64,000 bases of DNA, taken from assembly GCA_903813345.2 (NCBI GenBank), contig CAIIXF020000007.1:21379564-21443563 (forward strand), in the 5' to 3' direction. A program made the position numbers and the translations under genes. The DNA comes from Owenia fusiformis (taxonomy: Eukaryota > Annelida > Polychaeta > Sabellida > Oweniidae). This document shows, piece after piece, positions 1 through 64,000 of this stretch. Each line of letters opens with the position of its first letter. The first letter of the stretch is position 1. The notes beneath the pieces were generated by a model. That model did no database searches. It worked only from the letters and a program-made list of their open reading frames with translations, and was not told where the DNA came from.

Positions 1-1234
1 TTTTCAGCATACAAGGACACATTACTTACATGAATCAAAATCAAATGCAATAAATATTATTCAACTAACTAATGTAGTAGTATCACAGTAGGTTGTTAAA
101 TATTTGAATATTGAACTCCAAAAGGATTTTGTCCAAATTAAGATTTTAATGCCATTTGTGATGTATTTTAAATAAAACACATTTTGCCATTTTTAATTTG
201 AATTATAAATTGCGTTAGCATATGTATAGTTAGGTGAATTATACTGTTGTATCACATTGTATGCTTATGTTGCAAAGAGTGGGGTCATATTGTTGGCCTT
301 TTCTTATCTTACCATCAATCTGTCTGTTGGCGTATTATATACATCTGAGTGATTTCTCCCAAACTTTTTCGTGGAAACAATTGAGCATATCCATTATTCA
401 TGTGCCCAAAACAATAACGCAAATGCGAGTAGGTAGTTACCAGTTTCACCACCAGGTGGCTCGCTCGGGTCAGATAGCATGGCGGGTATAGTAGAAAGTA
501 AATTACATCTGTTTTAGTGGTTCAATTTTCATATAGCCCTATAATGTATCGAATAGTTATGCAAATTAAAGTATGTCCAGTAAAAGAAAATGTTATATGT
601 CCAATTCAAGAAAAGATATTTCACTTTTTGTGATTTTGTAACATGGGGTCTATGGGGAATCAACCCCGAACTAGAAGTCACATTTTCAAAAAATATTAAA
701 TTTTCAAAGTTGATCAACAATTATCGAAACCATATTTTTAGATGTATTTTTACATGTAGATTTCAAATATGACATCACTTTTGAACTTGAATTTTGAATA
801 TTTAATGACGTAAATCAAGATCATTTCTACTCGCATCTAGTCTATTGAGTCAGTCTTATCTGATAAAACACTTCAAATTCGCTTTCAAAAAGAAAACCTC
901 TAGTTGTCTGAATGCCTGATTTCAAACAGAAAGCCCAAAGTAGCTCAATGTAGACGCTAAGTTACTTCAACATTACACAACCTGGTAATCCCCTAGTATG
1001 TTTATATAAGGTCACGTTAGCAGTGTTTCTACAAACATATCTCAAATGCTAGAAAAATGTCTTATCTTCTTTGTTCTGTCATAAACATAAATGCACGTTT
1101 TTAGAGCTTAAATATCTTCCTGGTTTGTATAAAATAGACATTTTGCATCATTAATAGATGGCGCCATTGTCATGAAGAAAAGATCAAGAAAACTGGGGAA
1201 CAAAACGAGTCAGTCCCTCTTTAATTATCCCACC

Positions 1235-1490
1235 GAAAGAAGTCTGTGGGGGATATAGGAAAGCCGTCCGTTAGTTCGTTCATCTGTCTGGGTGAAAACT
1301 CAAATACCAGTTGACGGATTTGATTTAAATTTTATTGGCTTATGCCTTATGGGTGTAGGACCTCTGCTCAAGAGGGAATTTTATAACTTAGATAACTCAA
1401 ATACCAGTTGACAGTTTTGGTTCAAATTTTATATGCTGCTACTTGCTGGAACTCTGCTCAAGAATTTTTTTTTCAAGATGGCCACTAAAT
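1235..1490. repeat. Fragment of a dispersed repeat, two related sub-copies
   Basis: Two adjacent stretches share the phrases CAAATACCAGTTGAC, then CTCTGCTCAAGA and an AT-rich tail. A related stretch with CCTCTGCTTGAGAAGG lies at about 20570-20740 in an intron. I read this as a degraded dispersed repeat; the class is unknown. Confidence 0.45.
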
Positions 1491-3151
1491 ACCAAAATAT
1501 GTTTTGTTCAGTTGGATTTGCTACTCCTTAGAGTTGCTGTTTTTCTACTTATATTTAGTGTATATACATAAAAGGAGGGGGAATGGCTTACTTTCCATGT
1601 CCAACTACATATAGTTCTACAGTCATCCTTCCCTACAGCAGAAAAGATAAACAAATATCCTTAATGTGACAGGAAGTATGAGATATTCATTAACAATGAG
1701 AGTTGAGAGGAACTTTGTAAAACTGTTACAATATTCTTTGTTTACAACATTCCACGTTACGCTTATTTTCCAACAGTTCCGACGTTATTTCAATGATCAT
1801 GTTCAGATTTAAACATTATTTAAATTTAATGCATTTGGACGTGTCTGCTTCTTTAGTCTTTGATAACTTTCATATTTGATCAGATCTCAGTCCTTTTCAG
1901 ATAAAAATTTTAATTGGCCTTTTATAAGATATTGCTTTAAAATTTTATTAACTTTTAGCTTCCAAAAAATATTTACTTATACGTTATATCTAATCCTTTG
2001 TTTCTTGGGTCAATCATATGTTTACTAAGAAAATTCAATCAAGTTTAAGAAAGTACATAAGTTACCCCAGACGCATAATTTGAACCAAATAACGTTATGA
2101 GGTCAACATTAAAATTCATGAGGTGAATTGTTTATGCTTGAAGACAAAGAAAATATTTGAATACAATTGATTTAAATATTATGCTGACATGTTACATATG
2201 TGGCATGTAATGGATAACTTTTTTTGTTTTCTTTATCTCGTTACATTTTTTGTTTGTACACTGAATCTCATGGTAAAAGAATGGTGTATTTTTGGGTCAG
2301 GTCTCTTTCATACTTTGGCAAGTAGGTGACCATTTGTCAAAATGGCTGCCATTTATATGTGTGTTATTTACATTTTTGACTTTCACTTGAAAAGGAGTGG
2401 AGCGATTTTTTTAAATGTTATATGTGACTGTTTAGTAGCATAAATAAGGGTTATGTACTGGGAGGTTTTGGATATGGGGTTTATCCAGAGGGAGATATGC
2501 ATATCTACCTGAGGGACCATAGGTTTTGAAATACAAAAGTGTTGTTAAACAATGTAACAAAAGGATAAATGTATCCAAAACCGACCGTGCATAACAGATG
2601 TATTTCATACCTACTGAGGTTCTAGGTACATCATACCTTATAAAGATCCAAAATTCCAAAACATACTTAAGGTTCGCGTTTTCTTGGTCTTAAAGTTTGC
2701 GAGATTTTCAAAAAAAATGTAAAAAAATAAAATTGAAAAAATAAAATTTGATTTTGAAAAAAAATGTTGAAAAAAGATTTTGAAATTTAAAAAAAAAAAA
2801 AGTGAAGTGAAATTACCAGAAGCGGGAAGATATGCACCGAAGCGGGAGATATGGTGGGAGATATGGAGGTTCTGGATATGGAAACCTCAAAATCAGGATA
2901 CGGGATATATCTTACCAACTTATCTCCCTAAAACTCTACTTGGCATAGGATAAATATTATTACATTACATTTTCTAATGACAATTTGGCTAGTAAGTGGC
3001 CCTTTTGAATGGTGGCCATATTTATGTATGCTATTTCATGTTGTTGCTTTAACTGGAAAAGTAGTGGAGTGATTTTTTGAAATTTTATTTGTGAAATTGT
3101 GACACTTATGATGTCACAAGCTTAGATTACCATTTTAAATACAATACAAAA

Positions 3152-3350
3152 AATAGAAGCATAATCAAAAGAATTAGGATGTTGGGATGGATATGGATAT
3201 CCATCCAAATATCCTAAATTTTTTGATTATGCTTCTATTATCCAAATATCCTAAATTTTTTGATTATGCTTCTATTATCCAAATATCATAAATTTTTTGA
3301 TTATGCTTCTATTATCCAAATATCATAAATTTTTTGATTATGCTTCTATT
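3152..3350. repeat. Hairpin whose right arm is amplified as a 37-bp minisatellite
   Basis: A left arm at 3152-3180 is the near-perfect reverse complement of the end of the unit at 3203-3239. The 37-bp unit is then repeated four times head to tail (3203, 3240, 3277, 3314), with only a C/A difference in copies 3 and 4. The core of the unit reads TTTTTTGATTATGCTTCTAT. A hairpin element with subsequent slippage is the simplest reading. Confidence 0.85.
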
Positions 3351-3885
3351 TTTGTGTTGTTTAGTGAGTATTTGTTCAAATTGAAGATTTGATTATTGAA
3401 ATAAATGTATGTTATACTAGGTGGATCAAATGAAAATATGGAGCCTGCAAATTGCCATTTATTGGAAACAAATATTCTTCCCACTGACTGTTCACGTGTA
3501 GTCTTGCATCAGTTCTCTTCCCTCCTCCTCTATCTACTTCACCTACATTCGTTACTATAGTATGTGATATGTGTGTCTCAAAGGCTTCAAGCAAGACAAG
3601 ACAAGTTAACTGTTTTTTATTGTATTGATAATTTGACAATCTATTTTTCAGATTTATTCTGGAATGGAATGCCAGTAAGACAAAAAATATTCACCCGAGT
3701 TCAGGATGGTGCATTCTGATACGCATAGCATCTTTCTGTTTCACCTGAAACATTTCAGTGCTAGCGAGAAGAAATGAGATGTCATGACTTAACATGTTGA
3801 GGATGGTGAAACCAGAAAAAACTAATAACAGGTTAATATTGAGTATAAATTGAATAAATCATGTATGTTATTTTCACGTCAAAAT

Positions 3886-4031
3886 CACTAGTGGTGACAT
3901 ATTGTTACAGCCTCCAACTTTTGAATGGTTTTCGGTGTTTGGAGATTGATGTTTGGCATTCAGCGGTTGGTGGTTGGCATTTAGCATCTGTAACAAATGA
4001 CTTGTAGTGAGATTTTGCATGTTAATGCCTT
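3886..4031. repeat. Short member of the GTGGTGACA dispersed family
   Basis: It begins with GTGGTGACATATTGTTA, contains a GCGGTTGGTGGTTGGC phrase, and ends with CATGTTAATGCCTTTT. These are the same left and right ends as the long elements at 21183-22225 and 48138-50252. It lacks the tandem core of those elements. Confidence 0.65.
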
Positions 4032-4422
4032 TTTAGTGACTTTATTTGGTTTATATGCCAGTAGATGAATGAAGGAATAAATACCATTTCCATTCCAAAT
4101 GAAGTAATCTGTTTAGGTTTTCTAATAAATATAATTCTTAAGGACAAAGTGACACAAAAATACTGTTGCCCTGGTGTTGGTTATAGCAAACATTAATTAT
4201 ATACATTTCACTAATTCATCCCCTTGTGTCTTGTTGTGCCTTGTCGTATCAGTTCAAATCTTATAATATCACACTTAACTTGAATATTATTAACACTTAA
4301 AACCCTATTGTTTAATTTATTTTATCCTGAATATTGCATCTTGAGAAGATTAAAGATGATTGCATGTTTATTATTCAATTAACAATGTATAATTAATGAC
4401 AGCATGGTATCTCTGATTTCAG

Positions 4423-4476
4423 GTGTGAAACAGGAGAACATTCCCTATCTTCCTATACAGTAGTCTACAGTATTAG
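4423..4476 (+). other. Possible orphan mini-exon, 54 bp
   Basis: A good acceptor (CTCTGATTTCAG) and a consensus donor (GTAAGT) flank 54 bases that are open in one frame and carry one cysteine. No domain is recognisable and there is no phase partner, so it may be an untranslated exon, part of another transcript, or chance. Confidence 0.15.
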
Positions 4477-5868
4477 GTAAGTTGAGTGTTCTGTTGTAAA
4501 ATCAATTGGTCTTGTAACAAACTCTACATCCAGTTGCCCCAGGAAGGGGAAACAACTTTATAATGGATGATATGTATATCCTTTGTTCATCACCTTTCTC
4601 ATTTATCCCAAACCAAACTTTTCGTAAGTTTAATGTTTCAATCCTCTATCCCTCCATTACTGTATTTGCCTTTAATTTGGTGAGTGTTTTAATTTGGTGA
4701 ATCAAAAAAATCACCAAATTAAATTTTCGCCAAATTTTCGTCGAAATTTGACATGTTTTTCATTTGGGTATACAGCCAGTCATAAGAAATATTACTATTG
4801 ATATTAAATAGAAGCCAATACTTCTGATATCCCAAAATCACCAAATTATGTAGTGCCAAACTAAAGATGAATACAGTATCTATTTATGTACCCAGTTAAA
4901 TTTGCTGTGTCTACAAAATAACATCTTCAGCACTCGCACCAAATCTAGGACTCATTTAGTATCAGTTTTCCCAAACTAGTTATTAGTCATATTTTATCTT
5001 CAAATCAATGAAATGAAATCTGCTTAAAAACTTTTGACTTGTCTGCATGTTTCTTGTGATATTGATATTTTTTGTATGTAATTTGAAATGATATACTGAC
5101 ACTTCTTAAAATGGTGTTTTCATGGATTGACATCATTGGGTGGATGTCATTTAGGATTGACATCAATAGTAATGATGTCAGGTAATTGGATACTGTTTTT
5201 GTTGAGTATTTTTTTTGTTCATGATAATTCGTTGTTGCATCAAGCCTCTTTGACGCTTAGTAGATGCGTGTGTTAGAGAGTCTTGCTTCAAAAATCTTGA
5301 CCCCCTACTTAGTGGTAGGGGGTCACAGGGGCCTTTAGCTAGACTAGTATGGTAGAGTATGGAGTGGGAGTTGCCAAGATTTGATGGATGAAGGACCTGT
5401 TTACTCTGACCAGCTGAAACATCTATTGTTTTAACATAGTTGAATGAAACACTTATTTAGTAACACAAGGACACAAACTATGTCAGACTAGCAATGTGTA
5501 TATTCTAACATACTCAATTATCATATTTTAACAATGTTGACCTGAATTGTTAAACTGGAACAATTCTTGTATTTCTACTGCCTTAGTATGAGGATGATGT
5601 TTTTAAATGGTTAGCCCCATAGTGTGATTTTGGCAGAGAGGGGATGTGCCCAATATAAGGCACCTTAGGGGGATAATGAGAGTTAATGTGGTATCTACAG
5701 AGAACATTTTATTCATATAAATACATTATAATTTTTTCTTTTGTTTTGTTTTGTTCTCCATTGGGGGAGGGTTAGACTCCACCACTCTTCATCAGGACCT
5801 AAGATGGATATCTTTATATATTAAGTTCCCCATATTTCAGCAGCAATGAAACATCTGTTGAGAACCGT

Positions 5869-6053
5869 TGCCCGTAGCCAGCTTTTACCAGAAGGGGGAG
5901 CTTTTTTCCAGGGGGGGAGTTTTTCACAATTTTGGCTTAAAATCATGCGAAAAATTCTCAGATTGGTGAAAAACTGCATGATTTTGAAAGAACTTCTGGC
6001 TGGGGGGGGGGGGGAGCTTCCGCTCTGGCTACGGGCTCTGGCTATGGGCCTGT
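5869..6053. mobile_element. MITE-like inverted-repeat element
   Basis: The left end GCCCGTAGCCAG is matched by CTGGCTACGGGC at 6024-6035, with a degenerate repeat CTGGCTATGGGCCTG just after it. G-rich runs, including a run of 12 G, lie inside. No transposase is present. Superfamily is undetermined and no target duplication could be read with certainty. Confidence 0.5.
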
Positions 6054-9000
6054 TAAATCTCATTGCATGGTGGTACACAAACCATCTAACAGCCACCTGT
6101 TGACCAACTCAAGGCATATGGAAAATATTCAAACAATTTTTAAAACTGCAAAAATACTTTTCATAAAACTCACTGGCTTGTAAAAAAAACTGGTCAAATT
6201 GCCCCCCCCCCCTTAATCTTTGTATTCCCTTTCTATATTGATCCAAGATATCCATCCTAGGGTGAACACCATTTCTATTCTAGATCTTTCATCACATCAC
6301 TAATTTATCCCTGACCCAATGTATGAAAAACTAAGGTGATAAATCAGAGATTGTCATAGTAGAGAGAGGGGTATCAGTGTATCAATGGAAACATGATCCA
6401 AGCCTGTAGTGGAATATCTTGTACAGACTGGCACTGTTAGGCCCTGAACTATGCATTATCTACAGCAACCAGAGCAACAGAACCACTGGATGGTTAAGGT
6501 CAGGTGAAATGTACCCTGAATGTGACTGAAGCAACTGTCCATAATGCCCTCTAAGTATGAGTGATGATTTTTATTTCTAGCTTTTAAGGCCTTCATGAGA
6601 GTTTTAAGTGATATGATTTTTAAGCGATGTGAGTGTAAGATACTTACATGTAGAAAATGAAATGTAAAGATTTTCTGTCTATTTTCTAATTTGATTAAAA
6701 CAAGGTACCCTACAATTTAAGAAATTACAGTTGAAGGTTTTTTAACAGTATTGTCATTGTGAAAGTGGCATCACTGGCATCAAATATATAATATGGAATT
6801 CATCACAGGAAAATGAAAATGGATTTTCCTTTAATGTTAAAATGCCTGTTTCCTAGAAAGTTTCAAACTTATAATATATAAAAGAAACAACTTTTGAAAA
6901 CAATGAATATTCTGAAAATTTTAGCATGCATAAATTATAAAGGCTCTAAATCATGAATATCCTGCTTATACAGTATCTGTTGATTTCCTTGAAGTTTGTT
7001 TTGTTATCTCAAGATTCATCAATTTCACTAAGATGTTGAAATAACTCTGAAACAAGTTTATTTGCCAGGTTATATATCCGTGCTATGCAATGCATTTATG
7101 CAGTGATTTTCAATTATTTTAGATATTAAGCTTTATGACACTTAATAAATTAAATGCTATCTATTGTCTTAGCTAACAAGGATGTTATAAGAATTCAGGA
7201 TAGGAATATTTGATTGTGTAAAGTGATAGCTAGATTGTGATAATCATGAATTGCTAATTGAAAGTGATACCCCCTGTTTTGTAAGTGAAACCATAGTCTC
7301 TTTGACAGACCTAACAAACCCTTGCAGGAAATGTCGGTGACATTATCAAGTTTTACGATTTTTGATGAAATATCTAAACAAAATACCTATTCTTAAATGG
7401 TTAAAGTTATTTTGAGTATTGATTGTTTACTATTCTTTATTTATTCTACATAGTTCACTATATTTATCAAGAAAAACGAAGATTTGTTGACACGTTTGTA
7501 AGATACACTTTTGGAGCTCTCCAATTCTTTAAGAAAAACAGGCTAAAGTTGGCCACCTTATCTCTGCATTAAAATTCACACTTGGGGCCAAGCTACTGCA
7601 TCTTGATCATACATCTCACACTATTCAGTTTTAGTCCTAAGAATCTACACTCAGCTGCTGATGCAGAAGGCTCATATAAAAACTCAATATAACATGGATA
7701 AATAAATGTCATATAGGATTAGGATAAGATAATAATGGATTTAGGATTTAAATTTGTTATTTGTTGCAGTTTAGTTCTCATTGGAGTTGTTTCCCAGGCT
7801 CCAGAAGGTTTGTAATTTAGCTGTATGATAGTGAGTGGTTATAGTGGATTTAGGGGGAGTGTTTTCTTATAAGAACACATGTGGTAACCTATATCCCTTC
7901 CTAAATACCACTGATTTCATTGAGAAATAATATGGTTTTAACATAATAACAATTAAATTCTGGTAAACATCTAAAAACGTTTTGACTTATTAGGTTTTCT
8001 GTAAAATATACAAATTTATTGTTAATGATTAAATTATTCATGTTTATTATAGAAAGGGATGAATCCTCCAGATAGCTGACATATTTGACCAAATAGCAGG
8101 ACAGATTAAATGGATTCTAGAGCAAGTTGCAAAGCTCTCTGTTGATAATAAATGTTATTGTCTTTATATATATGTATTTACAAATCATTCATTATTATTT
8201 ATTTTATAGGAAGGAGGCTGAATTTATATTTTTTAATTATTCATGTATTTGTTTGAGATATTTTTTGTTTCCGCAATGAGAAAGTTGTTTTGTGCCTTTG
8301 GCTATCAAAAGTCATTAGATGTTCTATTTATGTGCAAAATAGTTCTAGGAATTTACATAAGCACATTTAGTACATACATACTCGTATATTGTTTTGAATG
8401 GCAATTTGGATAATTCATTTTTGAAATGTATCTTAGATTCAATTCTGGATTATGTAATAATCTGCAAGTAAGGCATTCTATCCAGCAGACTTTGGTAGCT
8501 GACTCTATCAAACTCTACACTTTTTTACAGTTCATCGTGACCCTGAATTTCTTACAGAATGTTGTTGAGAATGTTTTCCTAAATTTGATGCCGTTATCTT
8601 AGTAATAGGTATTACATATAGCTAGATATAAAACCCATCTAAGCTCTATGTATATGTACTGGCTAAAATGGGTAATTTGGTAAACCTTGAAAATTGTGCT
8701 TCCCTTGCAGAAATTTTGTGGTTTACATGTTACATCAGATAGTCACATTCATATGAATGGCAACTAAATGTCATGTGCCATATGTGTTTATATTTTTGTT
8801 TCATTTCTTTCGTAACTCATGTGAAGCAGATACCGAGAAGTAGGGAACGGGACATATTTTTCAGGGACTATCATAAACAGCAGTTTTTCTATCACTGAGC
8901 AAGAACCAGTTTGTTTTTGAGTAAACTGTTTTGGCAAATCATTTGTGAATGTAGTAACGTGGAACTGCATAAATAGCTTCTTTACCCTGGGTATCAGAGC

Positions 9001-9418
9001 ATAGTATATTGTACACATGAGGCTCTCTTATAAAGGAGCAAAATTAAATTATTGAAAAGGGTAGAGATACTTTGGTGTCTTTTCCTAAAGGTACAAGTTG
9101 ACCACAAGTTTTTAAACATTTTTTTGTTAAATGTAACCTTCTGTGGTGATTAAGTCAAGTTGATAAATACCCTGAAACCACATAGGCTAGCCACACTATT
9201 CTCTGACAGTTACATGTGATTTAGTTTTGAATGTGAACTGAATGTCATATATCTATGACTATATTAGGTCAGACCAAAGAATCAGTTACTATTTAAGAGT
9301 GTAGATGAAGTCAATTGTTTGAAAAGGGTAGTTTATAAAAAACTTTGTTCCATGAATTTCAATTTGATACACAGAATTAAGTCCTATGTTTGTTTGTTTT
9401 CTGGTGAAGCCATGATCT

Positions 9419-9562
9419 ATACATTATACCAATTGAGGTGGTTTTCCATCAGTCCCTTGTCTACCCCATACATTATACCAATTGAGGTAGTTTTCCATCA
9501 GTCCCTTGTCTACCCCATACATTATACCAATTGAGGTAGTTTTCCATCAGTCCCTTGTCTAA
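9419..9562. repeat. 49-bp minisatellite, three copies
   Basis: Three head-to-tail copies start at 9419, 9468 and 9517. Each reads from ATACATTATACC through the CAGTCCCTTGTCTACCCC phrase, with single-base differences. The open frame crossing it is only a by-product of the repeat. Confidence 0.9.
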
Positions 9563-11690
9563 TGTCTACCCCCCTCCGCCCCCCAACCTTCTACAATAAT
9601 CATTATGGAAAGCAGAGGCTTGATGTAAGATAACAGTTAAGGATTGTAGTTAGTGTAAGGAGATTCAGTACTGTAGTTACTACATATTGATGATTCTCGT
9701 ATTTATAAGAAGAGGGGATCTCAAGCCACTGCCCCATACCAGAGCCTAGTGAGTAAATAAGGCAGATGAAGCTCACTTTTAAGAAGCCAAATCAAACTAT
9801 TTGAAATGATAACATACTATAGAAGCCACATACCTTCAGTGATAGCAATCTATTTTTATTTAAATCAATCGATGATAGACTCTGATAAATAATTTCTCAC
9901 CAATGAAATTTTATCTCAAATTCTTCAGGCAGTGTGTTCAATATTTATATGAAATTGCATTCCTTTGAAGTTAATTATCAAAAATTATCACAAACTTGAA
10001 AAAAACAAAAACACCCCAGATAACAGTTGTCTAAAAATTGTTTATTGTCTACTGGCCAAGAACTCCATAGATTGCCCACTTCAGAACACTGAAAGCATAT
10101 GCATTCCGTAAGAAATACTCATTTTGAAATACTATTAGTATACAAATACACTGTTCTCATTATACAAGACACAGTACTCGAAGTATAAATACACAGTACT
10201 CGAAGTATAAATTACTCATTATACTTATTACTCATAATAGACAGGTATGTTTGCCCAGGTAGACAGGTAGAGTCTTACTCAAGTTCAAGGTGATCTGATG
10301 TCCCTGGAATGGCAGTAATTAATTAGTTAAGAGCAGGAGATTTATACCGGAGGCTTTCAGTAACAGTTATTGCATCAGAATTAATATGATGGGAGGTCAC
10401 CTGTTGGACCTAGACCCTTTGATGTTCTTTTAACCCACCTGGAGTCCACCTACCACAATATTCTCACTACAAAAATAATCTTTAAAAATCAGAGATGCTT
10501 CTTAATTATGTTATCTAATTTTATAGCTCAAAGACCAGTTGACATGTGACTAACTGCATCTAAATGACAATGAAAGATACATTTAAGATTGTTAAGACCT
10601 GGTCAGATTTATCTAAAATTTTCATGGCACTAACAGATTCAGGGTATTTGGGGTCTCCTTTTGAAACAGCCAGTTTGAGGACAAGGGTAGAGTCTTATTT
10701 AATGACCTCGAATTGGCATATTTGTCTGTCCATCTGTAAGTTCAAGAATTTCTCCAAAGCCACCTTTTTAACAATTATATTTTGGAAACATCCACAGAAA
10801 ACATTTCCTGTCAAGCCATCTCATGCATTGATTTGAAATTATCAGGGATACAATTTGGTATTCAAATTAAAAATTTGTCAGATCTTGAGCATGCTTGGTT
10901 AATTTGATGGTGGCCATTTTGAATTTTTCAAAATGGAATTATGTCCAATTTAATTAGCTTACTTGAACATAATATCGGATTTTCCATATTTTGGGACATG
11001 ATAAACGAATGTTTGTGTTTTTGTGGAATAAACTGCATTCAAATCATAAATTCAAAAGTGATCTACATTCACTCAAATTCAATTTAGAAGTGTTAACTCA
11101 TATTTAAAAGCTTGGTTGTAATTAATCTACTTTACCACCCACTAGATCCTACATGCGCATTTACAATTTTCTTATCATGAATTTCATTTAATAAACCTGT
11201 AAAAACATTTAGTTTTATGGAAACTAGTTTACAACATATACTATGTATGTTATACCTCAAGAATGATCAACATGCCAGAGAATGTGTTGTTTCAGAAGTC
11301 TATAGAGTTATTATAACCTTTATCCCCTAGCAAGTGAGAACTTATTATGAGAAAACATTTGTTGGTGATATTTCACTGCAGAATGACATGGCACCTTACA
11401 CTAATCAGCGACCTCATAATTCTTTGCTATGTGGTTTACAAGTGGTTGTCCTGTACAGAGAACCCCATGAAGATGAATTCTGATTTTACATTTTCTGCCA
11501 AAGTCCGAACATTTTCAATAATTGTACAAGAGTACTTATTGATATTTAGGTTCAGTGGTTAGCCTTTTTATTTGTCAGAGAGGAACTGTTTCATGGTGTG
11601 CACATTTTTTGCCTTTGTTCACATATGATTATGTCACTGATAACTAAAAAAATCTTTCTCATCTAAAGTGTTGGTATGTAAAATGTTTAT

Positions 11691-12000
11691 GTAGTAATAT
11701 TTGGTTATTCATATAGGTACTCCAAGACCAGAGTATAGTAATTCTTGGTTTTTGTAGTAATATTTGGTTATTCATTTTAGGTACTCCAAGACCAGAGTAT
11801 AGTAATTCTTGGTTGTAGTAATATTTGGTAATTCATTAGGTACTCCAAGACCATTGTATAGTAATTCTTAGTTTTTGTAGTAATATTTGGTTATTCATTT
11901 TAGGTACTCCAAGACCATTGTATAGTAATTCTTGGTTTATGTAGTAATATTTGGTGATTCATTGTAGGTACTCCAAGACCAGAGTGTAGTAATTCTTGTG
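11691..12000. repeat. About 62-bp tandem repeat carrying a 3' splice site and exon start
   Basis: Five copies start at 11691, 11754, 11815, 11877 and 11941. Each contains TAG|GTACTCCAAGACCA, the intron-exon junction used by the exon at 11968. The last copy runs into that exon. In copies 1-4 the two cysteine codons that follow are TAT and TGG instead of TGT and TGT, so they are decayed exon fragments with intact AG acceptors. Confidence 0.85.
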
Positions 12001-12060
12001 AAAGTTCAGAATTGCAGTGCAGTGACTGTAGATGTATTAGCAACAACATCACTTGTGAAA
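11968..12060 (+). CDS. LRP2: LRP2 exon 1 in window: degenerate or truncated LA module
   Basis: The exon is 93 bp, phase 1-1, acceptor TTGTAG and donor GTAATT. The frame is open and has six cysteines, including [12 protein letters not shown] and CRCISNN, but no DG..DC.DGSDE calcium loop. It sits where LA5 of megalin is expected, and its start is duplicated in the preceding tandem repeat. It could be a decayed LA, the first half of a split LA whose second half I could not find, or a dead exon. Confidence 0.45.
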
Positions 12061-15000
12061 GTAATTGTTTTATATTCTTTTGATGATTATTGTTCATAGC
12101 CATTGAGTGCATCCATCCATATTTTGAATACCTTATACCATACTCGTATACTGAATGATTAATAAGGGTGCATTTACTTGGGTGGCTATAAGCATATTCT
12201 CATATTGTCTCTAAATGATTTAAAATTAGTGACCATCAATATAATACAAGGATTTCAATTAATGGGTTTAACCTTAAAAAATTACATTAAAATCTAGAAG
12301 TAAATTTTATTGATAATACCTAGAATATCTTGCTATTAAATCCTTTGAAATGTAAACAAATGACACAAACAAGCAGACCAATGAGACAGGTTTGAATATA
12401 CATGTGTCTCATAAATAAATATCTCTTATATTTTTCATAATAAGTTTAATAAGTAGAGGTACATCAATATTATACTCTCCTATTTGCACTTTTATGTTTT
12501 TACTGTTTTGGCTGTTTTGAGTGCCACTTGATCTTGTTGTGATTTCTGCAATTTCCACTTGAGTTGCATTTTTTCTGCCAAGTTGTATCATTTATACCTA
12601 CTGTAGTTATATTTTCAACATTTAACCCTTTATGCCATGAGCAGTTACCCTTTTCAAGATTGAGTGGGTGATATGTATTCGATTCTCTTAACATGACAAT
12701 TTGTAAATCTCCCAAAGTCAATCATAGTCAACTGTTGCTTAGCTATAATTTATTTTTTAAATATCCCTCAGTTGAGGCTGCATGAGGTGTTTGACTGGAG
12801 ATCTCTATCTATGGGTGGTCCTTTCTCATGTAATACTTTACTCCCCTCACTTCCTTTGAATAGTCAATCTCACATATGCTTTAATTTGATAATCATACTT
12901 TTTATTAGATTTATGGAAAAATGCTGAATATTGTATCACATTTTGTTAATATACTGTATATTGTTTGCATTTTGTTCCAGTTGCAGCTTGTGTTGTTGAT
13001 GGTTTTAAGTGTAAGAATGATCAATGTGTCCAACAAAGTTGGGTCTGTGATGGGGCAGATGATTGTGGAGATAACTCAGATGAAGAGGGTTGCAGTAAGT
13101 TAATTAAGCACATTGCTAATGACACATCAGGGAGATGTCATTTGAATCAAATTAAAGTTTAGAAATCATTTCTTTGACAATTGACAGTACTAATCCCATT
13201 GACTATATTTGGAAATAGATTCCATCTGAATATGATATACTGGGGCTCTTGTGATGCTTAATGCCTAGTCAATTTGTATATACACTAATATTTATAAGTA
13301 TGCCCAAATAGTACATATTTCACATATTTTGTCCAAGTTTTTCAAGCATGTCAACCCTTGATAGTCCTTAACAATGCCAAAAGCATATTTCATCAAACTT
13401 ATTACATCAAGTTATTTAATACTCTTTATATCAATTTGAACCTTTTTCATGTAAGATAAAAGCAGAATGTATAATAGATTATTCTTAATTTGTAGCCGAT
13501 TATGCTTGTAACCCCCAAGAATGGGCCTGCCCTAACAATGGCAAGTGTATCCCTATCTCTGATGTTTGTAACCATGTCCATGACTGTGATGGTGGTGTAG
13601 ATGAAGGGCCAACTTGTGGTAAGGCTTTAAAATGGATTTTACAGGGTGGTCAGAAAAAACATTTTACTTGTATCTCTGTCATTTTAGATGATTACACCCT
13701 GATATTTGGTGCTTTTGTACATCATTCAATTTTCTACCAGCCTATCATGTATCATGATCATCGGACCGGTAGTCACATTGTTACAGAACTTTATACAACA
13801 TGCTATGAGGAAAATGCAGGATTGCACATTTTTGACCACCATGTATTGTATTTTGTTTGCTATTATCAATCAATAGAATTAGCTTTTCTCTGGTGTCTGC
13901 TAATGGACTAAAAACACATTCCATTGAAAGTTAGCAAATCACAAGTTTTTTGTTTTTTTTTCATGTTATCAATTTATTTCTAATATAAACATTTACATTC
14001 AATTACAAATTCTAATTGCCAAGGTTTTGCAACATTAGCGGCAATTTAATATATATATTATATATACATGTAGATATTAGATAATGAAATAAGATAAATT
14101 TGTTAAGGTTATTTCAAAATACCTGAAGGTTATCCCATGGGCCAGGATGTTAACGGAACTTGAAAAATAATTCGGTCATTGCAGAAAAAAGGACTTGTCA
14201 AATTACTACTAGATAGATAATAAAACAAGGCTTGTATGTATATAATAGCTAACAATATGAATTAAAGCTTCATTCATAGTAGCATCCAGGTTAGTGCTTC
14301 CAAACAGTAAAAATTGTAATTTGTCATTCAAGTTGTAGTTATTGAACAAGTCACTTAAGTTGTAAGTACGAAGGCCTGCAATGAGGTTGTTTCTTTCATT
14401 CTGTAGCAGTGGGCATTTTAAAAGAAAATGCATGGTTGTCATTGGTACACCACAATGGCACAAAGGATCAGTAATGTCTTTGAAGTTGTGAGCATAAAGG
14501 TGTGATTTTAATAAGAGGCCAGATCTTAGTCTATTAAGTTTTATTTCGAGATGTCTGGGTAAGGTCACATTTAATTTAGTAGTTGGGATTAAAGAGACAG
14601 GGCTCTTGTACTCTCGCACTAATCTTTTAAAACTAGAAATAGGTTGACCCCTTCTAGTATCAGGTGGCAAATCATTCCACAATGTTATAGCCTGAAATAT
14701 GGTACTTCTTTTAGAAGACATGCTCAGTCGAGTTGGAAGAGAATAATCTCTTTGATCTCTTAAATTACGGGCAGGTATATGCTCATATTTACGAAGTAAA
14801 TCACAAATAAACGGGGGGTTGATATTATATCTGCATTTAAAAACAAACATTTTTAGGTGCTCGATTCTTCTAATGGATAAGGATTTCCAATTCAAAGAAT
14901 TTAAGACTTTAATAGTATTGGAGCCATGAATAGAACCAGATACCAAACAGGCTGCTCGGTAGTGGAGTCTGTCAAGAGCTTGTAGTTTCAAATTTGAAGC

Positions 15001-18000
15001 CTTATTGTAAATTACATCGCAATAATCAAAATGTGGCATGATATACGTATTATATATTATCTCTAAGTGCATACTATTTAAAAGTTTGCTCAATTTTTTC
15101 ATTGGTCTTAGGAGTGAGGTAACTCTTTTTATAATCTGATCAATATGGTAATTGAAGTTAAGGTGTTTGTCAAGATTAAGCCCTAGATGTTTGTGATTCT
15201 CACAACTGGGAATAACATCTGCACCTAATCTCAATGGTGGTGGGTCAAAAGGAATATTTCTTCTAGAGAAAATGATGTCGGCGCTTTTTTGAGCTTTGAA
15301 TTGCATCTTCCAGGTGGCAGCCCAGAGAGCAAGCTTGTCCAAATCACTTTGAATTGGTTGATGAATATTGAAAAACACTGTATTTTTGTCATATGGGCAA
15401 TAAATGGAAGTATCATCGGCAAAAATGAACGATTTTGATAGTAATTCATCTGGCAAATCATTTATATAAATTAGAAATAGTAACGGTCCAAGGACAGACC
15501 CTTGTGGCACTCCAGCATTGATGGTATAGTTCACAGACTGCTCATTAGGTTCATTTTGATTGTTAATATTATTTGAAGACCATTTTGAAAGGGTGCCATT
15601 CACGCGGACTCTTACTCTTCTGTTATCTAAGTATGAGGACATTAAATTGATAAATTTATCATTACAACCGTATCCCTTAAGTTTTGAAATTAATAGTTTA
15701 TGTGGAACTAAATCAAAAGCTGATGTTAAATCCAAAAATACTGATCTTACATTCTTGTTATTATCAGTGTGTTCATGAATATCATGAACTATATTAATAA
15801 GCTGATTGACAGTACTATGTTTGGGTAAGAACCCACTCTGAAGCCTATAAATAAGATCATGTTGCACGAGGTGAGAATATAGTCTTTTATGAATTATAGA
15901 TTCCAAGATTTTAGAGATTGAACTTAGAAGAGTAACTGGTCTGTAATTAGTAACTAGTGCTCTGTCTCCCTTTTTAAATATTGGAACTATTGTACCCTCT
16001 TTCCAAATGTCAGGAAAAATGTTGTCTTGAAAAATTCTGTTAAATAGTAATGAAAGTGGATCTGCTATAGAATGTGCACATAATTTGAGCATTTTATTGG
16101 ATATCTCATCAGGACCATGTGCTTTAGTGACATCAATATCATTAATTAGATGTAAAATCTCTTCAGGTGAGGTTGACATCTCAGCTAGGATACTTTGAGT
16201 TCTTGGTCTAAAAAAGGGAATATAATTGTCATTGATATTTACAATGTTCTTATTGACAAAATATTTACATTAGCTTTATCAATACTATTAACAGCTGCTG
16301 AATTTGATGTTGGGTTGAAAAGGATGGGTATAGAGGAGACTTGGTTTTTTCCAAGAAGCTCTTTAATTAGTACCCAGTAGTCAATAGAATTTTTTGATAT
16401 ATTATCTAACTTATTTTTTATTTTTATTTCATGTTCTGCCTTGGCCTCATGAATTAGTTGATTGACTAGTTGATTTTGCGTAATATATTTTTCTCTGAAC
16501 ATGGGATTATTTGTAGATTTAAATTTATGATGCAATTTGTTTCTTTTATATATCTCTTTTTTGATTTTACTGGTGAACCATGGTTGGTCATCAAACCTTG
16601 AGGAGACTGTTTTATTAGGAACAACTTCCTTGAAAATTGATAAAATAGAATTAACAAATCTAACCGCAGCATCATTGACTTGTGTATCAAGGATAAAGTT
16701 CCAGTCAGTTTGAGCGATTTTTTGATTTAGCAGATTAATGTCAGCACTATCATAATACCATACTGTCTTCTTAATGGATGGTTCCCTGGGAATATTGACT
16801 CGAACTTTAGTAATGATAGCACAGTGATCAGAGTTACCTAAAGGAGGTTCAACTGAACTTGAAATAAGATGTTCAGAATCTGTAATCAATAAATCAATAC
16901 ATGACTTAGAATGTTTGGTAATCCTAGTTGGTTCAAAAATAAGTTGCTGAAGTCCAAGATCAGTCAAAATATTGTTTAATTCTATACCAGCCATATTATT
17001 AATATCATCAACGTACCAGGCATTGTTTCTAGCATTAAAATCACCATTAATAATGATCCCATCATTCTGCTGCAATAAAACATTAGAAATATTGTCTTTG
17101 ACCCTTGATAAGTATAGTCTAGTCTCATTCGCAGTAAGTGATGGTGAACGGTAAAAGAATCCATAAAAGAAAATCTTATGTTCAACTTTAATAGTAATCC
17201 AGCAATTACCTAAATCATTTGACATATTAAGATCACAAATGTTTATCTGTACAGTATCATGGGCCCATAGAATGAGACCTCTACCCTCATTAGTTGAATA
17301 TTTTGGTTTGCCAAAACCTCTTATATTAAACATATTAGATTCAAGATCTTCAGGAGTAACATTGCCTGTTTCACAAAGTGCCAATATATGGACATTCTCT
17401 CTTAACGCATATTCTTTAAGAAACTCCAGCCGTGCTAATGAGTCTGCCTTAATGCTATTAATATTACTAAATAAAATCTTCAAATCGTCTTTAGGCCCAG
17501 GGTTGCTCTCAACATCTCCAGACATGAGAAGTAGAAGTTGACATATGTTGCTTGGATTAAAGAAGAACAAGGTTGTTCCAGGAACACAACACAGAGTTAA
17601 TAGTACTACAGATGCTTTTGCAATGACTAAAGATATATTTCGATGTGATACTGATAGTTTCTCTGATATGCTTAACAACATCAAGAAACTTAGGCATACA
17701 TTTACAACCTGACTTGCAAAAATAGCGGCAAACACTAAATATTTACAAAAAGTAGAGCAGCTATTTGTCAATAAACAGTATAACCCTACATAGATTAGTA
17801 CGAGGGTTAAAATTAACATTTGGACATCGTAGATACATGTACCATAGGCATCTGGTTGTATCTTCTCTGAGAAGGAAACTTTGATTTTGTAAGAATTAAA
17901 TAGCCCAACTGCTGATCTCCAAGTTTCTAAACTAAAAGGCATTATCCAATGCCATCTCTTGCAGGACTACAAATACAATTTACTTTCTGCACCAGTGACA

Positions 18001-21000
18001 AAAAAGGTGGCCCATGGGGTAACAAATCATAACAGATATATTCAGAGTTGAAACTACTGCCTGAAGTTTTAAGAATCGCATGACAGATAATATTCCTAAG
18101 AATCATAAAGGCAGAAATTAAAGTTGTAATTCGAGATGTCGTCATAATGAGAAGAAATATTAGCTAGCTTGGAAAGACCCGCTAAAATTCAATCAAAAAA
18201 CACAATTTGTCAGTCTAAATACTGCTTAATAGATCTAGTAACATTACATGAGACAAATTTCTTATCCAAAGATAAAGCTACATTGTGAAAACAGTTGTAA
18301 AATAAAAATAATGCAAATTTCAGTTCATCCACACTACCCTCTCATATTTTAATAACAACTGGGCTGTAACTCTGCAGACAAAATAGGGCTTTCCTTCGGA
18401 CAGCCAATCACTAGTCAGTGTTAAAGTTTCAAAATCAATAGTGCTTAGAAGCTCCTATAAGAAAGCCGCTAAGTTATGTGCAGGGTAATCAGTCATCGTT
18501 GAATTGTTGTTCATGTATAAAAATAGTAAGAATTTAACCTAATAATCAAAACATTGTACCGTGTTGCAAATATAGACCATATAAGTCGGATTGGAAGCAC
18601 ACGCATAAAACATTATTAGTTGCTTGTGTATGAATGCTGTTGGTAAAGGCCATACATTCATATCAATGTAACATTGACAATCCCCCTGAGAGTACAGTAT
18701 AAAAACATATAAACAGAAATGACTGCACTATTGCACCTGGTTGAATTTAAAAAGCTCTGAAAAAAATATATATGTACACGTTGAGAACACATTCGCCTTT
18801 AGTCAAAGAGCTAGCTTCAAGAACTACAAAAGATATAAAATAATAACAGACCTTACTATTACAGCACTGTTTATCGCATATGCCAATCATATTCCCTGAG
18901 AAGTGTCATACCATTGCAAAACTTTCAACTGTTGCACTGAAACTGATTTGACTGAATAGTGAATGTGTCATCGCACATGCGCACTTGCATGACCTTATTG
19001 TTTATAAACAAATACACGTGGTTGTGTTTACATGATCAGTTATGATGGAGAAGTGAAAATCGAGATTACATATTAATGATCACTTTGAATATACAAATTC
19101 ACTACTGGGATGGTAACTGTTTTATGCAGTAGAATGTTCATAGGTACAGATGAACCCGCTAGATAGCCTATTAAACGACAGTCAATGTCAATTTATAAAT
19201 ATGTTAGGCTAGAAAGTGGAATAGAAATCAATTATACTACCACAAGCGTCACGTTGTTCACTAAGTTCAAATGTACTCAAGACCTTCGGTCTCCTGTGTG
19301 ACCGCCACGAGGGGCAGAAGGCTGTTGTCGGCTGGTGTTTGTAGTAGGTGCACTAGCACTGCTAAGACGATGCTCTATGATAGTATCATTAACATCGCTG
19401 CAAATGTTGAATAGCACTTTGTCACCGTTCATGAGTTTCCCAAAAATCTTACCATTTTTGGACCACTGCTGTTCTACCTCAGGGTGCTCTTTTACATCTT
19501 GAAGTAATTTTCTGTTCATGGGACTAAGGTCCTCATAGACAATAATGTTCGATCCTTTGAGTTTCTTCCTGTTGGATAATATTGCATCCTTTCCAGTTCT
19601 CCATTTCAACTTGGCAATCACAGATCTAGGATATCGATCGTCTTGTTTGTAGGGTCTTAGTCTGTGACTGATCTCTATATCATCAGGGGTAATAACACCG
19701 GGCATGTATGCTGAGATCGCCTCACAGATAGATTCCTCGCATTTCTCGTTGTCTCTTTCAGCCTTTGATTCTTTTTCTGGAATTCCAAGGAATCTCACCG
19801 TGTTTTTTCGCGAGTACTGAGCATTGTGGTTCACGTCTAATACTATCTTATCCAACTTAGTGGTCAGGTTTAGAACATCATCCTTTAACTTAGAATTCTC
19901 ACGTTCAAGATTAGAAAGTCTCACATTCGACTTCTCGAGAGCTTTTGTTACTGCCCTATCAATGCTATCTTCCATTTTGTGATCAATAGTTTTCATCAAT
20001 TTGTCCATATAACTAATCATCCAGCCTTGGGTAATCACAAGTTCAAATCCAGTTTTATGATATTGACTTCTAATGGTTAAGTTGTAGATCATATTTTTAG
20101 TATTTTTCTTACTTTATGGATAAAGATAGATCCTGTATTGTTTACTGATCTATATACAAGCTCACACCATTTTTGTGGATCTCTCGTGCAAGCTGTGCCT
20201 TTCTGTATGAATACGAGCAGAGTTTCATCTAAAACCTAGCTTTATGTTACATATTTTGATTGCAGGTAACTCACAGTGTGGTAGTCTGTCCTGTGACCAC
20301 AGTTGTCGTCCTACTCCAACTGGGGGATTGTGCTACTGTAGACCTGGCTGGACTATCTCTTCTGCTGATAACAGGACATGTATAGGTACATGAAATACTG
20401 TAAAACATTGTTTTTGCTGGAAAATGAATTTTCTCAATATCACTTTTCATGAATTTAATATCGGAAATATGTGATTTTGCTTTGGAATAATTGGGAGTTA
20501 CAATTGATAAGTGTTATCAATCATATCCTTTACAAGATTCATATTCATAATTTTCCCACTGAATGAAGTTCAAGTAGGGATATAGAGAAGCCATACATAG
20601 GTTCAAATTTGTCAGGCTGATGCATTATCCATATGTTAATAGAACCTCTGCTTGAGAAGGAATTTTCAATATGGCTGCTCAATTCAAAATGGCTGCTATT
20701 TTCCAAGAGTTAATGAATTTAGTTCAGATTTTGTGAGCTGATGCTTTCAATACTACTAAGTACTAACTGGTTATTTCAAATATAATGTCTAAATAAATGA
20801 CTAGTGATTTTATACAATGTTTTTTTCAATGGAATTCGTTCCTCTCAGGAGCTTTTTTGTCTTCTAGTTAGAATTTTACATCAAGAAATTACTAAGGAGG
20901 GATGTCAAGAATTGGTATATGGGTATATAAAACATGAAAGTATATGGTGAATTTCACCTCATGTTTTTAAGATCTTTTAACTTCTGTATTTTTATACAGA

Positions 21001-24000
21001 AACAGCTTCTTGCACTTGTTATTTTGCAGATTATAATGAGTGTACTATATGGGGTGTTTGTGATCAATGGTGTACAAACATGGCTAACACATTCAACTGC
21101 TCATGTGTAGATGGCTACACCAATGATCCAGGGACAGGAACTTGTAGGGCAGATGACAGTGAGTAATGAGCATCATTATTATTGTCACCACCAAAAGTGG
21201 TGACATATTGTTATGGTCTCCGTTTTTTTGCGACGGCGGTTGGTGGTTGGAGGTTGTCGTCCGGCGTCCGGCGTCTGTAACAATTTCTTACAACTTCCTA
21301 TAACTTAACAAATACTGTTTAGATTGACTTCAATTTTTTTCTAAATCATCTACATGTCCTCAGAAGTTCAAATCTGACTTTAGATTTGACATTTGACCTT
21401 CAATGACCTTCTCAAGGTCAAAAAGGTCTTTTTTCAACTTGCTTTACATTGACTAAATTTTTTTTCAAAATCATCTACATGTTCTCAGAAATTCAAATCT
21501 GACTTTAGATTTGACTTTAGATTTGACATTTGACCTTCAAATCTGACTTTAGATTTGACATTTGACCTTCAATGACCTTCTCAAGGTCAAAAAAGGTCAA
21601 ATAGGTCTGTTTTCAACTTGCTTCAAATTGACTAATTTTTTTTTTTAAAATCATCTACATGTTCTCAGAAATTCAAATCTGACTTTAGATTTGACATTTG
21701 ACCTTTAATGACCTTCTCAAGGTCAAAAAAGGTCAAAAAAGTCTGTTTTCAACTTGCTTCAAATTGACCAAATTTTTTTTTCAAAATCATCTACATCTTT
21801 TCAGAAGTTCAAATTTGACTTTACAAGTTCTCAGAAGTTCAAATCTGACTTTAGATTTGACCTTTGACCTTCAATGACCTTCTCAAGGTCAAAAGGGTCT
21901 TTTTTCAACTTGCTTCAAATTGACTAATTTTTTTCAAAATCATCTACATGTTCTCAGAAGTTCAAATCTGACTTTAGATTTGACATTTGACCTTCAATGA
22001 CCTTTTCAAGGTCAAAAAGATCTTTTTTCAACTTGCTTCAAATTTACTTAATTTTTTTTCAAAATCATCTACATGTTCTCAGAAGTTCAAATCTGACTTT
22101 ACATTTGACATTTGACCTTCAATGACCTTCTCAATGTCAAAAAAAGTCAAAGAGGTATTTTTTCAACTTGCTTTAAATTGACCAAATTGTTTTAGGTGGT
22201 GACATTTTGTCATGTTAATGCCTTGTTTTTCAATTACAATACTCTCTCCTTTATCTTCACTCTTTGGATTGTCGTTTTTTTAGGTAGCCTATACCTATAT
22301 CATAATATGTAATGAGAAAATCAAGATTCTAGATATTCAAGCTCCTGCATTTGAGATTGTTAAGATTGTCATTCATATTGTAAACATTTTATAATAGTCA
22401 GAGGATGGTGAGACTAGCTGACAAGGGTACAGGGTAACACTCTCTATTAATATTTTCAATCAAAGGTTTTAAAGTAAATCTTAGTACAGTAAAAGAGTAA
22501 AACTATAAAATCCAATTGAGACATCTATACAGAAAAATATAAACAATGTGACAACAGTGTATATTCTGTTTCCTGGACTCTTTCCCAGAAAGATTTCTTT
22601 AAGATTTTATACCTCTATCTTTTCTAATTATCAAGAGGAAAGCAGTAAGAGGAGTTTGAGCAAAATGAAAATCCTGAAATATTGTCTTTTCAGGAGATAC
22701 TGCCAAAGTATATTTTGCTCAAAAAGAGAAGATTCAGCAGATAGGTCTAACTGGTGGAATACCCACACAAGTTGTCTCAGCCACTAGTGTAGTGAGCTTT
22801 GACTTACATATTCAAAAACAGAAGGTAGTTTGGTTGGATGATTCAACTAAAAAGGTAGGGTTTTTATTTGATGATATAGGTTGCATTGATTGAAGATCAA
22901 TTGCATTGATTAATTGTAAATTGTGAAAGATTTAAGCATGAATGACTCATGTCAAGATTTTGAATGAAGATGGTAGACCTGAATTTAAGGGCTTGGAATG
23001 ATACAACACACGAGTATATTAAATTAGCCAAAATTCATTGAGTTATGTGCTTACATTCTTTTCACACATTGCAAAATATTTTGTATACAGTATGTAATAC
23101 TAAAGATTAAAATTCAACCAGAAACTTTTTTGCAAGAATTTAACAATGTACACGGTTTGACCTTTTGACATTTGACCTGCAAAGGTCATACCCTACCATT
23201 CATTATGAAACTATTTGTAGTTTTTCACTCAAATGTCAACTTTAGATTCTGAAATTCGTGAGTGTAGTCAATTTAACTGAAGCCGGTCACTTTGTTATAA
23301 AATAAAGAATTACTAGTAAATGGATAATATTTTAAATACTGTGTTCTGATTGGCTAGAATTTGATATATCATGCCTAGCTATCTGTGAACAATGCTAGAT
23401 GTACCTTATATACCAGTTGTTCCGAGTAGACTTTTCTATTTATTTCTATAATGTATGCCATCTTGTTTCAAAAGGTGCATATTTTCAGTCAAAATAAAAA
23501 CATATTTGTACATTTGAATTTTGCTAGATCTATACAGCCAGCAGTGCTAATGGTCAGGATAAAAGGGAAATTTCCCCTCAAAGCCTTACAGCGCCACGTA
23601 CAATTGCCGTTGACTGGATCACTGATAACATCTATTTCATCGACAAAACAGGACGTCGTATAAATTTAATAACCTGGGATGGCACCCATCAGAGAAACAT
23701 CATTACAGACAACTTAGGCATTCCAGGAGGTTTGGCACTTGATCCAACAACTGGGTAAGAGATTGGAACACCTTTTCAAATTAAATGATATTTTCTTGGC
23801 CTAGACTGTTATTTGTTTCACATAGGGGTTAGATATCGATGTAATTGTTTAACTTGAAGGTATTTCCACTTGTGGGAGGGTAAAAGGTAATTATACAGTA
23901 AAACCCCTTTGATTAAATACTCCCCGGTATTCTTCATTTAACACACACTGGCACCTTGTGATTCTTGGACCATAATTGTTTGTTATAGTATAAGTCTCTG

Positions 24001-27000
24001 AATAATGAATACCAAGTTTGATACATGCATTTTTATTGAATTTACAGATACATGTTTTTAACATGTGGGGAGTCAACAGGCAATGCATGGAACAAACCAA
24101 GAATTGAGAGAGCATTAATGGATGGAAGTATAAGGTATTCTGATTAACTTGTGTCATTTCACACCTTGTGCATGATAATTGTGGGACGATTTCTATGTGT
24201 GCCTTATTCATACTGAACACCTTTAAACTAGAGAAAACTAAAGAATTTTTTCAGTAAAATCAATCCAAGCTTTTATATTGATAGCAATTGTTTGTTCGTA
24301 CTCATTATTTTTCTGTTTATTCTGTTTATAGGCATACCATTGTCTCAAAGAAGATACTAGAGCCAGTAAGCTTGTCAATTGACTTTGTGAACCTACGGAT
24401 CTACTGGGCAGATGCTAGGCATGATATGATAGAAACTGTTGACTACTTTGGTCAGAACAGGTTTGTGGGGTTTTTCTCCTGGGTTTATTGCATGTCAACA
24501 ACCAAGAGCATAACAGAATAATAGCCTCTGTATTGGTGTATTTTAAGTGAAGGTAGACATGTACATCCATTAGAAATTCTGAACCAATTTGGAACAGTGT
24601 GTGTTGTAAGGATCTCAGATCACAGATTTATGGACTTGTTGCAATGTTGTTTTTTAACTAAGTCCAGGTCCTCGGGTAGCACCTTTATAACACTCTTGTC
24701 ATAATTGTGATTCTTCATTCATATGAAGTGTCCTTCACTTTGCCAAACAATGTATAAATAGCTTTTTACATACACCCATGTTTATATTTAGGCGAACAGT
24801 GATCTCTGGCAGTCTGAATATCCCACATTCCTATGACATGTCGATGTTTGAGAACATGGTATTTTGGGCAGATTGGACCAAAATGGGCATAATGACTTCT
24901 ACCAAGTACAACAATGAGAGCACAGTCAGCCAGATATTTATGGATACTACAAGTAAACCTATGGGGGTGAAAGTCTTCCATCCCGCTAGACAGCCACAAG
25001 GTAATTGATTGTGTTAAATACATCATATCCTGAATGTAAAGATACAAATAACAAAGCAGTTCAACTGGTGTGCTTAAAACAAACATATATGTGATCTAAA
25101 AGTCGTAAAAACATTCCTACCCTAAATTGACCAGAAGTTTTATTGGTAACTTGATTCTGCTTATAGTGCTTACATTTTAAAGAACATTTATACAGAATAA
25201 GACAAATGTGTGATCCACAACACAATCATTATATTATACAAACATTTCTATACATCTATAATTTTCTGAATTTTCTACTCATGTTTCTCTTTCTCAGTGC
25301 GTAACCCATGCTCTAATGCGACATGTTCCCACATGTGTGTGCTGACCCACATTAGCTCCAACAATGGTCTGGGCTACCGATGTATGTGTGATACAGGATT
25401 TGAACTCAATGATGATCAGAAAACCTGTAAAAGTAAGTAATGTAAAAGTGTTTGATACCATCACAGGAAATATCAGAAAAATATCTCATATTCATTTGAA
25501 GCTAAAATTGACAATTCAGCATTCGTTGACAAGAATTACCTTTCATTCTTTATATCATCAAAAATAAAATGTTTTTTTTGCTTATTTTTAGGAATTGAAA
25601 AGTTCATCATATTCTCCTCTAAGACTAGTATCAGGGGTATCCCTCTGGGTGACCCACTTGGATATACTATTGATGCCATGACACCTGTCTTAGGAGATAG
25701 ATCAAACTTTGTTGGTTTGGACTTTGATGCTCACGAAAAGTACATCTATTTCACTGACACCCGAAAGGACTTGATTTGGCGCATCCATCCAGATGGAACA
25801 GGTATGTATTTTATATTTCATCATGTCGACACTGTCTTCCCATTTTTTCATGAAGATAATGAATTAATTGGCTTTAAAAATTGAAAATGTTATGGGTAGT
25901 TTTTTTCAATTTATAATATTGTCCTACTTATTAAACTAGTTGAGGAATTGTTTTCAAGCTGTTATATTTTCAAAAAGAAGGTCTGTGTTGTATAAGCTAC
26001 ATTTCATTGACAATTGAATCCTTCAGGTAAAGAGGCAGTAGTTGTGAATGGTGCTCACAGTTCAGAGGGTGTTGCCATAGATTGGATTTCTAAGATCCTG
26101 TACTACACAGACAATGTCAAGGACACTATCACATGTGTCAGACTCAAGAGTACAGGCTTCCTGGAGAAACGTGTCATTTTATCTCAACTGGGGAATCCCA
26201 GGGCCATAGTTGCACATGTAACTAAAGGGTAAGATGATAAACAGATGAGTGAATATATATAAAAAAAAGCTTATTTATATGTATAGTTAAATTCATAATT
26301 ATTGAAATAATGGTACATTTTAAAGTTATGTAATTGAGCATAGATACCTTAAGTATACAGCATTTTGACATATATACCCTTGAGCATCTGACCCTTTTGC
26401 ATACATCATTTACATACCCTTTATATCCCCATCAGCTAATTTCTCTACCCTCTGACTATTTCAGTCTTTAATATGAGATATTTTTCAGATGGATATTCTG
26501 GACTGAGTGGCTGAGAACAAGACAGACAAGGGCTAAGATCGGGCGTGCTCTTGGTGATGGTACGAATGTGACATATATTCGCCAGCACCAGCTTGGATGG
26601 CCTAATGGCCTTAGTATTGATCATGAGAACAACAGACTCTTCTGGACCGATGCTATGTTTGACAGGTACACACTAATATATATATCGGTATATATATTTA
26701 TAATTAGATATTTAAGAGAACTCTTTTTGTAGAAGTACAACATTGAGAGAACTGAGTACCTTGTGTCTATGTTATTTTGTCCCAATGAGGGCTGGATAGA
26801 TGTCTCATTTCATTCCTAGGAATCTGATATGGTAGCAAAAACAAAATACTGTTGAATAGGTTTTCTATATCAATAAAAAGATATAAATGTTTTTCAAATT
26901 AAATTGTTACCATTCAAAAGAGGACCATTGCACTGATGATGTGTATTTTTCAGATTTTTTCGATAACAGGTTTAACAACAAAGAATCTGGAAATTAATTC

Positions 27001-30000
27001 AACAAATCATAACCTCTCCTTCAAGTCATACATTATATCATTTTAGGATTCAACATTGTAACTTTGATGGTAGCGATGTGCAGACTTTAACAAGGCATAC
27101 ATTTGGAATTGCACATCCATTTGGAATTGCTGTCTACAAAGGTAATATGCATATTACATTAAGGTAGTTTTGCATGAAGAACATGTTTATGGTTATGATT
27201 ACAAATAGTAAAAATTATTTTAATATGTACGCTAATGGTAAAATATACAGCTCAGAATCGTAATATTGCAGCTAAATGTTTTATTGACATTACCAAAAGT
27301 AAATGTTCTGATTGTTTTATTTATTTTATTCAAAGTTAAGATTCCTGATTGTATACAGTACAACAAATGTTTATTTCTTTACTTGTAATGTTGTTGAAGT
27401 ATGAATGATAGCAATGTTTTAATAGAAGTGAGTGAGTTTATTAGTTCCAAAATAATGCTGTTCTATTCATGATACAATTTAGATGCTATGGTATACTAGT
27501 AAGTCAAATTAAATTCCATGAGTGAAAACACAATCTTAATTTACTGTCATTTATGTCTAACATAGATGTTAAAAAAAAGTACCTAATAACAAATAGTAGT
27601 GTTTGATTTATTTGTTATTCTGTTGTCAGTTACTTGTGTTTTTTTAATTTGACACTATTTTAGAAACTATCTTAATGTCCTGCAATCCCACCTACAATTT
27701 TAACATAGAAAGTTCAATCTGTTAAATGTCCATCCTCAAAACCAGGTATATGTAACTCATTAGTCTCCTTTCATGCGATGAAAGGGATAATGTGATTTGG
27801 ATGTTGAGACTGCTATCAGGAGATGTTCAAATCAATGTTCTGATAAGAGATTTAGAGTAATACTCCGCCACATTTTAGGATTTGTCTACTTTTTGGATTG
27901 GAGGATATCATCTCTGATGAGGTTACCCTTATCCAACCCTGGCGAAGATGTTGTACACTTACGTAAAGGCTTGTATAGGCCTTATGAGGTCAGAGTTTAT
28001 GACATAGATGACCAGGAAACACCTAGTAAGCATGTTATTTATTATGGTTGACTGATGCTACTCAGGATGAGGCATAGCAGGGGATGGCTTGAATAGTAAA
28101 CTCAATATATCCTTTCAACATTTTTGTCATGTTGAGTTTCAAACAATACAATTAGTGTTCTTCAAAAAGTAAATTCCCCAGTATTACATAAAATCTGAAA
28201 TTATTGAGTTCAATTTATCCATCTTATGCTATGTCCTTCCACTAGGCATCCGTCAGCCTTTATTGTTTTGATCTTTATGATTAACATTCTACTTTCACTA
28301 CAGGATATATCTACTTTACTGACTGGCGAATGGAAGCCCTTTCAAGGATACAGATGACAGACACATCAAAACAAGTCCTGATGAGAAAAGGCATAAAACA
28401 GATGTACAATGCCAAGATCTATGATATAAATGAGCAAATATTCAATAGTGAGATACTTAATGTTTTAGCATGGATGGATGCCCCATTTGAGTGTTTGTCA
28501 TAGCATGGATCTTAACCTTGTTACATATATTACCCCAAAGTCCATTGTTTTACTAAATAGGTCGAATCGCATGCAAAAGTGGTATGTTCCCCAAGTAGTA
28601 CCCCAGAGGTACAAACATAACATAGAAATAAAATAATACATGTACATATGCTGTATTATTACAATCTTGAACAACTGGGTTGTCAGTATCAAAACAGTCA
28701 TAGTTTTGATCCCCACTTCTGGTATCACATGCAGGGCAAGCCTTGACCACAGTTTGTATCAATACAACATTAAAATAGACTTTAACGACTTTGGTATATA
28801 CAACTTTGAGAGACAATTTATTTTGTTGAAATCAATATTTCCAAACTGAATTTGGCATGTGAAAATTAATAAAAAATCCTTTTTATATATTTATACAGTT
28901 CCCATTACAATAGACATTGCCACTTTTTCTTCCTAAAGTGGTACATAAAATAGGGTTTAGTAAATCAGAAGGAACAGTTCAATTTACATTTGCATTCAAT
29001 AACAAAAGGTATAACATTTAGCAATTAATAAAAAAAAGTCAATAAGTGACTCTTAATGTTTGAATGGATTAATGTCATCTACCTCTACCTGCCTGCATTT
29101 AGTATCCCAGCAACCTTGCATACAATTAGACCTCATCAGTGCTCTTTATTTAAAGGTAGAATCTGAGGCAGAAAGAGCGCAATTCAATTTCAGAATCTTT
29201 TATGAAAAAATCATCTTATCTCTGTTAACTATGCCATTGGTTTATTCTACTTCTAGTGTAAAAATGTCTTAAATAATCTTTTTTTTGTGGTGATGCAGTT
29301 CCCTTATCAACTACCATTTCTCCTTTGCAGTCTGTACATTTAGCTTAAGTGTATCATTTGGCAATGTCCTTATTCGGACCTGATTCTTAAAACCTTTTTA
29401 AAGCCATGTTTGAATTCCTTTAACCTCAAAGCATATACGATAGGATTGAATCCTGAATTAAATACAGCAAGAATGAAACAAAATAACCTAATATTGTCCT
29501 GCGCTTCATTTTGAAGTGCACTGTAAAACTGAAAACCATACACCTGAAATATGATAACTATAAAAAGTGGCAACCAACATATCAAAAAGAAGCCTATTAC
29601 AATTATTGCGGTTTTAAGTACCCTAAGATTGATTTTGAAATTGTCAGTGGTGTTATTGTTTGGAATTGGATGATTCTCTGTCCTTCTACTCTGTTGTTTT
29701 ACCACATGGAGTATTCTAATGTATGCAACAGTTAGGAACATACATATCATGATACCAACAGGGCCATAGGTGTAATGTAAGATCCTGGGATTTTCAGCCT
29801 CTCCAATGCAATACAGATACCCTCCAGAGTCCATAAAAACCTTCCATTCAATTATAGCTATAAGAACTATTATGATAACACCACACCAAAGAGAAATTGA
29901 TATTGTTTTGGCTTTTCTCAAGTCCATGATTTTGGGGTATTGCAGAGGCCAGATTATGGCAATGTACCTGTCTATAGTAACAGCAACTAGCAACGATAAT

Positions 30001-33000
30001 GACATCAGCATTGATGTGCATATCAATGCATTTGAAAGGGCACTCACAAAAAATCCCCTCATAGTAAACAATGTAAGTTGTGTAACTGCTATCTGTTGTG
30101 GCATCATACATCCAATTATAAAATCAGCAATTGAAAGTTGTACAATGAAAAAGTTTGTAACTGTTCTCAATGGAGAATGTTTCAAATAAGCCATAATGAC
30201 AAGCAAATTACCTCCACAGATCCAAAAGAAAAGTATTGCTTCAATTAAATATTGTATGTATTTACTCATAGGTTCACTGTCCAGATCAAACTCTGATTTG
30301 TTCCCATGTACAAGAAGCTCCTCATATTCCTTCCAGTATCTTAAAGATGGTTTTGACATTTTGGTGAGCAAAGTCACTTTGTCTATTTCTGAATCTTTTA
30401 ATTTTGGTGTTGTATTATATCTATCAATTCCGATGGTTATCTTAATCCATTTCTTTCTGGCATTATTTTGGCATAATCAAAATCCTGTCTCATATAATAT
30501 CATATTGCTTTACTTCTTCATTTTTTCAGTATCCAAGAACATTTTCTCCAATGTACATATATAGGTTTTCTGCAAATTCTTTTTGTTCAAGTAATCTCTG
30601 GCTTGTTGCCTAAACAAATACTGTACCATAATAAGGACGTCAAAAATCATTGAAATGATGGAAGGATAGTGAGGAAAGGGGATAAGTCAAAACTAGTAAC
30701 AGAAATAATGTACAACATGACAATTATGATATACACACCATTCCCAAGGGAAAATCCCCAGTATGATAAATGATGCAGTTACTAAAGGGAACATTGTGAA
30801 GCACAATAAAACAAACTTTAGCATCTCAACTAATAATACACAGCCAATCTGCAACAGTATCGTGCGGTACTGTTTTGTTTACGGTACTGTATGGTACAGT
30901 GAAATATGGTACTTTATGGTACCTAAAATGGTAGACTAAAATGGTACAAATCACTATTGTGAACAGTGTTCGGCATCATACTCAAGTAGTACTGTACGGT
31001 ACCATACTCTTAATGTACGGTATGGTACTGTGATTTTACTGTGGGGATTTGGGGTGTATTATATAGGAAGAGAATGACCTTCCCTCCCTTAACATTTGAA
31101 AATGATTATCATGATATGTAATGGTCCCTTGGTATGTCTGCTATAGCTAAGTAATCAGTTGTTTAGTAGTTGATAGAACATTTAGTTTTTGTCTTGCATG
31201 TAATGGTCCATTAACTAAAAGGTTTATATTTACATTTGCATTATACCCAGAAATTAAAATAGGGTGGCCCAAAAGGTTGGCCTCATATTACGTCAAATAA
31301 CTTCTAAACCATGCATTCTCCAATCTGGGTGCCAGAAAGTAGAACTCAAATTATTATGTTAATAAAATTTGTCATGATGCTGTGGACAAATAGAAATCAG
31401 GCATACTCTATGGTTATAGCATGGGAGTTGAGATTATTGGTCCCAGTTTTTTGGGGTCACCCTTTACATGCATGTACAACACATTACCTCTTCTTTGACT
31501 GTCATTATAAAAAAGATTTTATGAAGTAGATCAAACTTAAAGGCACACTCTACTTCACAGGGGATAAAATGGTTCAAAAAAGTTTTCTTTTGGCTTTAGA
31601 GTCGCTTTCATGGTTTAAAACCTTCTCTGGTTGTTCTATTTAAAACATTTTTTGTTATTTTAAAAAAAAAATTTAAAACATTAAAAATAGAAATCATAGT
31701 AAACATTTGAAGATTATTTAGAAGCATTTAAAATCGAATCCACGGCAAAATTTGAAATAATTAAAATATTCCCACACCAACCTTAGAGAAAACACTTCCG
31801 GTTTTATAATCAATGATTTTATCGATCAACAAATATTTTTATGAATTTGTCAGATATCTGCTGAAATATGGTATGTGTTGATTGTTATTTACAAAATAGG
31901 TAGGGTAAAGAATATGTCAAAGTCATTAGATCTTGTCCCAGAAGCAATATTTTGTTAATTTTATCGCCCGGAATTCCTTTAAACACTGATCACTGTTGGA
32001 TCATATATGCAAACCTTCAATTATACGTTATAAGGAATAGTATTACATACCCAGCATTTGTATTGAAGTCAATGGAGCTGAAGGTTGGCTATATATTCCT
32101 GTATAGCCGCCAAACCTTTTACCATGACAATCTTATGACGTCATCGGGACGTCATGTTTCATTTCTTCCTAATTTCACTCGCACACAGACACGTGGCATC
32201 ATTGATATAACGTAACCATGATATAAAAGTATGTAATACAACAGTTATGTCCGTATCATTGAATATATGCCTTCGGTCTGTCGTAATATAACCCTCGCAA
32301 GCTCGGGCTATATTGGTGACAGACCTTAGGCATATATTCAATGATAGGGACATAACTGCTAATTATGTCCCTCTCTCTTCTCATGAAAGTTTTCAAATTC
32401 TGTAATCCGATTGTCTTTTATGAAAGACTATCGATATAGTTACATTGTGAAACTCAGTTGAAGTATAACCAGAGCCATATATGTATTTATCCCATACTTG
32501 GACGTGTTGCAGGTACATAAAGCCGGTTTGTAAAAACTTATATTTTCATCAGCGGGCAGATATAGCTTTACATCCCGCTCTGAGCGGGCAGATATAGTAT
32601 ATCTGCCCGCTACGTCATAATCGCCGCTCACATATTTGTTCATAATTTGTAACGTTCGCGTAATGACTGTAAACGACAATGATGAAAACACAGACAATCT
32701 GGATCAATTTGATAGTTTAAAAAAGGGAAGGAGCATCCAATTAATCAATCAAAATAAATGTGGGAATATTTGAGGGAACAGGAAAATCCGCCCACGGCCA
32801 AGAAAACAAAACTGGACATGAATATTCTAAAATATTTCCACGATTGAACAATGTGAACCAAATGACCAAGATTGGTATGGGATAAACATATTATCCTATA
32901 GTCGGTTCAGGATATTGGGATTATCCCTTGGCCAATATTATATATTTTCCCTCGGGACCTGCGGCCCTCGGGCAAATATGTTATATTTGCCTCGGGATAA

Positions 33001-36000
33001 TCCCAATATCCTGAACCTCATATAGGATAATCTCTATATATTAACCTATGTATTTTACTGTCACTATAACTCCTGCATGTATGCTTTTGTATCTTTATTC
33101 AATTTTGAATGTGCATCTATCCCAAAAGCATTTGTCGAATAAACCCTTTGAAAAATTATCTTATTATAAGTTGTTCATTTATTACAACAATAGTGAAACT
33201 ACAAATGTACATTGTTGTTATGATTTTTAATCATCTTACACATATTATGCTATAGTTACATTGTAAAATGTAATCATTTTCATCACACTTTGGAAATGTG
33301 CTATATTGCCATTGTCTTTTGATGTTGGGTTGGTTAGACATCAGGAGGGTGGGCGGTTGCCACATGAATCTTCAACTTATATATTATAAAACTTATTTTC
33401 TTTTATTTACTTATTGCCATGGTTATATCATGAAACTTAATCAATAGTGAAAGTACAAATTTACATTGTTTATATGAGTATTGCCACGGTTACATCACAA
33501 AACTAAATCATATTTTCAGATTCACATCCATGTGCACTAAACAATGGACACTGCAGTCATTTTTGTTTCCCAGTCGCAGTTGGGTCATCTTTGAGTCAGT
33601 ATACTCTAACACGGCGTCATTGTGGATGCCCTTACGGGATGAAGATAGACACAAGTGACCAGCGCACTTGTATAGCAAATCCTGATGAGCAACCTCAACC
33701 TGCGTGTGCTAGATACTACTTTACATGCGATAATCAGCAGTGTATAAGTCGACGCTACAAATGCGATGGAGACACTGATTGTTTAGACGGATCTGATGAA
33801 CGAAATTGTACTTTAGCAAGTGAGTACTAACATTATACTTCTGAAGTGTTTTGTGCATAAGTTTCAAGCATTTTTCAGTCTTATCTAGGTTTATTCATCA
33901 TTTAGAAAACATCAATCATATAAGTGTTAAAAAATGATCTCATGTAAGAATATATCTTTTTGCATTGTATTTTCTACAATTGTCCAATTTTGAAGTTCAT
34001 TGCTTCATATTCACTATTGTTTTACATTAATATAGTAAATATTGTTGAAATGTTGACCTTAAATCTTGATTTATAGGCTGTAGATCAAACCAATGGAGAT
34101 GCAACTCTGGGCAATGTATCTCAAGATATTTAAAATGTGACAAACGTAACAATTGTCGGGATGGCTCTGATGAGCTAAACTGCCGTAAGTCCATATAAGG
34201 CATGACCACGTGTGATGTCATGCATGGTAGCGCATTTTCAATCCCCAATTTTATTCCCTGTCCTTTCCCCAATTTTCTCATGAGTCACCCATTTAAAGAA
34301 ATCCAGAGAGTGCCTTTGAATGTGTAGTCGTCAACTAATATGGCCATTGTAGCACGGGAAACATAAAAAAGAACCAAGACAGACCAACAAAGAAAATAGG
34401 AGGAAGAATATCAAGCTTTACATCTGCAAGAGAACAAACAAAACTAACAAAACCACTGTAGGTTTAACTGAAGAAATATTTCTGTTTTGTAGGAATCTAC
34501 TATAATCAATGAACAATTTGATGGTCTCTCAGTGGTATGCCAAATTGTGATATGCAATTGTAAATCATTTTGCATATCTCTCAGAATTACTTGCAGAGAT
34601 GAAGATCACAATTGGGCTACTTTTGAGGCATTGAACTGTACCTGAATCAAGTGCTGATATATGATCTAAGCATTTATTTTACTGTCTATTATTACACATG
34701 ACACCATTCTGTCATCAGCCACAGTAAACCCACAATGATATATGGTTTATTCACATTTCTCAAATATAGCCTGTCCATACGATTGGCAATGGCGTTGCAA
34801 CTCAGGCCAATGTATATGGAATGGGGGCAGATGTGACATGTTTAAATGGCGCCATTGCAAGGATGGTTCAGATGAGGCAGATTGTCGTAAGTGGAGGCAC
34901 AATTGAGATGATATATACCTGGGTCCTTGATGCTGATTAAACAAGGATCCCTTTGATTTAAGGAGTGCTTGGTGGTGGGAGCTGACCTACATGAAGTGCA
35001 TTCCTTGAAGCATGAATTTTATCATAAAAGATCTACTATTTATTCGGCTGTATCATGTCAAAAAATCTGAAAATGAATTCACAGTACACATTTCTTGAAG
35101 ATTTTGAGAGCATTCTCTCTTTGTGCACATTTCATATGCTATTCAAGTTCTTAGGTCCTTAAATGTGTCAAAATGAGTGCAGGAGAATAAAGTGATATCA
35201 TGTTTCCATAGCTCCAAAGTAAATTGTTTCAAATCTTCAAGGAATGATCAACTTTGGATGTGGGTCAGCCTTAAAGTAATAATTACACTTGATTCCATTA
35301 ATTGCACTTGTGATTTAGGGACACGATCAATATGTGTAAATAATGTGCACTCACAAACAAAATTATTTACGTTTTACAAGACCGATTTGTTCCAAAAATT
35401 TTATCAAACATTGCTTAGTAATTAAAAAGTAACATGTTGAATTGTGTTTGTGAATGCATTGATACATATTGATAAAGTCCTTGAGGAAGATTAATAATTG
35501 TCTAGCAGTGTACAGCACCAACACATTCAGCTTTGAAACAGCACAGATCAACAAAATTGATTCAAATGATTTAATCACTATCTTTCAATGCCAGGGAGAT
35601 GTTCATTTCACCAATTTGCGTGTGATGGTAGACACAGATGCATCCCCTTGGAATGGAGATGTGATGGGGATAACGACTGTGGTGACAATTCTGATGAGAT
35701 TGACTGTGGTAGGTCAAGGTCACTGATTGGATTTAATGCCACATTAATTAATGGAGTAGGAACACTACCTTTTGACGATTGCAGATGATTCTATAGTTTT
35801 GATGTTGGCGAGATTCTTTGATATTGCAAATGTAGCTTTCATGGCCTTTTATGGAAGTTTATGAAAGTTTGATTATGAAATGAATGTTTCAAGCTGGCTA
35901 TTTTAAAGGCAGAAAATCATCTCTTGTATTAAGAGTGTAGATGGAGTGACACTCTCAAGAAGGGTAGTGTCAAATATGATGTTTCACAGCTAGGATAAAA

Positions 36001-39000
36001 GTATCAGAAATGCTCTTCTAGAGGCAGATTGTTGGTATAAATAATGCATTTAATGGTCATATATTGTCCAATTGGAATTTTATACAGAGTTTTCTGGATC
36101 ACTTTTGATGCCTTTATCCAGGCTGAGTTATTTGCTTGTTTATGTTGCTTATATTTACAGGTTAGAATATGTAACTTTCCATGTCATTTCACTTATATTT
36201 CCACCCTCTTTCCTCCCTCGTAATTGCTTTTCATGTTTTCACCAATGTTTATACAGTAAACACTTATTATCCTGTTTCACTTTAAAAATGATACATGCTC
36301 AGAAAAACTAAAATTAAAAGAATTGTAAAAAGTATAAGGACTATAGCTATGACACTTTCTGAAAGATTCAGAGAGATAACTATTGATTAATAAATAAGTA
36401 GTTTAACCATGGCTTTATGTGATCTCTAAATAACAGAGAGTTGGAAGAGTGGATCAGGATAATATATGTTCATGTAACCTTTACATATGTATAGCACTTA
36501 AGTTGTTCCTTTGGGTTCCATGATCAACTGTATCAGTAGACCAGTCTAGTGATTCACACCATCCAATCTATCACACCATCACACCATTTATGATGTCATC
36601 CTTACAGTTTCAGGGCAGAAATTGGATTTTAAAAAGTTATTATTTTTTGTTTACAAACTTTGCTGCATGCATAGTTTGACATCATAAGCAATTATTTGGT
36701 TCACCAAAATGGGTCAGGATTTATTGGAAGGGTCTTATCCACCACAAAATATAGATAATATAATAATTAAATCTGCATGAACCTTTTTTCTTGCCCTCCC
36801 AGCATGCCCAGAAGGCACTTTCCGCTGTCCCATAAGCCACTGCATTTTAAACACTTCACTATGCAATGGGAGAGTTGACTGCAAAGATGGGTCTGATGAA
36901 CTCTCTGTGAATTGTTGTGAGTAAACTTACAAGTAGGAGTTTCTGGGAAAAGGTTCTGGTGCCGGTGAAGGGGACAGTGTATCCAAATAGATAGATAGTA
37001 ACTAACCAGTTAGTACTATAGTAATAGATATGGGTTCATTTTGCTTAAGTGAATGCTTTATTTTATCATCATCTTATAATACAGTAGTTTTGATGCATCC
37101 ATCCTTTTCTATTGGGAATAGGTCATAACTTACAGCTTCTAAATGTGTGCATTATTCTAACATCCATTTTTGAATTTATTTATTTACATTATTGTACAGG
37201 TTTGATACATTCCTCCAATTGTATTCATCATCCTTATCTTTCTCTTTTAATATTAACTTATTAGGGATGGAATCCTGTCAGTATCTGTTGTAGAAGAAGC
37301 AAAGTTCATTTTGTTTGAGGGGAGAGAGAGGAGGGGGAGGAGCAATGAAAATTTCATTGTTGAAGAATCTTCACTTATGGAACTGGCAAACCAGAATATT
37401 GGTTATATTTGCAAGATGCTCCTGTTGATATTAAAATTAACTTTGTTTCTCTACAACTGTCAGCATTTGGACACAATCTCTTCAACTCTATGTGCTCTTA
37501 TGCTCTTGTTTGAATTTAGCTTTGAATTATAACTCGTATTACTTCTATGTTGTGTTAGTAAATTTCATTTTACATTAACATTATTCATACAAGCAGGACT
37601 GCTTGTTAAAAGTAAAGTATACCATTTATTTATACCAAAATTGCCTTAAAAGCAATGAGTTAATCATATCGAAATAATCTTGCAAGTAAAATAAAAACTG
37701 TTTTTTAATGTTTGTCTCATTTTTCTTAAGATATAGAAAATATAATTCACAGCCTATGTAACAACATAACATTTTGATAGAACACAAATAGAGGCAACAT
37801 TTGGGAAATGAAAAAACTTTTTATTTATTAAATATCTTTATTTCCTTCAGCCCCCAGAAACTGCAGCAGATGGCAGCATACGTGCGCTAATGGCAATTGT
37901 GTGACCCGTGGCGCCCTCTGTGATACGGTGAATGATTGTGGAGATGGCTCTGATGAAGGAGAACATTGCTGTAAATATACTTTGTATTTTCGGAAAAATT
38001 AATTAGCCTAATTTCATGTTGTGATAAAATTCACTTGGTTTTAATTTTCTTAAAAATAGTTGAACAAACTGTAGTTCATTAAAATATAATTCTATATTAT
38101 TGAAGAGAGTTTTTTTTAGTATCTAGGATATAATGAAATAAAATGTTATATATATACAATACCCAAATTGAGACGATGTTTACAGGCAGAACATGCTGAT
38201 GTCTTTAATTTGTACATGTAGTGTGTATGTTTGATCATCAACCATAGATAAATGAGCACATAGAGCAGTTAATGTTAGTGAATGTATGCAAATTGAGCTA
38301 TGTGCCTTATGTGCAGAATGTTTGATTCTACCAGCTGCATAGCACACTCAGAGAGAATATATTCCCCAACATCAACATCCAACATGTTCAAGGGTCTTTA
38401 TTATGATAATATGATTATGATGAGTCCATATTGGATATGAACAAAACAATTAAACTTGAATTGAATGTTTTGGATATAAGTCAAAAAGCTTCAGTGCTGC
38501 ATGTCCATATTTGTTAATTGCCATGTTATACATAGTGGAGAAGACATGTCCAACGTATGGGCATAGATGTAGAAGTGGCCAGTGTCTGTTTACAAGTCGC
38601 TATGTCTGCAATGGGGCCATCAACTGCAAAGATGCCTCTGATGAAGATAACTGTCCTGAAATGAGTTGTAAGAGTTGGGAGTTTTCTTGTAAAGTGATCA
38701 AAGGGTGCATTTCTAAGAGGTTGACATGTGATGGAATTCCCGATTGTCAAGATGGATCTGATGAGTTCAATTGTAGTAAGTTCTCATGTCAGCCATTTTC
38801 TTAAATGGCTGCGACCCGCTTGCATATGCCACCCATCTACTAGCACCATGTCATAATAGATGTAGTTGAATATTTTGCATTGTGCAGAACTAGGCTCACT
38901 TCTTTGATGTCATGGTGAAAAATGAAAAACTATAAAACTCCTCTATGAAAAATATCACCATGACGTCTTGGATAATGCCACATTTCCCAACCTCCCCCCT

Positions 39001-42000
39001 ATTGATGTAAGGTTTATTTCAGGTACCCCTAGCTGCCCAAAATTGAACAGAATTTCAGCAAGAGATGACATGTGTCCAGTATGTAATTTTGCATCTGATG
39101 AGAATCTACATGAACATGATTTTGGATTTTTATTCTTGATATTTTCCCAGTTGCAAGGACATGTGGACCTCGTCAATTTCGCTGCAACTCAGGTGCATGT
39201 ATCCCACAATTCTGGGAGTGCAATTCCCGTGCTGATTGCTCCGATGGGTCAGATGAGTACCCAGAATGCTCTGTGCGTAACTGTTCACGGTGGTATTTCC
39301 AGTGCACTCGGGAGAGACAGTGCATATATAGGGGCTACAGGTGTAATGGCCATGCTGAATGCAATGATGGTTCTGACGAAGAAAATTGTCGTAAGTGCTG
39401 TGTAATCCAGCGGCACACCCTTGTTGACATGCAAAAGATTATTCTCAAAATGTTCAGCTTTATTGGTATTTGTGTCAGAGAAAAACTCTCTGATTAAACC
39501 GGTATAATTTTCTGAACTTATTTTGAAAATGTCTTCAATTATGCTCCTGTTGTGTCAACAGCTAAATGAACAGTTACAGTGTTCACTGGCAGCTTTAAAT
39601 GTTATTAAAATGATGTTTTAATTAATTTGCAGATTCAAGATATGCATGATATAATTTTTCTGCCGATTAATAAGTTTCATAAACATCCTCACCTAAGAAG
39701 CCCAGCGTAAAATTTAATTTGAAGATATAAATTGAGCTTTTGACTTAGATGAAATCAGGTACTTAATCAGTTCTGATCTGAAAAATGTTTGAAGAGCTTT
39801 TTAGGGAATGATTTTTCTCAAACATTCATTTTCTTGGAAATAAAATTCAAACCTCACTGAATCTTTTATTTCAAAAATCACAATTTGGTATATTTGTTTT
39901 GTAACATTGAATCAAAGGATACAAACAGACAGTGGCTCTATGGTGATCAAAGTTTGTGTCTCTATTTGACTGAAAATGCAGAGACCTGGAAAATGACCTG
40001 GATACTTCAACAAATAATCCAAGCATGCAGCAATGCCAGAGACATATGCCTATGATTAAACCAACCAATTGCATGCTGGCTTTCTATTAATCAATAAATG
40101 AACCAATGACATGCTTGCTTGCTCTTGATTGACAGCTGACACTACTTGTGACCCTACACTGCAGTTCCAATGTGGCAATGGGCTTTGCATTCCCCTCCAA
40201 TGGCAATGTGATGGCAATCCCGACTGTTATGATGCCTCAGATGAGGCTAACTGTCCTCCTAAAAACTGCTCATCCTACTACCTCTTTGCCTGCAAATCAC
40301 AGCAGCAATGTGTTGCTAAAACACGAGTATGTGATTCAGTATTTGATTGTGAAGACTACAGTGACGAAGCTAACTGTTGTAAGTCTATGTACTGTGATTG
40401 TCACAAACATGTTATTGCATCTCTTAGGGAAGCCATCAATAGTCTTACAATCTCAACTAGTTAAGCAAAGCCATGTTTAAACATGAAAATTGATTTGATA
40501 ACATATATTTATGTATTAGTCTTTATGGCTCTGGAATAGCATAGTGCACTGTTTATCTATTGACAGCTTCCCTTGAAATTATCTATTTCAATACTATACA
40601 TGTATAATTAATAATGACTCTGTGACACCTTGGCTAACTTGGTCAAAGTTAAACACTAATCCGTTGTCTCAAAACTTCTTATTTAAGTGTTTATAAATCT
40701 ATCATGAATACAGTAGACAAAATGATATTTATTTTAAGTTTTCAACAATTGGTGTTGTTATTCTTTGAATCAAGCCATTTTCTCAATTTTTACATATTTA
40801 CATGCTTTGTGTATATTTTAATATTAGAAAATAATGCAAATGCATTTGATTTACATATTGCTTCTAAAGGGCCTAGGCTCATACCACTATTGGTCCAATG
40901 GCATGTTTTAAAGTTTTTTTATTAAGTTGTGAACTAGGAAATGAAGTCAAAAAGTAGTATTATACTTTCTTTGGTGTTAATTTGCCTCACCATATTTTTG
41001 ATCCTGGCAGTGCCATTGGAACACCATATGTACTAGTGAAACTGTGTTTTAGTTAATTACTTATTAATAAGTTGCTTTATAGCCACACCTGCTCCTGGTG
41101 GATGCAGACCAGATGAGTTCCAATGTACCACTGTGCAGGGATGTATCCGCCAAAGTTGGAAATGTGATGGCCATGAGGATTGCGAAGATGGCTCGGATGA
41201 ACCTGATACATGTCGTAAGTGATCCATTATGTTAAATCCTGATAGATATGAATAAAGTAATGAATATACATTTAGCAAACACTGAACTTATCCATATTGT
41301 AATCTACATAGGGTGATCAATAAATAAGGTAAAAGTATCTGGCATTTCTTCAGATTTTACCCAATCCTCATAAAATTTGCACAGAATAATGTTTAAACAT
41401 CATTGAATTTATTTATCAAGTTACAGATCAAAGTGATGTGATTGGTTGAAGTTATATGTCCTTGTATATACATTATACTGATCACAGTACAGATCTAAAT
41501 GTAATACTGACCGCCAACTGTAGCTTAATCTTACCATGGAGAACAACTCATTTGTGCACAATCTTGTACCCTACAAATATTCATCATTTTAGGTCAAAGA
41601 ACATGTTCAAGCAACTTTTTCCAGTGTGGGAATGGACGTTGCATTTGGAAACGTTATATGTGTGATGGAGATGATGATTGTGGGGATGGAACTGATGAAG
41701 ATCAAGCTTTGACATGTCGTAAGTTGACTATATTATCAAACATGCATATTAATGAGTTACGTTGATGTAAATGTGGATGTTCTGTCCAATGTTATATCAC
41801 ACATGATGCCATTGTATAATAGTTTTATTCAAAGAGGGATAGATGGGACTTATTTGACACCCTATCATAAAACCAAGCAGTAATTGTATTGATGCCTTTA
41901 TATGGTTGCTTTGATCAGTTATTTAGTTTTACTTACATACAGAATCTTTTTGTCGTTTTTTATTTGCCCTTGATGATAGATGATTAGAAAAAGGATTATT

Positions 42001-45000
42001 TGTTATTTGTAGCTCCTCCACCATTCAGGTGTAGCTGGTCTCAGTGGAAATGTCCAGGAGACTATAGAGTCTGTATCAATAGGACCCAGGTCTGTGATGG
42101 GAACCCTGACTGCCCTGAAGGACTGGATGAGAGTCCTGTGTGCAGTAAGTGTTATTAAAATGGCTCACACTCACAATTTATACCTGGTAGAAGGAGGATT
42201 GCCATACTAAAGGTCCTCCATAAAACCTTGCTTGGATGAGCAGACCAAAATGAGTGTATCAGGCCATCTATATATGGCCATAGATTGCAAATGGTGAATT
42301 GTGTGACTGGAATTTAACCAATTGCAACACAGCTTTTCAGTTGAAATGTCATTAAAATACTTTGTTACTCTGAATTTACATGCAAGATAACCTCCAATCA
42401 ATGTTTATGTTGTTTCCAGATGAGCAATCCTGCTATACCTCTAACCGTGGTGGGTGCAACCAGATCTGCCGCAACACACCATTTGGTGCTACATGTTTTT
42501 GTAGGCGGGGCTACATCCTTAATGACACAACAACTTGTATAGGTATGTCATGATGGGTAAAGGGGACTGGGGTTGATTTATGTCTAGATCCTAGCACATG
42601 GTAGTCTTGTTTCTTCAAAATCGAATGAGAATCAGACCATTGGAACTCCTTTCTGAAGGAAGTTTAGCCATAAAGGTAAAATGATGTAGAGGAGGAGGTC
42701 GGTAAGAATGTATCATGGGTTGTGCCTTTTGTTGCTATAGCAACGATTATTCAATAACCAATCATAGTTGAGATGAGATGCAGTCAAATGATCTGGAAAA
42801 ATGAGAATAATATATCTTATATATTATTATGTCACCAACAGAAGTTGTGACATATTGTTATAGTCACCACCTTTTTGTGGACAACTGTGTTTGTAACAAC
42901 TGGGAAGTCTTGGGAAAATATATTTCTTAATGGCACATTGCCCCTTTAAAATTAATCATCAAGAATTGAGTGCAAAAAATGATAACCATGACAACTTTAT
43001 AGTAATGTGCATGTTATTTAATGTTTTAGATCAGAATGAGTGTGCTGAGTTCAAGTGTAGCCAGACCTGCTTTAATACCAAAGGTTCTTTCTATTGTGGC
43101 TGTGACGAGGGTTACAGCTTAATGCCCGATAGGACAACATGTAAAGCTGCAAGTAAGTAAAACATCTCACCATTTATTGTTCATATGTTAAAAATAGCAA
43201 GGTTAGAGTTGGGCGTCCACGACTTTTGGATCACCCCTCGTACAATCTTTTTCGATTTGCCATCTTAGCCAATAGAATGCTAAAATATTGACCAATCAGA
43301 TACATTGTTACAATCCCCCAATCAAATGTTATGTATTGTTAGATAGCATAGTATCATTATAGTAATCATATATTTGTTTTTATTTTTTTAAGATGGCACT
43401 GCTTTCATTCTTGCCGCATCATTCCGTGGAGTGATACGTAGCAATACAGCACTAAATCGCTTCAGTTCAACACCTATACGAGGGTTTATACATTCAATGA
43501 CATACGATAATGTGGAAGACAAAGTCTACTACACAAAATATGTTAGATCAACCAGCATGAGGCAGATGCAGATCTTTAGCGCATTGTCCAATGGAACAAA
43601 CCCTCAGATGGTATGTTTATTAGTATTTATCATTCAAAATTAAAGGAGTAAAATGTCCAATGCAGTCCATTTGATAATTTGTATTGTATTAAGTGATCAA
43701 GATCTTCTTACATAGAACAGTTCAAATACGTTTTTGAACCTATGAGCAACTTTGGGGACTTCATCCCCAATGTCCCCTAGTACTACCTTTATCAGTGATA
43801 TAAGACACCAACTTCTTTCTTGTGCCCACCCTACCATACCACTCAGGTCATTCTGTGTTTTGATATAAAGTGTGACTGAAATAAAGGGACTTGTTGTTTT
43901 GTTTATATTCTGGATTCTTTTTCATACAGATCATTGAGCATGGTGTTTTTGCCAATGCCCTGGCAGTGGATTGGATAGGACGCAACTTGTATTGGCTTGA
44001 CTCACTTGGAGACACTATCAATGTTGCTACCCTAGATGGAACCTACCGCACCATGCTGTTCAAAGAAAATGCTACCAGGATCAGGGGCCTTGCTCTTGAC
44101 CCAAGAGAAGAGTGAGTGATATCCAAGAAGATTTTATATATGAATTTTATTCAGTTTTAACACATAATTTTTTACCATTTGCAAAAGTTTGACATAATTG
44201 AGATACTTAGAGTGTGATCATTCTTATTTTCAATTAGAGTATGTCATCATGATAAAACTACATGTATTTGGATCTGCAATTTGATGTTTTAAGATCATAC
44301 AGTCTTTATTAGCTAGAAATATGCCTTGTTTAAATAGTTCATTGAGAAAAGTTAAGAAATCATTAAGATCGTATTGGTTAGATGATTTACAATTACTAAT
44401 ATCTCCATCACAAGTAGAAAACCTACAGTAGCTCACCTCTCGCTTACATGTCTTTTTTATTTTTTATTTTTATTTAAGTCTCATGTATTCTTGTACTCAG
44501 ATCTATTCATAACTACATACCAGTATTACTTTCCCATTGACAATACATTGCTTGAAATAAAAAATCTTAAGTTTGATGCGTTTTATTTTAGTGCGCGTCT
44601 GATGTTCTGGGGTGACTATGGGCAGAATCCAGCCATAATGGCCGCTGGCATGGATGGAAGCAACAGACGCATTGTAACCACTGAAAAGGTTTATTACCCA
44701 GTTTCCGTGACAATTGACCTTCCTACAAGAAGAGTCTATTTTATGGATTACCACTCGGAAGAAATTGCATTCGTGAATTATGATGGAACTGGACGTCATC
44801 AAGTAATCGAGAGTGATTTGGTAAGTTAGCAGCAAGGCATACTGTATATAACATGGTTTCATGTAATGAGTAATTTATGAGATGAGGCTAATGCTGAACT
44901 TTTGACTAGAGATGTCTTCTACGTTGCATCATTGAATAAACAAAAAAATACAAAATTCAATCCTCTATTTTTAAAGGCCTCCTGGATTTATACGTCCTCT

Positions 45001-48000
45001 CAATAGGCTACAAGTGTATATCATTAGTTAAGGTAGTTATACACTGTCAAAAGATGGCACCCTGTTATAGCTGAGTGTATACCTACCTAAAGTGTAAAGA
45101 CATATTTTTCTTTTTTAATGGACCATGGGAGGCTGGAGGAGAAAGGTAAACTGGTGTTGCTTTTGTCATTTTTGCACTTATGTTTTATGCAGAAATAACC
45201 ATTTGAGTGTTGATTTGCATATGTATACATGTGTATTTTGTTGTGTAGGATTATTAGCTCACATGGTGAGCTTTTGCAATCACTCACTTGTCCGTCTGTC
45301 TGTCCGTCCATCTGTCCGTCCGTCAACAATAGTGGCACGTTTTAAAATCTCTGTCGATAGGATTCCTGTTTTAAGTTATTTCTGTTCAACATCAATACAG
45401 AAAACTCCCCTATGACTCCTGGTTCAAAAGCTCGCCTATTTTCAAAATGGCCGCCACTTTTGTCTCGCGAAATTCACTTTTGACTAGGGGTGAGACGACA
45501 ACCCGATGAGTCGAGGACTCGCGGGTTTGGGGCTTCGAGTCGAGTCGAATCGAGTCGAAGTTGATGAATCGAATCATTTTCGAGTTGAGAAAAAAATTCG
45601 AAAATATAAAAAAATTCAGAAAAATACTGTCAATATGCATGTTTTTACTCGATATTGCGTTGAATATATAAGTTTCAATGACTTGGATATGCTTGTATTA
45701 AATTCTTATATTGTATGTACACATAAATGAAAGAATATATGTAATAAAATCAGAATAAACTTACGACGAATTGTGTTTGTTTATATTTCCAGCTTTCCAC
45801 CATTGACGCATTAAAAATACGAACGGTCAAAAGCGATGTTGTTCGCACTTTATCTGACTCGAAACGGATTCGAAACTCGAATCGTCATTTTCTGACTCGA
45901 ATCGGATTTTTTCGACTCGTCTCACCCCTACTTTTGACCCATTTGTTTTAAAACCTCTGTCGATAGGATTCCCGTTTTAAGTTATTTCTGTTCAACATCA
46001 ATACAGAGAACTCCCCTATGACTCCTGGTTCAAAAGCTCGCCTATTTTCAAAATGGCCGTCACTTTTGTCTCGCGAAATTCACTTTTGACCCATTTGTTT
46101 TAAAACCTCTGTCGATAGGATTCCCGTTTTAAGTTATTTCTGTTCAACATCAATACAGAGAACTCCCCTATGACTCTTGGTTCAAAAGCTCGCCTATTTT
46201 CAAAATGGCCGTCACTTTTGTCTCGCGAAATTCACTTTTGACCCATTTCCTAGCTTTACAAATAATTTCAGGTGTCCTTCACTGTAAAAATCCATGTCAA
46301 TGTAAAGGGTAGATATATGTGATAATATTGTTACAAAAAATCAGCGAAAATTATATCCATTTTTTTATTTTCAGCCATTTTAGTTAACATTGATTTGTCT
46401 ATCTGACTCGCGAAATCCACTTTCCGTCAATAACAGTGGCACGTTTTAAAACCTCTGTCGATAGGATTCCTGTTTTAAGTTATTTCTGTTCAACATCAAT
46501 ACAGAAAACTCCCCTATGACTCCTGGTTCAAAAGCTCGCCTATTTTCAAAATGGCCGCCATTTTTGTCTCGCGAAATTCACTTTTGACCCATTTCCTAGC
46601 TTTACAAATAATTTCAAGTGTCCTACATTGTAAAAATCCATGTCAATGTAAAGAGTAGATGTATGAAATAATTTTGTTACGAAAAATCAGCGAAAAATTA
46701 TATCCATTTTTTTATTTTCAGCTATTTTAGTTAACATTGATTTGTTCATCTCTCTCGCAAAATCCACTTTTGGACCATTTACCTTAAACCCTCTGTCGAT
46801 AGGATTTCCGTTTTAAGTTAATTTTGTTCAACATCAATACAAAAAACTCTCCTATGACTCTTGGTTCAAAAGCTCGCCTATTTTCAAAATGGTCGCCATT
46901 CTTGTTCCGCGAAATTCACTTTTTGCCCATTTCCTAGCTTTACAAATAATTCCAGCTGTCCTGCATTGTAAAAAGCTGTGTCACTGTAAAGAGTAGTTGT
47001 ATGAAATAATTTTGTTACAAAAAATCGGCAAAATATTATATCTGTTTTTTTATTTCCAGCCATTTTAGTTAACATTGATTTGTCCATCTGTCTTGCGAAA
47101 TCCTCTTTTGAACCATTTGCTTAAAACCTCTGTCGATAGGATTCCAGTTTCACATTATTTTCGTTCAACATCAATACAAAAAAACTCCCCTATGACTCCT
47201 GGTTCAAAAGCTTGCCTGATTTCAAAATGGTCGCCATTTTTGTCTCGCGAAATTCAATTTTGGCCTATTTTCTAGCTTTACAAATAATTTCAGGTGTCTT
47301 GCATTGCAAAAAGCCATGTCACTGTAAAGAGTAGTTGTATGAAATAATTTTGTTCCAAATAATTGGCAAAAAATTATATCCGTTTTTTTTCTCAGCCATT
47401 TTACTTAACATCGATTTGTCCATCTGTCTCTCAGTCAGTCCAAAATAGTGGCAAGTGGCTTGAAATAATTTTGTTACAAAAAATCAGCAAAAAATTATAT
47501 CCGGTTTTTTCTGTCACCATGTGAGCCCAGTACCCACGGTACTAATTTTTATGCTTTTTACTGAAATCTTGCATTCTGATTGGTTGATAGTTGTCTGGTA
47601 AGCCAAACTATTGGCAACACATGGTCAAATATATGCTTTTATTTTATGCAAATCAGATGTATTTATTTTAAATATTCAATCATATACAGGCTGGCCAAAA
47701 ACATCCATATTTTTATTTGGCAATAACTTTTTCAATAATGCATATATTTTGAAAGTATTTTGATGGAGATGCAGGAATCAATTTTACAAGTGCTTATGAA
47801 ATGGGATCAATACAATTAAGTGGTTTCTGAATTAGATGGAGAAAGATAAAGAAAGGCTGGTACAGCATAAATAAAACTAAAAGTGATTGGGAAAATTGGC
47901 TTGTAAATGGAAACCTATTCAGAGGTCTTAGTTGTGACAAGGAAGATCAACCTGGTGCTAGATTGTAAAACTTGCCCTTTCAATGTTGCTATCTTCCTGA

Positions 48001-51000
48001 CCAAAATAGAAGATTTGTGTTATTCTTTTTCACACAGAATTTGGCCAATCAGTTCTGTTTTCCTGGATGTAAAACTAAGAAATAGCACACTAAGAAATAT
48101 GGACATATTTTGGCCCACCTCGTATAATGTCTTATTATGTCACCACTCCAAAAGTGGTGACATATTGTTATGGTCTCCGTTTTTTTGCGACGGCGGTTGG
48201 CGTCCGGCGGTTGGTGGTTGGCGTCCTGCGGTTGGCGTCCGGCGTCTGTAACAATTTCTTACAACTTCCTATAACTTAACAAATACTGTTAAGACTGACT
48301 TCAATTTTTTTCTAAATCATCTACATGTTCTCAGAAGTTCAAATCTGACTTTAGATTTGACATTTGACCTTCAATGACCTTCTCAAGGTCAAAAAGGTCT
48401 TTTTTCAACTTGCTTCACATTGACTAAATTTTTTTTCAAAATCATCTACATGTTCTCAGAAATTCAAATCTGACTTTAGATTTGACATTTGACCTTCAAA
48501 TCTGACTTTAGATTTGACATTTGACCTTCAATGACCTCAAGGTCAAAAAAGGTCAAAAAGGTCTGTTTTCAACTTGCTTCAAATTGACTAAAATTTTTTT
48601 CAAAATCATCTACGTGTTCTCAGAAATTCAAATCTGACTTAAGATTTGACTTAAGATTTGACATTTGACCTTCAATGACCTTCTCAAGGTCAAAAAAGGT
48701 CAAAAAGGTCTGTTTTCAACTTGCTTCAAATTGACTAAAAAATTTTTTCAAAATCATCTACGTGTTCTCAGAAATTCAAATCTGACTTTAGATTCGACTT
48801 AAGATTTGACATTTGACCTTCAATGACCTTCTCAAAGTCAAAAAAGGTCAAAAAGGTCTTTTTTCAACTTGCTTCAAATTGACTAAATTTTTTTTTCAAA
48901 ATCATCTACATGTTCTCAGAAATTCAAATATGACTTAAGATTTGACATTTGACCTTCAATGACCTTCTCAAGGTCAAAAAAGGTCAAAAAGGTCTTTTTT
49001 CAACTTGCTTCAAATTGACTAATTTTTTTTTCAAAATCATCTACATGTTCTCAGAAATTCAAATCTGACTTTAGATTTGACATTTGACCTTTAATGACCT
49101 TCTCAAGGTCAAAAAAGGTCTGTTTTCAACTTGCTTCAAATTGACTAAAAAAAATTTTCAAAATCATCTACGTGTTCTCAGAAATTCAAATCTGTCTTTA
49201 GATTTGACATTTGACCTTTAATGACCTTCTCAAGGTCAAAAAAGGTCAAAAAGGTCTGTTTTCAACTTGCTTCAAATTGACTAAAAAAATTTTTCAAAAT
49301 CATCTACGTGTTCTCAGAAATTCAAATCTGACTTTAGATCTGACTTAAGATTTGACATTTGACCTTCAATGACCTTCTCAAAGTCAAAAAAGGTCAAAAA
49401 GGTCTTTTTTCAACTTGCTTCAAATTGACTAAATTTTTTTTTCAAAATCATCTACATGTTCTCAGAAATTCAAATCTGACTTTAGATTTGACATTTGACC
49501 TTCAATGACCTTCTCAATGTCAAAAAAGGTCAAAAAGGTATTTTTTCATCTTGCTTCAAATTGACTAATTTTTTTTTCAAAATCATCTACATGTTCTCAG
49601 AAATTCAAATATGACTTAAGATTTGACATTTGACCTTCAATGACCTTCTCAAGGTCAAAAAAGGTCAAAAAGGTCTTTTTTCAACTTGCTTCAAATTGAC
49701 TAAATTTTTTTTTCAAAATCATCTACATGTTCTCAGAAATTCAAATCTGACTTTAGATTTGACATTTGACCTTCAATGACCTTCTCAATGTCAAAAAAGG
49801 TCAAAAAGGTATTTTTTCATCTTGCTTCAAATTGACTAAATTTTTTTTCAAAATCATCTACATGTTCTCAGAAATTCAAATATGACTTAAGATTTGACAT
49901 TTGACCTTCAATGACCTTCTCAAGGTCAAAAAAGGTCAAAAAGGTCTTTTTTCAACTTGCTTCAAATTGACTAATTTTTTTTTTCAAAATCATCTACATG
50001 TTCTCAGAAATTCAAATCTGACTTTAGATTTGACATTTGACCTTTAATGACCTTCTCAAGGTCAAAAAAGGTCAAAAAGGTCTGTTTTCAACTTGCTTCA
50101 AATTGACCAAATTTTTTTTTCAAAATCATCTACATCTTTTCAGAAGTTCAAATTTGACTTTACAAGTTCTCAGAAATTCAAATCTGACTTAAGTTTGAAC
50201 TCATAATATTGTGAGCAACTAGGTGGTGACATTTTGTCATGTTAATGCCTTGTATAGATTCTGTCTAGAATCTGCTACCCCAAAATGAGTTTTATTGTCA
50301 GATGGAAAATCCTTTGAAAATAGTGATTTGAGTAAATATGTTCACTAGGATTTGCCATGTAGTTATCATGTGCTGCTTAAAATTTGTTTGCTTTATGGTT
50401 CATGTACATAATATTTACTTTCATGTTATTTTTAGATTAATTATCGTATTTTAAAACAAATGTGTCGAGTTGCATGCTGTCTTATGCTATATATATTGAG
50501 CTGAGATTCTACTTCATACAATATTATAGTAGGCTTAAATGTATTAAAAGAAAACTTTAAATAATTTCAATGTTAAAACTGTAAATTGTACAACAGTAAT
50601 CCCAAATAAGAGTGGTACAAACAGCAAAAATAATGTAAATAAGATACATTCAAGATTTCTGCTTTGCAATGAAGAATTTATGAAATGAAAATCAATAAAC
50701 ACTGAAGCATCCGCAGTGAATATTCCTGTTGGGAAAGTCGATTTACTTTTATCTGTTAAGATGGTGAAATGGCACAAGAGGACAGCCAAAATCTCAAATG
50801 TTTCATTCTTTCATTCATCAATTTTGATTAGTTTCTGAGAGATCCTAGAGGGGGCATCACTATCTTCGAGGACTTTGTTTATTGGGCTAACAAAGAGAAG
50901 GGCAGAAAGAGCAGTTTAAGACGGTGCAATAAATACACCTGTGAAGCTCAGAATATTATGAGCGCTAACACTGACTATCCTTCAGCTATGTTTATGGTAC

Positions 51001-54000
51001 ATCCTGCCCTCCAACCCAGTGGTGAGTTACCATGGCAACTGTTGTCATAGAGCTGGCATTGTGGTTCATGTGGCATGCTTCCTATGGTTTGAGTATTTGT
51101 ATGTTTCTTTCATATGTTTGGCACTAGATCCTATTTGCGACTGGTTTTATTTCATGGGATGGATGGAAAAGACTATTTCATTAATTATGTTAGAGTAATC
51201 ACCATGGCAAAGTTTATTTCCCACTTTTGTTATCTCGTATGGAGTTAACAAAATGGATTATGTATAGAATTTAGTGCAAGGCATTTGTTTTTACCCTTAA
51301 AACATATTGTCAATGTGTGTGTCTACCTGCATGACTGGATTACTACCTTGTAGTAATAATATCATAGTTGTCATTAATTAAAAACTGTGAAGTACTGTCG
51401 ATGCACCCAACGGCATAGTAGCATTTTTACTGTATGGAAAGGAACAATAATGACCTAAACTATGATATGGACCAAAAGGTGGTAATTCTAGCAAAAGATA
51501 TTATTTGAATGTATAGTATTTTTATTCAGCTATGAGTGTTGCTTCTTTTGCATGACTCTATGGTAAAACCGGGTATACTTATATAGTGTTTTTCCTTGTA
51601 GAACCATCTATTATTTGTCAACCTATTTGGGGATAATCTTGAAACTTTCTTCAAGAAATAAGTTGATCAAAGGATAGAACAACTATTTTGAGTTTTTTTA
51701 CTTGACTTCATGCCAATTATCCAGAAATTGCTTTCATTGGTAATGATTCTAAAAAGGGGAATGTCTAAAGAAATTGAAAATTCTATCCTTTGCTGCAACT
51801 ATGATAATGTTTTTAAGTAACTTTTAACACATAAACAGTAATGTAGGTGATGTTCTACTTTGTAGTTGGTACTCAACACCATATACTTTGCTGTACATCA
51901 TAATTGCTTGCTTTATTGTGAATATTTCGTAGAATTTTAGTACTCAGCTGTAGTATAGTAGTACAGCTGTAATATTTTAGTATACAGCTGTAGCATAGTA
52001 GTAAAACTGTAGTATTTTAGTATGCAGCTGTAGTATAGAAGTACAGCTGTAGTATTTTAATATACAGCTGTAGTGTTGTAGCACAGCTGTAGTATAGTAG
52101 TACAACTGTAGTATTTTAGTATACAGTTGTAGTATAGTAGTACAGCTATAGTATAGTAGTACAGCTATAGTATTGTCGCACATAGCTGCAGTGTTGTACA
52201 GTTTGAAGTGAGTTCTGAGAGACTGGGTGTCATTCTTTCAATCTTAGTTTTTTAAACAAAAGAAGCCATAATCTAAAAATAGGCAAGGCAAACTTATTAA
52301 ACCAAAAGAGAATAAAGTATTCTTATGGGACATACATTTCACAGTTTCAGCTGATAAATGCTAAAAAGTCACAGTCACAGCAAGTACAGTAAAAGTGAAA
52401 CACCTTTGGTACCTCTAAAAAGTTTTCCACTTAAACAGAGGTGTTCCACTTCTGCAGGTGTTCCACTTCACAGGTTTCACTGTACATGATTGTCTAGCCA
52501 TGGTCTACTCAAGTCAATAACTCACTTCAAACAAGAATTGAATAATGCATTTGAGATGCCTCTAAGGGTGTAAAACATTAAAAACATATCCTGTTGCAGT
52601 ATGTTTAACTATTATGCATGCCATTACCAACAGTTCCTGCGAAGCCCCTATAGCCTGCGAGTGTTTGAGGACAGGGTTTTCTGGGTTGGGCTGAGGAGAT
52701 GGGGTGAAATGAAGAGCTGTAATAAGTTTACATGTACAAATCAGACGCTTCATAGACATTGGTTATGGACTTTCGATTTTGAGATTATCCATCCAAGTAT
52801 CAAACCCATGGGTGAGTGGATGGCATCTGAATTGCCTGGAGGTGGTGGTGGAGGCACTTAATCAGGGGCTTGGGCTTGTCTGCCACAGAATTTGGGGCTA
52901 ATAAATACAAATAAGAAGGGTTGTAGGTTTTGCAATTTAGTGTAGGAATTTGCATGGTATTTTTTCAAAGAATTTATTTTTGAATTTACTCCGATGCAAA
53001 TAAAAATACAGATACACATAGTTGTGTTTAGCTCGTCTCGCGGCATTTTTAATACAATTATAATGTGTTATTTCATACATCTTGATTGTATTGTTTAATT
53101 TCGAATGATACTCTGAGAACCTCATTCCTGCAAAAATATGCAAACAATTTGAAATGTTTTAATATTGATTAGGATCCATCGTACACGTACATGCACTGTA
53201 TAATTAAACTAACACTTTTTCTGTGTACCTAATCAACATGCACTCTTTATTATAAGTTCAGCACAATACATTATAACACCTATTTGTTTTAATGTTGCAC
53301 ATACCAACTTATAATTTTGGTTTGCATGAAAAAATTGCCAAATTAGATATTTTGCCAAAATCCCAAAGAATACAAAAATAACAGAAATTCAACAATTACT
53401 ATAATTAAGAGAATAATCATTTATTGTACATAAGTTTAGTTGTATATACATAAATATTACAAATGTATCACATCCTAAAGGTATGAAAATTGTAAAGTAA
53501 AAAAGTCTAAATTGTCTTGATTTCCTGAGGCTCAAGTAATGCTTATTATATAAAACTATATTTAAATTTTCTGTAGCTGTCAATCCATGTGAAGACAATG
53601 GATGCAGTCACTTGTGTCTCCTGTCACCTGTTAGCACTAGTGGCTACACCTGTGCCTGCCCAATGGCCATGAAACTCGACTCTGATCAACTCAGCTGTGT
53701 CCAAGGTAAACTCAACTGATCTCTTGAATGCATTTTACAATGTATTAACCGCGTTATGTTGTTTCTCTTTCATTGGCATCGCTTTATTTTATATATACAG
53801 TAAGGTACTCTATGCATCATAACTTGTTTATTCAATAGTTGATTGCTTGCTGAAGATTGGGTTCAATGCCAAAATTCTTTAGGAATTTAAAAGAAGGTTC
53901 AAGAATTGTTGTTCGTTTTTATGAGCCTTAAAATATGTCTTCAGATCATACCGAGTTCTTACTCTATGGAAAAAATAACATGTATGTCCGTGGCATCACA

Positions 54001-57000
54001 TACTCTGATGATCCCAACTCCATGGAGACTATAGTGCCAATCTTAGCAAGCTACAGAATGAAGATCAGTGACTTTGACTATGATAGCAGGGATGGGTGGA
54101 TCTATTGGACAGTAAACAGAGGAAATAGGGTAAGTTTTCACTTCAATTTAGGAACAAAGCACATTGACTTGTATCAATGTATGCCCACAAGCGTAAATAC
54201 ATTTGTGATTCTACACAGCAGTGCCCCATTAACTTATGATTATATATCATTGTGTATCTGATTATATTTTATTATATTGATTATATTATATTGTATTAAA
54301 TTATATTATATTATATTATATATATTATATTAAATTATATTATATTACAGGGTGTAACATACAGGCAAAGAATGGATGGACAGAACAGGACCACATTTTT
54401 ACCAAGTGCATTTATTGGAGCACCTCATGCCATAGCCATAGATTGGGTATCTAGAAACCTCTATTGGAGTAATGTCCAAGCTAATTTCATTGGTGTAATC
54501 AAGCTTGATGGTGAGAACAATTATCGCAAGGTGTTGCTGAGCAACCAGGGTAATGAGACTGATGTTGGGCAGGCCATCTCCATGTGTGTAGATCCAGGTC
54601 AAGGGTAAGCTTTATCACAAATAAGTGGATCATTATGTACAAATTCTGAGGTTCTCCTTTGATAAAGTGTCTGACTCTGGCAATACATTTACATGTATTC
54701 TAGCCCTACCATAGCCATACCAATACCCATGATGCCATCTATTTTTTACATTTATATGGAAAAAGGTCAATTACATATGTGCAAATTGAACATTTATATT
54801 GTGATATTTTTGCACTGTATTAGTCCAGAAGGTTTACAATACAACTAGTCTTTGGGCACTAGCATACATTGCGCAACATTTGACTATTTAGGAAGTTATA
54901 TTGGTTGGACGCAGGAGGTGTAGGTGTCCCAAAGAAAGTGGCCAAGATGAATCTTGATGGCAGTGAGGCTGCCATAATTATAAAGACTGATGTGATTTCA
55001 TTGAAGTACATTACAATTGATACTGCAAGCCAAACTCTGTTCTGGAGTGATGCATCCAAACAAACGGTAGGTAAATCTTATATGCCATATTTTAATAAAT
55101 CTTTATATATTGTTGATCTTTATATATAACCTAGAGATAAATTTTCTATAACTCCTATTTATTAATTCCATATTTAGAATATGCTGAAATGAACTTTTTA
55201 ATGATATATTATTCATACGCTTAATAATATGAAGAACAATGTTAACTGTTGTAACCTATTTGTATTTGTCTCGATGGAAATAAATATAATACAAGTAGTT
55301 AGCCTAAAAGTATAAGGAATTCACAAAATGCAAAATAACCTTGTAAATGGTTGACAGAAACTGAGTCATCGTACTGTGCTTTAGATTGAGAAATATTCCA
55401 TCACGACTGGGGCCAGGACAAGTTTTATCACTGCTAACCTGCATAACCCAATGGGGGTTGCCGTGCATGGCTCCAAGTTCTACTACTCAGACAGGTCCTA
55501 TGAGACTATCACAGAAGTAGACTTGGCTGATGGTGGGAATGCAAAGATATTAAGGACAAATCTCAATAGACTGGACGTATTGAAGGCTTACAGTGAGAGG
55601 CATAATGATGGTGAGTTAAAAAGCATAGTGATGTTGAGTTGAGGCATAATGGTAGTATGTAGGCATGGTGGACGATGGTGTGTATTGGTGACTTAAGGCA
55701 TAGCGATTGGGAGTTAAGACATGAGATTGACTCGGGAGAACTTAGACTGGCATCACTGCTCCTTTTAATTTGATAATAACTTGACAAAATGCTATTTTTG
55801 TAATGGTGTAAACCTGTAGTTGCATCCTTAGCCTGTTCTAGCTGGTAATGTATTCATACCTCATAAGAGTTCTGAGCTCAGAGCTAAATGAAGTTCAATA
55901 TATTTTTAGGAGTGACTAACGCTTGTTCCAGTAACAATGGCGGATGTCCCCAACTCTGCCTGCCAACAGGCCGTGGCACCAAAGTATGTGCCTGCTCAAC
56001 TGGATCTACTTTAGATACGGATGGCATCTCTTGTAAAGGTAAATAAACCAAAAATCTAAATGATAATAGACGTTTCCGATAAATCGTACCATCTTTTGAT
56101 ACATCAGGGAAACTATAACTTATTGGCTAGATTGATGATGTCATTGATTGTAGGTAGCAAACTGCCCATTCAAAAATGGTATTAACTTCTTGCTAATTTT
56201 ATAAAAGTACAACCTATGACATCATCAATCTAGCCAATATATTGTGGTTTCTCCGATGGATCAAAAGATGGCATGATTTATCGGAAACGTCTATTGCTGA
56301 TGCTCAAGTCACTAAAGTCACATGGCATACATTTATACTTCACATTTCATCTTTGAAAAGGATGAGCTTGGTGGGCCATTCTTCAGAGTACATTCATTAC
56401 ATTTCTTATATTTTCAGCATATGAGTCTTTCCTTGTTGTCTCAACCTATGAGGCTGTCAGAGGACTGAGCTTCACAGGGGAACATGACGATGCTATGGTA
56501 CCTGTAGGAGGGTCAAGTCAGTTTTGATCATTTTTATCTTCATGAATAATAAAATTCTTGGCACTAATATGTACATGTATATACTGTACAATGTACATGT
56601 AATTAGTAATAGATCATTGTTCATGTCCTTTTGTTTATTTTCTTGTAATTGTAGATGGAATTTGTTATTTCATTGATATTATGGAAGAATTAAACATTAA
56701 AGAGCTCATAATACTGTATCATGGCAGTTATTTCTTAGATTGTACTGTATTTTGCATTTCATTTTAGAGCGGTACGCTGAACACATTGACGTTTACATGT
56801 CAGGGGGTTTTGTGTATTGGACTGACTACCGCTCAATGAGCACAAGGGCAAACATAACGAACATTGGTAGGGTCAAACCAGATGGCACTGAATATAGCGA
56901 CTTAATGGACAGAGGAATTGGATTAAGTGGGGTACATGGCCTGGCAGTAGACTGGATTAATGGTATGGATATGGCTCGAACTTAAGCACAGATGGATTTA

Positions 57001-60000
57001 ATATTTTATTTTGATGTACTCTCATTTTAGCCATATTCACATTTAGCCTTGATCGCTACATGCATGTTATCAGCATGTAATGTATCTACTGCAGTTTTAA
57101 AACTATAGTCACTTTTTGTTCACTTATTTGTTCCGATTTAATATCCAAAAATTGCTGTAACATATATTTTTAGGATATTAATATGTTAATTCAATGAATA
57201 CTCATACCTATAAGTTACTAAAGGACACAGCATGTAAAGCATTTCTCACAATTGTGTCCCTTCAAGTACATGTATACTGTATTATAATAAATTATTTTGT
57301 TTACTTTTTATTACAGGTAACCTGTACTTCACAAATGGCTACAGGTTCACTGGTTATATTGAGGTATGTAAGCTAGATGGTTCCATGAGGTTGGCTCTTC
57401 TTAAGAACTCTCAGACTGACACTGATGGACTGTCTCTACCAAAGGCTATTGCTGTCAACCCATTTAAAAAGTAAGCTCCAAAACACGAATTAGTTAACGA
57501 TGCATGTGAATGAAGCAGAGGATATTTTTGGCAATATACATGTATATGGGGAAAAATTGCCTCAGTCTGTTTAAACAGTGCATAATTTTGGCCAGATAAT
57601 TTTTCCAAGATTCAATCTCATCCGATTAAATTTCAGACATGTCATCGATCATATATAGAAAAATAAATACTATGGGCTTTCAAGAGGTCTTGAAACTCCA
57701 TGTCAATGCTGAAATATTGTTGAACCTATATAGTAATACCAAATGTTTTGGGTATTCATGGCAACGATTTTTTGGAACCGATGTGTGAACTTGTATGAAT
57801 TTTGCACAAATAATAACTCTTGTGATATTAAGTGCACTTAACAAATTCCATTGAAGGCAACATGTCCCAAAAACTTCATGCTAGTAGATAGATACACTGT
57901 ATATCCAATTTTTGTTTTATTTTAGCTATCTTTACTGGACAGACACTGGGCAGCACCCCAAGATTGAGCGATCAAGGTTAGATGGATCGAATAGAACAGT
58001 TCTTGTCTCAGCAGGCATAGTTCGTCCATGGGCCCTTACAATAGATTACACAACTCACAATGTTTACTGGACTGACAATAGGATAGATGCAATACAGAGA
58101 ATGTCTTTCTCAGGAGGGAATAGGTAATAGTTTTAGTTAATTGTATAACTGACCCTGGGTTCACCCAGATTCAATTCCCAGTTTAAGTGGTGTGACTACT
58201 AATGGCCCTCCTAACAAGGAATTGCTCGTCATAAAAGGTGTTAAAATATAATCCAATTAATAAACTTGTATCTGTCCCTGGGTATCAATTTAAGGTGACA
58301 TTGCATTTGTTTACATGACAGCTTATATGATTAAATAGGCTAATCTGACACCATATAATAATCCATTTTATGTCTCACTTCAGGGAGTACATACGAACCA
58401 ACTTGCCTAACCCAGTAGGCATTGCAATATTTGGCAATGATCTATATTGGAATGACAGGAACCTGAAGACCATATTCAAAGCTTCAAAGGAGCCAACTGT
58501 TACAACTGCTGTAGAGTTCAAGACCAACATAAATATGATGTTTGGCCTTGCTGTTTACGATCAGTCTGTTCAACCAGCTGGTATGTAGTCATGAGATTAG
58601 AGAGTAGCACTAATTTCTCTACGTACAGTAATTGTTTTTGGATTATAAAGTTTTTGCATTTCAACCATTTACCAAAATTTACATAAAGATTATGTTTTGT
58701 TGTTTATTATTACTTATAATTTATGATCATGATTGATATCAATGTAAGAGATATTAGCATAAAAGGTGGCTGCCAATGCTTTTTAGGTACAAGTGCATGT
58801 ACAACCAATAATGGAGGTTGTGAACAGCTTTGTTTCCCAAATCCTGACAACCAAGGGGTCTCCTGTAAATGTGCCTTTGGAAAGCTGGCTCAGGATGGGC
58901 AAACATGCGAAGGTATTATACCATTATCATAAAGATATTTTTGAATTTACCAAAAAACAATGTTCTAGTAAATGTATAAGAGAATACACTGTACATGTAC
59001 AAGAATATGTTTAGGTTTGAGAAATATTTACAACAATGTACTGCCTTGTTTCTACTTGTTGATTGATCATATTATGCTTTGATCTCTGTTCAAAAAGGTG
59101 ATTATTTGACAATTCATACAATGCACATTTCTTTTATTAGAGGTAAATGAGTATTTGATATATGCTGTGGAAACTGAGATTCGAAGCCTCCATTTGGATC
59201 CCGATGACCACGGAGAGCCTTTTGCACCTATCACTGATCTAGGCAAAGCTGTTGGAATTGATTTCGATTACTCAGACAGATATCTCTACTTTAGTCAAGT
59301 GAGAGCGGATAAGTTGAGTCGCTATAGTCTCGACTCGAAGGATGTTTATGATTTACTCGTTAAAGAAAATCGAACACGTAAGCCTTTTCAAATATATGTT
59401 CACACATTTTTAGTTTGTAATTGATTACTAATGAAAATAATGTAAATGTGTTATGTTCTGAGTGAAATCTGATAGTTGAGTCTAAATATTGTTTGTTTTT
59501 GTCATACGTACTTATCTTTTGTTTCCAGCAACTGGAAGTGGAAACCCCCTTTGTCTAACACTCTTCTTTTATGTCCCTGTGAAATGAGGGTACATGTACA
59601 GAATATATATATAATATGGTCCACCTAGGCAATTGTTCTACAAATCACTTGTGCTTTCTTGCAGAGGATGGCAACACATATAATATTGTGTCACCAGATG
59701 GCATTGCATTTGATTGGATTGGACGGAAACTGTATTGGGCTGATTCGCATCTGCATGGAATATATTCTATGAATGTAGATAAGAGTCACCTTGTGACACT
59801 TGTCAGAGTTGATAAACCACGTGCTATTGTACTGGATCCATGTAAAGGGTGAGTGAACATCTTTCATGATTTACATAGTGCTATTGTACTGGATCCATGT
59901 AAAGGGTGAGTGAACATCACATCACATGATTTACAATTTGGGATGTAATCCAAATATTCGAAAAGCAATATCATGAAAGCACCCAACAAATAATATTTGA

Positions 60001-63000
60001 TAAACAATACCTAACAAACAACATCCCATAAACAACATAACAAGCAACATCATACAAACAATAGGTAGCAACATACTACAACAACACCCCACGGACGATA
60101 CCCAGCAAACAATATCAAAATACAAGATCAAACAAAAAAGACCAAACAAACAATCTCTAGCCGAACAAAACCGAACAAACGATATCGTAAATAACATGTA
60201 ATATATGTCTCAGTCACATTTGATCCACGGCAACTGTATGGCGACCATAAATGAATCTTCCCAAAATTGAGAGAAATATTAAGCAAAAAATAGGGATAAG
60301 CAGTATATGATAGATTTCCTATATCGATTTTGTGAAGGTAAGGCTGCCATACAGCCACCGTAGTGCAAACTGACCGAGGTTTTACCCACATACAGTGTAT
60401 ACATATTTGCCCTATTATATTTCAGTGAGATGTATTGGACGGACTGGGGGAGGTCACCTAAGATAGAAAAAGCCACTATGGCAGGACGCAACAAACAAAC
60501 ACTTATAAGCTCTGGACTAAGATGGCCTAATGGTCTCACCATAGACTTTGGAGAGGCCAAGTTATACTGGTGTGATGCTGCCTTGTAAGAGTTTATATTT
60601 AATTAGAGATCTTTTGTTGGCTCAGTGGTAAACTTGTTATATTATTAATTTACTTTTATTAATTATCATATTACTATTGGCCCAACCCATGATACAGTCT
60701 TACAAACTTCCTTCTCTACATCATGTCATATTAGTACTCCTTCAAGATGGAGTATTCAGCATCAAATGATACTTGACAGACTATTTGTCTGTTTGCAATA
60801 TTGTGTAATATATGAATAACCAAGCCTGTAATCTACAGTGGATGATTTGTCATGCTTTATAAATTTAATTTACTCTCTATCATCGTAGTAGAATAATTTA
60901 CTTACTACACTGTCAAAAAGTACCTACTCACGATATGTTCTGCATGTAACATAGCCTTTTGTTTTCTTAGAGATAAGATAGAAAGATCTGACTTGACCGG
61001 AAATTATCGGGAGACTATAGTGGAGACAACTGTTCATCCATTTGCCATGACTGTATATGGTCACTTCATTTACTGGACTGACTGGAGCACACGTAAGAAA
61101 ATACTTGTTTTATTTTGATTTTAAGAGGCATATATTTTATAGCTTTGCAGAAAATATGTAAAATAGTATATAACATTACCTTAGATACTTTAATTTTTTA
61201 GGAAATTGTCTGTATGATAATTCTCCGATATTCAACTTATGTTTTTCACTTGTTTTAAAATAGCTTCTAATCAATAAACTGCCTCAGAACAGTTTCGTGT
61301 ATAAACAGTAAAACTTAACTAAAACAAACAATGCATGAATCAACACAAAGTGTTCACCCCGAGAGGTTTTCGCATTAAAATGAACCATGGGAATAAATTT
61401 AGTGGTCATATTTTGGAACCTGAACAATTTTTCCTATTTCATGTTGGAAGTGTTCATTTTAGAATGGTGTTCCCATATTTAGGTTTCACTTGTCTATGTA
61501 GTTTTACTAATTGTAGATGATCTTTGTATTGCAGGCTCTGTATACCGTGCAATGAAACACACAGGAGGTGACCAGACCCGGTTGATATCAGGACTACGTG
61601 GTCGTCCAATGGACATCCATGTTTATGCTGCAGACCGCCAACAACAATGCCCAGACCCCTGCACCAACAACAATGGTGGCTGCAGTCATGGCTGCCATCC
61701 CTCAAGTAATAATCAAGCTGAATGCACGTGCCCTGATGGGTCAGGATTGAAGATTGGAAATGGTGGAAAGATGTGTATTCAAGCTAATAACAACTGCAGC
61801 AGTAACCAGTTTGTGTGCCTCAATGGGAAATGTCTCCCTGATAGCTGGAAATGTGATACAGATGATGATTGTGGAGACGGAACTGATGAGGACCCAAAGT
61901 TGTGTGCAGATCATACTTGTAGACCTACTGATTATGTCTGTGCCAATTCACGATGCATCTCAACAGCCTGGGTTTGTGATCACGACAATGATTGTAGAGA
62001 TAACTCGGATGAGACACAATGTACTTACCCAGCATGTGCAACAGGCGAGTTCACTTGTAGGAATTTCCGTTGTATCGATGCGGCTCAGCGTTGTGATGGA
62101 CGTGACAACTGTCGCGATGGACATTTCTCCGATGAAGTTGGATGCCCAACTGATTTAACGTGCCCTCCTTTGAAAGTGAAATGCCCAAATAGTAATCTGT
62201 GTATTTTCCGTCGCTGGCTTTGTGATGGGGATGATGACTGCAAAGACAACTCTGATGAAAGTCCCACATTCTGTAGTCGACATGACTGTACGAGTGATGA
62301 CTTTAGGTGCACCAATCACAAGTGCATCCCATCCTCTATGCATTGTGACGGCGATGACGACTGTGGAGATGGTTCAGATGAAATACAAGCTGAGTGCAGT
62401 CATCCAAATAGGACATGTTTTGGGAATCAGTTCACATGTTCGAATGGACGTTGTCTGTATGACCGCTATGTTTGTGATGGTGAAGATGACTGTGGAGATG
62501 GAAGTGACGAACATTCAACACTTCATTGCTGTAAGTCACAATTTAATTCATGCTTTGCAAGAAAAATGAACTCCTTATTTTACTCCTATATACTTTTTTT
62601 CTTTTTTCAGGCATATGTTTATAGCTGCATTTTTTTGTCAAGTGTTCAGTGTTAGCATTTGCATCCAGGTTGTGTTACATTTTTACTGCAATAGATGTAT
62701 GAGTTTTTGCAATTGATTTATCATATGAGCCCCACAATCTGTTCTGTACACAAGCGAATGATAAGCTTAGAGACAGCAGCTAAAACACTTGATTCAACAA
62801 TCTCCTGCCATTTGATAACTTAAACTTGTGTGTATTTGGAAAAACTGGTCAAAATTAATGTATATTATGGACCAGTTGTCTTTTTTTTTTCCTAGACATT
62901 TTAATTTATCATAATCAGCTTGTCCACACTGAAACTAACTTGCTTCAATCCTGTGCTCATGTCACATCCTTGTTATCCCCCCCCCAATAAATGATTACAC

Positions 63001-64000
63001 ATGTTGCTTGCAGCTGAGCGTGGTTGTCCTCCTGATCACTTCAAGTGTGAGGCGGATCGTGCTGCAGGAGGTTATGGCTGTATTCCCAACTACTATGTCT
63101 GTGATGGAGTGGCCCATTGTGTGGATCAAGCTGATGAAATGCAGAGTTGCCCACCTAGAAACTGTAGATCTGATCAAATCAAATGCAACAACACTGGCAT
63201 GTGTATTACCAACAGGTACAGTGCTATATGATATGTCCCTTATATTATCAGATGATTTGTGGCACATGTGTCTATCCCATCTGTATTTATATACATGAGC
63301 ATATACCATATAGATAAAGTGGTTGATTGTTGACATGTCTTCTCGGCCATTGTCAAGAAAAAATTTAATATCACCTCCAGCTGCATCTCCTCATATTTTT
63401 GAAACCTACCATATTATTTCTCTGTCAGGTTTTTTTGTGACCATGATGATGATTGTGGTGACAATTCTGATGAGCCTGACACGTGTGTCTATCCCACATG
63501 CAACCCTGCTACACACTTCACCTGTGATAATGGCAAATGCATCCTCAAAGACTACCATTGTGATGCTGACAATGACTGTGGTGATAACAGTGATGAAAAG
63601 GAAGATGTCTGTTGTAAGTACATAAATATGTGAGAATCCTTTTGATACAACCGTTTGAGCTCACTTTGGCTGGACAAAGATGGGACTTTGAAAATAAGAT
63701 TTTCAGAGTAGTCCGTGAATTTCGCCAAGATTTGAAATATAAATCATATTGTACCAGGAGACTCATTGTTTGAATTCATTGCACTGATTCTGATTCTGTT
63801 TTAGTGACCCCTGCCCCCACATGTGCAGGGGGTAAGTACTACTGTCAGAATGGCAACTGCATTGAGTATCAGTTTGTGTGTAACCGTAATGATGATTGTG
63901 GAGACAACTCCGACGAACAACACTGTGGCGTGGATGAGTGTCAAGATGTCAGGTCCAATCAGTGTGCCCATAAGTGCATCAACACTATCACAAGCTACCA
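11968..64000 (+). CDS. LRP2: LRP2 (megalin) orthologue, gene body, partial at both ends
   Basis: This is a giant single-pass endocytic receptor of the LDL-receptor family. In vertebrates LRP2 takes up lipoproteins, vitamin carriers and other ligands at absorptive epithelia; LA repeats bind ligands through a calcium-stabilised acidic loop, and the YWTD propellers with EGF modules take part in acid-dependent release. The exons placed here join in frame at every junction (mostly phase 1 between modules). Order: LA cluster I end, EGF x2, propeller 1, EGF, propeller 2, EGF, 15 LA, EGF x2, propellers 3-6 separated by EGF, EGF, 10 LA, EGF. LRP2-specific signs from remembered family sequences are [10 protein letters not shown] in EGF2, HCGCPYGMK before cluster [12 protein letters not shown] in propeller 5, [11 protein letters not shown] in propeller 6 and an insertion before SDE in the third LA of cluster III. 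Oddities: two tandem alternative-exon pairs and an enlarged cluster II. Confidence 0.95.
12981..13094 (+). CDS. LRP2: LRP2 exon 2: LA repeat (cluster I, LA6 position)
   Basis: The exon is 114 bp, phase 1-1, acceptor TTCCAG and donor GTAAGT. It encodes a complete six-cysteine LA module with [18 protein letters not shown], so all calcium-binding acidic residues are present. Its place directly before the EWACP-type LA matches LA6 of LRP2. Confidence 0.92.
13496..13618 (+). CDS. LRP2: LRP2 exon 3: last LA of cluster I (LA7 position)
   Basis: The exon is 123 bp, phase 1-1, donor GTAAGG. The module has six cysteines and the phrase [17 protein letters not shown], close to the last cluster I repeat of vertebrate LRP2 (EWSCP...CIS). 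The calcium loop is atypical ([13 protein letters not shown]), as it also is in vertebrates. Confidence 0.92.
14209..16179 (-). pseudogene. LINE ORF2, reverse transcriptase part (frameshifted from the endonuclease)
   Basis: This piece of 656 codons carries reverse transcriptase blocks: [12 protein letters not shown] near residue 21, [10 protein letters not shown] near 79, FLDLTSAFD near 148, [14 protein letters not shown] near 222 and the catalytic FADD at 253-256. WNDLP lies near 501, and a C-terminal CHCG...MHFLLKCP cluster (residues 574-589) looks like the zinc-binding tail common in CR1/jockey-type elements. About 17 asparagine-rich residues are inserted before the VPQG block. It copies element RNA at the nicked target. 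The first Met here is not a real start: the frame is open upstream, and the coding sequence should continue from the endonuclease frame. The break lies near 16240-16275. Confidence 0.93.
16239..17942 (-). CDS. LINE ORF2 N-terminal part: hydrophobic leader, 2A motif, APE endonuclease
   Basis: The piece has 567 codons. Residues about 40-135 are very hydrophobic with several membrane-like stretches. Residues 142-150 read GDVESNPGP, a perfect 2A ribosome-skipping motif (DxExNPGP), immediately before the apurinic-type endonuclease. Endonuclease motifs: [11 protein letters not shown] near 158, ALCETGN with the catalytic E191, [12 protein letters not shown] with D301 and N303, and GNSDHCAI with D372 and H373. 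By analogy with published 2A-bearing non-LTR elements, the leader would be released and the endonuclease-RT made as a separate chain. The frame ends early, in a different phase from the reverse transcriptase. Confidence 0.92.
   Translation of the reverse strand: MPFSLETWRSAVGLFNSYKIKVSFSEKIQPDAYGTCIYDVQMLILTLVLIYVGLYCLLTNSCSTFCKYLVFAAIFASQVVNVCLSFLMLLSISEKLSVSHRNISLVIAKASVVLLTLCCVPGTTLFFFNPSNICQLLLLMSGDVESNPGPKDDLKILFSNINSIKADSLARLEFLKEYALRENVHILALCETGNVTPEDLESNMFNIRGFGKPKYSTNEGRGLILWAHDTVQINICDLNMSNDLGNCWITIKVEHKIFFYGFFYRSPSLTANETRLYLSRVKDNISNVLLQQNDGIIINGDFNARNNAWYVDDINNMAGIELNNILTDLGLQQLIFEPTRITKHSKSCIDLLITDSEHLISSSVEPPLGNSDHCAIITKVRVNIPREPSIKKTVWYYDSADINLLNQKIAQTDWNFILDTQVNDAAVRFVNSILSIFKEVVPNKTVSSRFDDQPWFTSKIKKEIYKRNKLHHKFKSTNNPMFREKYITQNQLVNQLIHEAKAEHEIKIKNKLDNISKNSIDYWVLIKELLGKNQVSSIPILFNPTSNSAAVNSIDKANVNILSIRTL
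17493..17535 (-). promoter_or_regulatory. 2A-like translational recoding motif inside LINE ORF2
   Basis: Codons 137-150 of the ORF encode [14 protein letters not shown]. The invariant D, E, N, P, G, P residues of the 2A family are all present and preceded by a leucine-rich stretch, as in active 2A sequences. Skipping would occur between the final Gly and Pro. Presence is seen directly; activity is inferred. Confidence 0.93.
17942..18145 (-). CDS. Small ORF directly upstream of LINE ORF2
   Basis: This ORF has 67 codons with a hydrophobic N-terminal half and is not similar to anything I recognise. Its stop overlaps the next start codon as TAATG (GGATAATGCC on the minus strand). That arrangement is known from termination-reinitiation between retrotransposon ORFs. 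It may be a real uORF, or the decayed front of ORF2 after a frameshift. Confidence 0.4.
   Translation of the reverse strand: MTTSRITTLISAFMILRNIICHAILKTSGSSFNSEYICYDLLPHGPPFLSLVQKVNCICSPARDGIG
19277..20092 (-). CDS. LINE ORF1-like protein (coiled coil plus RRM-like core)
   Basis: The ORF has 271 codons. Residues about 35-95 have a heptad-like, charge-rich pattern ([15 protein letters not shown]) typical of a coiled coil. This is followed by [17 protein letters not shown], the usual entry to the RRM-like domain of L1-type ORF1 proteins, then a basic C-terminal domain and a Ser/Pro-rich tail. Such proteins bind element RNA as trimers. It lies 1.1 kb upstream of the ORF2 block on the same strand. 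The start chosen is the first Met; an internal Met is possible. Confidence 0.8.
   Translation of the reverse strand: MIYNLTIRSQYHKTGFELVITQGWMISYMDKLMKTIDHKMEDSIDRAVTKALEKSNVRLSNLERENSKLKDDVLNLTTKLDKIVLDVNHNAQYSRKNTVRFLGIPEKESKAERDNEKCEESICEAISAYMPGVITPDDIEISHRLRPYKQDDRYPRSVIAKLKWRTGKDAILSNRKKLKGSNIIVYEDLSPMNRKLLQDVKEHPEVEQQWSKNGKIFGKLMNGDKVLFNICSDVNDTIIEHRLSSASAPTTNTSRQQPSAPRGGHTGDRRS
20266..20385 (+). CDS. LRP2: LRP2 exon 4: first EGF module after cluster I
   Basis: The exon is 120 bp, phase 1-1, acceptor TTGCAG and donor GTACAT. Six cysteines with the phrase [10 protein letters not shown] and then NRTC near the end correspond to the non-calcium EGF following LA7 in LRP2. Confidence 0.93.
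   Translation, partial: VTHSVVVCPVTTVVVLLQLGDCATVDLAGLSLLLITGHV
20570..20740. repeat. Degraded dispersed repeat, related to 1235-1490
   Basis: It shares the CCTCTGCTTGAGAAGGAATTT phrase (with changes) and the following AATATGGCTGC stretch with the copies near 1.3 kb. It is intronic and of unknown class. Confidence 0.4.
21030..21158 (+). CDS. LRP2: LRP2 exon 5: calcium-type EGF module
   Basis: The exon is 129 bp, phase 1-1, acceptor TTGCAG and donor GTGAGT. It begins DYNEC, the calcium-binding EGF signature, followed by [10 protein letters not shown]. This is near-identical in pattern to the second EGF of LRP2 and is one of the best orthology marks. Confidence 0.95.
21183..22225. repeat. Dispersed element with tandem core rich in TGACCT/AGGTCA
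   Basis: The left end TGTCACCACC..GTGGTGACATATTG and right end GGTGGTGACATTTTGTCATG are related to each other in inverted orientation. The core is about half a dozen 100-150 bp units, each with AAATCTGACTTTAGATTTGA, TGACCTTCAATGACCTTCTC and AAGGTCAAAAAGGTC. A second, longer copy lies at 48138-50252. Non-autonomous elements with internal minisatellites are known in bivalves and are often linked to Helitron-type mobility; assignment here is inference. Confidence 0.8.
22694..22854 (+). CDS. LRP2: LRP2 exon 6: propeller 1, first blade region
   Basis: The exon is 161 bp, phase 1 to 0, acceptor TTTTCAG and donor GTAGGG. It encodes [14 protein letters not shown] and then [15 protein letters not shown], the opening blade of a YWTD propeller. 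A longer open frame from 22548 is intron read-through upstream of the acceptor. Confidence 0.9.
23528..23754 (+). CDS. LRP2: LRP2 exon 7: propeller 1, blades 2-3
   Basis: The exon is 227 bp, phase 0 to 2, acceptor TTGCTAG and donor GTAAGA. It contains [16 protein letters not shown] and [10 protein letters not shown], two blade signatures. The acceptor has only a modest pyrimidine tract. Confidence 0.92.
24048..24134 (+). CDS. LRP2: LRP2 exon 8: propeller 1 blade
   Basis: The exon is 87 bp, phase 2-2, acceptor TTTACAG and donor GTATTC. It encodes YMFLTC, then [12 protein letters not shown]; vertebrate LRP2 has YLFFSDW and KLERAFMDGS at this place. The YWTD motif is replaced by FLTC. Confidence 0.88.
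24332..24460 (+). CDS. LRP2: LRP2 exon 9: propeller 1 blade
   Basis: The exon is 129 bp, phase 2-2, acceptor TTTATAG and donor GTTTGT. It carries [19 protein letters not shown] and IETVDYFG, a canonical YWTD-type blade. Confidence 0.92.
24792..25000 (+). CDS. LRP2: LRP2 exon 10: propeller 1, last blade
   Basis: The exon is 209 bp, phase 2 to 1, acceptor ATTTAG and donor GTAATT. It encodes [19 protein letters not shown] and ends [12 protein letters not shown], the usual closing strand before an EGF. Unlike propellers 2 and 3, no second version of this exon is present. Confidence 0.92.
25298..25432 (+). CDS. LRP2: LRP2 exon 11: EGF between propellers 1 and 2
   Basis: The exon is 135 bp, phase 1-1, acceptor TTCTCAG and donor GTAAGT. 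The phrases CSHMCVLTH and [14 protein letters not shown] match LRP2 (VCVLSH..DNDGLGFRCKC) and not LRP1 at this position. Confidence 0.95.
25592..25801 (+). CDS. LRP2: LRP2 exon 12: propeller 2, first blade
   Basis: The exon is 210 bp, phase 1-1, acceptor TTTTTAG and donor GTATGT. It encodes [16 protein letters not shown] and [18 protein letters not shown], close to the opening of LRP2 propeller 2. Confidence 0.95.
26027..26228 (+). CDS. LRP2: LRP2 exon 13: propeller 2 blade
   Basis: The exon is 202 bp, phase 1 to 2, acceptor TTCAG and donor GTAAGA. It encodes [17 protein letters not shown] and [13 protein letters not shown]. Confidence 0.94.
26489..26665 (+). CDS. LRP2: LRP2 exon 14: propeller 2 blade
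   Basis: The exon is 177 bp, phase 2-2, acceptor TTTTTCAG and donor GTACAC. It encodes [24 protein letters not shown] and [11 protein letters not shown], canonical propeller motifs. Confidence 0.94.
27047..27141 (+). CDS. LRP2: LRP2 exon 15: propeller 2, penultimate blade
   Basis: The exon is 95 bp, phase 2 to 1, acceptor ATTTTAG and donor GTAATA. It encodes [10 protein letters not shown] and [10 protein letters not shown] and leads into the last blade, which is offered by two alternative exons downstream. Confidence 0.92.
27879..28025 (+). CDS. LRP2: LRP2 exon 16a: last blade of propeller 2, version A
   Basis: The exon is 147 bp, phase 1-1, acceptor CATTTTAG and donor GTAAGC. It encodes [16 protein letters not shown] ... 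[10 protein letters not shown]. The frame is open and the splice sites are intact. It occupies exactly the position and phase of exon 16b, 278 bp downstream. The two proteins are alignable but clearly diverged, so the duplication is not recent. It is a likely mutually exclusive partner of 16b. Confidence 0.88.
28304..28447 (+). CDS. LRP2: LRP2 exon 16b: last blade of propeller 2, version B
   Basis: The exon is 144 bp, phase 1-1, acceptor CACTACAG and donor GTGAGA. It encodes [16 protein letters not shown] ... NAKIYDINE. It retains the canonical YxTDWR motif, while version A has FLDWR. Both versions join in phase to exon 15 and to the EGF/LA exon at 33520. Including both would keep the frame but add a surplus half-blade, so exclusive use is inferred. 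Confidence 0.88.
29370..30377 (-). CDS. Class A (rhodopsin-family) G protein-coupled receptor, intronless, nested antisense
   Basis: The ORF has 335 codons with seven hydrophobic spans. Motifs: GN at 56-57 in TM1, SIADF with D85 in TM2, DRYIA at 136-140 ending TM3, CWLP at 267-270 in TM6, NPIVY at 311-315 in TM7, then a short basic tail (FKHGFKKVL). One N-glycosylation site (NKS at 26) lies in the extracellular N-terminus. The conserved cysteine at the outer end of TM3 is absent (Ser there), although Cys190 lies in the second extracellular loop; some receptors near the melanocortin/adenosine group also lack it. The ligand is unknown. A full, uninterrupted frame argues for a functional gene. 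Intronless structure inside an LRP2 intron suggests retroposition or an originally intronless family. A candidate AATAAA (minus strand) lies at 29145-29150. Confidence 0.88.
   Translation of the reverse strand: MTLLTKMSKPSLRYWKEYEELLVHGNKSEFDLDSEPMSKYIQYLIEAILFFWICGGNLLVIMAYLKHSPLRTVTNFFIVQLSIADFIIGCMMPQQIAVTQLTLFTMRGFFVSALSNALICTSMLMSLSLLVAVTIDRYIAIIWPLQYPKIMDLRKAKTISISLWCGVIIIVLIAIIEWKVFMDSGGYLYCIGEAENPRILHYTYGPVGIMICMFLTVAYIRILHVVKQQSRRTENHPIPNNNTTDNFKINLRVLKTAIIVIGFFLICWLPLFIVIIFQVYGFQFYSALQNEAQDNIRLFCFILAVFNSGFNPIVYALRLKEFKHGFKKVLRIRSE
30848..31035. repeat. GGTAC-rich inverted-repeat stretch
   Basis: CGGTACTGTATGGTAC-type motifs on the left half are mirrored in reverse complement on the right (GTACTGTACGGTACC, GTACGGTATGGTAC). 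It looks like a decayed palindromic MITE. Arms are imperfect and ends are uncertain. Confidence 0.5.
31260..31466. mobile_element. Possible Tc1/mariner-type remnant
   Basis: AGGGTGGCCCAAAA near 31260 is partly mirrored by TTTTTTGGGGTCACCCT near 31448-31464. There is no transposase. The ends resemble those of the clearer element at 47687-48122. Weak support. Confidence 0.3.
32240..32360. repeat. Long palindrome 1
   Basis: Arms of about 50 bases (ATCATTGAATATATGCC and its complement, flanked by AGTTATGTCC and GGACATAACT) surround a short loop around 32300. A transcript would fold into a long hairpin. Confidence 0.8.
32584..32612. repeat. Short perfect palindrome
   Basis: AGCGGGCAGATATA and TATATCTGCCCGCT face each other across a single base. 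A further copy of CGGGCAGATATAG lies just upstream at about 32553. Confidence 0.85.
32890..33031. repeat. Long palindrome 2
   Basis: Arms contain TTCAGGATATTGGGATTATC and its complement, with CCTCGGG repeated towards a small GC-rich centre (ACCTGCGGC). It is about 140 bp overall with few mismatches. Confidence 0.85.
33520..33819 (+). CDS. LRP2: LRP2 exon 17: EGF plus first LA of cluster II
   Basis: The exon is 300 bp, phase 1-1, acceptor TTTTCAG and donor GTGAGT. The EGF has HCSHFCFPV and HCGCPYGMK, near-identical to LRP2 at this place. The LA has [20 protein letters not shown] with a full calcium loop. EGF and LA sharing one exon fixes the start of cluster II. Confidence 0.96.
34077..34184 (+). 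CDS. LRP2: LRP2 exon 18: cluster II LA 2
   Basis: The exon is 108 bp, phase 1-1, donor GTAAGT. It has six cysteines with [10 protein letters not shown] and [13 protein letters not shown]. The usual acidic residue before the fifth cysteine is Asn, so calcium binding may be weakened. [10 protein letters not shown] is shared with exon 19, pointing to tandem exon duplication. Confidence 0.92.
34770..34886 (+). CDS. LRP2: LRP2 exon 19: cluster II LA 3
   Basis: The exon is 117 bp, phase 1-1, donor GTAAGT. It has six cysteines, with [15 protein letters not shown] and an unusual [15 protein letters not shown]. One calcium-cage acid is replaced by His and the loop is two residues longer than normal. 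Confidence 0.9.
35595..35708 (+). CDS. LRP2: LRP2 exon 20: cluster II LA 4
   Basis: The exon is 114 bp, phase 1-1, acceptor AATGCCAG and donor GTAGGT. It is a canonical module with [20 protein letters not shown]. Confidence 0.93.
36803..36916 (+). CDS. LRP2: LRP2 exon 21: cluster II LA 5
   Basis: The exon is 114 bp, phase 1-1, acceptor CTCCCAG and donor GTGAGT. It has six cysteines with [20 protein letters not shown]; the first loop acid is Asn. Confidence 0.92.
37851..37970 (+). CDS. LRP2: LRP2 exon 22: cluster II LA 6
   Basis: The exon is 120 bp, phase 1-1, acceptor CCTTCAG and donor GTAAAT. It has six cysteines with [20 protein letters not shown]. Gly-Ala replaces the usual aromatic ligand-binding position. 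Confidence 0.92.
38536..38775 (+). CDS. LRP2: LRP2 exon 23: cluster II LA 7 and 8
   Basis: The exon is 240 bp, phase 1-1, acceptor ACATAG and donor GTAAGT. It carries two LA modules ([13 protein letters not shown] and [13 protein letters not shown]) joined by a short PEMSC linker. The acceptor has a poor pyrimidine tract. Confidence 0.92.
39151..39390 (+). CDS. LRP2: LRP2 exon 24: cluster II LA 9 and 10
   Basis: The exon is 240 bp, phase 1-1, acceptor TTTCCCAG and donor GTAAGT. It has two six-cysteine modules, with [20 protein letters not shown] and [13 protein letters not shown]. Confidence 0.93.
40136..40378 (+). CDS. LRP2: LRP2 exon 25: cluster II LA 11 and 12
   Basis: The exon is 243 bp, phase 1-1, acceptor TTGACAG and donor GTAAGT. 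Modules carry [20 protein letters not shown] and [13 protein letters not shown]. It is the third two-LA exon in a row, so exon pairs may have been duplicated as a unit. Confidence 0.93.
41083..41214 (+). CDS. LRP2: LRP2 exon 26: cluster II LA 13
   Basis: The exon is 132 bp, phase 1-1, acceptor TTTATAG and donor [16 protein letters not shown] and [20 protein letters not shown] parallel the sixth cluster II repeat of vertebrate LRP2. Confidence 0.94.
41593..41718 (+). CDS. LRP2: LRP2 exon 27: cluster II LA 14
   Basis: The exon is 126 bp, phase 1-1, acceptor ATTTTAG and donor GTAAGT. It is a canonical module with [13 protein letters not shown]. Confidence 0.94.
42013..42144 (+). CDS. LRP2: LRP2 exon 28: cluster II LA 15 (last)
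   Basis: The exon is 132 bp, phase 1-1, donor [16 protein letters not shown] and [11 protein letters not shown] match the last cluster II repeat of vertebrate LRP2 (FRCPSWQWQC ... GTDESPLC), anchoring the end of the cluster. Confidence 0.95.
42420..42542 (+). CDS. LRP2: LRP2 exon 29: EGF after cluster II
   Basis: The exon is 123 bp, phase 1-1, acceptor TTTCCAG and donor GTATGT. It encodes [20 protein letters not shown], a standard EGF. Confidence 0.94.
   Translation: MSNPAIPLTVVGATRSAATHHLVLHVFVGGATSLMTQQLV
42830..42905. repeat. Truncated member of the GTGGTGACA family
   Basis: TGTCACCAACAGAAGTTGTG followed by ACATATTGTTAT matches the left end of the 21183 and 48138 elements. The remainder is lost. 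Confidence 0.6.
43030..43152 (+). CDS. LRP2: LRP2 exon 30: calcium-type EGF before propeller 3
   Basis: The exon is 123 bp, phase 1-1, acceptor GTTTTAG and donor GTAAGT. It begins DQNEC and has [15 protein letters not shown], the calcium-binding EGF pattern. Confidence 0.95.
43393..43610 (+). CDS. LRP2: LRP2 exon 31: propeller 3, first blade
   Basis: The exon is 218 bp, phase 1 to 0, acceptor TTTTTAAG and donor GTATGT. It encodes [13 protein letters not shown] and [16 protein letters not shown]. Confidence 0.92.
43930..44111 (+). CDS. LRP2: LRP2 exon 32: propeller 3 blade
   Basis: The exon is 182 bp, phase 0 to 2, acceptor CATACAG and donor GTGAGT. It encodes [19 protein letters not shown] and [10 protein letters not shown]. 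Confidence 0.95.
44592..44820 (+). CDS. LRP2: LRP2 exon 33: propeller 3 blades before the alternative exon
   Basis: The exon is 229 bp, phase 2 to 0, acceptor ATTTTAG and donor GTAAGT. It encodes [20 protein letters not shown] and [12 protein letters not shown] (LRP2 has LLYFMDS here). It ends phase 0, which is what both alternative exons 34a and 34b require. Confidence 0.95.
45253..47545. repeat. Dispersed element with tandem core of about 150-340 bp units
   Basis: The left end contains GCTCACATGGTGAGC; the right end has CACCATGTGAGC followed by CCAGTACCCACGGTACTAATT. Between them the phrase CTCTGTCGATAGGATT recurs at about 45349, 45956, 46111, 46455, 46793 and 47130, followed by the CAACATCAATACA, TATGACTCCTGGTTCAAAAG and TTTTCAAAATGG phrases. 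A G/T/C-rich CCGTCTGTCTGTCCGTCC stretch lies near the left end. There is no coding capacity. A hAT-like MITE interrupts the first unit. Confidence 0.8.
45485..45930. mobile_element. hAT-like MITE with 8-bp target-site duplication
   Basis: The terminal inverted repeats TAGGGGTGAGACGA and TCGTCTCACCCCTA are perfect. They are flanked by the direct repeat CTTTTGAC at 45477-45484 and 45931-45938. Eight-base duplications with T at position 2 and A at position 7, plus TAGGG-type ends, are standard for the hAT superfamily. The interior holds CGAGTCGA-type simple repeats and no transposase. Confidence 0.93.
47687..48122. mobile_element. Mariner-like MITE, 436 bp
   Basis: The left end CAGGCTGGCCAAAAACATCC and the right end (reverse complement CGAGGTGGGCCAAAATATGT) are related inverted repeats, each followed by CATATTT-type sequence. 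TA dinucleotides flank both ends (47685-47686, 48123-48124), the Tc1/mariner target duplication. No transposase is encoded; the 114-codon open frame at its right end runs into the next repeat. Confidence 0.75.
48138..50252. repeat. Long dispersed element with tandem TGACCT/AGGTCA core
   Basis: It has the same ends as the element at 21183-22225 (TGTCACCAC..GTGGTGACATATTG and GGTGGTGACATTTTGTCATG) with about twice as many core units. Units vary in length through small internal duplications of the AAATCTGACTTTAGATTTGA phrase. No protein is encoded. Confidence 0.85.
50832..51021 (+). CDS. LRP2: LRP2 exon 34a: last blade of propeller 3, version A
   Basis: The exon is 190 bp, phase 0 to 1, acceptor TTTTGATTAG with a pyrimidine-rich lead-in and donor GTGAGT. 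It encodes [26 protein letters not shown] and [10 protein letters not shown]. Downstream exon 34b encodes the same stretch of the domain with the same phases. Because the length is not a multiple of three, exactly one of the two must be used to keep the frame. Confidence 0.9.
51937..52200. repeat. CAGCTG-rich palindromic minisatellite between exons 34a and 34b
   Basis: A degenerate 18-30 bp unit with TACAGCTGTAGTAT and GTATAGTAGTAC recurs, giving seven CAGCTG hexamers. TACAGCTGTA is its own reverse complement, so RNA from this intron can form many alternative hairpins. Confidence 0.8.
52634..52811 (+). CDS. LRP2: LRP2 exon 34b: last blade of propeller 3, version B
   Basis: The exon is 178 bp, phase 0 to 1, acceptor ACCAACAG (weak pyrimidine tract) and donor GTGAGT. 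It encodes [25 protein letters not shown] and IIHPSIKPM. It shares with 34a the start FLR, the FED.V.W motif, a C-x5-C pair (CNK[YF]TC) and the closing HP....P. The acceptor is weaker than that of 34a, suggesting regulated use. Confidence 0.87.
53577..53705 (+). CDS. LRP2: LRP2 exon 35: EGF between propellers 3 and 4
   Basis: The exon is 129 bp, phase 1-1, acceptor CTGTAG and donor GTAAAC. It encodes [21 protein letters not shown], a standard EGF. Confidence 0.95.
53945..54129 (+). CDS. LRP2: LRP2 exon 36: propeller 4, first blade
   Basis: The exon is 185 bp, phase 1 to 0, acceptor CTTCAG and donor GTAAGT. It encodes [15 protein letters not shown] and [15 protein letters not shown]. Confidence 0.93.
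54245..54348. repeat. ATATT/TATAT microsatellite ending at a splice acceptor
   Basis: A long (TATAT)n tract fills the second half of a 221-bp intron and runs into TATTACAG, replacing a normal pyrimidine tract. Confidence 0.9.
54351..54604 (+). CDS. LRP2: LRP2 exon 37: propeller 4 blades
   Basis: The exon is 254 bp, phase 0 to 2, acceptor ATTACAG and donor GTAAGC. It encodes [29 protein letters not shown] and [11 protein letters not shown]2 also has a degenerate YxTN-type motif at this blade. Confidence 0.94.
54892..55066 (+). CDS. LRP2: LRP2 exon 38: propeller 4 blades
   Basis: The exon is 175 bp, phase 2 to 0, acceptor CTATTTAG and donor GTAGGT. It encodes [24 protein letters not shown] and QTLFWSDAS. 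Confidence 0.93.
55385..55610 (+). CDS. LRP2: LRP2 exon 39: propeller 4, last blade
   Basis: The exon is 226 bp, phase 0 to 1, acceptor GCTTTAG and donor GTGAGT. It encodes [19 protein letters not shown] and [12 protein letters not shown]. It has the same phases as exons 34a/34b but no second version. Confidence 0.93.
55910..56038 (+). CDS. LRP2: LRP2 exon 40: EGF between propellers 4 and 5
   Basis: The exon is 129 bp, phase 1-1, acceptor ATTTTTAG and donor GTAAAT. It encodes [21 protein letters not shown]. Confidence 0.95.
56065..56295. mobile_element. Inverted-repeat MITE, 231 bp
   Basis: Arms of about 85-90 bases face each other. The outer ends are AATAGACGTTTCCGATAAAT and its complement, the inner part is GGCTAGATTGATGATGTCAT and its complement, and the loop is short. 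No coding capacity; the target duplication is unclear. The element almost fills the intron between exons 40 and 41. Confidence 0.85.
56418..56516 (+). CDS. LRP2: LRP2 exon 41: propeller 5 start
   Basis: The exon is 99 bp, phase 1-1, acceptor TTTTCAG. It encodes [16 protein letters not shown] and DDAMVPVGG, as in LRP2. The donor appears to be GTCAGT, weak at +3; the nearby GT would break the frame with exon 42. Confidence 0.88.
56768..56962 (+). CDS. LRP2: LRP2 exon 42: propeller 5 blade
   Basis: The exon is 195 bp, phase 1-1, acceptor ATTTTAG and donor GTATGG. It encodes [26 protein letters not shown] and [11 protein letters not shown]. Confidence 0.93.
57317..57470 (+). CDS. LRP2: LRP2 exon 43: propeller 5 blade
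   Basis: The exon is 154 bp, phase 1 to 2, acceptor TTACAG and donor GTAAGC. It encodes [20 protein letters not shown] and [11 protein letters not shown]. Confidence 0.93.
57926..58123 (+). CDS. LRP2: LRP2 exon 44: propeller 5 blades
   Basis: The exon is 198 bp, phase 2-2, acceptor TTTTAG and donor GTAATA. It encodes [39 protein letters not shown] and NVYWTDN, one of the best conserved stretches relative to vertebrate LRP2. Confidence 0.96.
58384..58580 (+). CDS. LRP2: LRP2 exon 45: propeller 5, last blade
   Basis: The exon is 197 bp, phase 2 to 1, acceptor CTTCAG and donor GTATGT. It encodes [20 protein letters not shown] and [10 protein letters not shown]. The [10 protein letters not shown] phrase is LRP2-specific (KKIFQASKEP). 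Confidence 0.96.
58787..58912 (+). CDS. LRP2: LRP2 exon 46: EGF between propellers 5 and 6
   Basis: The exon is 126 bp, phase 1-1, acceptor TTTTTAG and donor GTATTA. It encodes [17 protein letters not shown] and [12 protein letters not shown], parallel to the CDCAFGTLQSDG of LRP2. Confidence 0.95.
59141..59377 (+). CDS. LRP2: LRP2 exon 47: propeller 6, first blade
   Basis: The exon is 237 bp, phase 1-1, acceptor TTATTAG and donor GTAAGC. It encodes [20 protein letters not shown] and [19 protein letters not shown] is also found in LRP2. Confidence 0.95.
59665..59848 (+). CDS. LRP2: LRP2 exon 48: propeller 6 blade
   Basis: The exon is 184 bp, phase 1 to 2, acceptor CTTGCAG and donor GTGAGT. 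It encodes [19 protein letters not shown] and [12 protein letters not shown], the latter almost unchanged in vertebrate LRP2. Its end and donor are duplicated 57 bp downstream. Confidence 0.95.
59821..59934. repeat. 57-bp tandem duplication covering an exon end and its donor
   Basis: GTGCTATTGTACTGGATCCA through GTAAAGGGTGAGTGAACATC occurs at 59821 and again at 59878, differing only near the end of the unit. The intron therefore starts with a second copy of exon end plus GTGAGT. Confidence 0.93.
59940..60200. repeat. CAACA/AACAA-rich low-complexity stretch
   Basis: An intron segment rich in short CAACATC, AAACAACA and ACAAACAAT strings, degenerate and without a clean period. No other function seen. 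Confidence 0.6.
60426..60584 (+). CDS. LRP2: LRP2 exon 49: propeller 6 blades
   Basis: The exon is 159 bp, phase 2-2, acceptor TTTCAG and donor GTAAGA. It encodes [35 protein letters not shown] and CDAAL. Confidence 0.95.
60971..61092 (+). CDS. LRP2: LRP2 exon 50: propeller 6 blade
   Basis: The exon is 122 bp, phase 2 to 1, acceptor TTCTTAG and donor GTAAGA. It encodes [14 protein letters not shown] and [20 protein letters not shown]. Confidence 0.94.
61535..62530 (+). CDS. LRP2: LRP2 exon 51: end of propeller 6, EGF and six LA repeats of cluster III
   Basis: This 996-bp exon, phase 1-1, has acceptor TTGCAG and donor GTAAGT. It closes propeller 6 ([16 protein letters not shown]), encodes an EGF ([17 protein letters not shown]), then six consecutive LA modules with canonical loops such as [13 protein letters not shown] and [13 protein letters not shown]. 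The third LA has a two-residue insertion (DGHFSDE), seen also as NNTSDE in vertebrate LRP2. It is the longest coding block in the window; merging so many modules in one exon contrasts with the one- and two-LA exons of cluster II and suggests local intron loss. The open frame continues into the intron past 62530 but the GTAAGT donor and phase set the end. Confidence 0.97.
63014..63215 (+). CDS. LRP2: LRP2 exon 52: cluster III LA 7 and first half of LA 8
   Basis: The exon is 202 bp, phase 1 to 2, acceptor TTGCAG and donor GTACAG. LA7 carries a longer first loop ([17 protein letters not shown]), as vertebrate LRP2 does at the same repeat. LA8 is split by an intron after CITNR. Confidence 0.94.
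63429..63613 (+). CDS. LRP2: LRP2 exon 53: second half of LA 8 and LA 9
   Basis: The exon is 185 bp, phase 2 to 1, acceptor CTGTCAG and donor GTAAGT. It begins [15 protein letters not shown], completing LA8, then LA9 with [20 protein letters not shown]. Confidence 0.95.
63805..64000 (+). CDS. LRP2: LRP2 exon 54: LA 10 of cluster III and start of EGF (cut by window edge)
   Basis: Acceptor TGTTTTAG, phase 1. LA10 has [20 protein letters not shown], then [17 protein letters not shown] begins the next EGF (LRP2: GINECHDP...GCDHNC). The exon and gene continue beyond the right edge. Confidence 0.95.

Follow-up and report, generated by a model that had tools for sequence, protein, structure and literature searches.

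Two alternative closing blades for propeller 3 of a megalin-class receptor, encoded by a tandem exon pair with a predicted mutually exclusive use

Introduction

Can a giant receptor of the low-density lipoprotein (LDL) receptor family exchange a whole propeller blade by splicing, and does the reading frame enforce the choice? This question is raised by two neighbouring exons, 34a and 34b, each of which can encode the last blade of propeller 3 (the number 34 comes from the original prediction's own numbering). Sequence comparisons and frame analysis support, with good confidence, the answer that 34a and 34b are an old tandem exon duplicate, probably retained as mutually exclusive exons, with the wrong products lost by frame shift and nonsense-mediated decay (NMD). 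Below, the host gene, the homology of the two exons, the reading-frame logic, a possible RNA switch and a further exon pair are discussed, followed by the alternative explanations and a comparison with known systems.

The host gene

The window, a 64,000-nt stretch of a 498 Mb animal genome (G000:C7:21379564-21443563), carries most of the gene for a giant LDL-receptor relative on its + strand. An exon model was built by dynamic programming; its codon scores come from training on 49 gene stretches, both exon pairs among them, and its splice matrices are simple ones. Its output comprises 70 exons between 12,987 and 74,092 (window plus 20 kb downstream). The model is rough: it leaves out both exons of the first alternative pair and misses two stretches (near 24050 and 24340) that were read as exons of propeller 1. 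The four exons that it places at 71.1-72.3 kb are doubtful, so that 66 exons are used for counts.

Inspection of the open reading frame (ORF) lists and the exon model reveals eight propellers, a membrane helix and an NPxY tail, although no last blade for propeller 8 could be placed in either source. The 3' part of the gene contains two EGF-like exons, the membrane helix and an FSNPMY tail. This overall architecture is common to LRP1 too. The first LDLa cluster counts seven repeats in LRP2 versus two in LRP1, and pattern searches ahead of propeller 1 detected no more than two LDLa repeats (12987-13618), and none in the 20 kb upstream of the window. When exons 33, 34a and 35 are joined and compared with the Protein Data Bank (PDB), the best matches are LRP2 chains at residues 1568-1742; the top domain is propeller 3 with 155 bits, the next domain reaching 91 bits, and this bears out the original placement of the blade in propeller 3. 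LRP1 propellers are absent among the PDB matches, so that LRP1 lies outside this comparison. Because of this and of the LRP1-like number of two LDLa repeats, the gene is labelled LRP2/megalin-class rather than LRP2 proper.

The second LDLa cluster (33520-42144) contains about 15 repeats as counted on the exon model; the corresponding cluster of mammalian LRP1 and LRP2 has 8. An array of many near-identical LDLa-like units is seen in or near another LDL-receptor relative (L006, about 1-1846; G000:C7:12825000-12826845). Further downstream in the gene studied here, near-identical tandem pieces of EGF-like exons occur (L001, about 7132-8168; G000:C7:21450695-21451731), which represent either a very recent duplication or an assembly artefact, unlike the old pair 34a/34b.

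Exons 34a and 34b encode homologous last blades

All exons around the pair lie on the + strand. Exon 33 (44592-44820, again in the original numbering), placed by the exon model and by its LRP2 match, belongs to propeller 3 and ends in phase 0. It is followed by exon 34a (50832-51021, 190 nt), identified by the exon model and an LRP2 match, an intervening intron of 1,612 nt (51022-52633) and exon 34b (52634-52811, 178 nt), identified by its LRP2 match. Exon 35 (53577-53705) starts in phase 1 and encodes an EGF-like domain. Either version of exon 34 spans the sixth blade, directly before the EGF-like domain. Both versions run from phase 0 to phase 1, all of their borders carry AG/GT, and their length difference of 12 nt is frame-neutral. 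The borders, lengths and phases originally given for the two exons are reproduced in this analysis, as are the shared motifs FED.V.W, CNK[YF]TC and HP...P.

The claim that the pair encodes two alignable blades in equal phases also holds, with 19 of 59 aligned residues being identical. The global alignment of the two peptides scores 82, compared to a maximum of 9 in 2,000 shuffles (z 11.2). When 34a is compared with the window's 1,484 six-frame ORFs of 25 codons or more, 34b ranks first after the self match (E 3.4e-6), and no further copy of either exon was found in this set. A genome search, which scores the best candidates only, returns 34a and 34b as each other's best non-self match (33% identity, E 0.016 and 0.005), and none of these candidates is closer to either exon than its partner. 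At the DNA level, a blastn alignment of the two exons does not exceed chance (best E 2). Identity at codon positions 1, 2 and 3 is 47, 56 and 37%, compared to about 26% by chance; a selection test of positions 1 and 2 against position 3 points in the expected direction but is not significant (p 0.08).

Each exon is recognizable by itself. Against the PDB set, 34a alone matches LRP2 with E 5.7e-13 and 34b alone with E 2.5e-12. In each of the four LRP2 sequences listed, 34a matches propeller 3 best; for 34b the best stretch is propeller 3 in two of the four and the last blade of another propeller in the other two. Structure predictions of the single exons yield four strands each at modest confidence (mean pLDDT 63 for 34a and 59 for 34b). 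A fold search with these models gave nothing at E 0.001 or better; the 34b model had a rat megalin chain on top (E 0.17), and the match list of the 34a model was uninformative.

The CNK[YF]TC motif contains a cysteine pair that the closing blades of propellers 1, 4 and 5 in the same gene lack. The simplest reading, drawn from few sequences, is that the duplication postdates the gain of this cysteine pair in the lineage.

Reading frame and predicted decay of wrong products

Inclusion of either 34a or 34b alone keeps the frame open through exon 35. When both are included, the seventh codon of the shifted reading is a TAG; it lies within 34b, with 158 nt left to the 34b/35 junction. When both are skipped, exon 35 is read from phase 0 and a TGA appears after 93 nt, with 33 nt of the exon remaining. 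Both stop codons had been predicted, and so had their consequence that only single inclusion preserves the frame; the present analysis agrees on each point. In the exon model, more exon junctions follow downstream of both premature stops. By the exon-junction rule, a premature stop with downstream junctions makes an mRNA a decay target, and the products of double inclusion and of double skipping should therefore both be subject to decay.

The pair had been described as having a built-in frame lock. The loss of frame behind this term is real, but it is generic to any phase-asymmetric exon duplicate and it is not absolute. The lock reflects the phase that the ancestral exon already had, as the duplication of any phase-asymmetric exon gives one, and 27 of the 66 model exons are asymmetric; it is accordingly less remarkable than its name implies. 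Furthermore, an AG at 52660-52661 would allow 34a to be joined in frame to a shortened 34b, with a very low acceptor score (-3.6).

Simple steric blocking between the two exons is excluded by the 1,612-nt intervening intron. Given this long intron and the AG/GT at all borders, a regulated choice combined with a frame-shift and decay filter remains as the probable mode of exclusion. In the proposed mechanism, a single ancestral exon of an LRP2/megalin-class gene would have been duplicated in tandem long ago, giving rise to 34a and 34b, so that propeller 3 could be closed by either of two different sixth blades. Splicing factors would choose one exon per transcript, perhaps aided by RNA pairing upstream of the acceptors, and NMD would clear transcripts containing both exons or none by virtue of their premature stops. 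The exchange of the blade may then alter the propeller surface that faces the ligand or the EGF-like domain.

A possible RNA switch upstream of the two acceptors

Duplex energies were calculated for six 250-nt intron segments in 15 pairs, with 100 shuffles each. The segments upstream of 34a and upstream of 34b form the best of the 15 pairs (z -3.65, none of 100 shuffles as strong); the segments downstream of 34b and downstream of exon 33 give z -2.06, with 1 of 100 shuffles as strong. Relative to shuffles, the 250-nt segments upstream of 34a and 34b reach z -4.13 in a further run, and none of 250 control pairs (110 + 140) of real acceptor sites is as strong. At 150 nt, z is -0.77 and 36 of 150 control pairs are as strong. 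The length of 250 nt was a first, arbitrary choice, and with nine lengths tried between 100 and 300 nt, z amounts to -2.90, -2.01, -0.60, 0.63, 0.43, -2.37, -4.15, -2.59 and -2.82, the complementarity being gone at 150-200 nt.

Within the longer predicted duplex, a candidate arm at 50791-50808 (+ strand), 24-41 nt before 34a, is complementary over 83% of its 18 nt to a candidate partner at 52540-52557 (+ strand), 77-94 nt before 34b. If formed, this helix would loop out 34a, mask its likely branch-point region and favour 34b. A competing set of pairings was not found in the introns around the two exons. An RNA switch for this pair is a possibility that the modelled energies neither establish nor reject.

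A first exon pair in propeller 2

The designation of 34a/34b as the second alternative pair proved apt, as another pair exists for propeller 2. Its copies at 27879-28025 (147 nt) and 28304-28447 (144 nt), both on the + strand and both running from phase 1 to phase 1, encode two versions of the second half of this propeller's last blade. They share 37% identity, and the first copy aligns to LRP2 residues 913-991. This pair is symmetric, and the frame therefore stays open with both copies or with neither; the frame lock is restricted to 34a/34b.

In a search with 43 query exons, the matches within 9 kb (E 0.01) include no neighbouring blade versions besides these two pairs; few LDLa exons from the second cluster onwards were among the queries, and the final blade of propeller 8 was not. 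In other LDL-receptor relatives, no adjacent last-blade pair is present among the matches listed from three 10-kb stretches (L005-L007), a weak negative as matches with four or more cysteines were excluded from this comparison. That both pairs affect last blades is a post-hoc observation.

The introns at 27142-33519 (6,378 nt) and 44821-50831 (6,011 nt) are two of the only three model introns longer than 3 kb, the median being 354 nt. These two long introns contain or directly precede the alternative pairs; the former includes the first pair, which the model omitted, and the latter is full of repeat arrays. Antisense within the former, following the first pair, lies an intronless ORF of 329 aa (29370-30359, - strand) that matches Pfam 7tm_1 (E 5.5e-43), the family of rhodopsin-like receptors.

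It seems about an even bet that two independent mutually exclusive pairs swap the closing blades of propellers 2 and 3, which would give four receptors with different propeller surfaces. The second pair would be policed by frame and perhaps switched by RNA, and the first would operate without a lock. If this is true, splicing would diversify giant endocytic receptors at their last blades, which lead directly into an EGF-like domain. Megalin-class receptors are usually treated as single broad-range receptors. If one gene yields receptors differing by a whole blade, tissues could use splicing to adjust ligand choice or the acid-dependent shape change. Two pairs in one gene offer a direct test of whether a last-blade swap alters binding, and a frame-locked and an unlocked pair can be compared within the same gene.

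Alternative explanations

The rival that survives best, although unlikely, holds that one exon, with 34b the likelier candidate, is a relic, dead or dying, that splicing never includes. The codon score of 34b is matched or undercut by only 4 of the 65 other exons (18 of 65 for 34a), and 34b and both exons of the first pair have codon scores among the lowest of the gene. By the simple splice matrix the acceptors are weak as well, that of 34a scoring below all 65 other exons and that of 34b above only 4. In addition, the exon model did not place the end of 34b at 52811: with 34a barred, it chose a donor at 52847, 36 nt further on. Position 52811 is retained as the end of 34b since its donor scores better (3.8 versus 0.1) and since it agrees with the end of 34a. 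Against a relic stand the open frame of 34b, which 59 random codons with the base composition of introns would show with a chance of about 1%, its frame-neutral length change, its similarity to LRP2 by itself and its high-scoring donor; the donors of 34a and 34b are equalled or exceeded in only 3 and 9 of the 65 other exons, respectively. The exon model totals are 816.8 with 34a, 813.5 with 34b (34a barred) and 807.4 with both barred, a gap of 9.4 units between the best model and the model lacking either exon; these preferences differ by few units, and the codon table was trained on 34a and 34b themselves.

Weak splice sites were also considered as a sign of regulation. This idea was dropped, as the low acceptor score of 34a is set against a high pyrimidine content (not exceeded in 57 of the 65 other exons), making the picture mixed.

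Somewhat less probable than a relic is a scenario in which both exons are used, and double inclusion or skipping serves as a regulated NMD off-switch rather than being cleared as error. The low acceptor scores would suit such a function, as would the fact that both non-single outcomes lead to premature stops with junctions further downstream, but an off-switch alone needs no full LRP2-like blade in each copy. An assembly or haplotype duplication artefact can be practically dismissed: nothing at 34a/34b speaks for it, the near-identical tandem pieces lying further downstream in the gene, and two exons whose DNA does not align beyond chance are neither two haplotypes nor one misassembled exon. 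The preferred reading remains an old exon duplicate kept for mutually exclusive use.

Comparison with known systems

In domain and blade, 34a and 34b match propeller 3 of LRP2/megalin (PDB 8em4, 9i3v and others), with CNK[YF]TC in the pair replacing ANKWHG in two aligned LRP2 sequences (8em4; 9i3v, human). Among the matches listed in literature searches, titles and abstracts contained no mutually exclusive exons in megalin or LDL-receptor relatives, most subscription papers lying outside this scope, and the excerpts of PMC10339998 and PMC9013439 hold nothing on megalin splicing.

Frame shift leading to decay is, according to the excerpted text of PMC5740500, an established way to enforce exon exclusivity, and the human catalogue described there accepts reads linking the two exons of a pair where using both would shift the frame. 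The human frame-locked pairs resemble 34a/34b in being similar neighbours in the same frame whose joint inclusion shifts it. The catalogue pairs are validated by splice-junction reads, whereas 34a/34b is known from sequence alone and resides in a megalin-class receptor (PMC5740500, in excerpt).

With the docking and selector clusters of Dscam, as far as the excerpt of PMC6071210 describes them, the pair shares tandem-duplicated exons and flanking introns that may be complementary. Unlike in Dscam-type clusters, no set of competing pairings was found around 34a/34b, and the single candidate depends strongly on the segment length chosen (PMC6071210). Exons 4a/4b of OGDH (PMC7969005, in excerpt) likewise form a set of two mutually exclusive exons, the exclusivity of 34a/34b being predicted. 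The OGDH exons have distant branch points and a restricted intron length, whereas 34a and 34b are separated by 1,612 nt and, with the nearest upstream AGs at 46 nt before the 34a acceptor and 34 nt before the 34b acceptor, give no hint of a distant branch point. Taken together, the splicing arrangement itself is already known, and what appears new here is such an exon pair in a megalin-class gene. Its main interest lies in the two last blades of one receptor being duplicated in the same manner.
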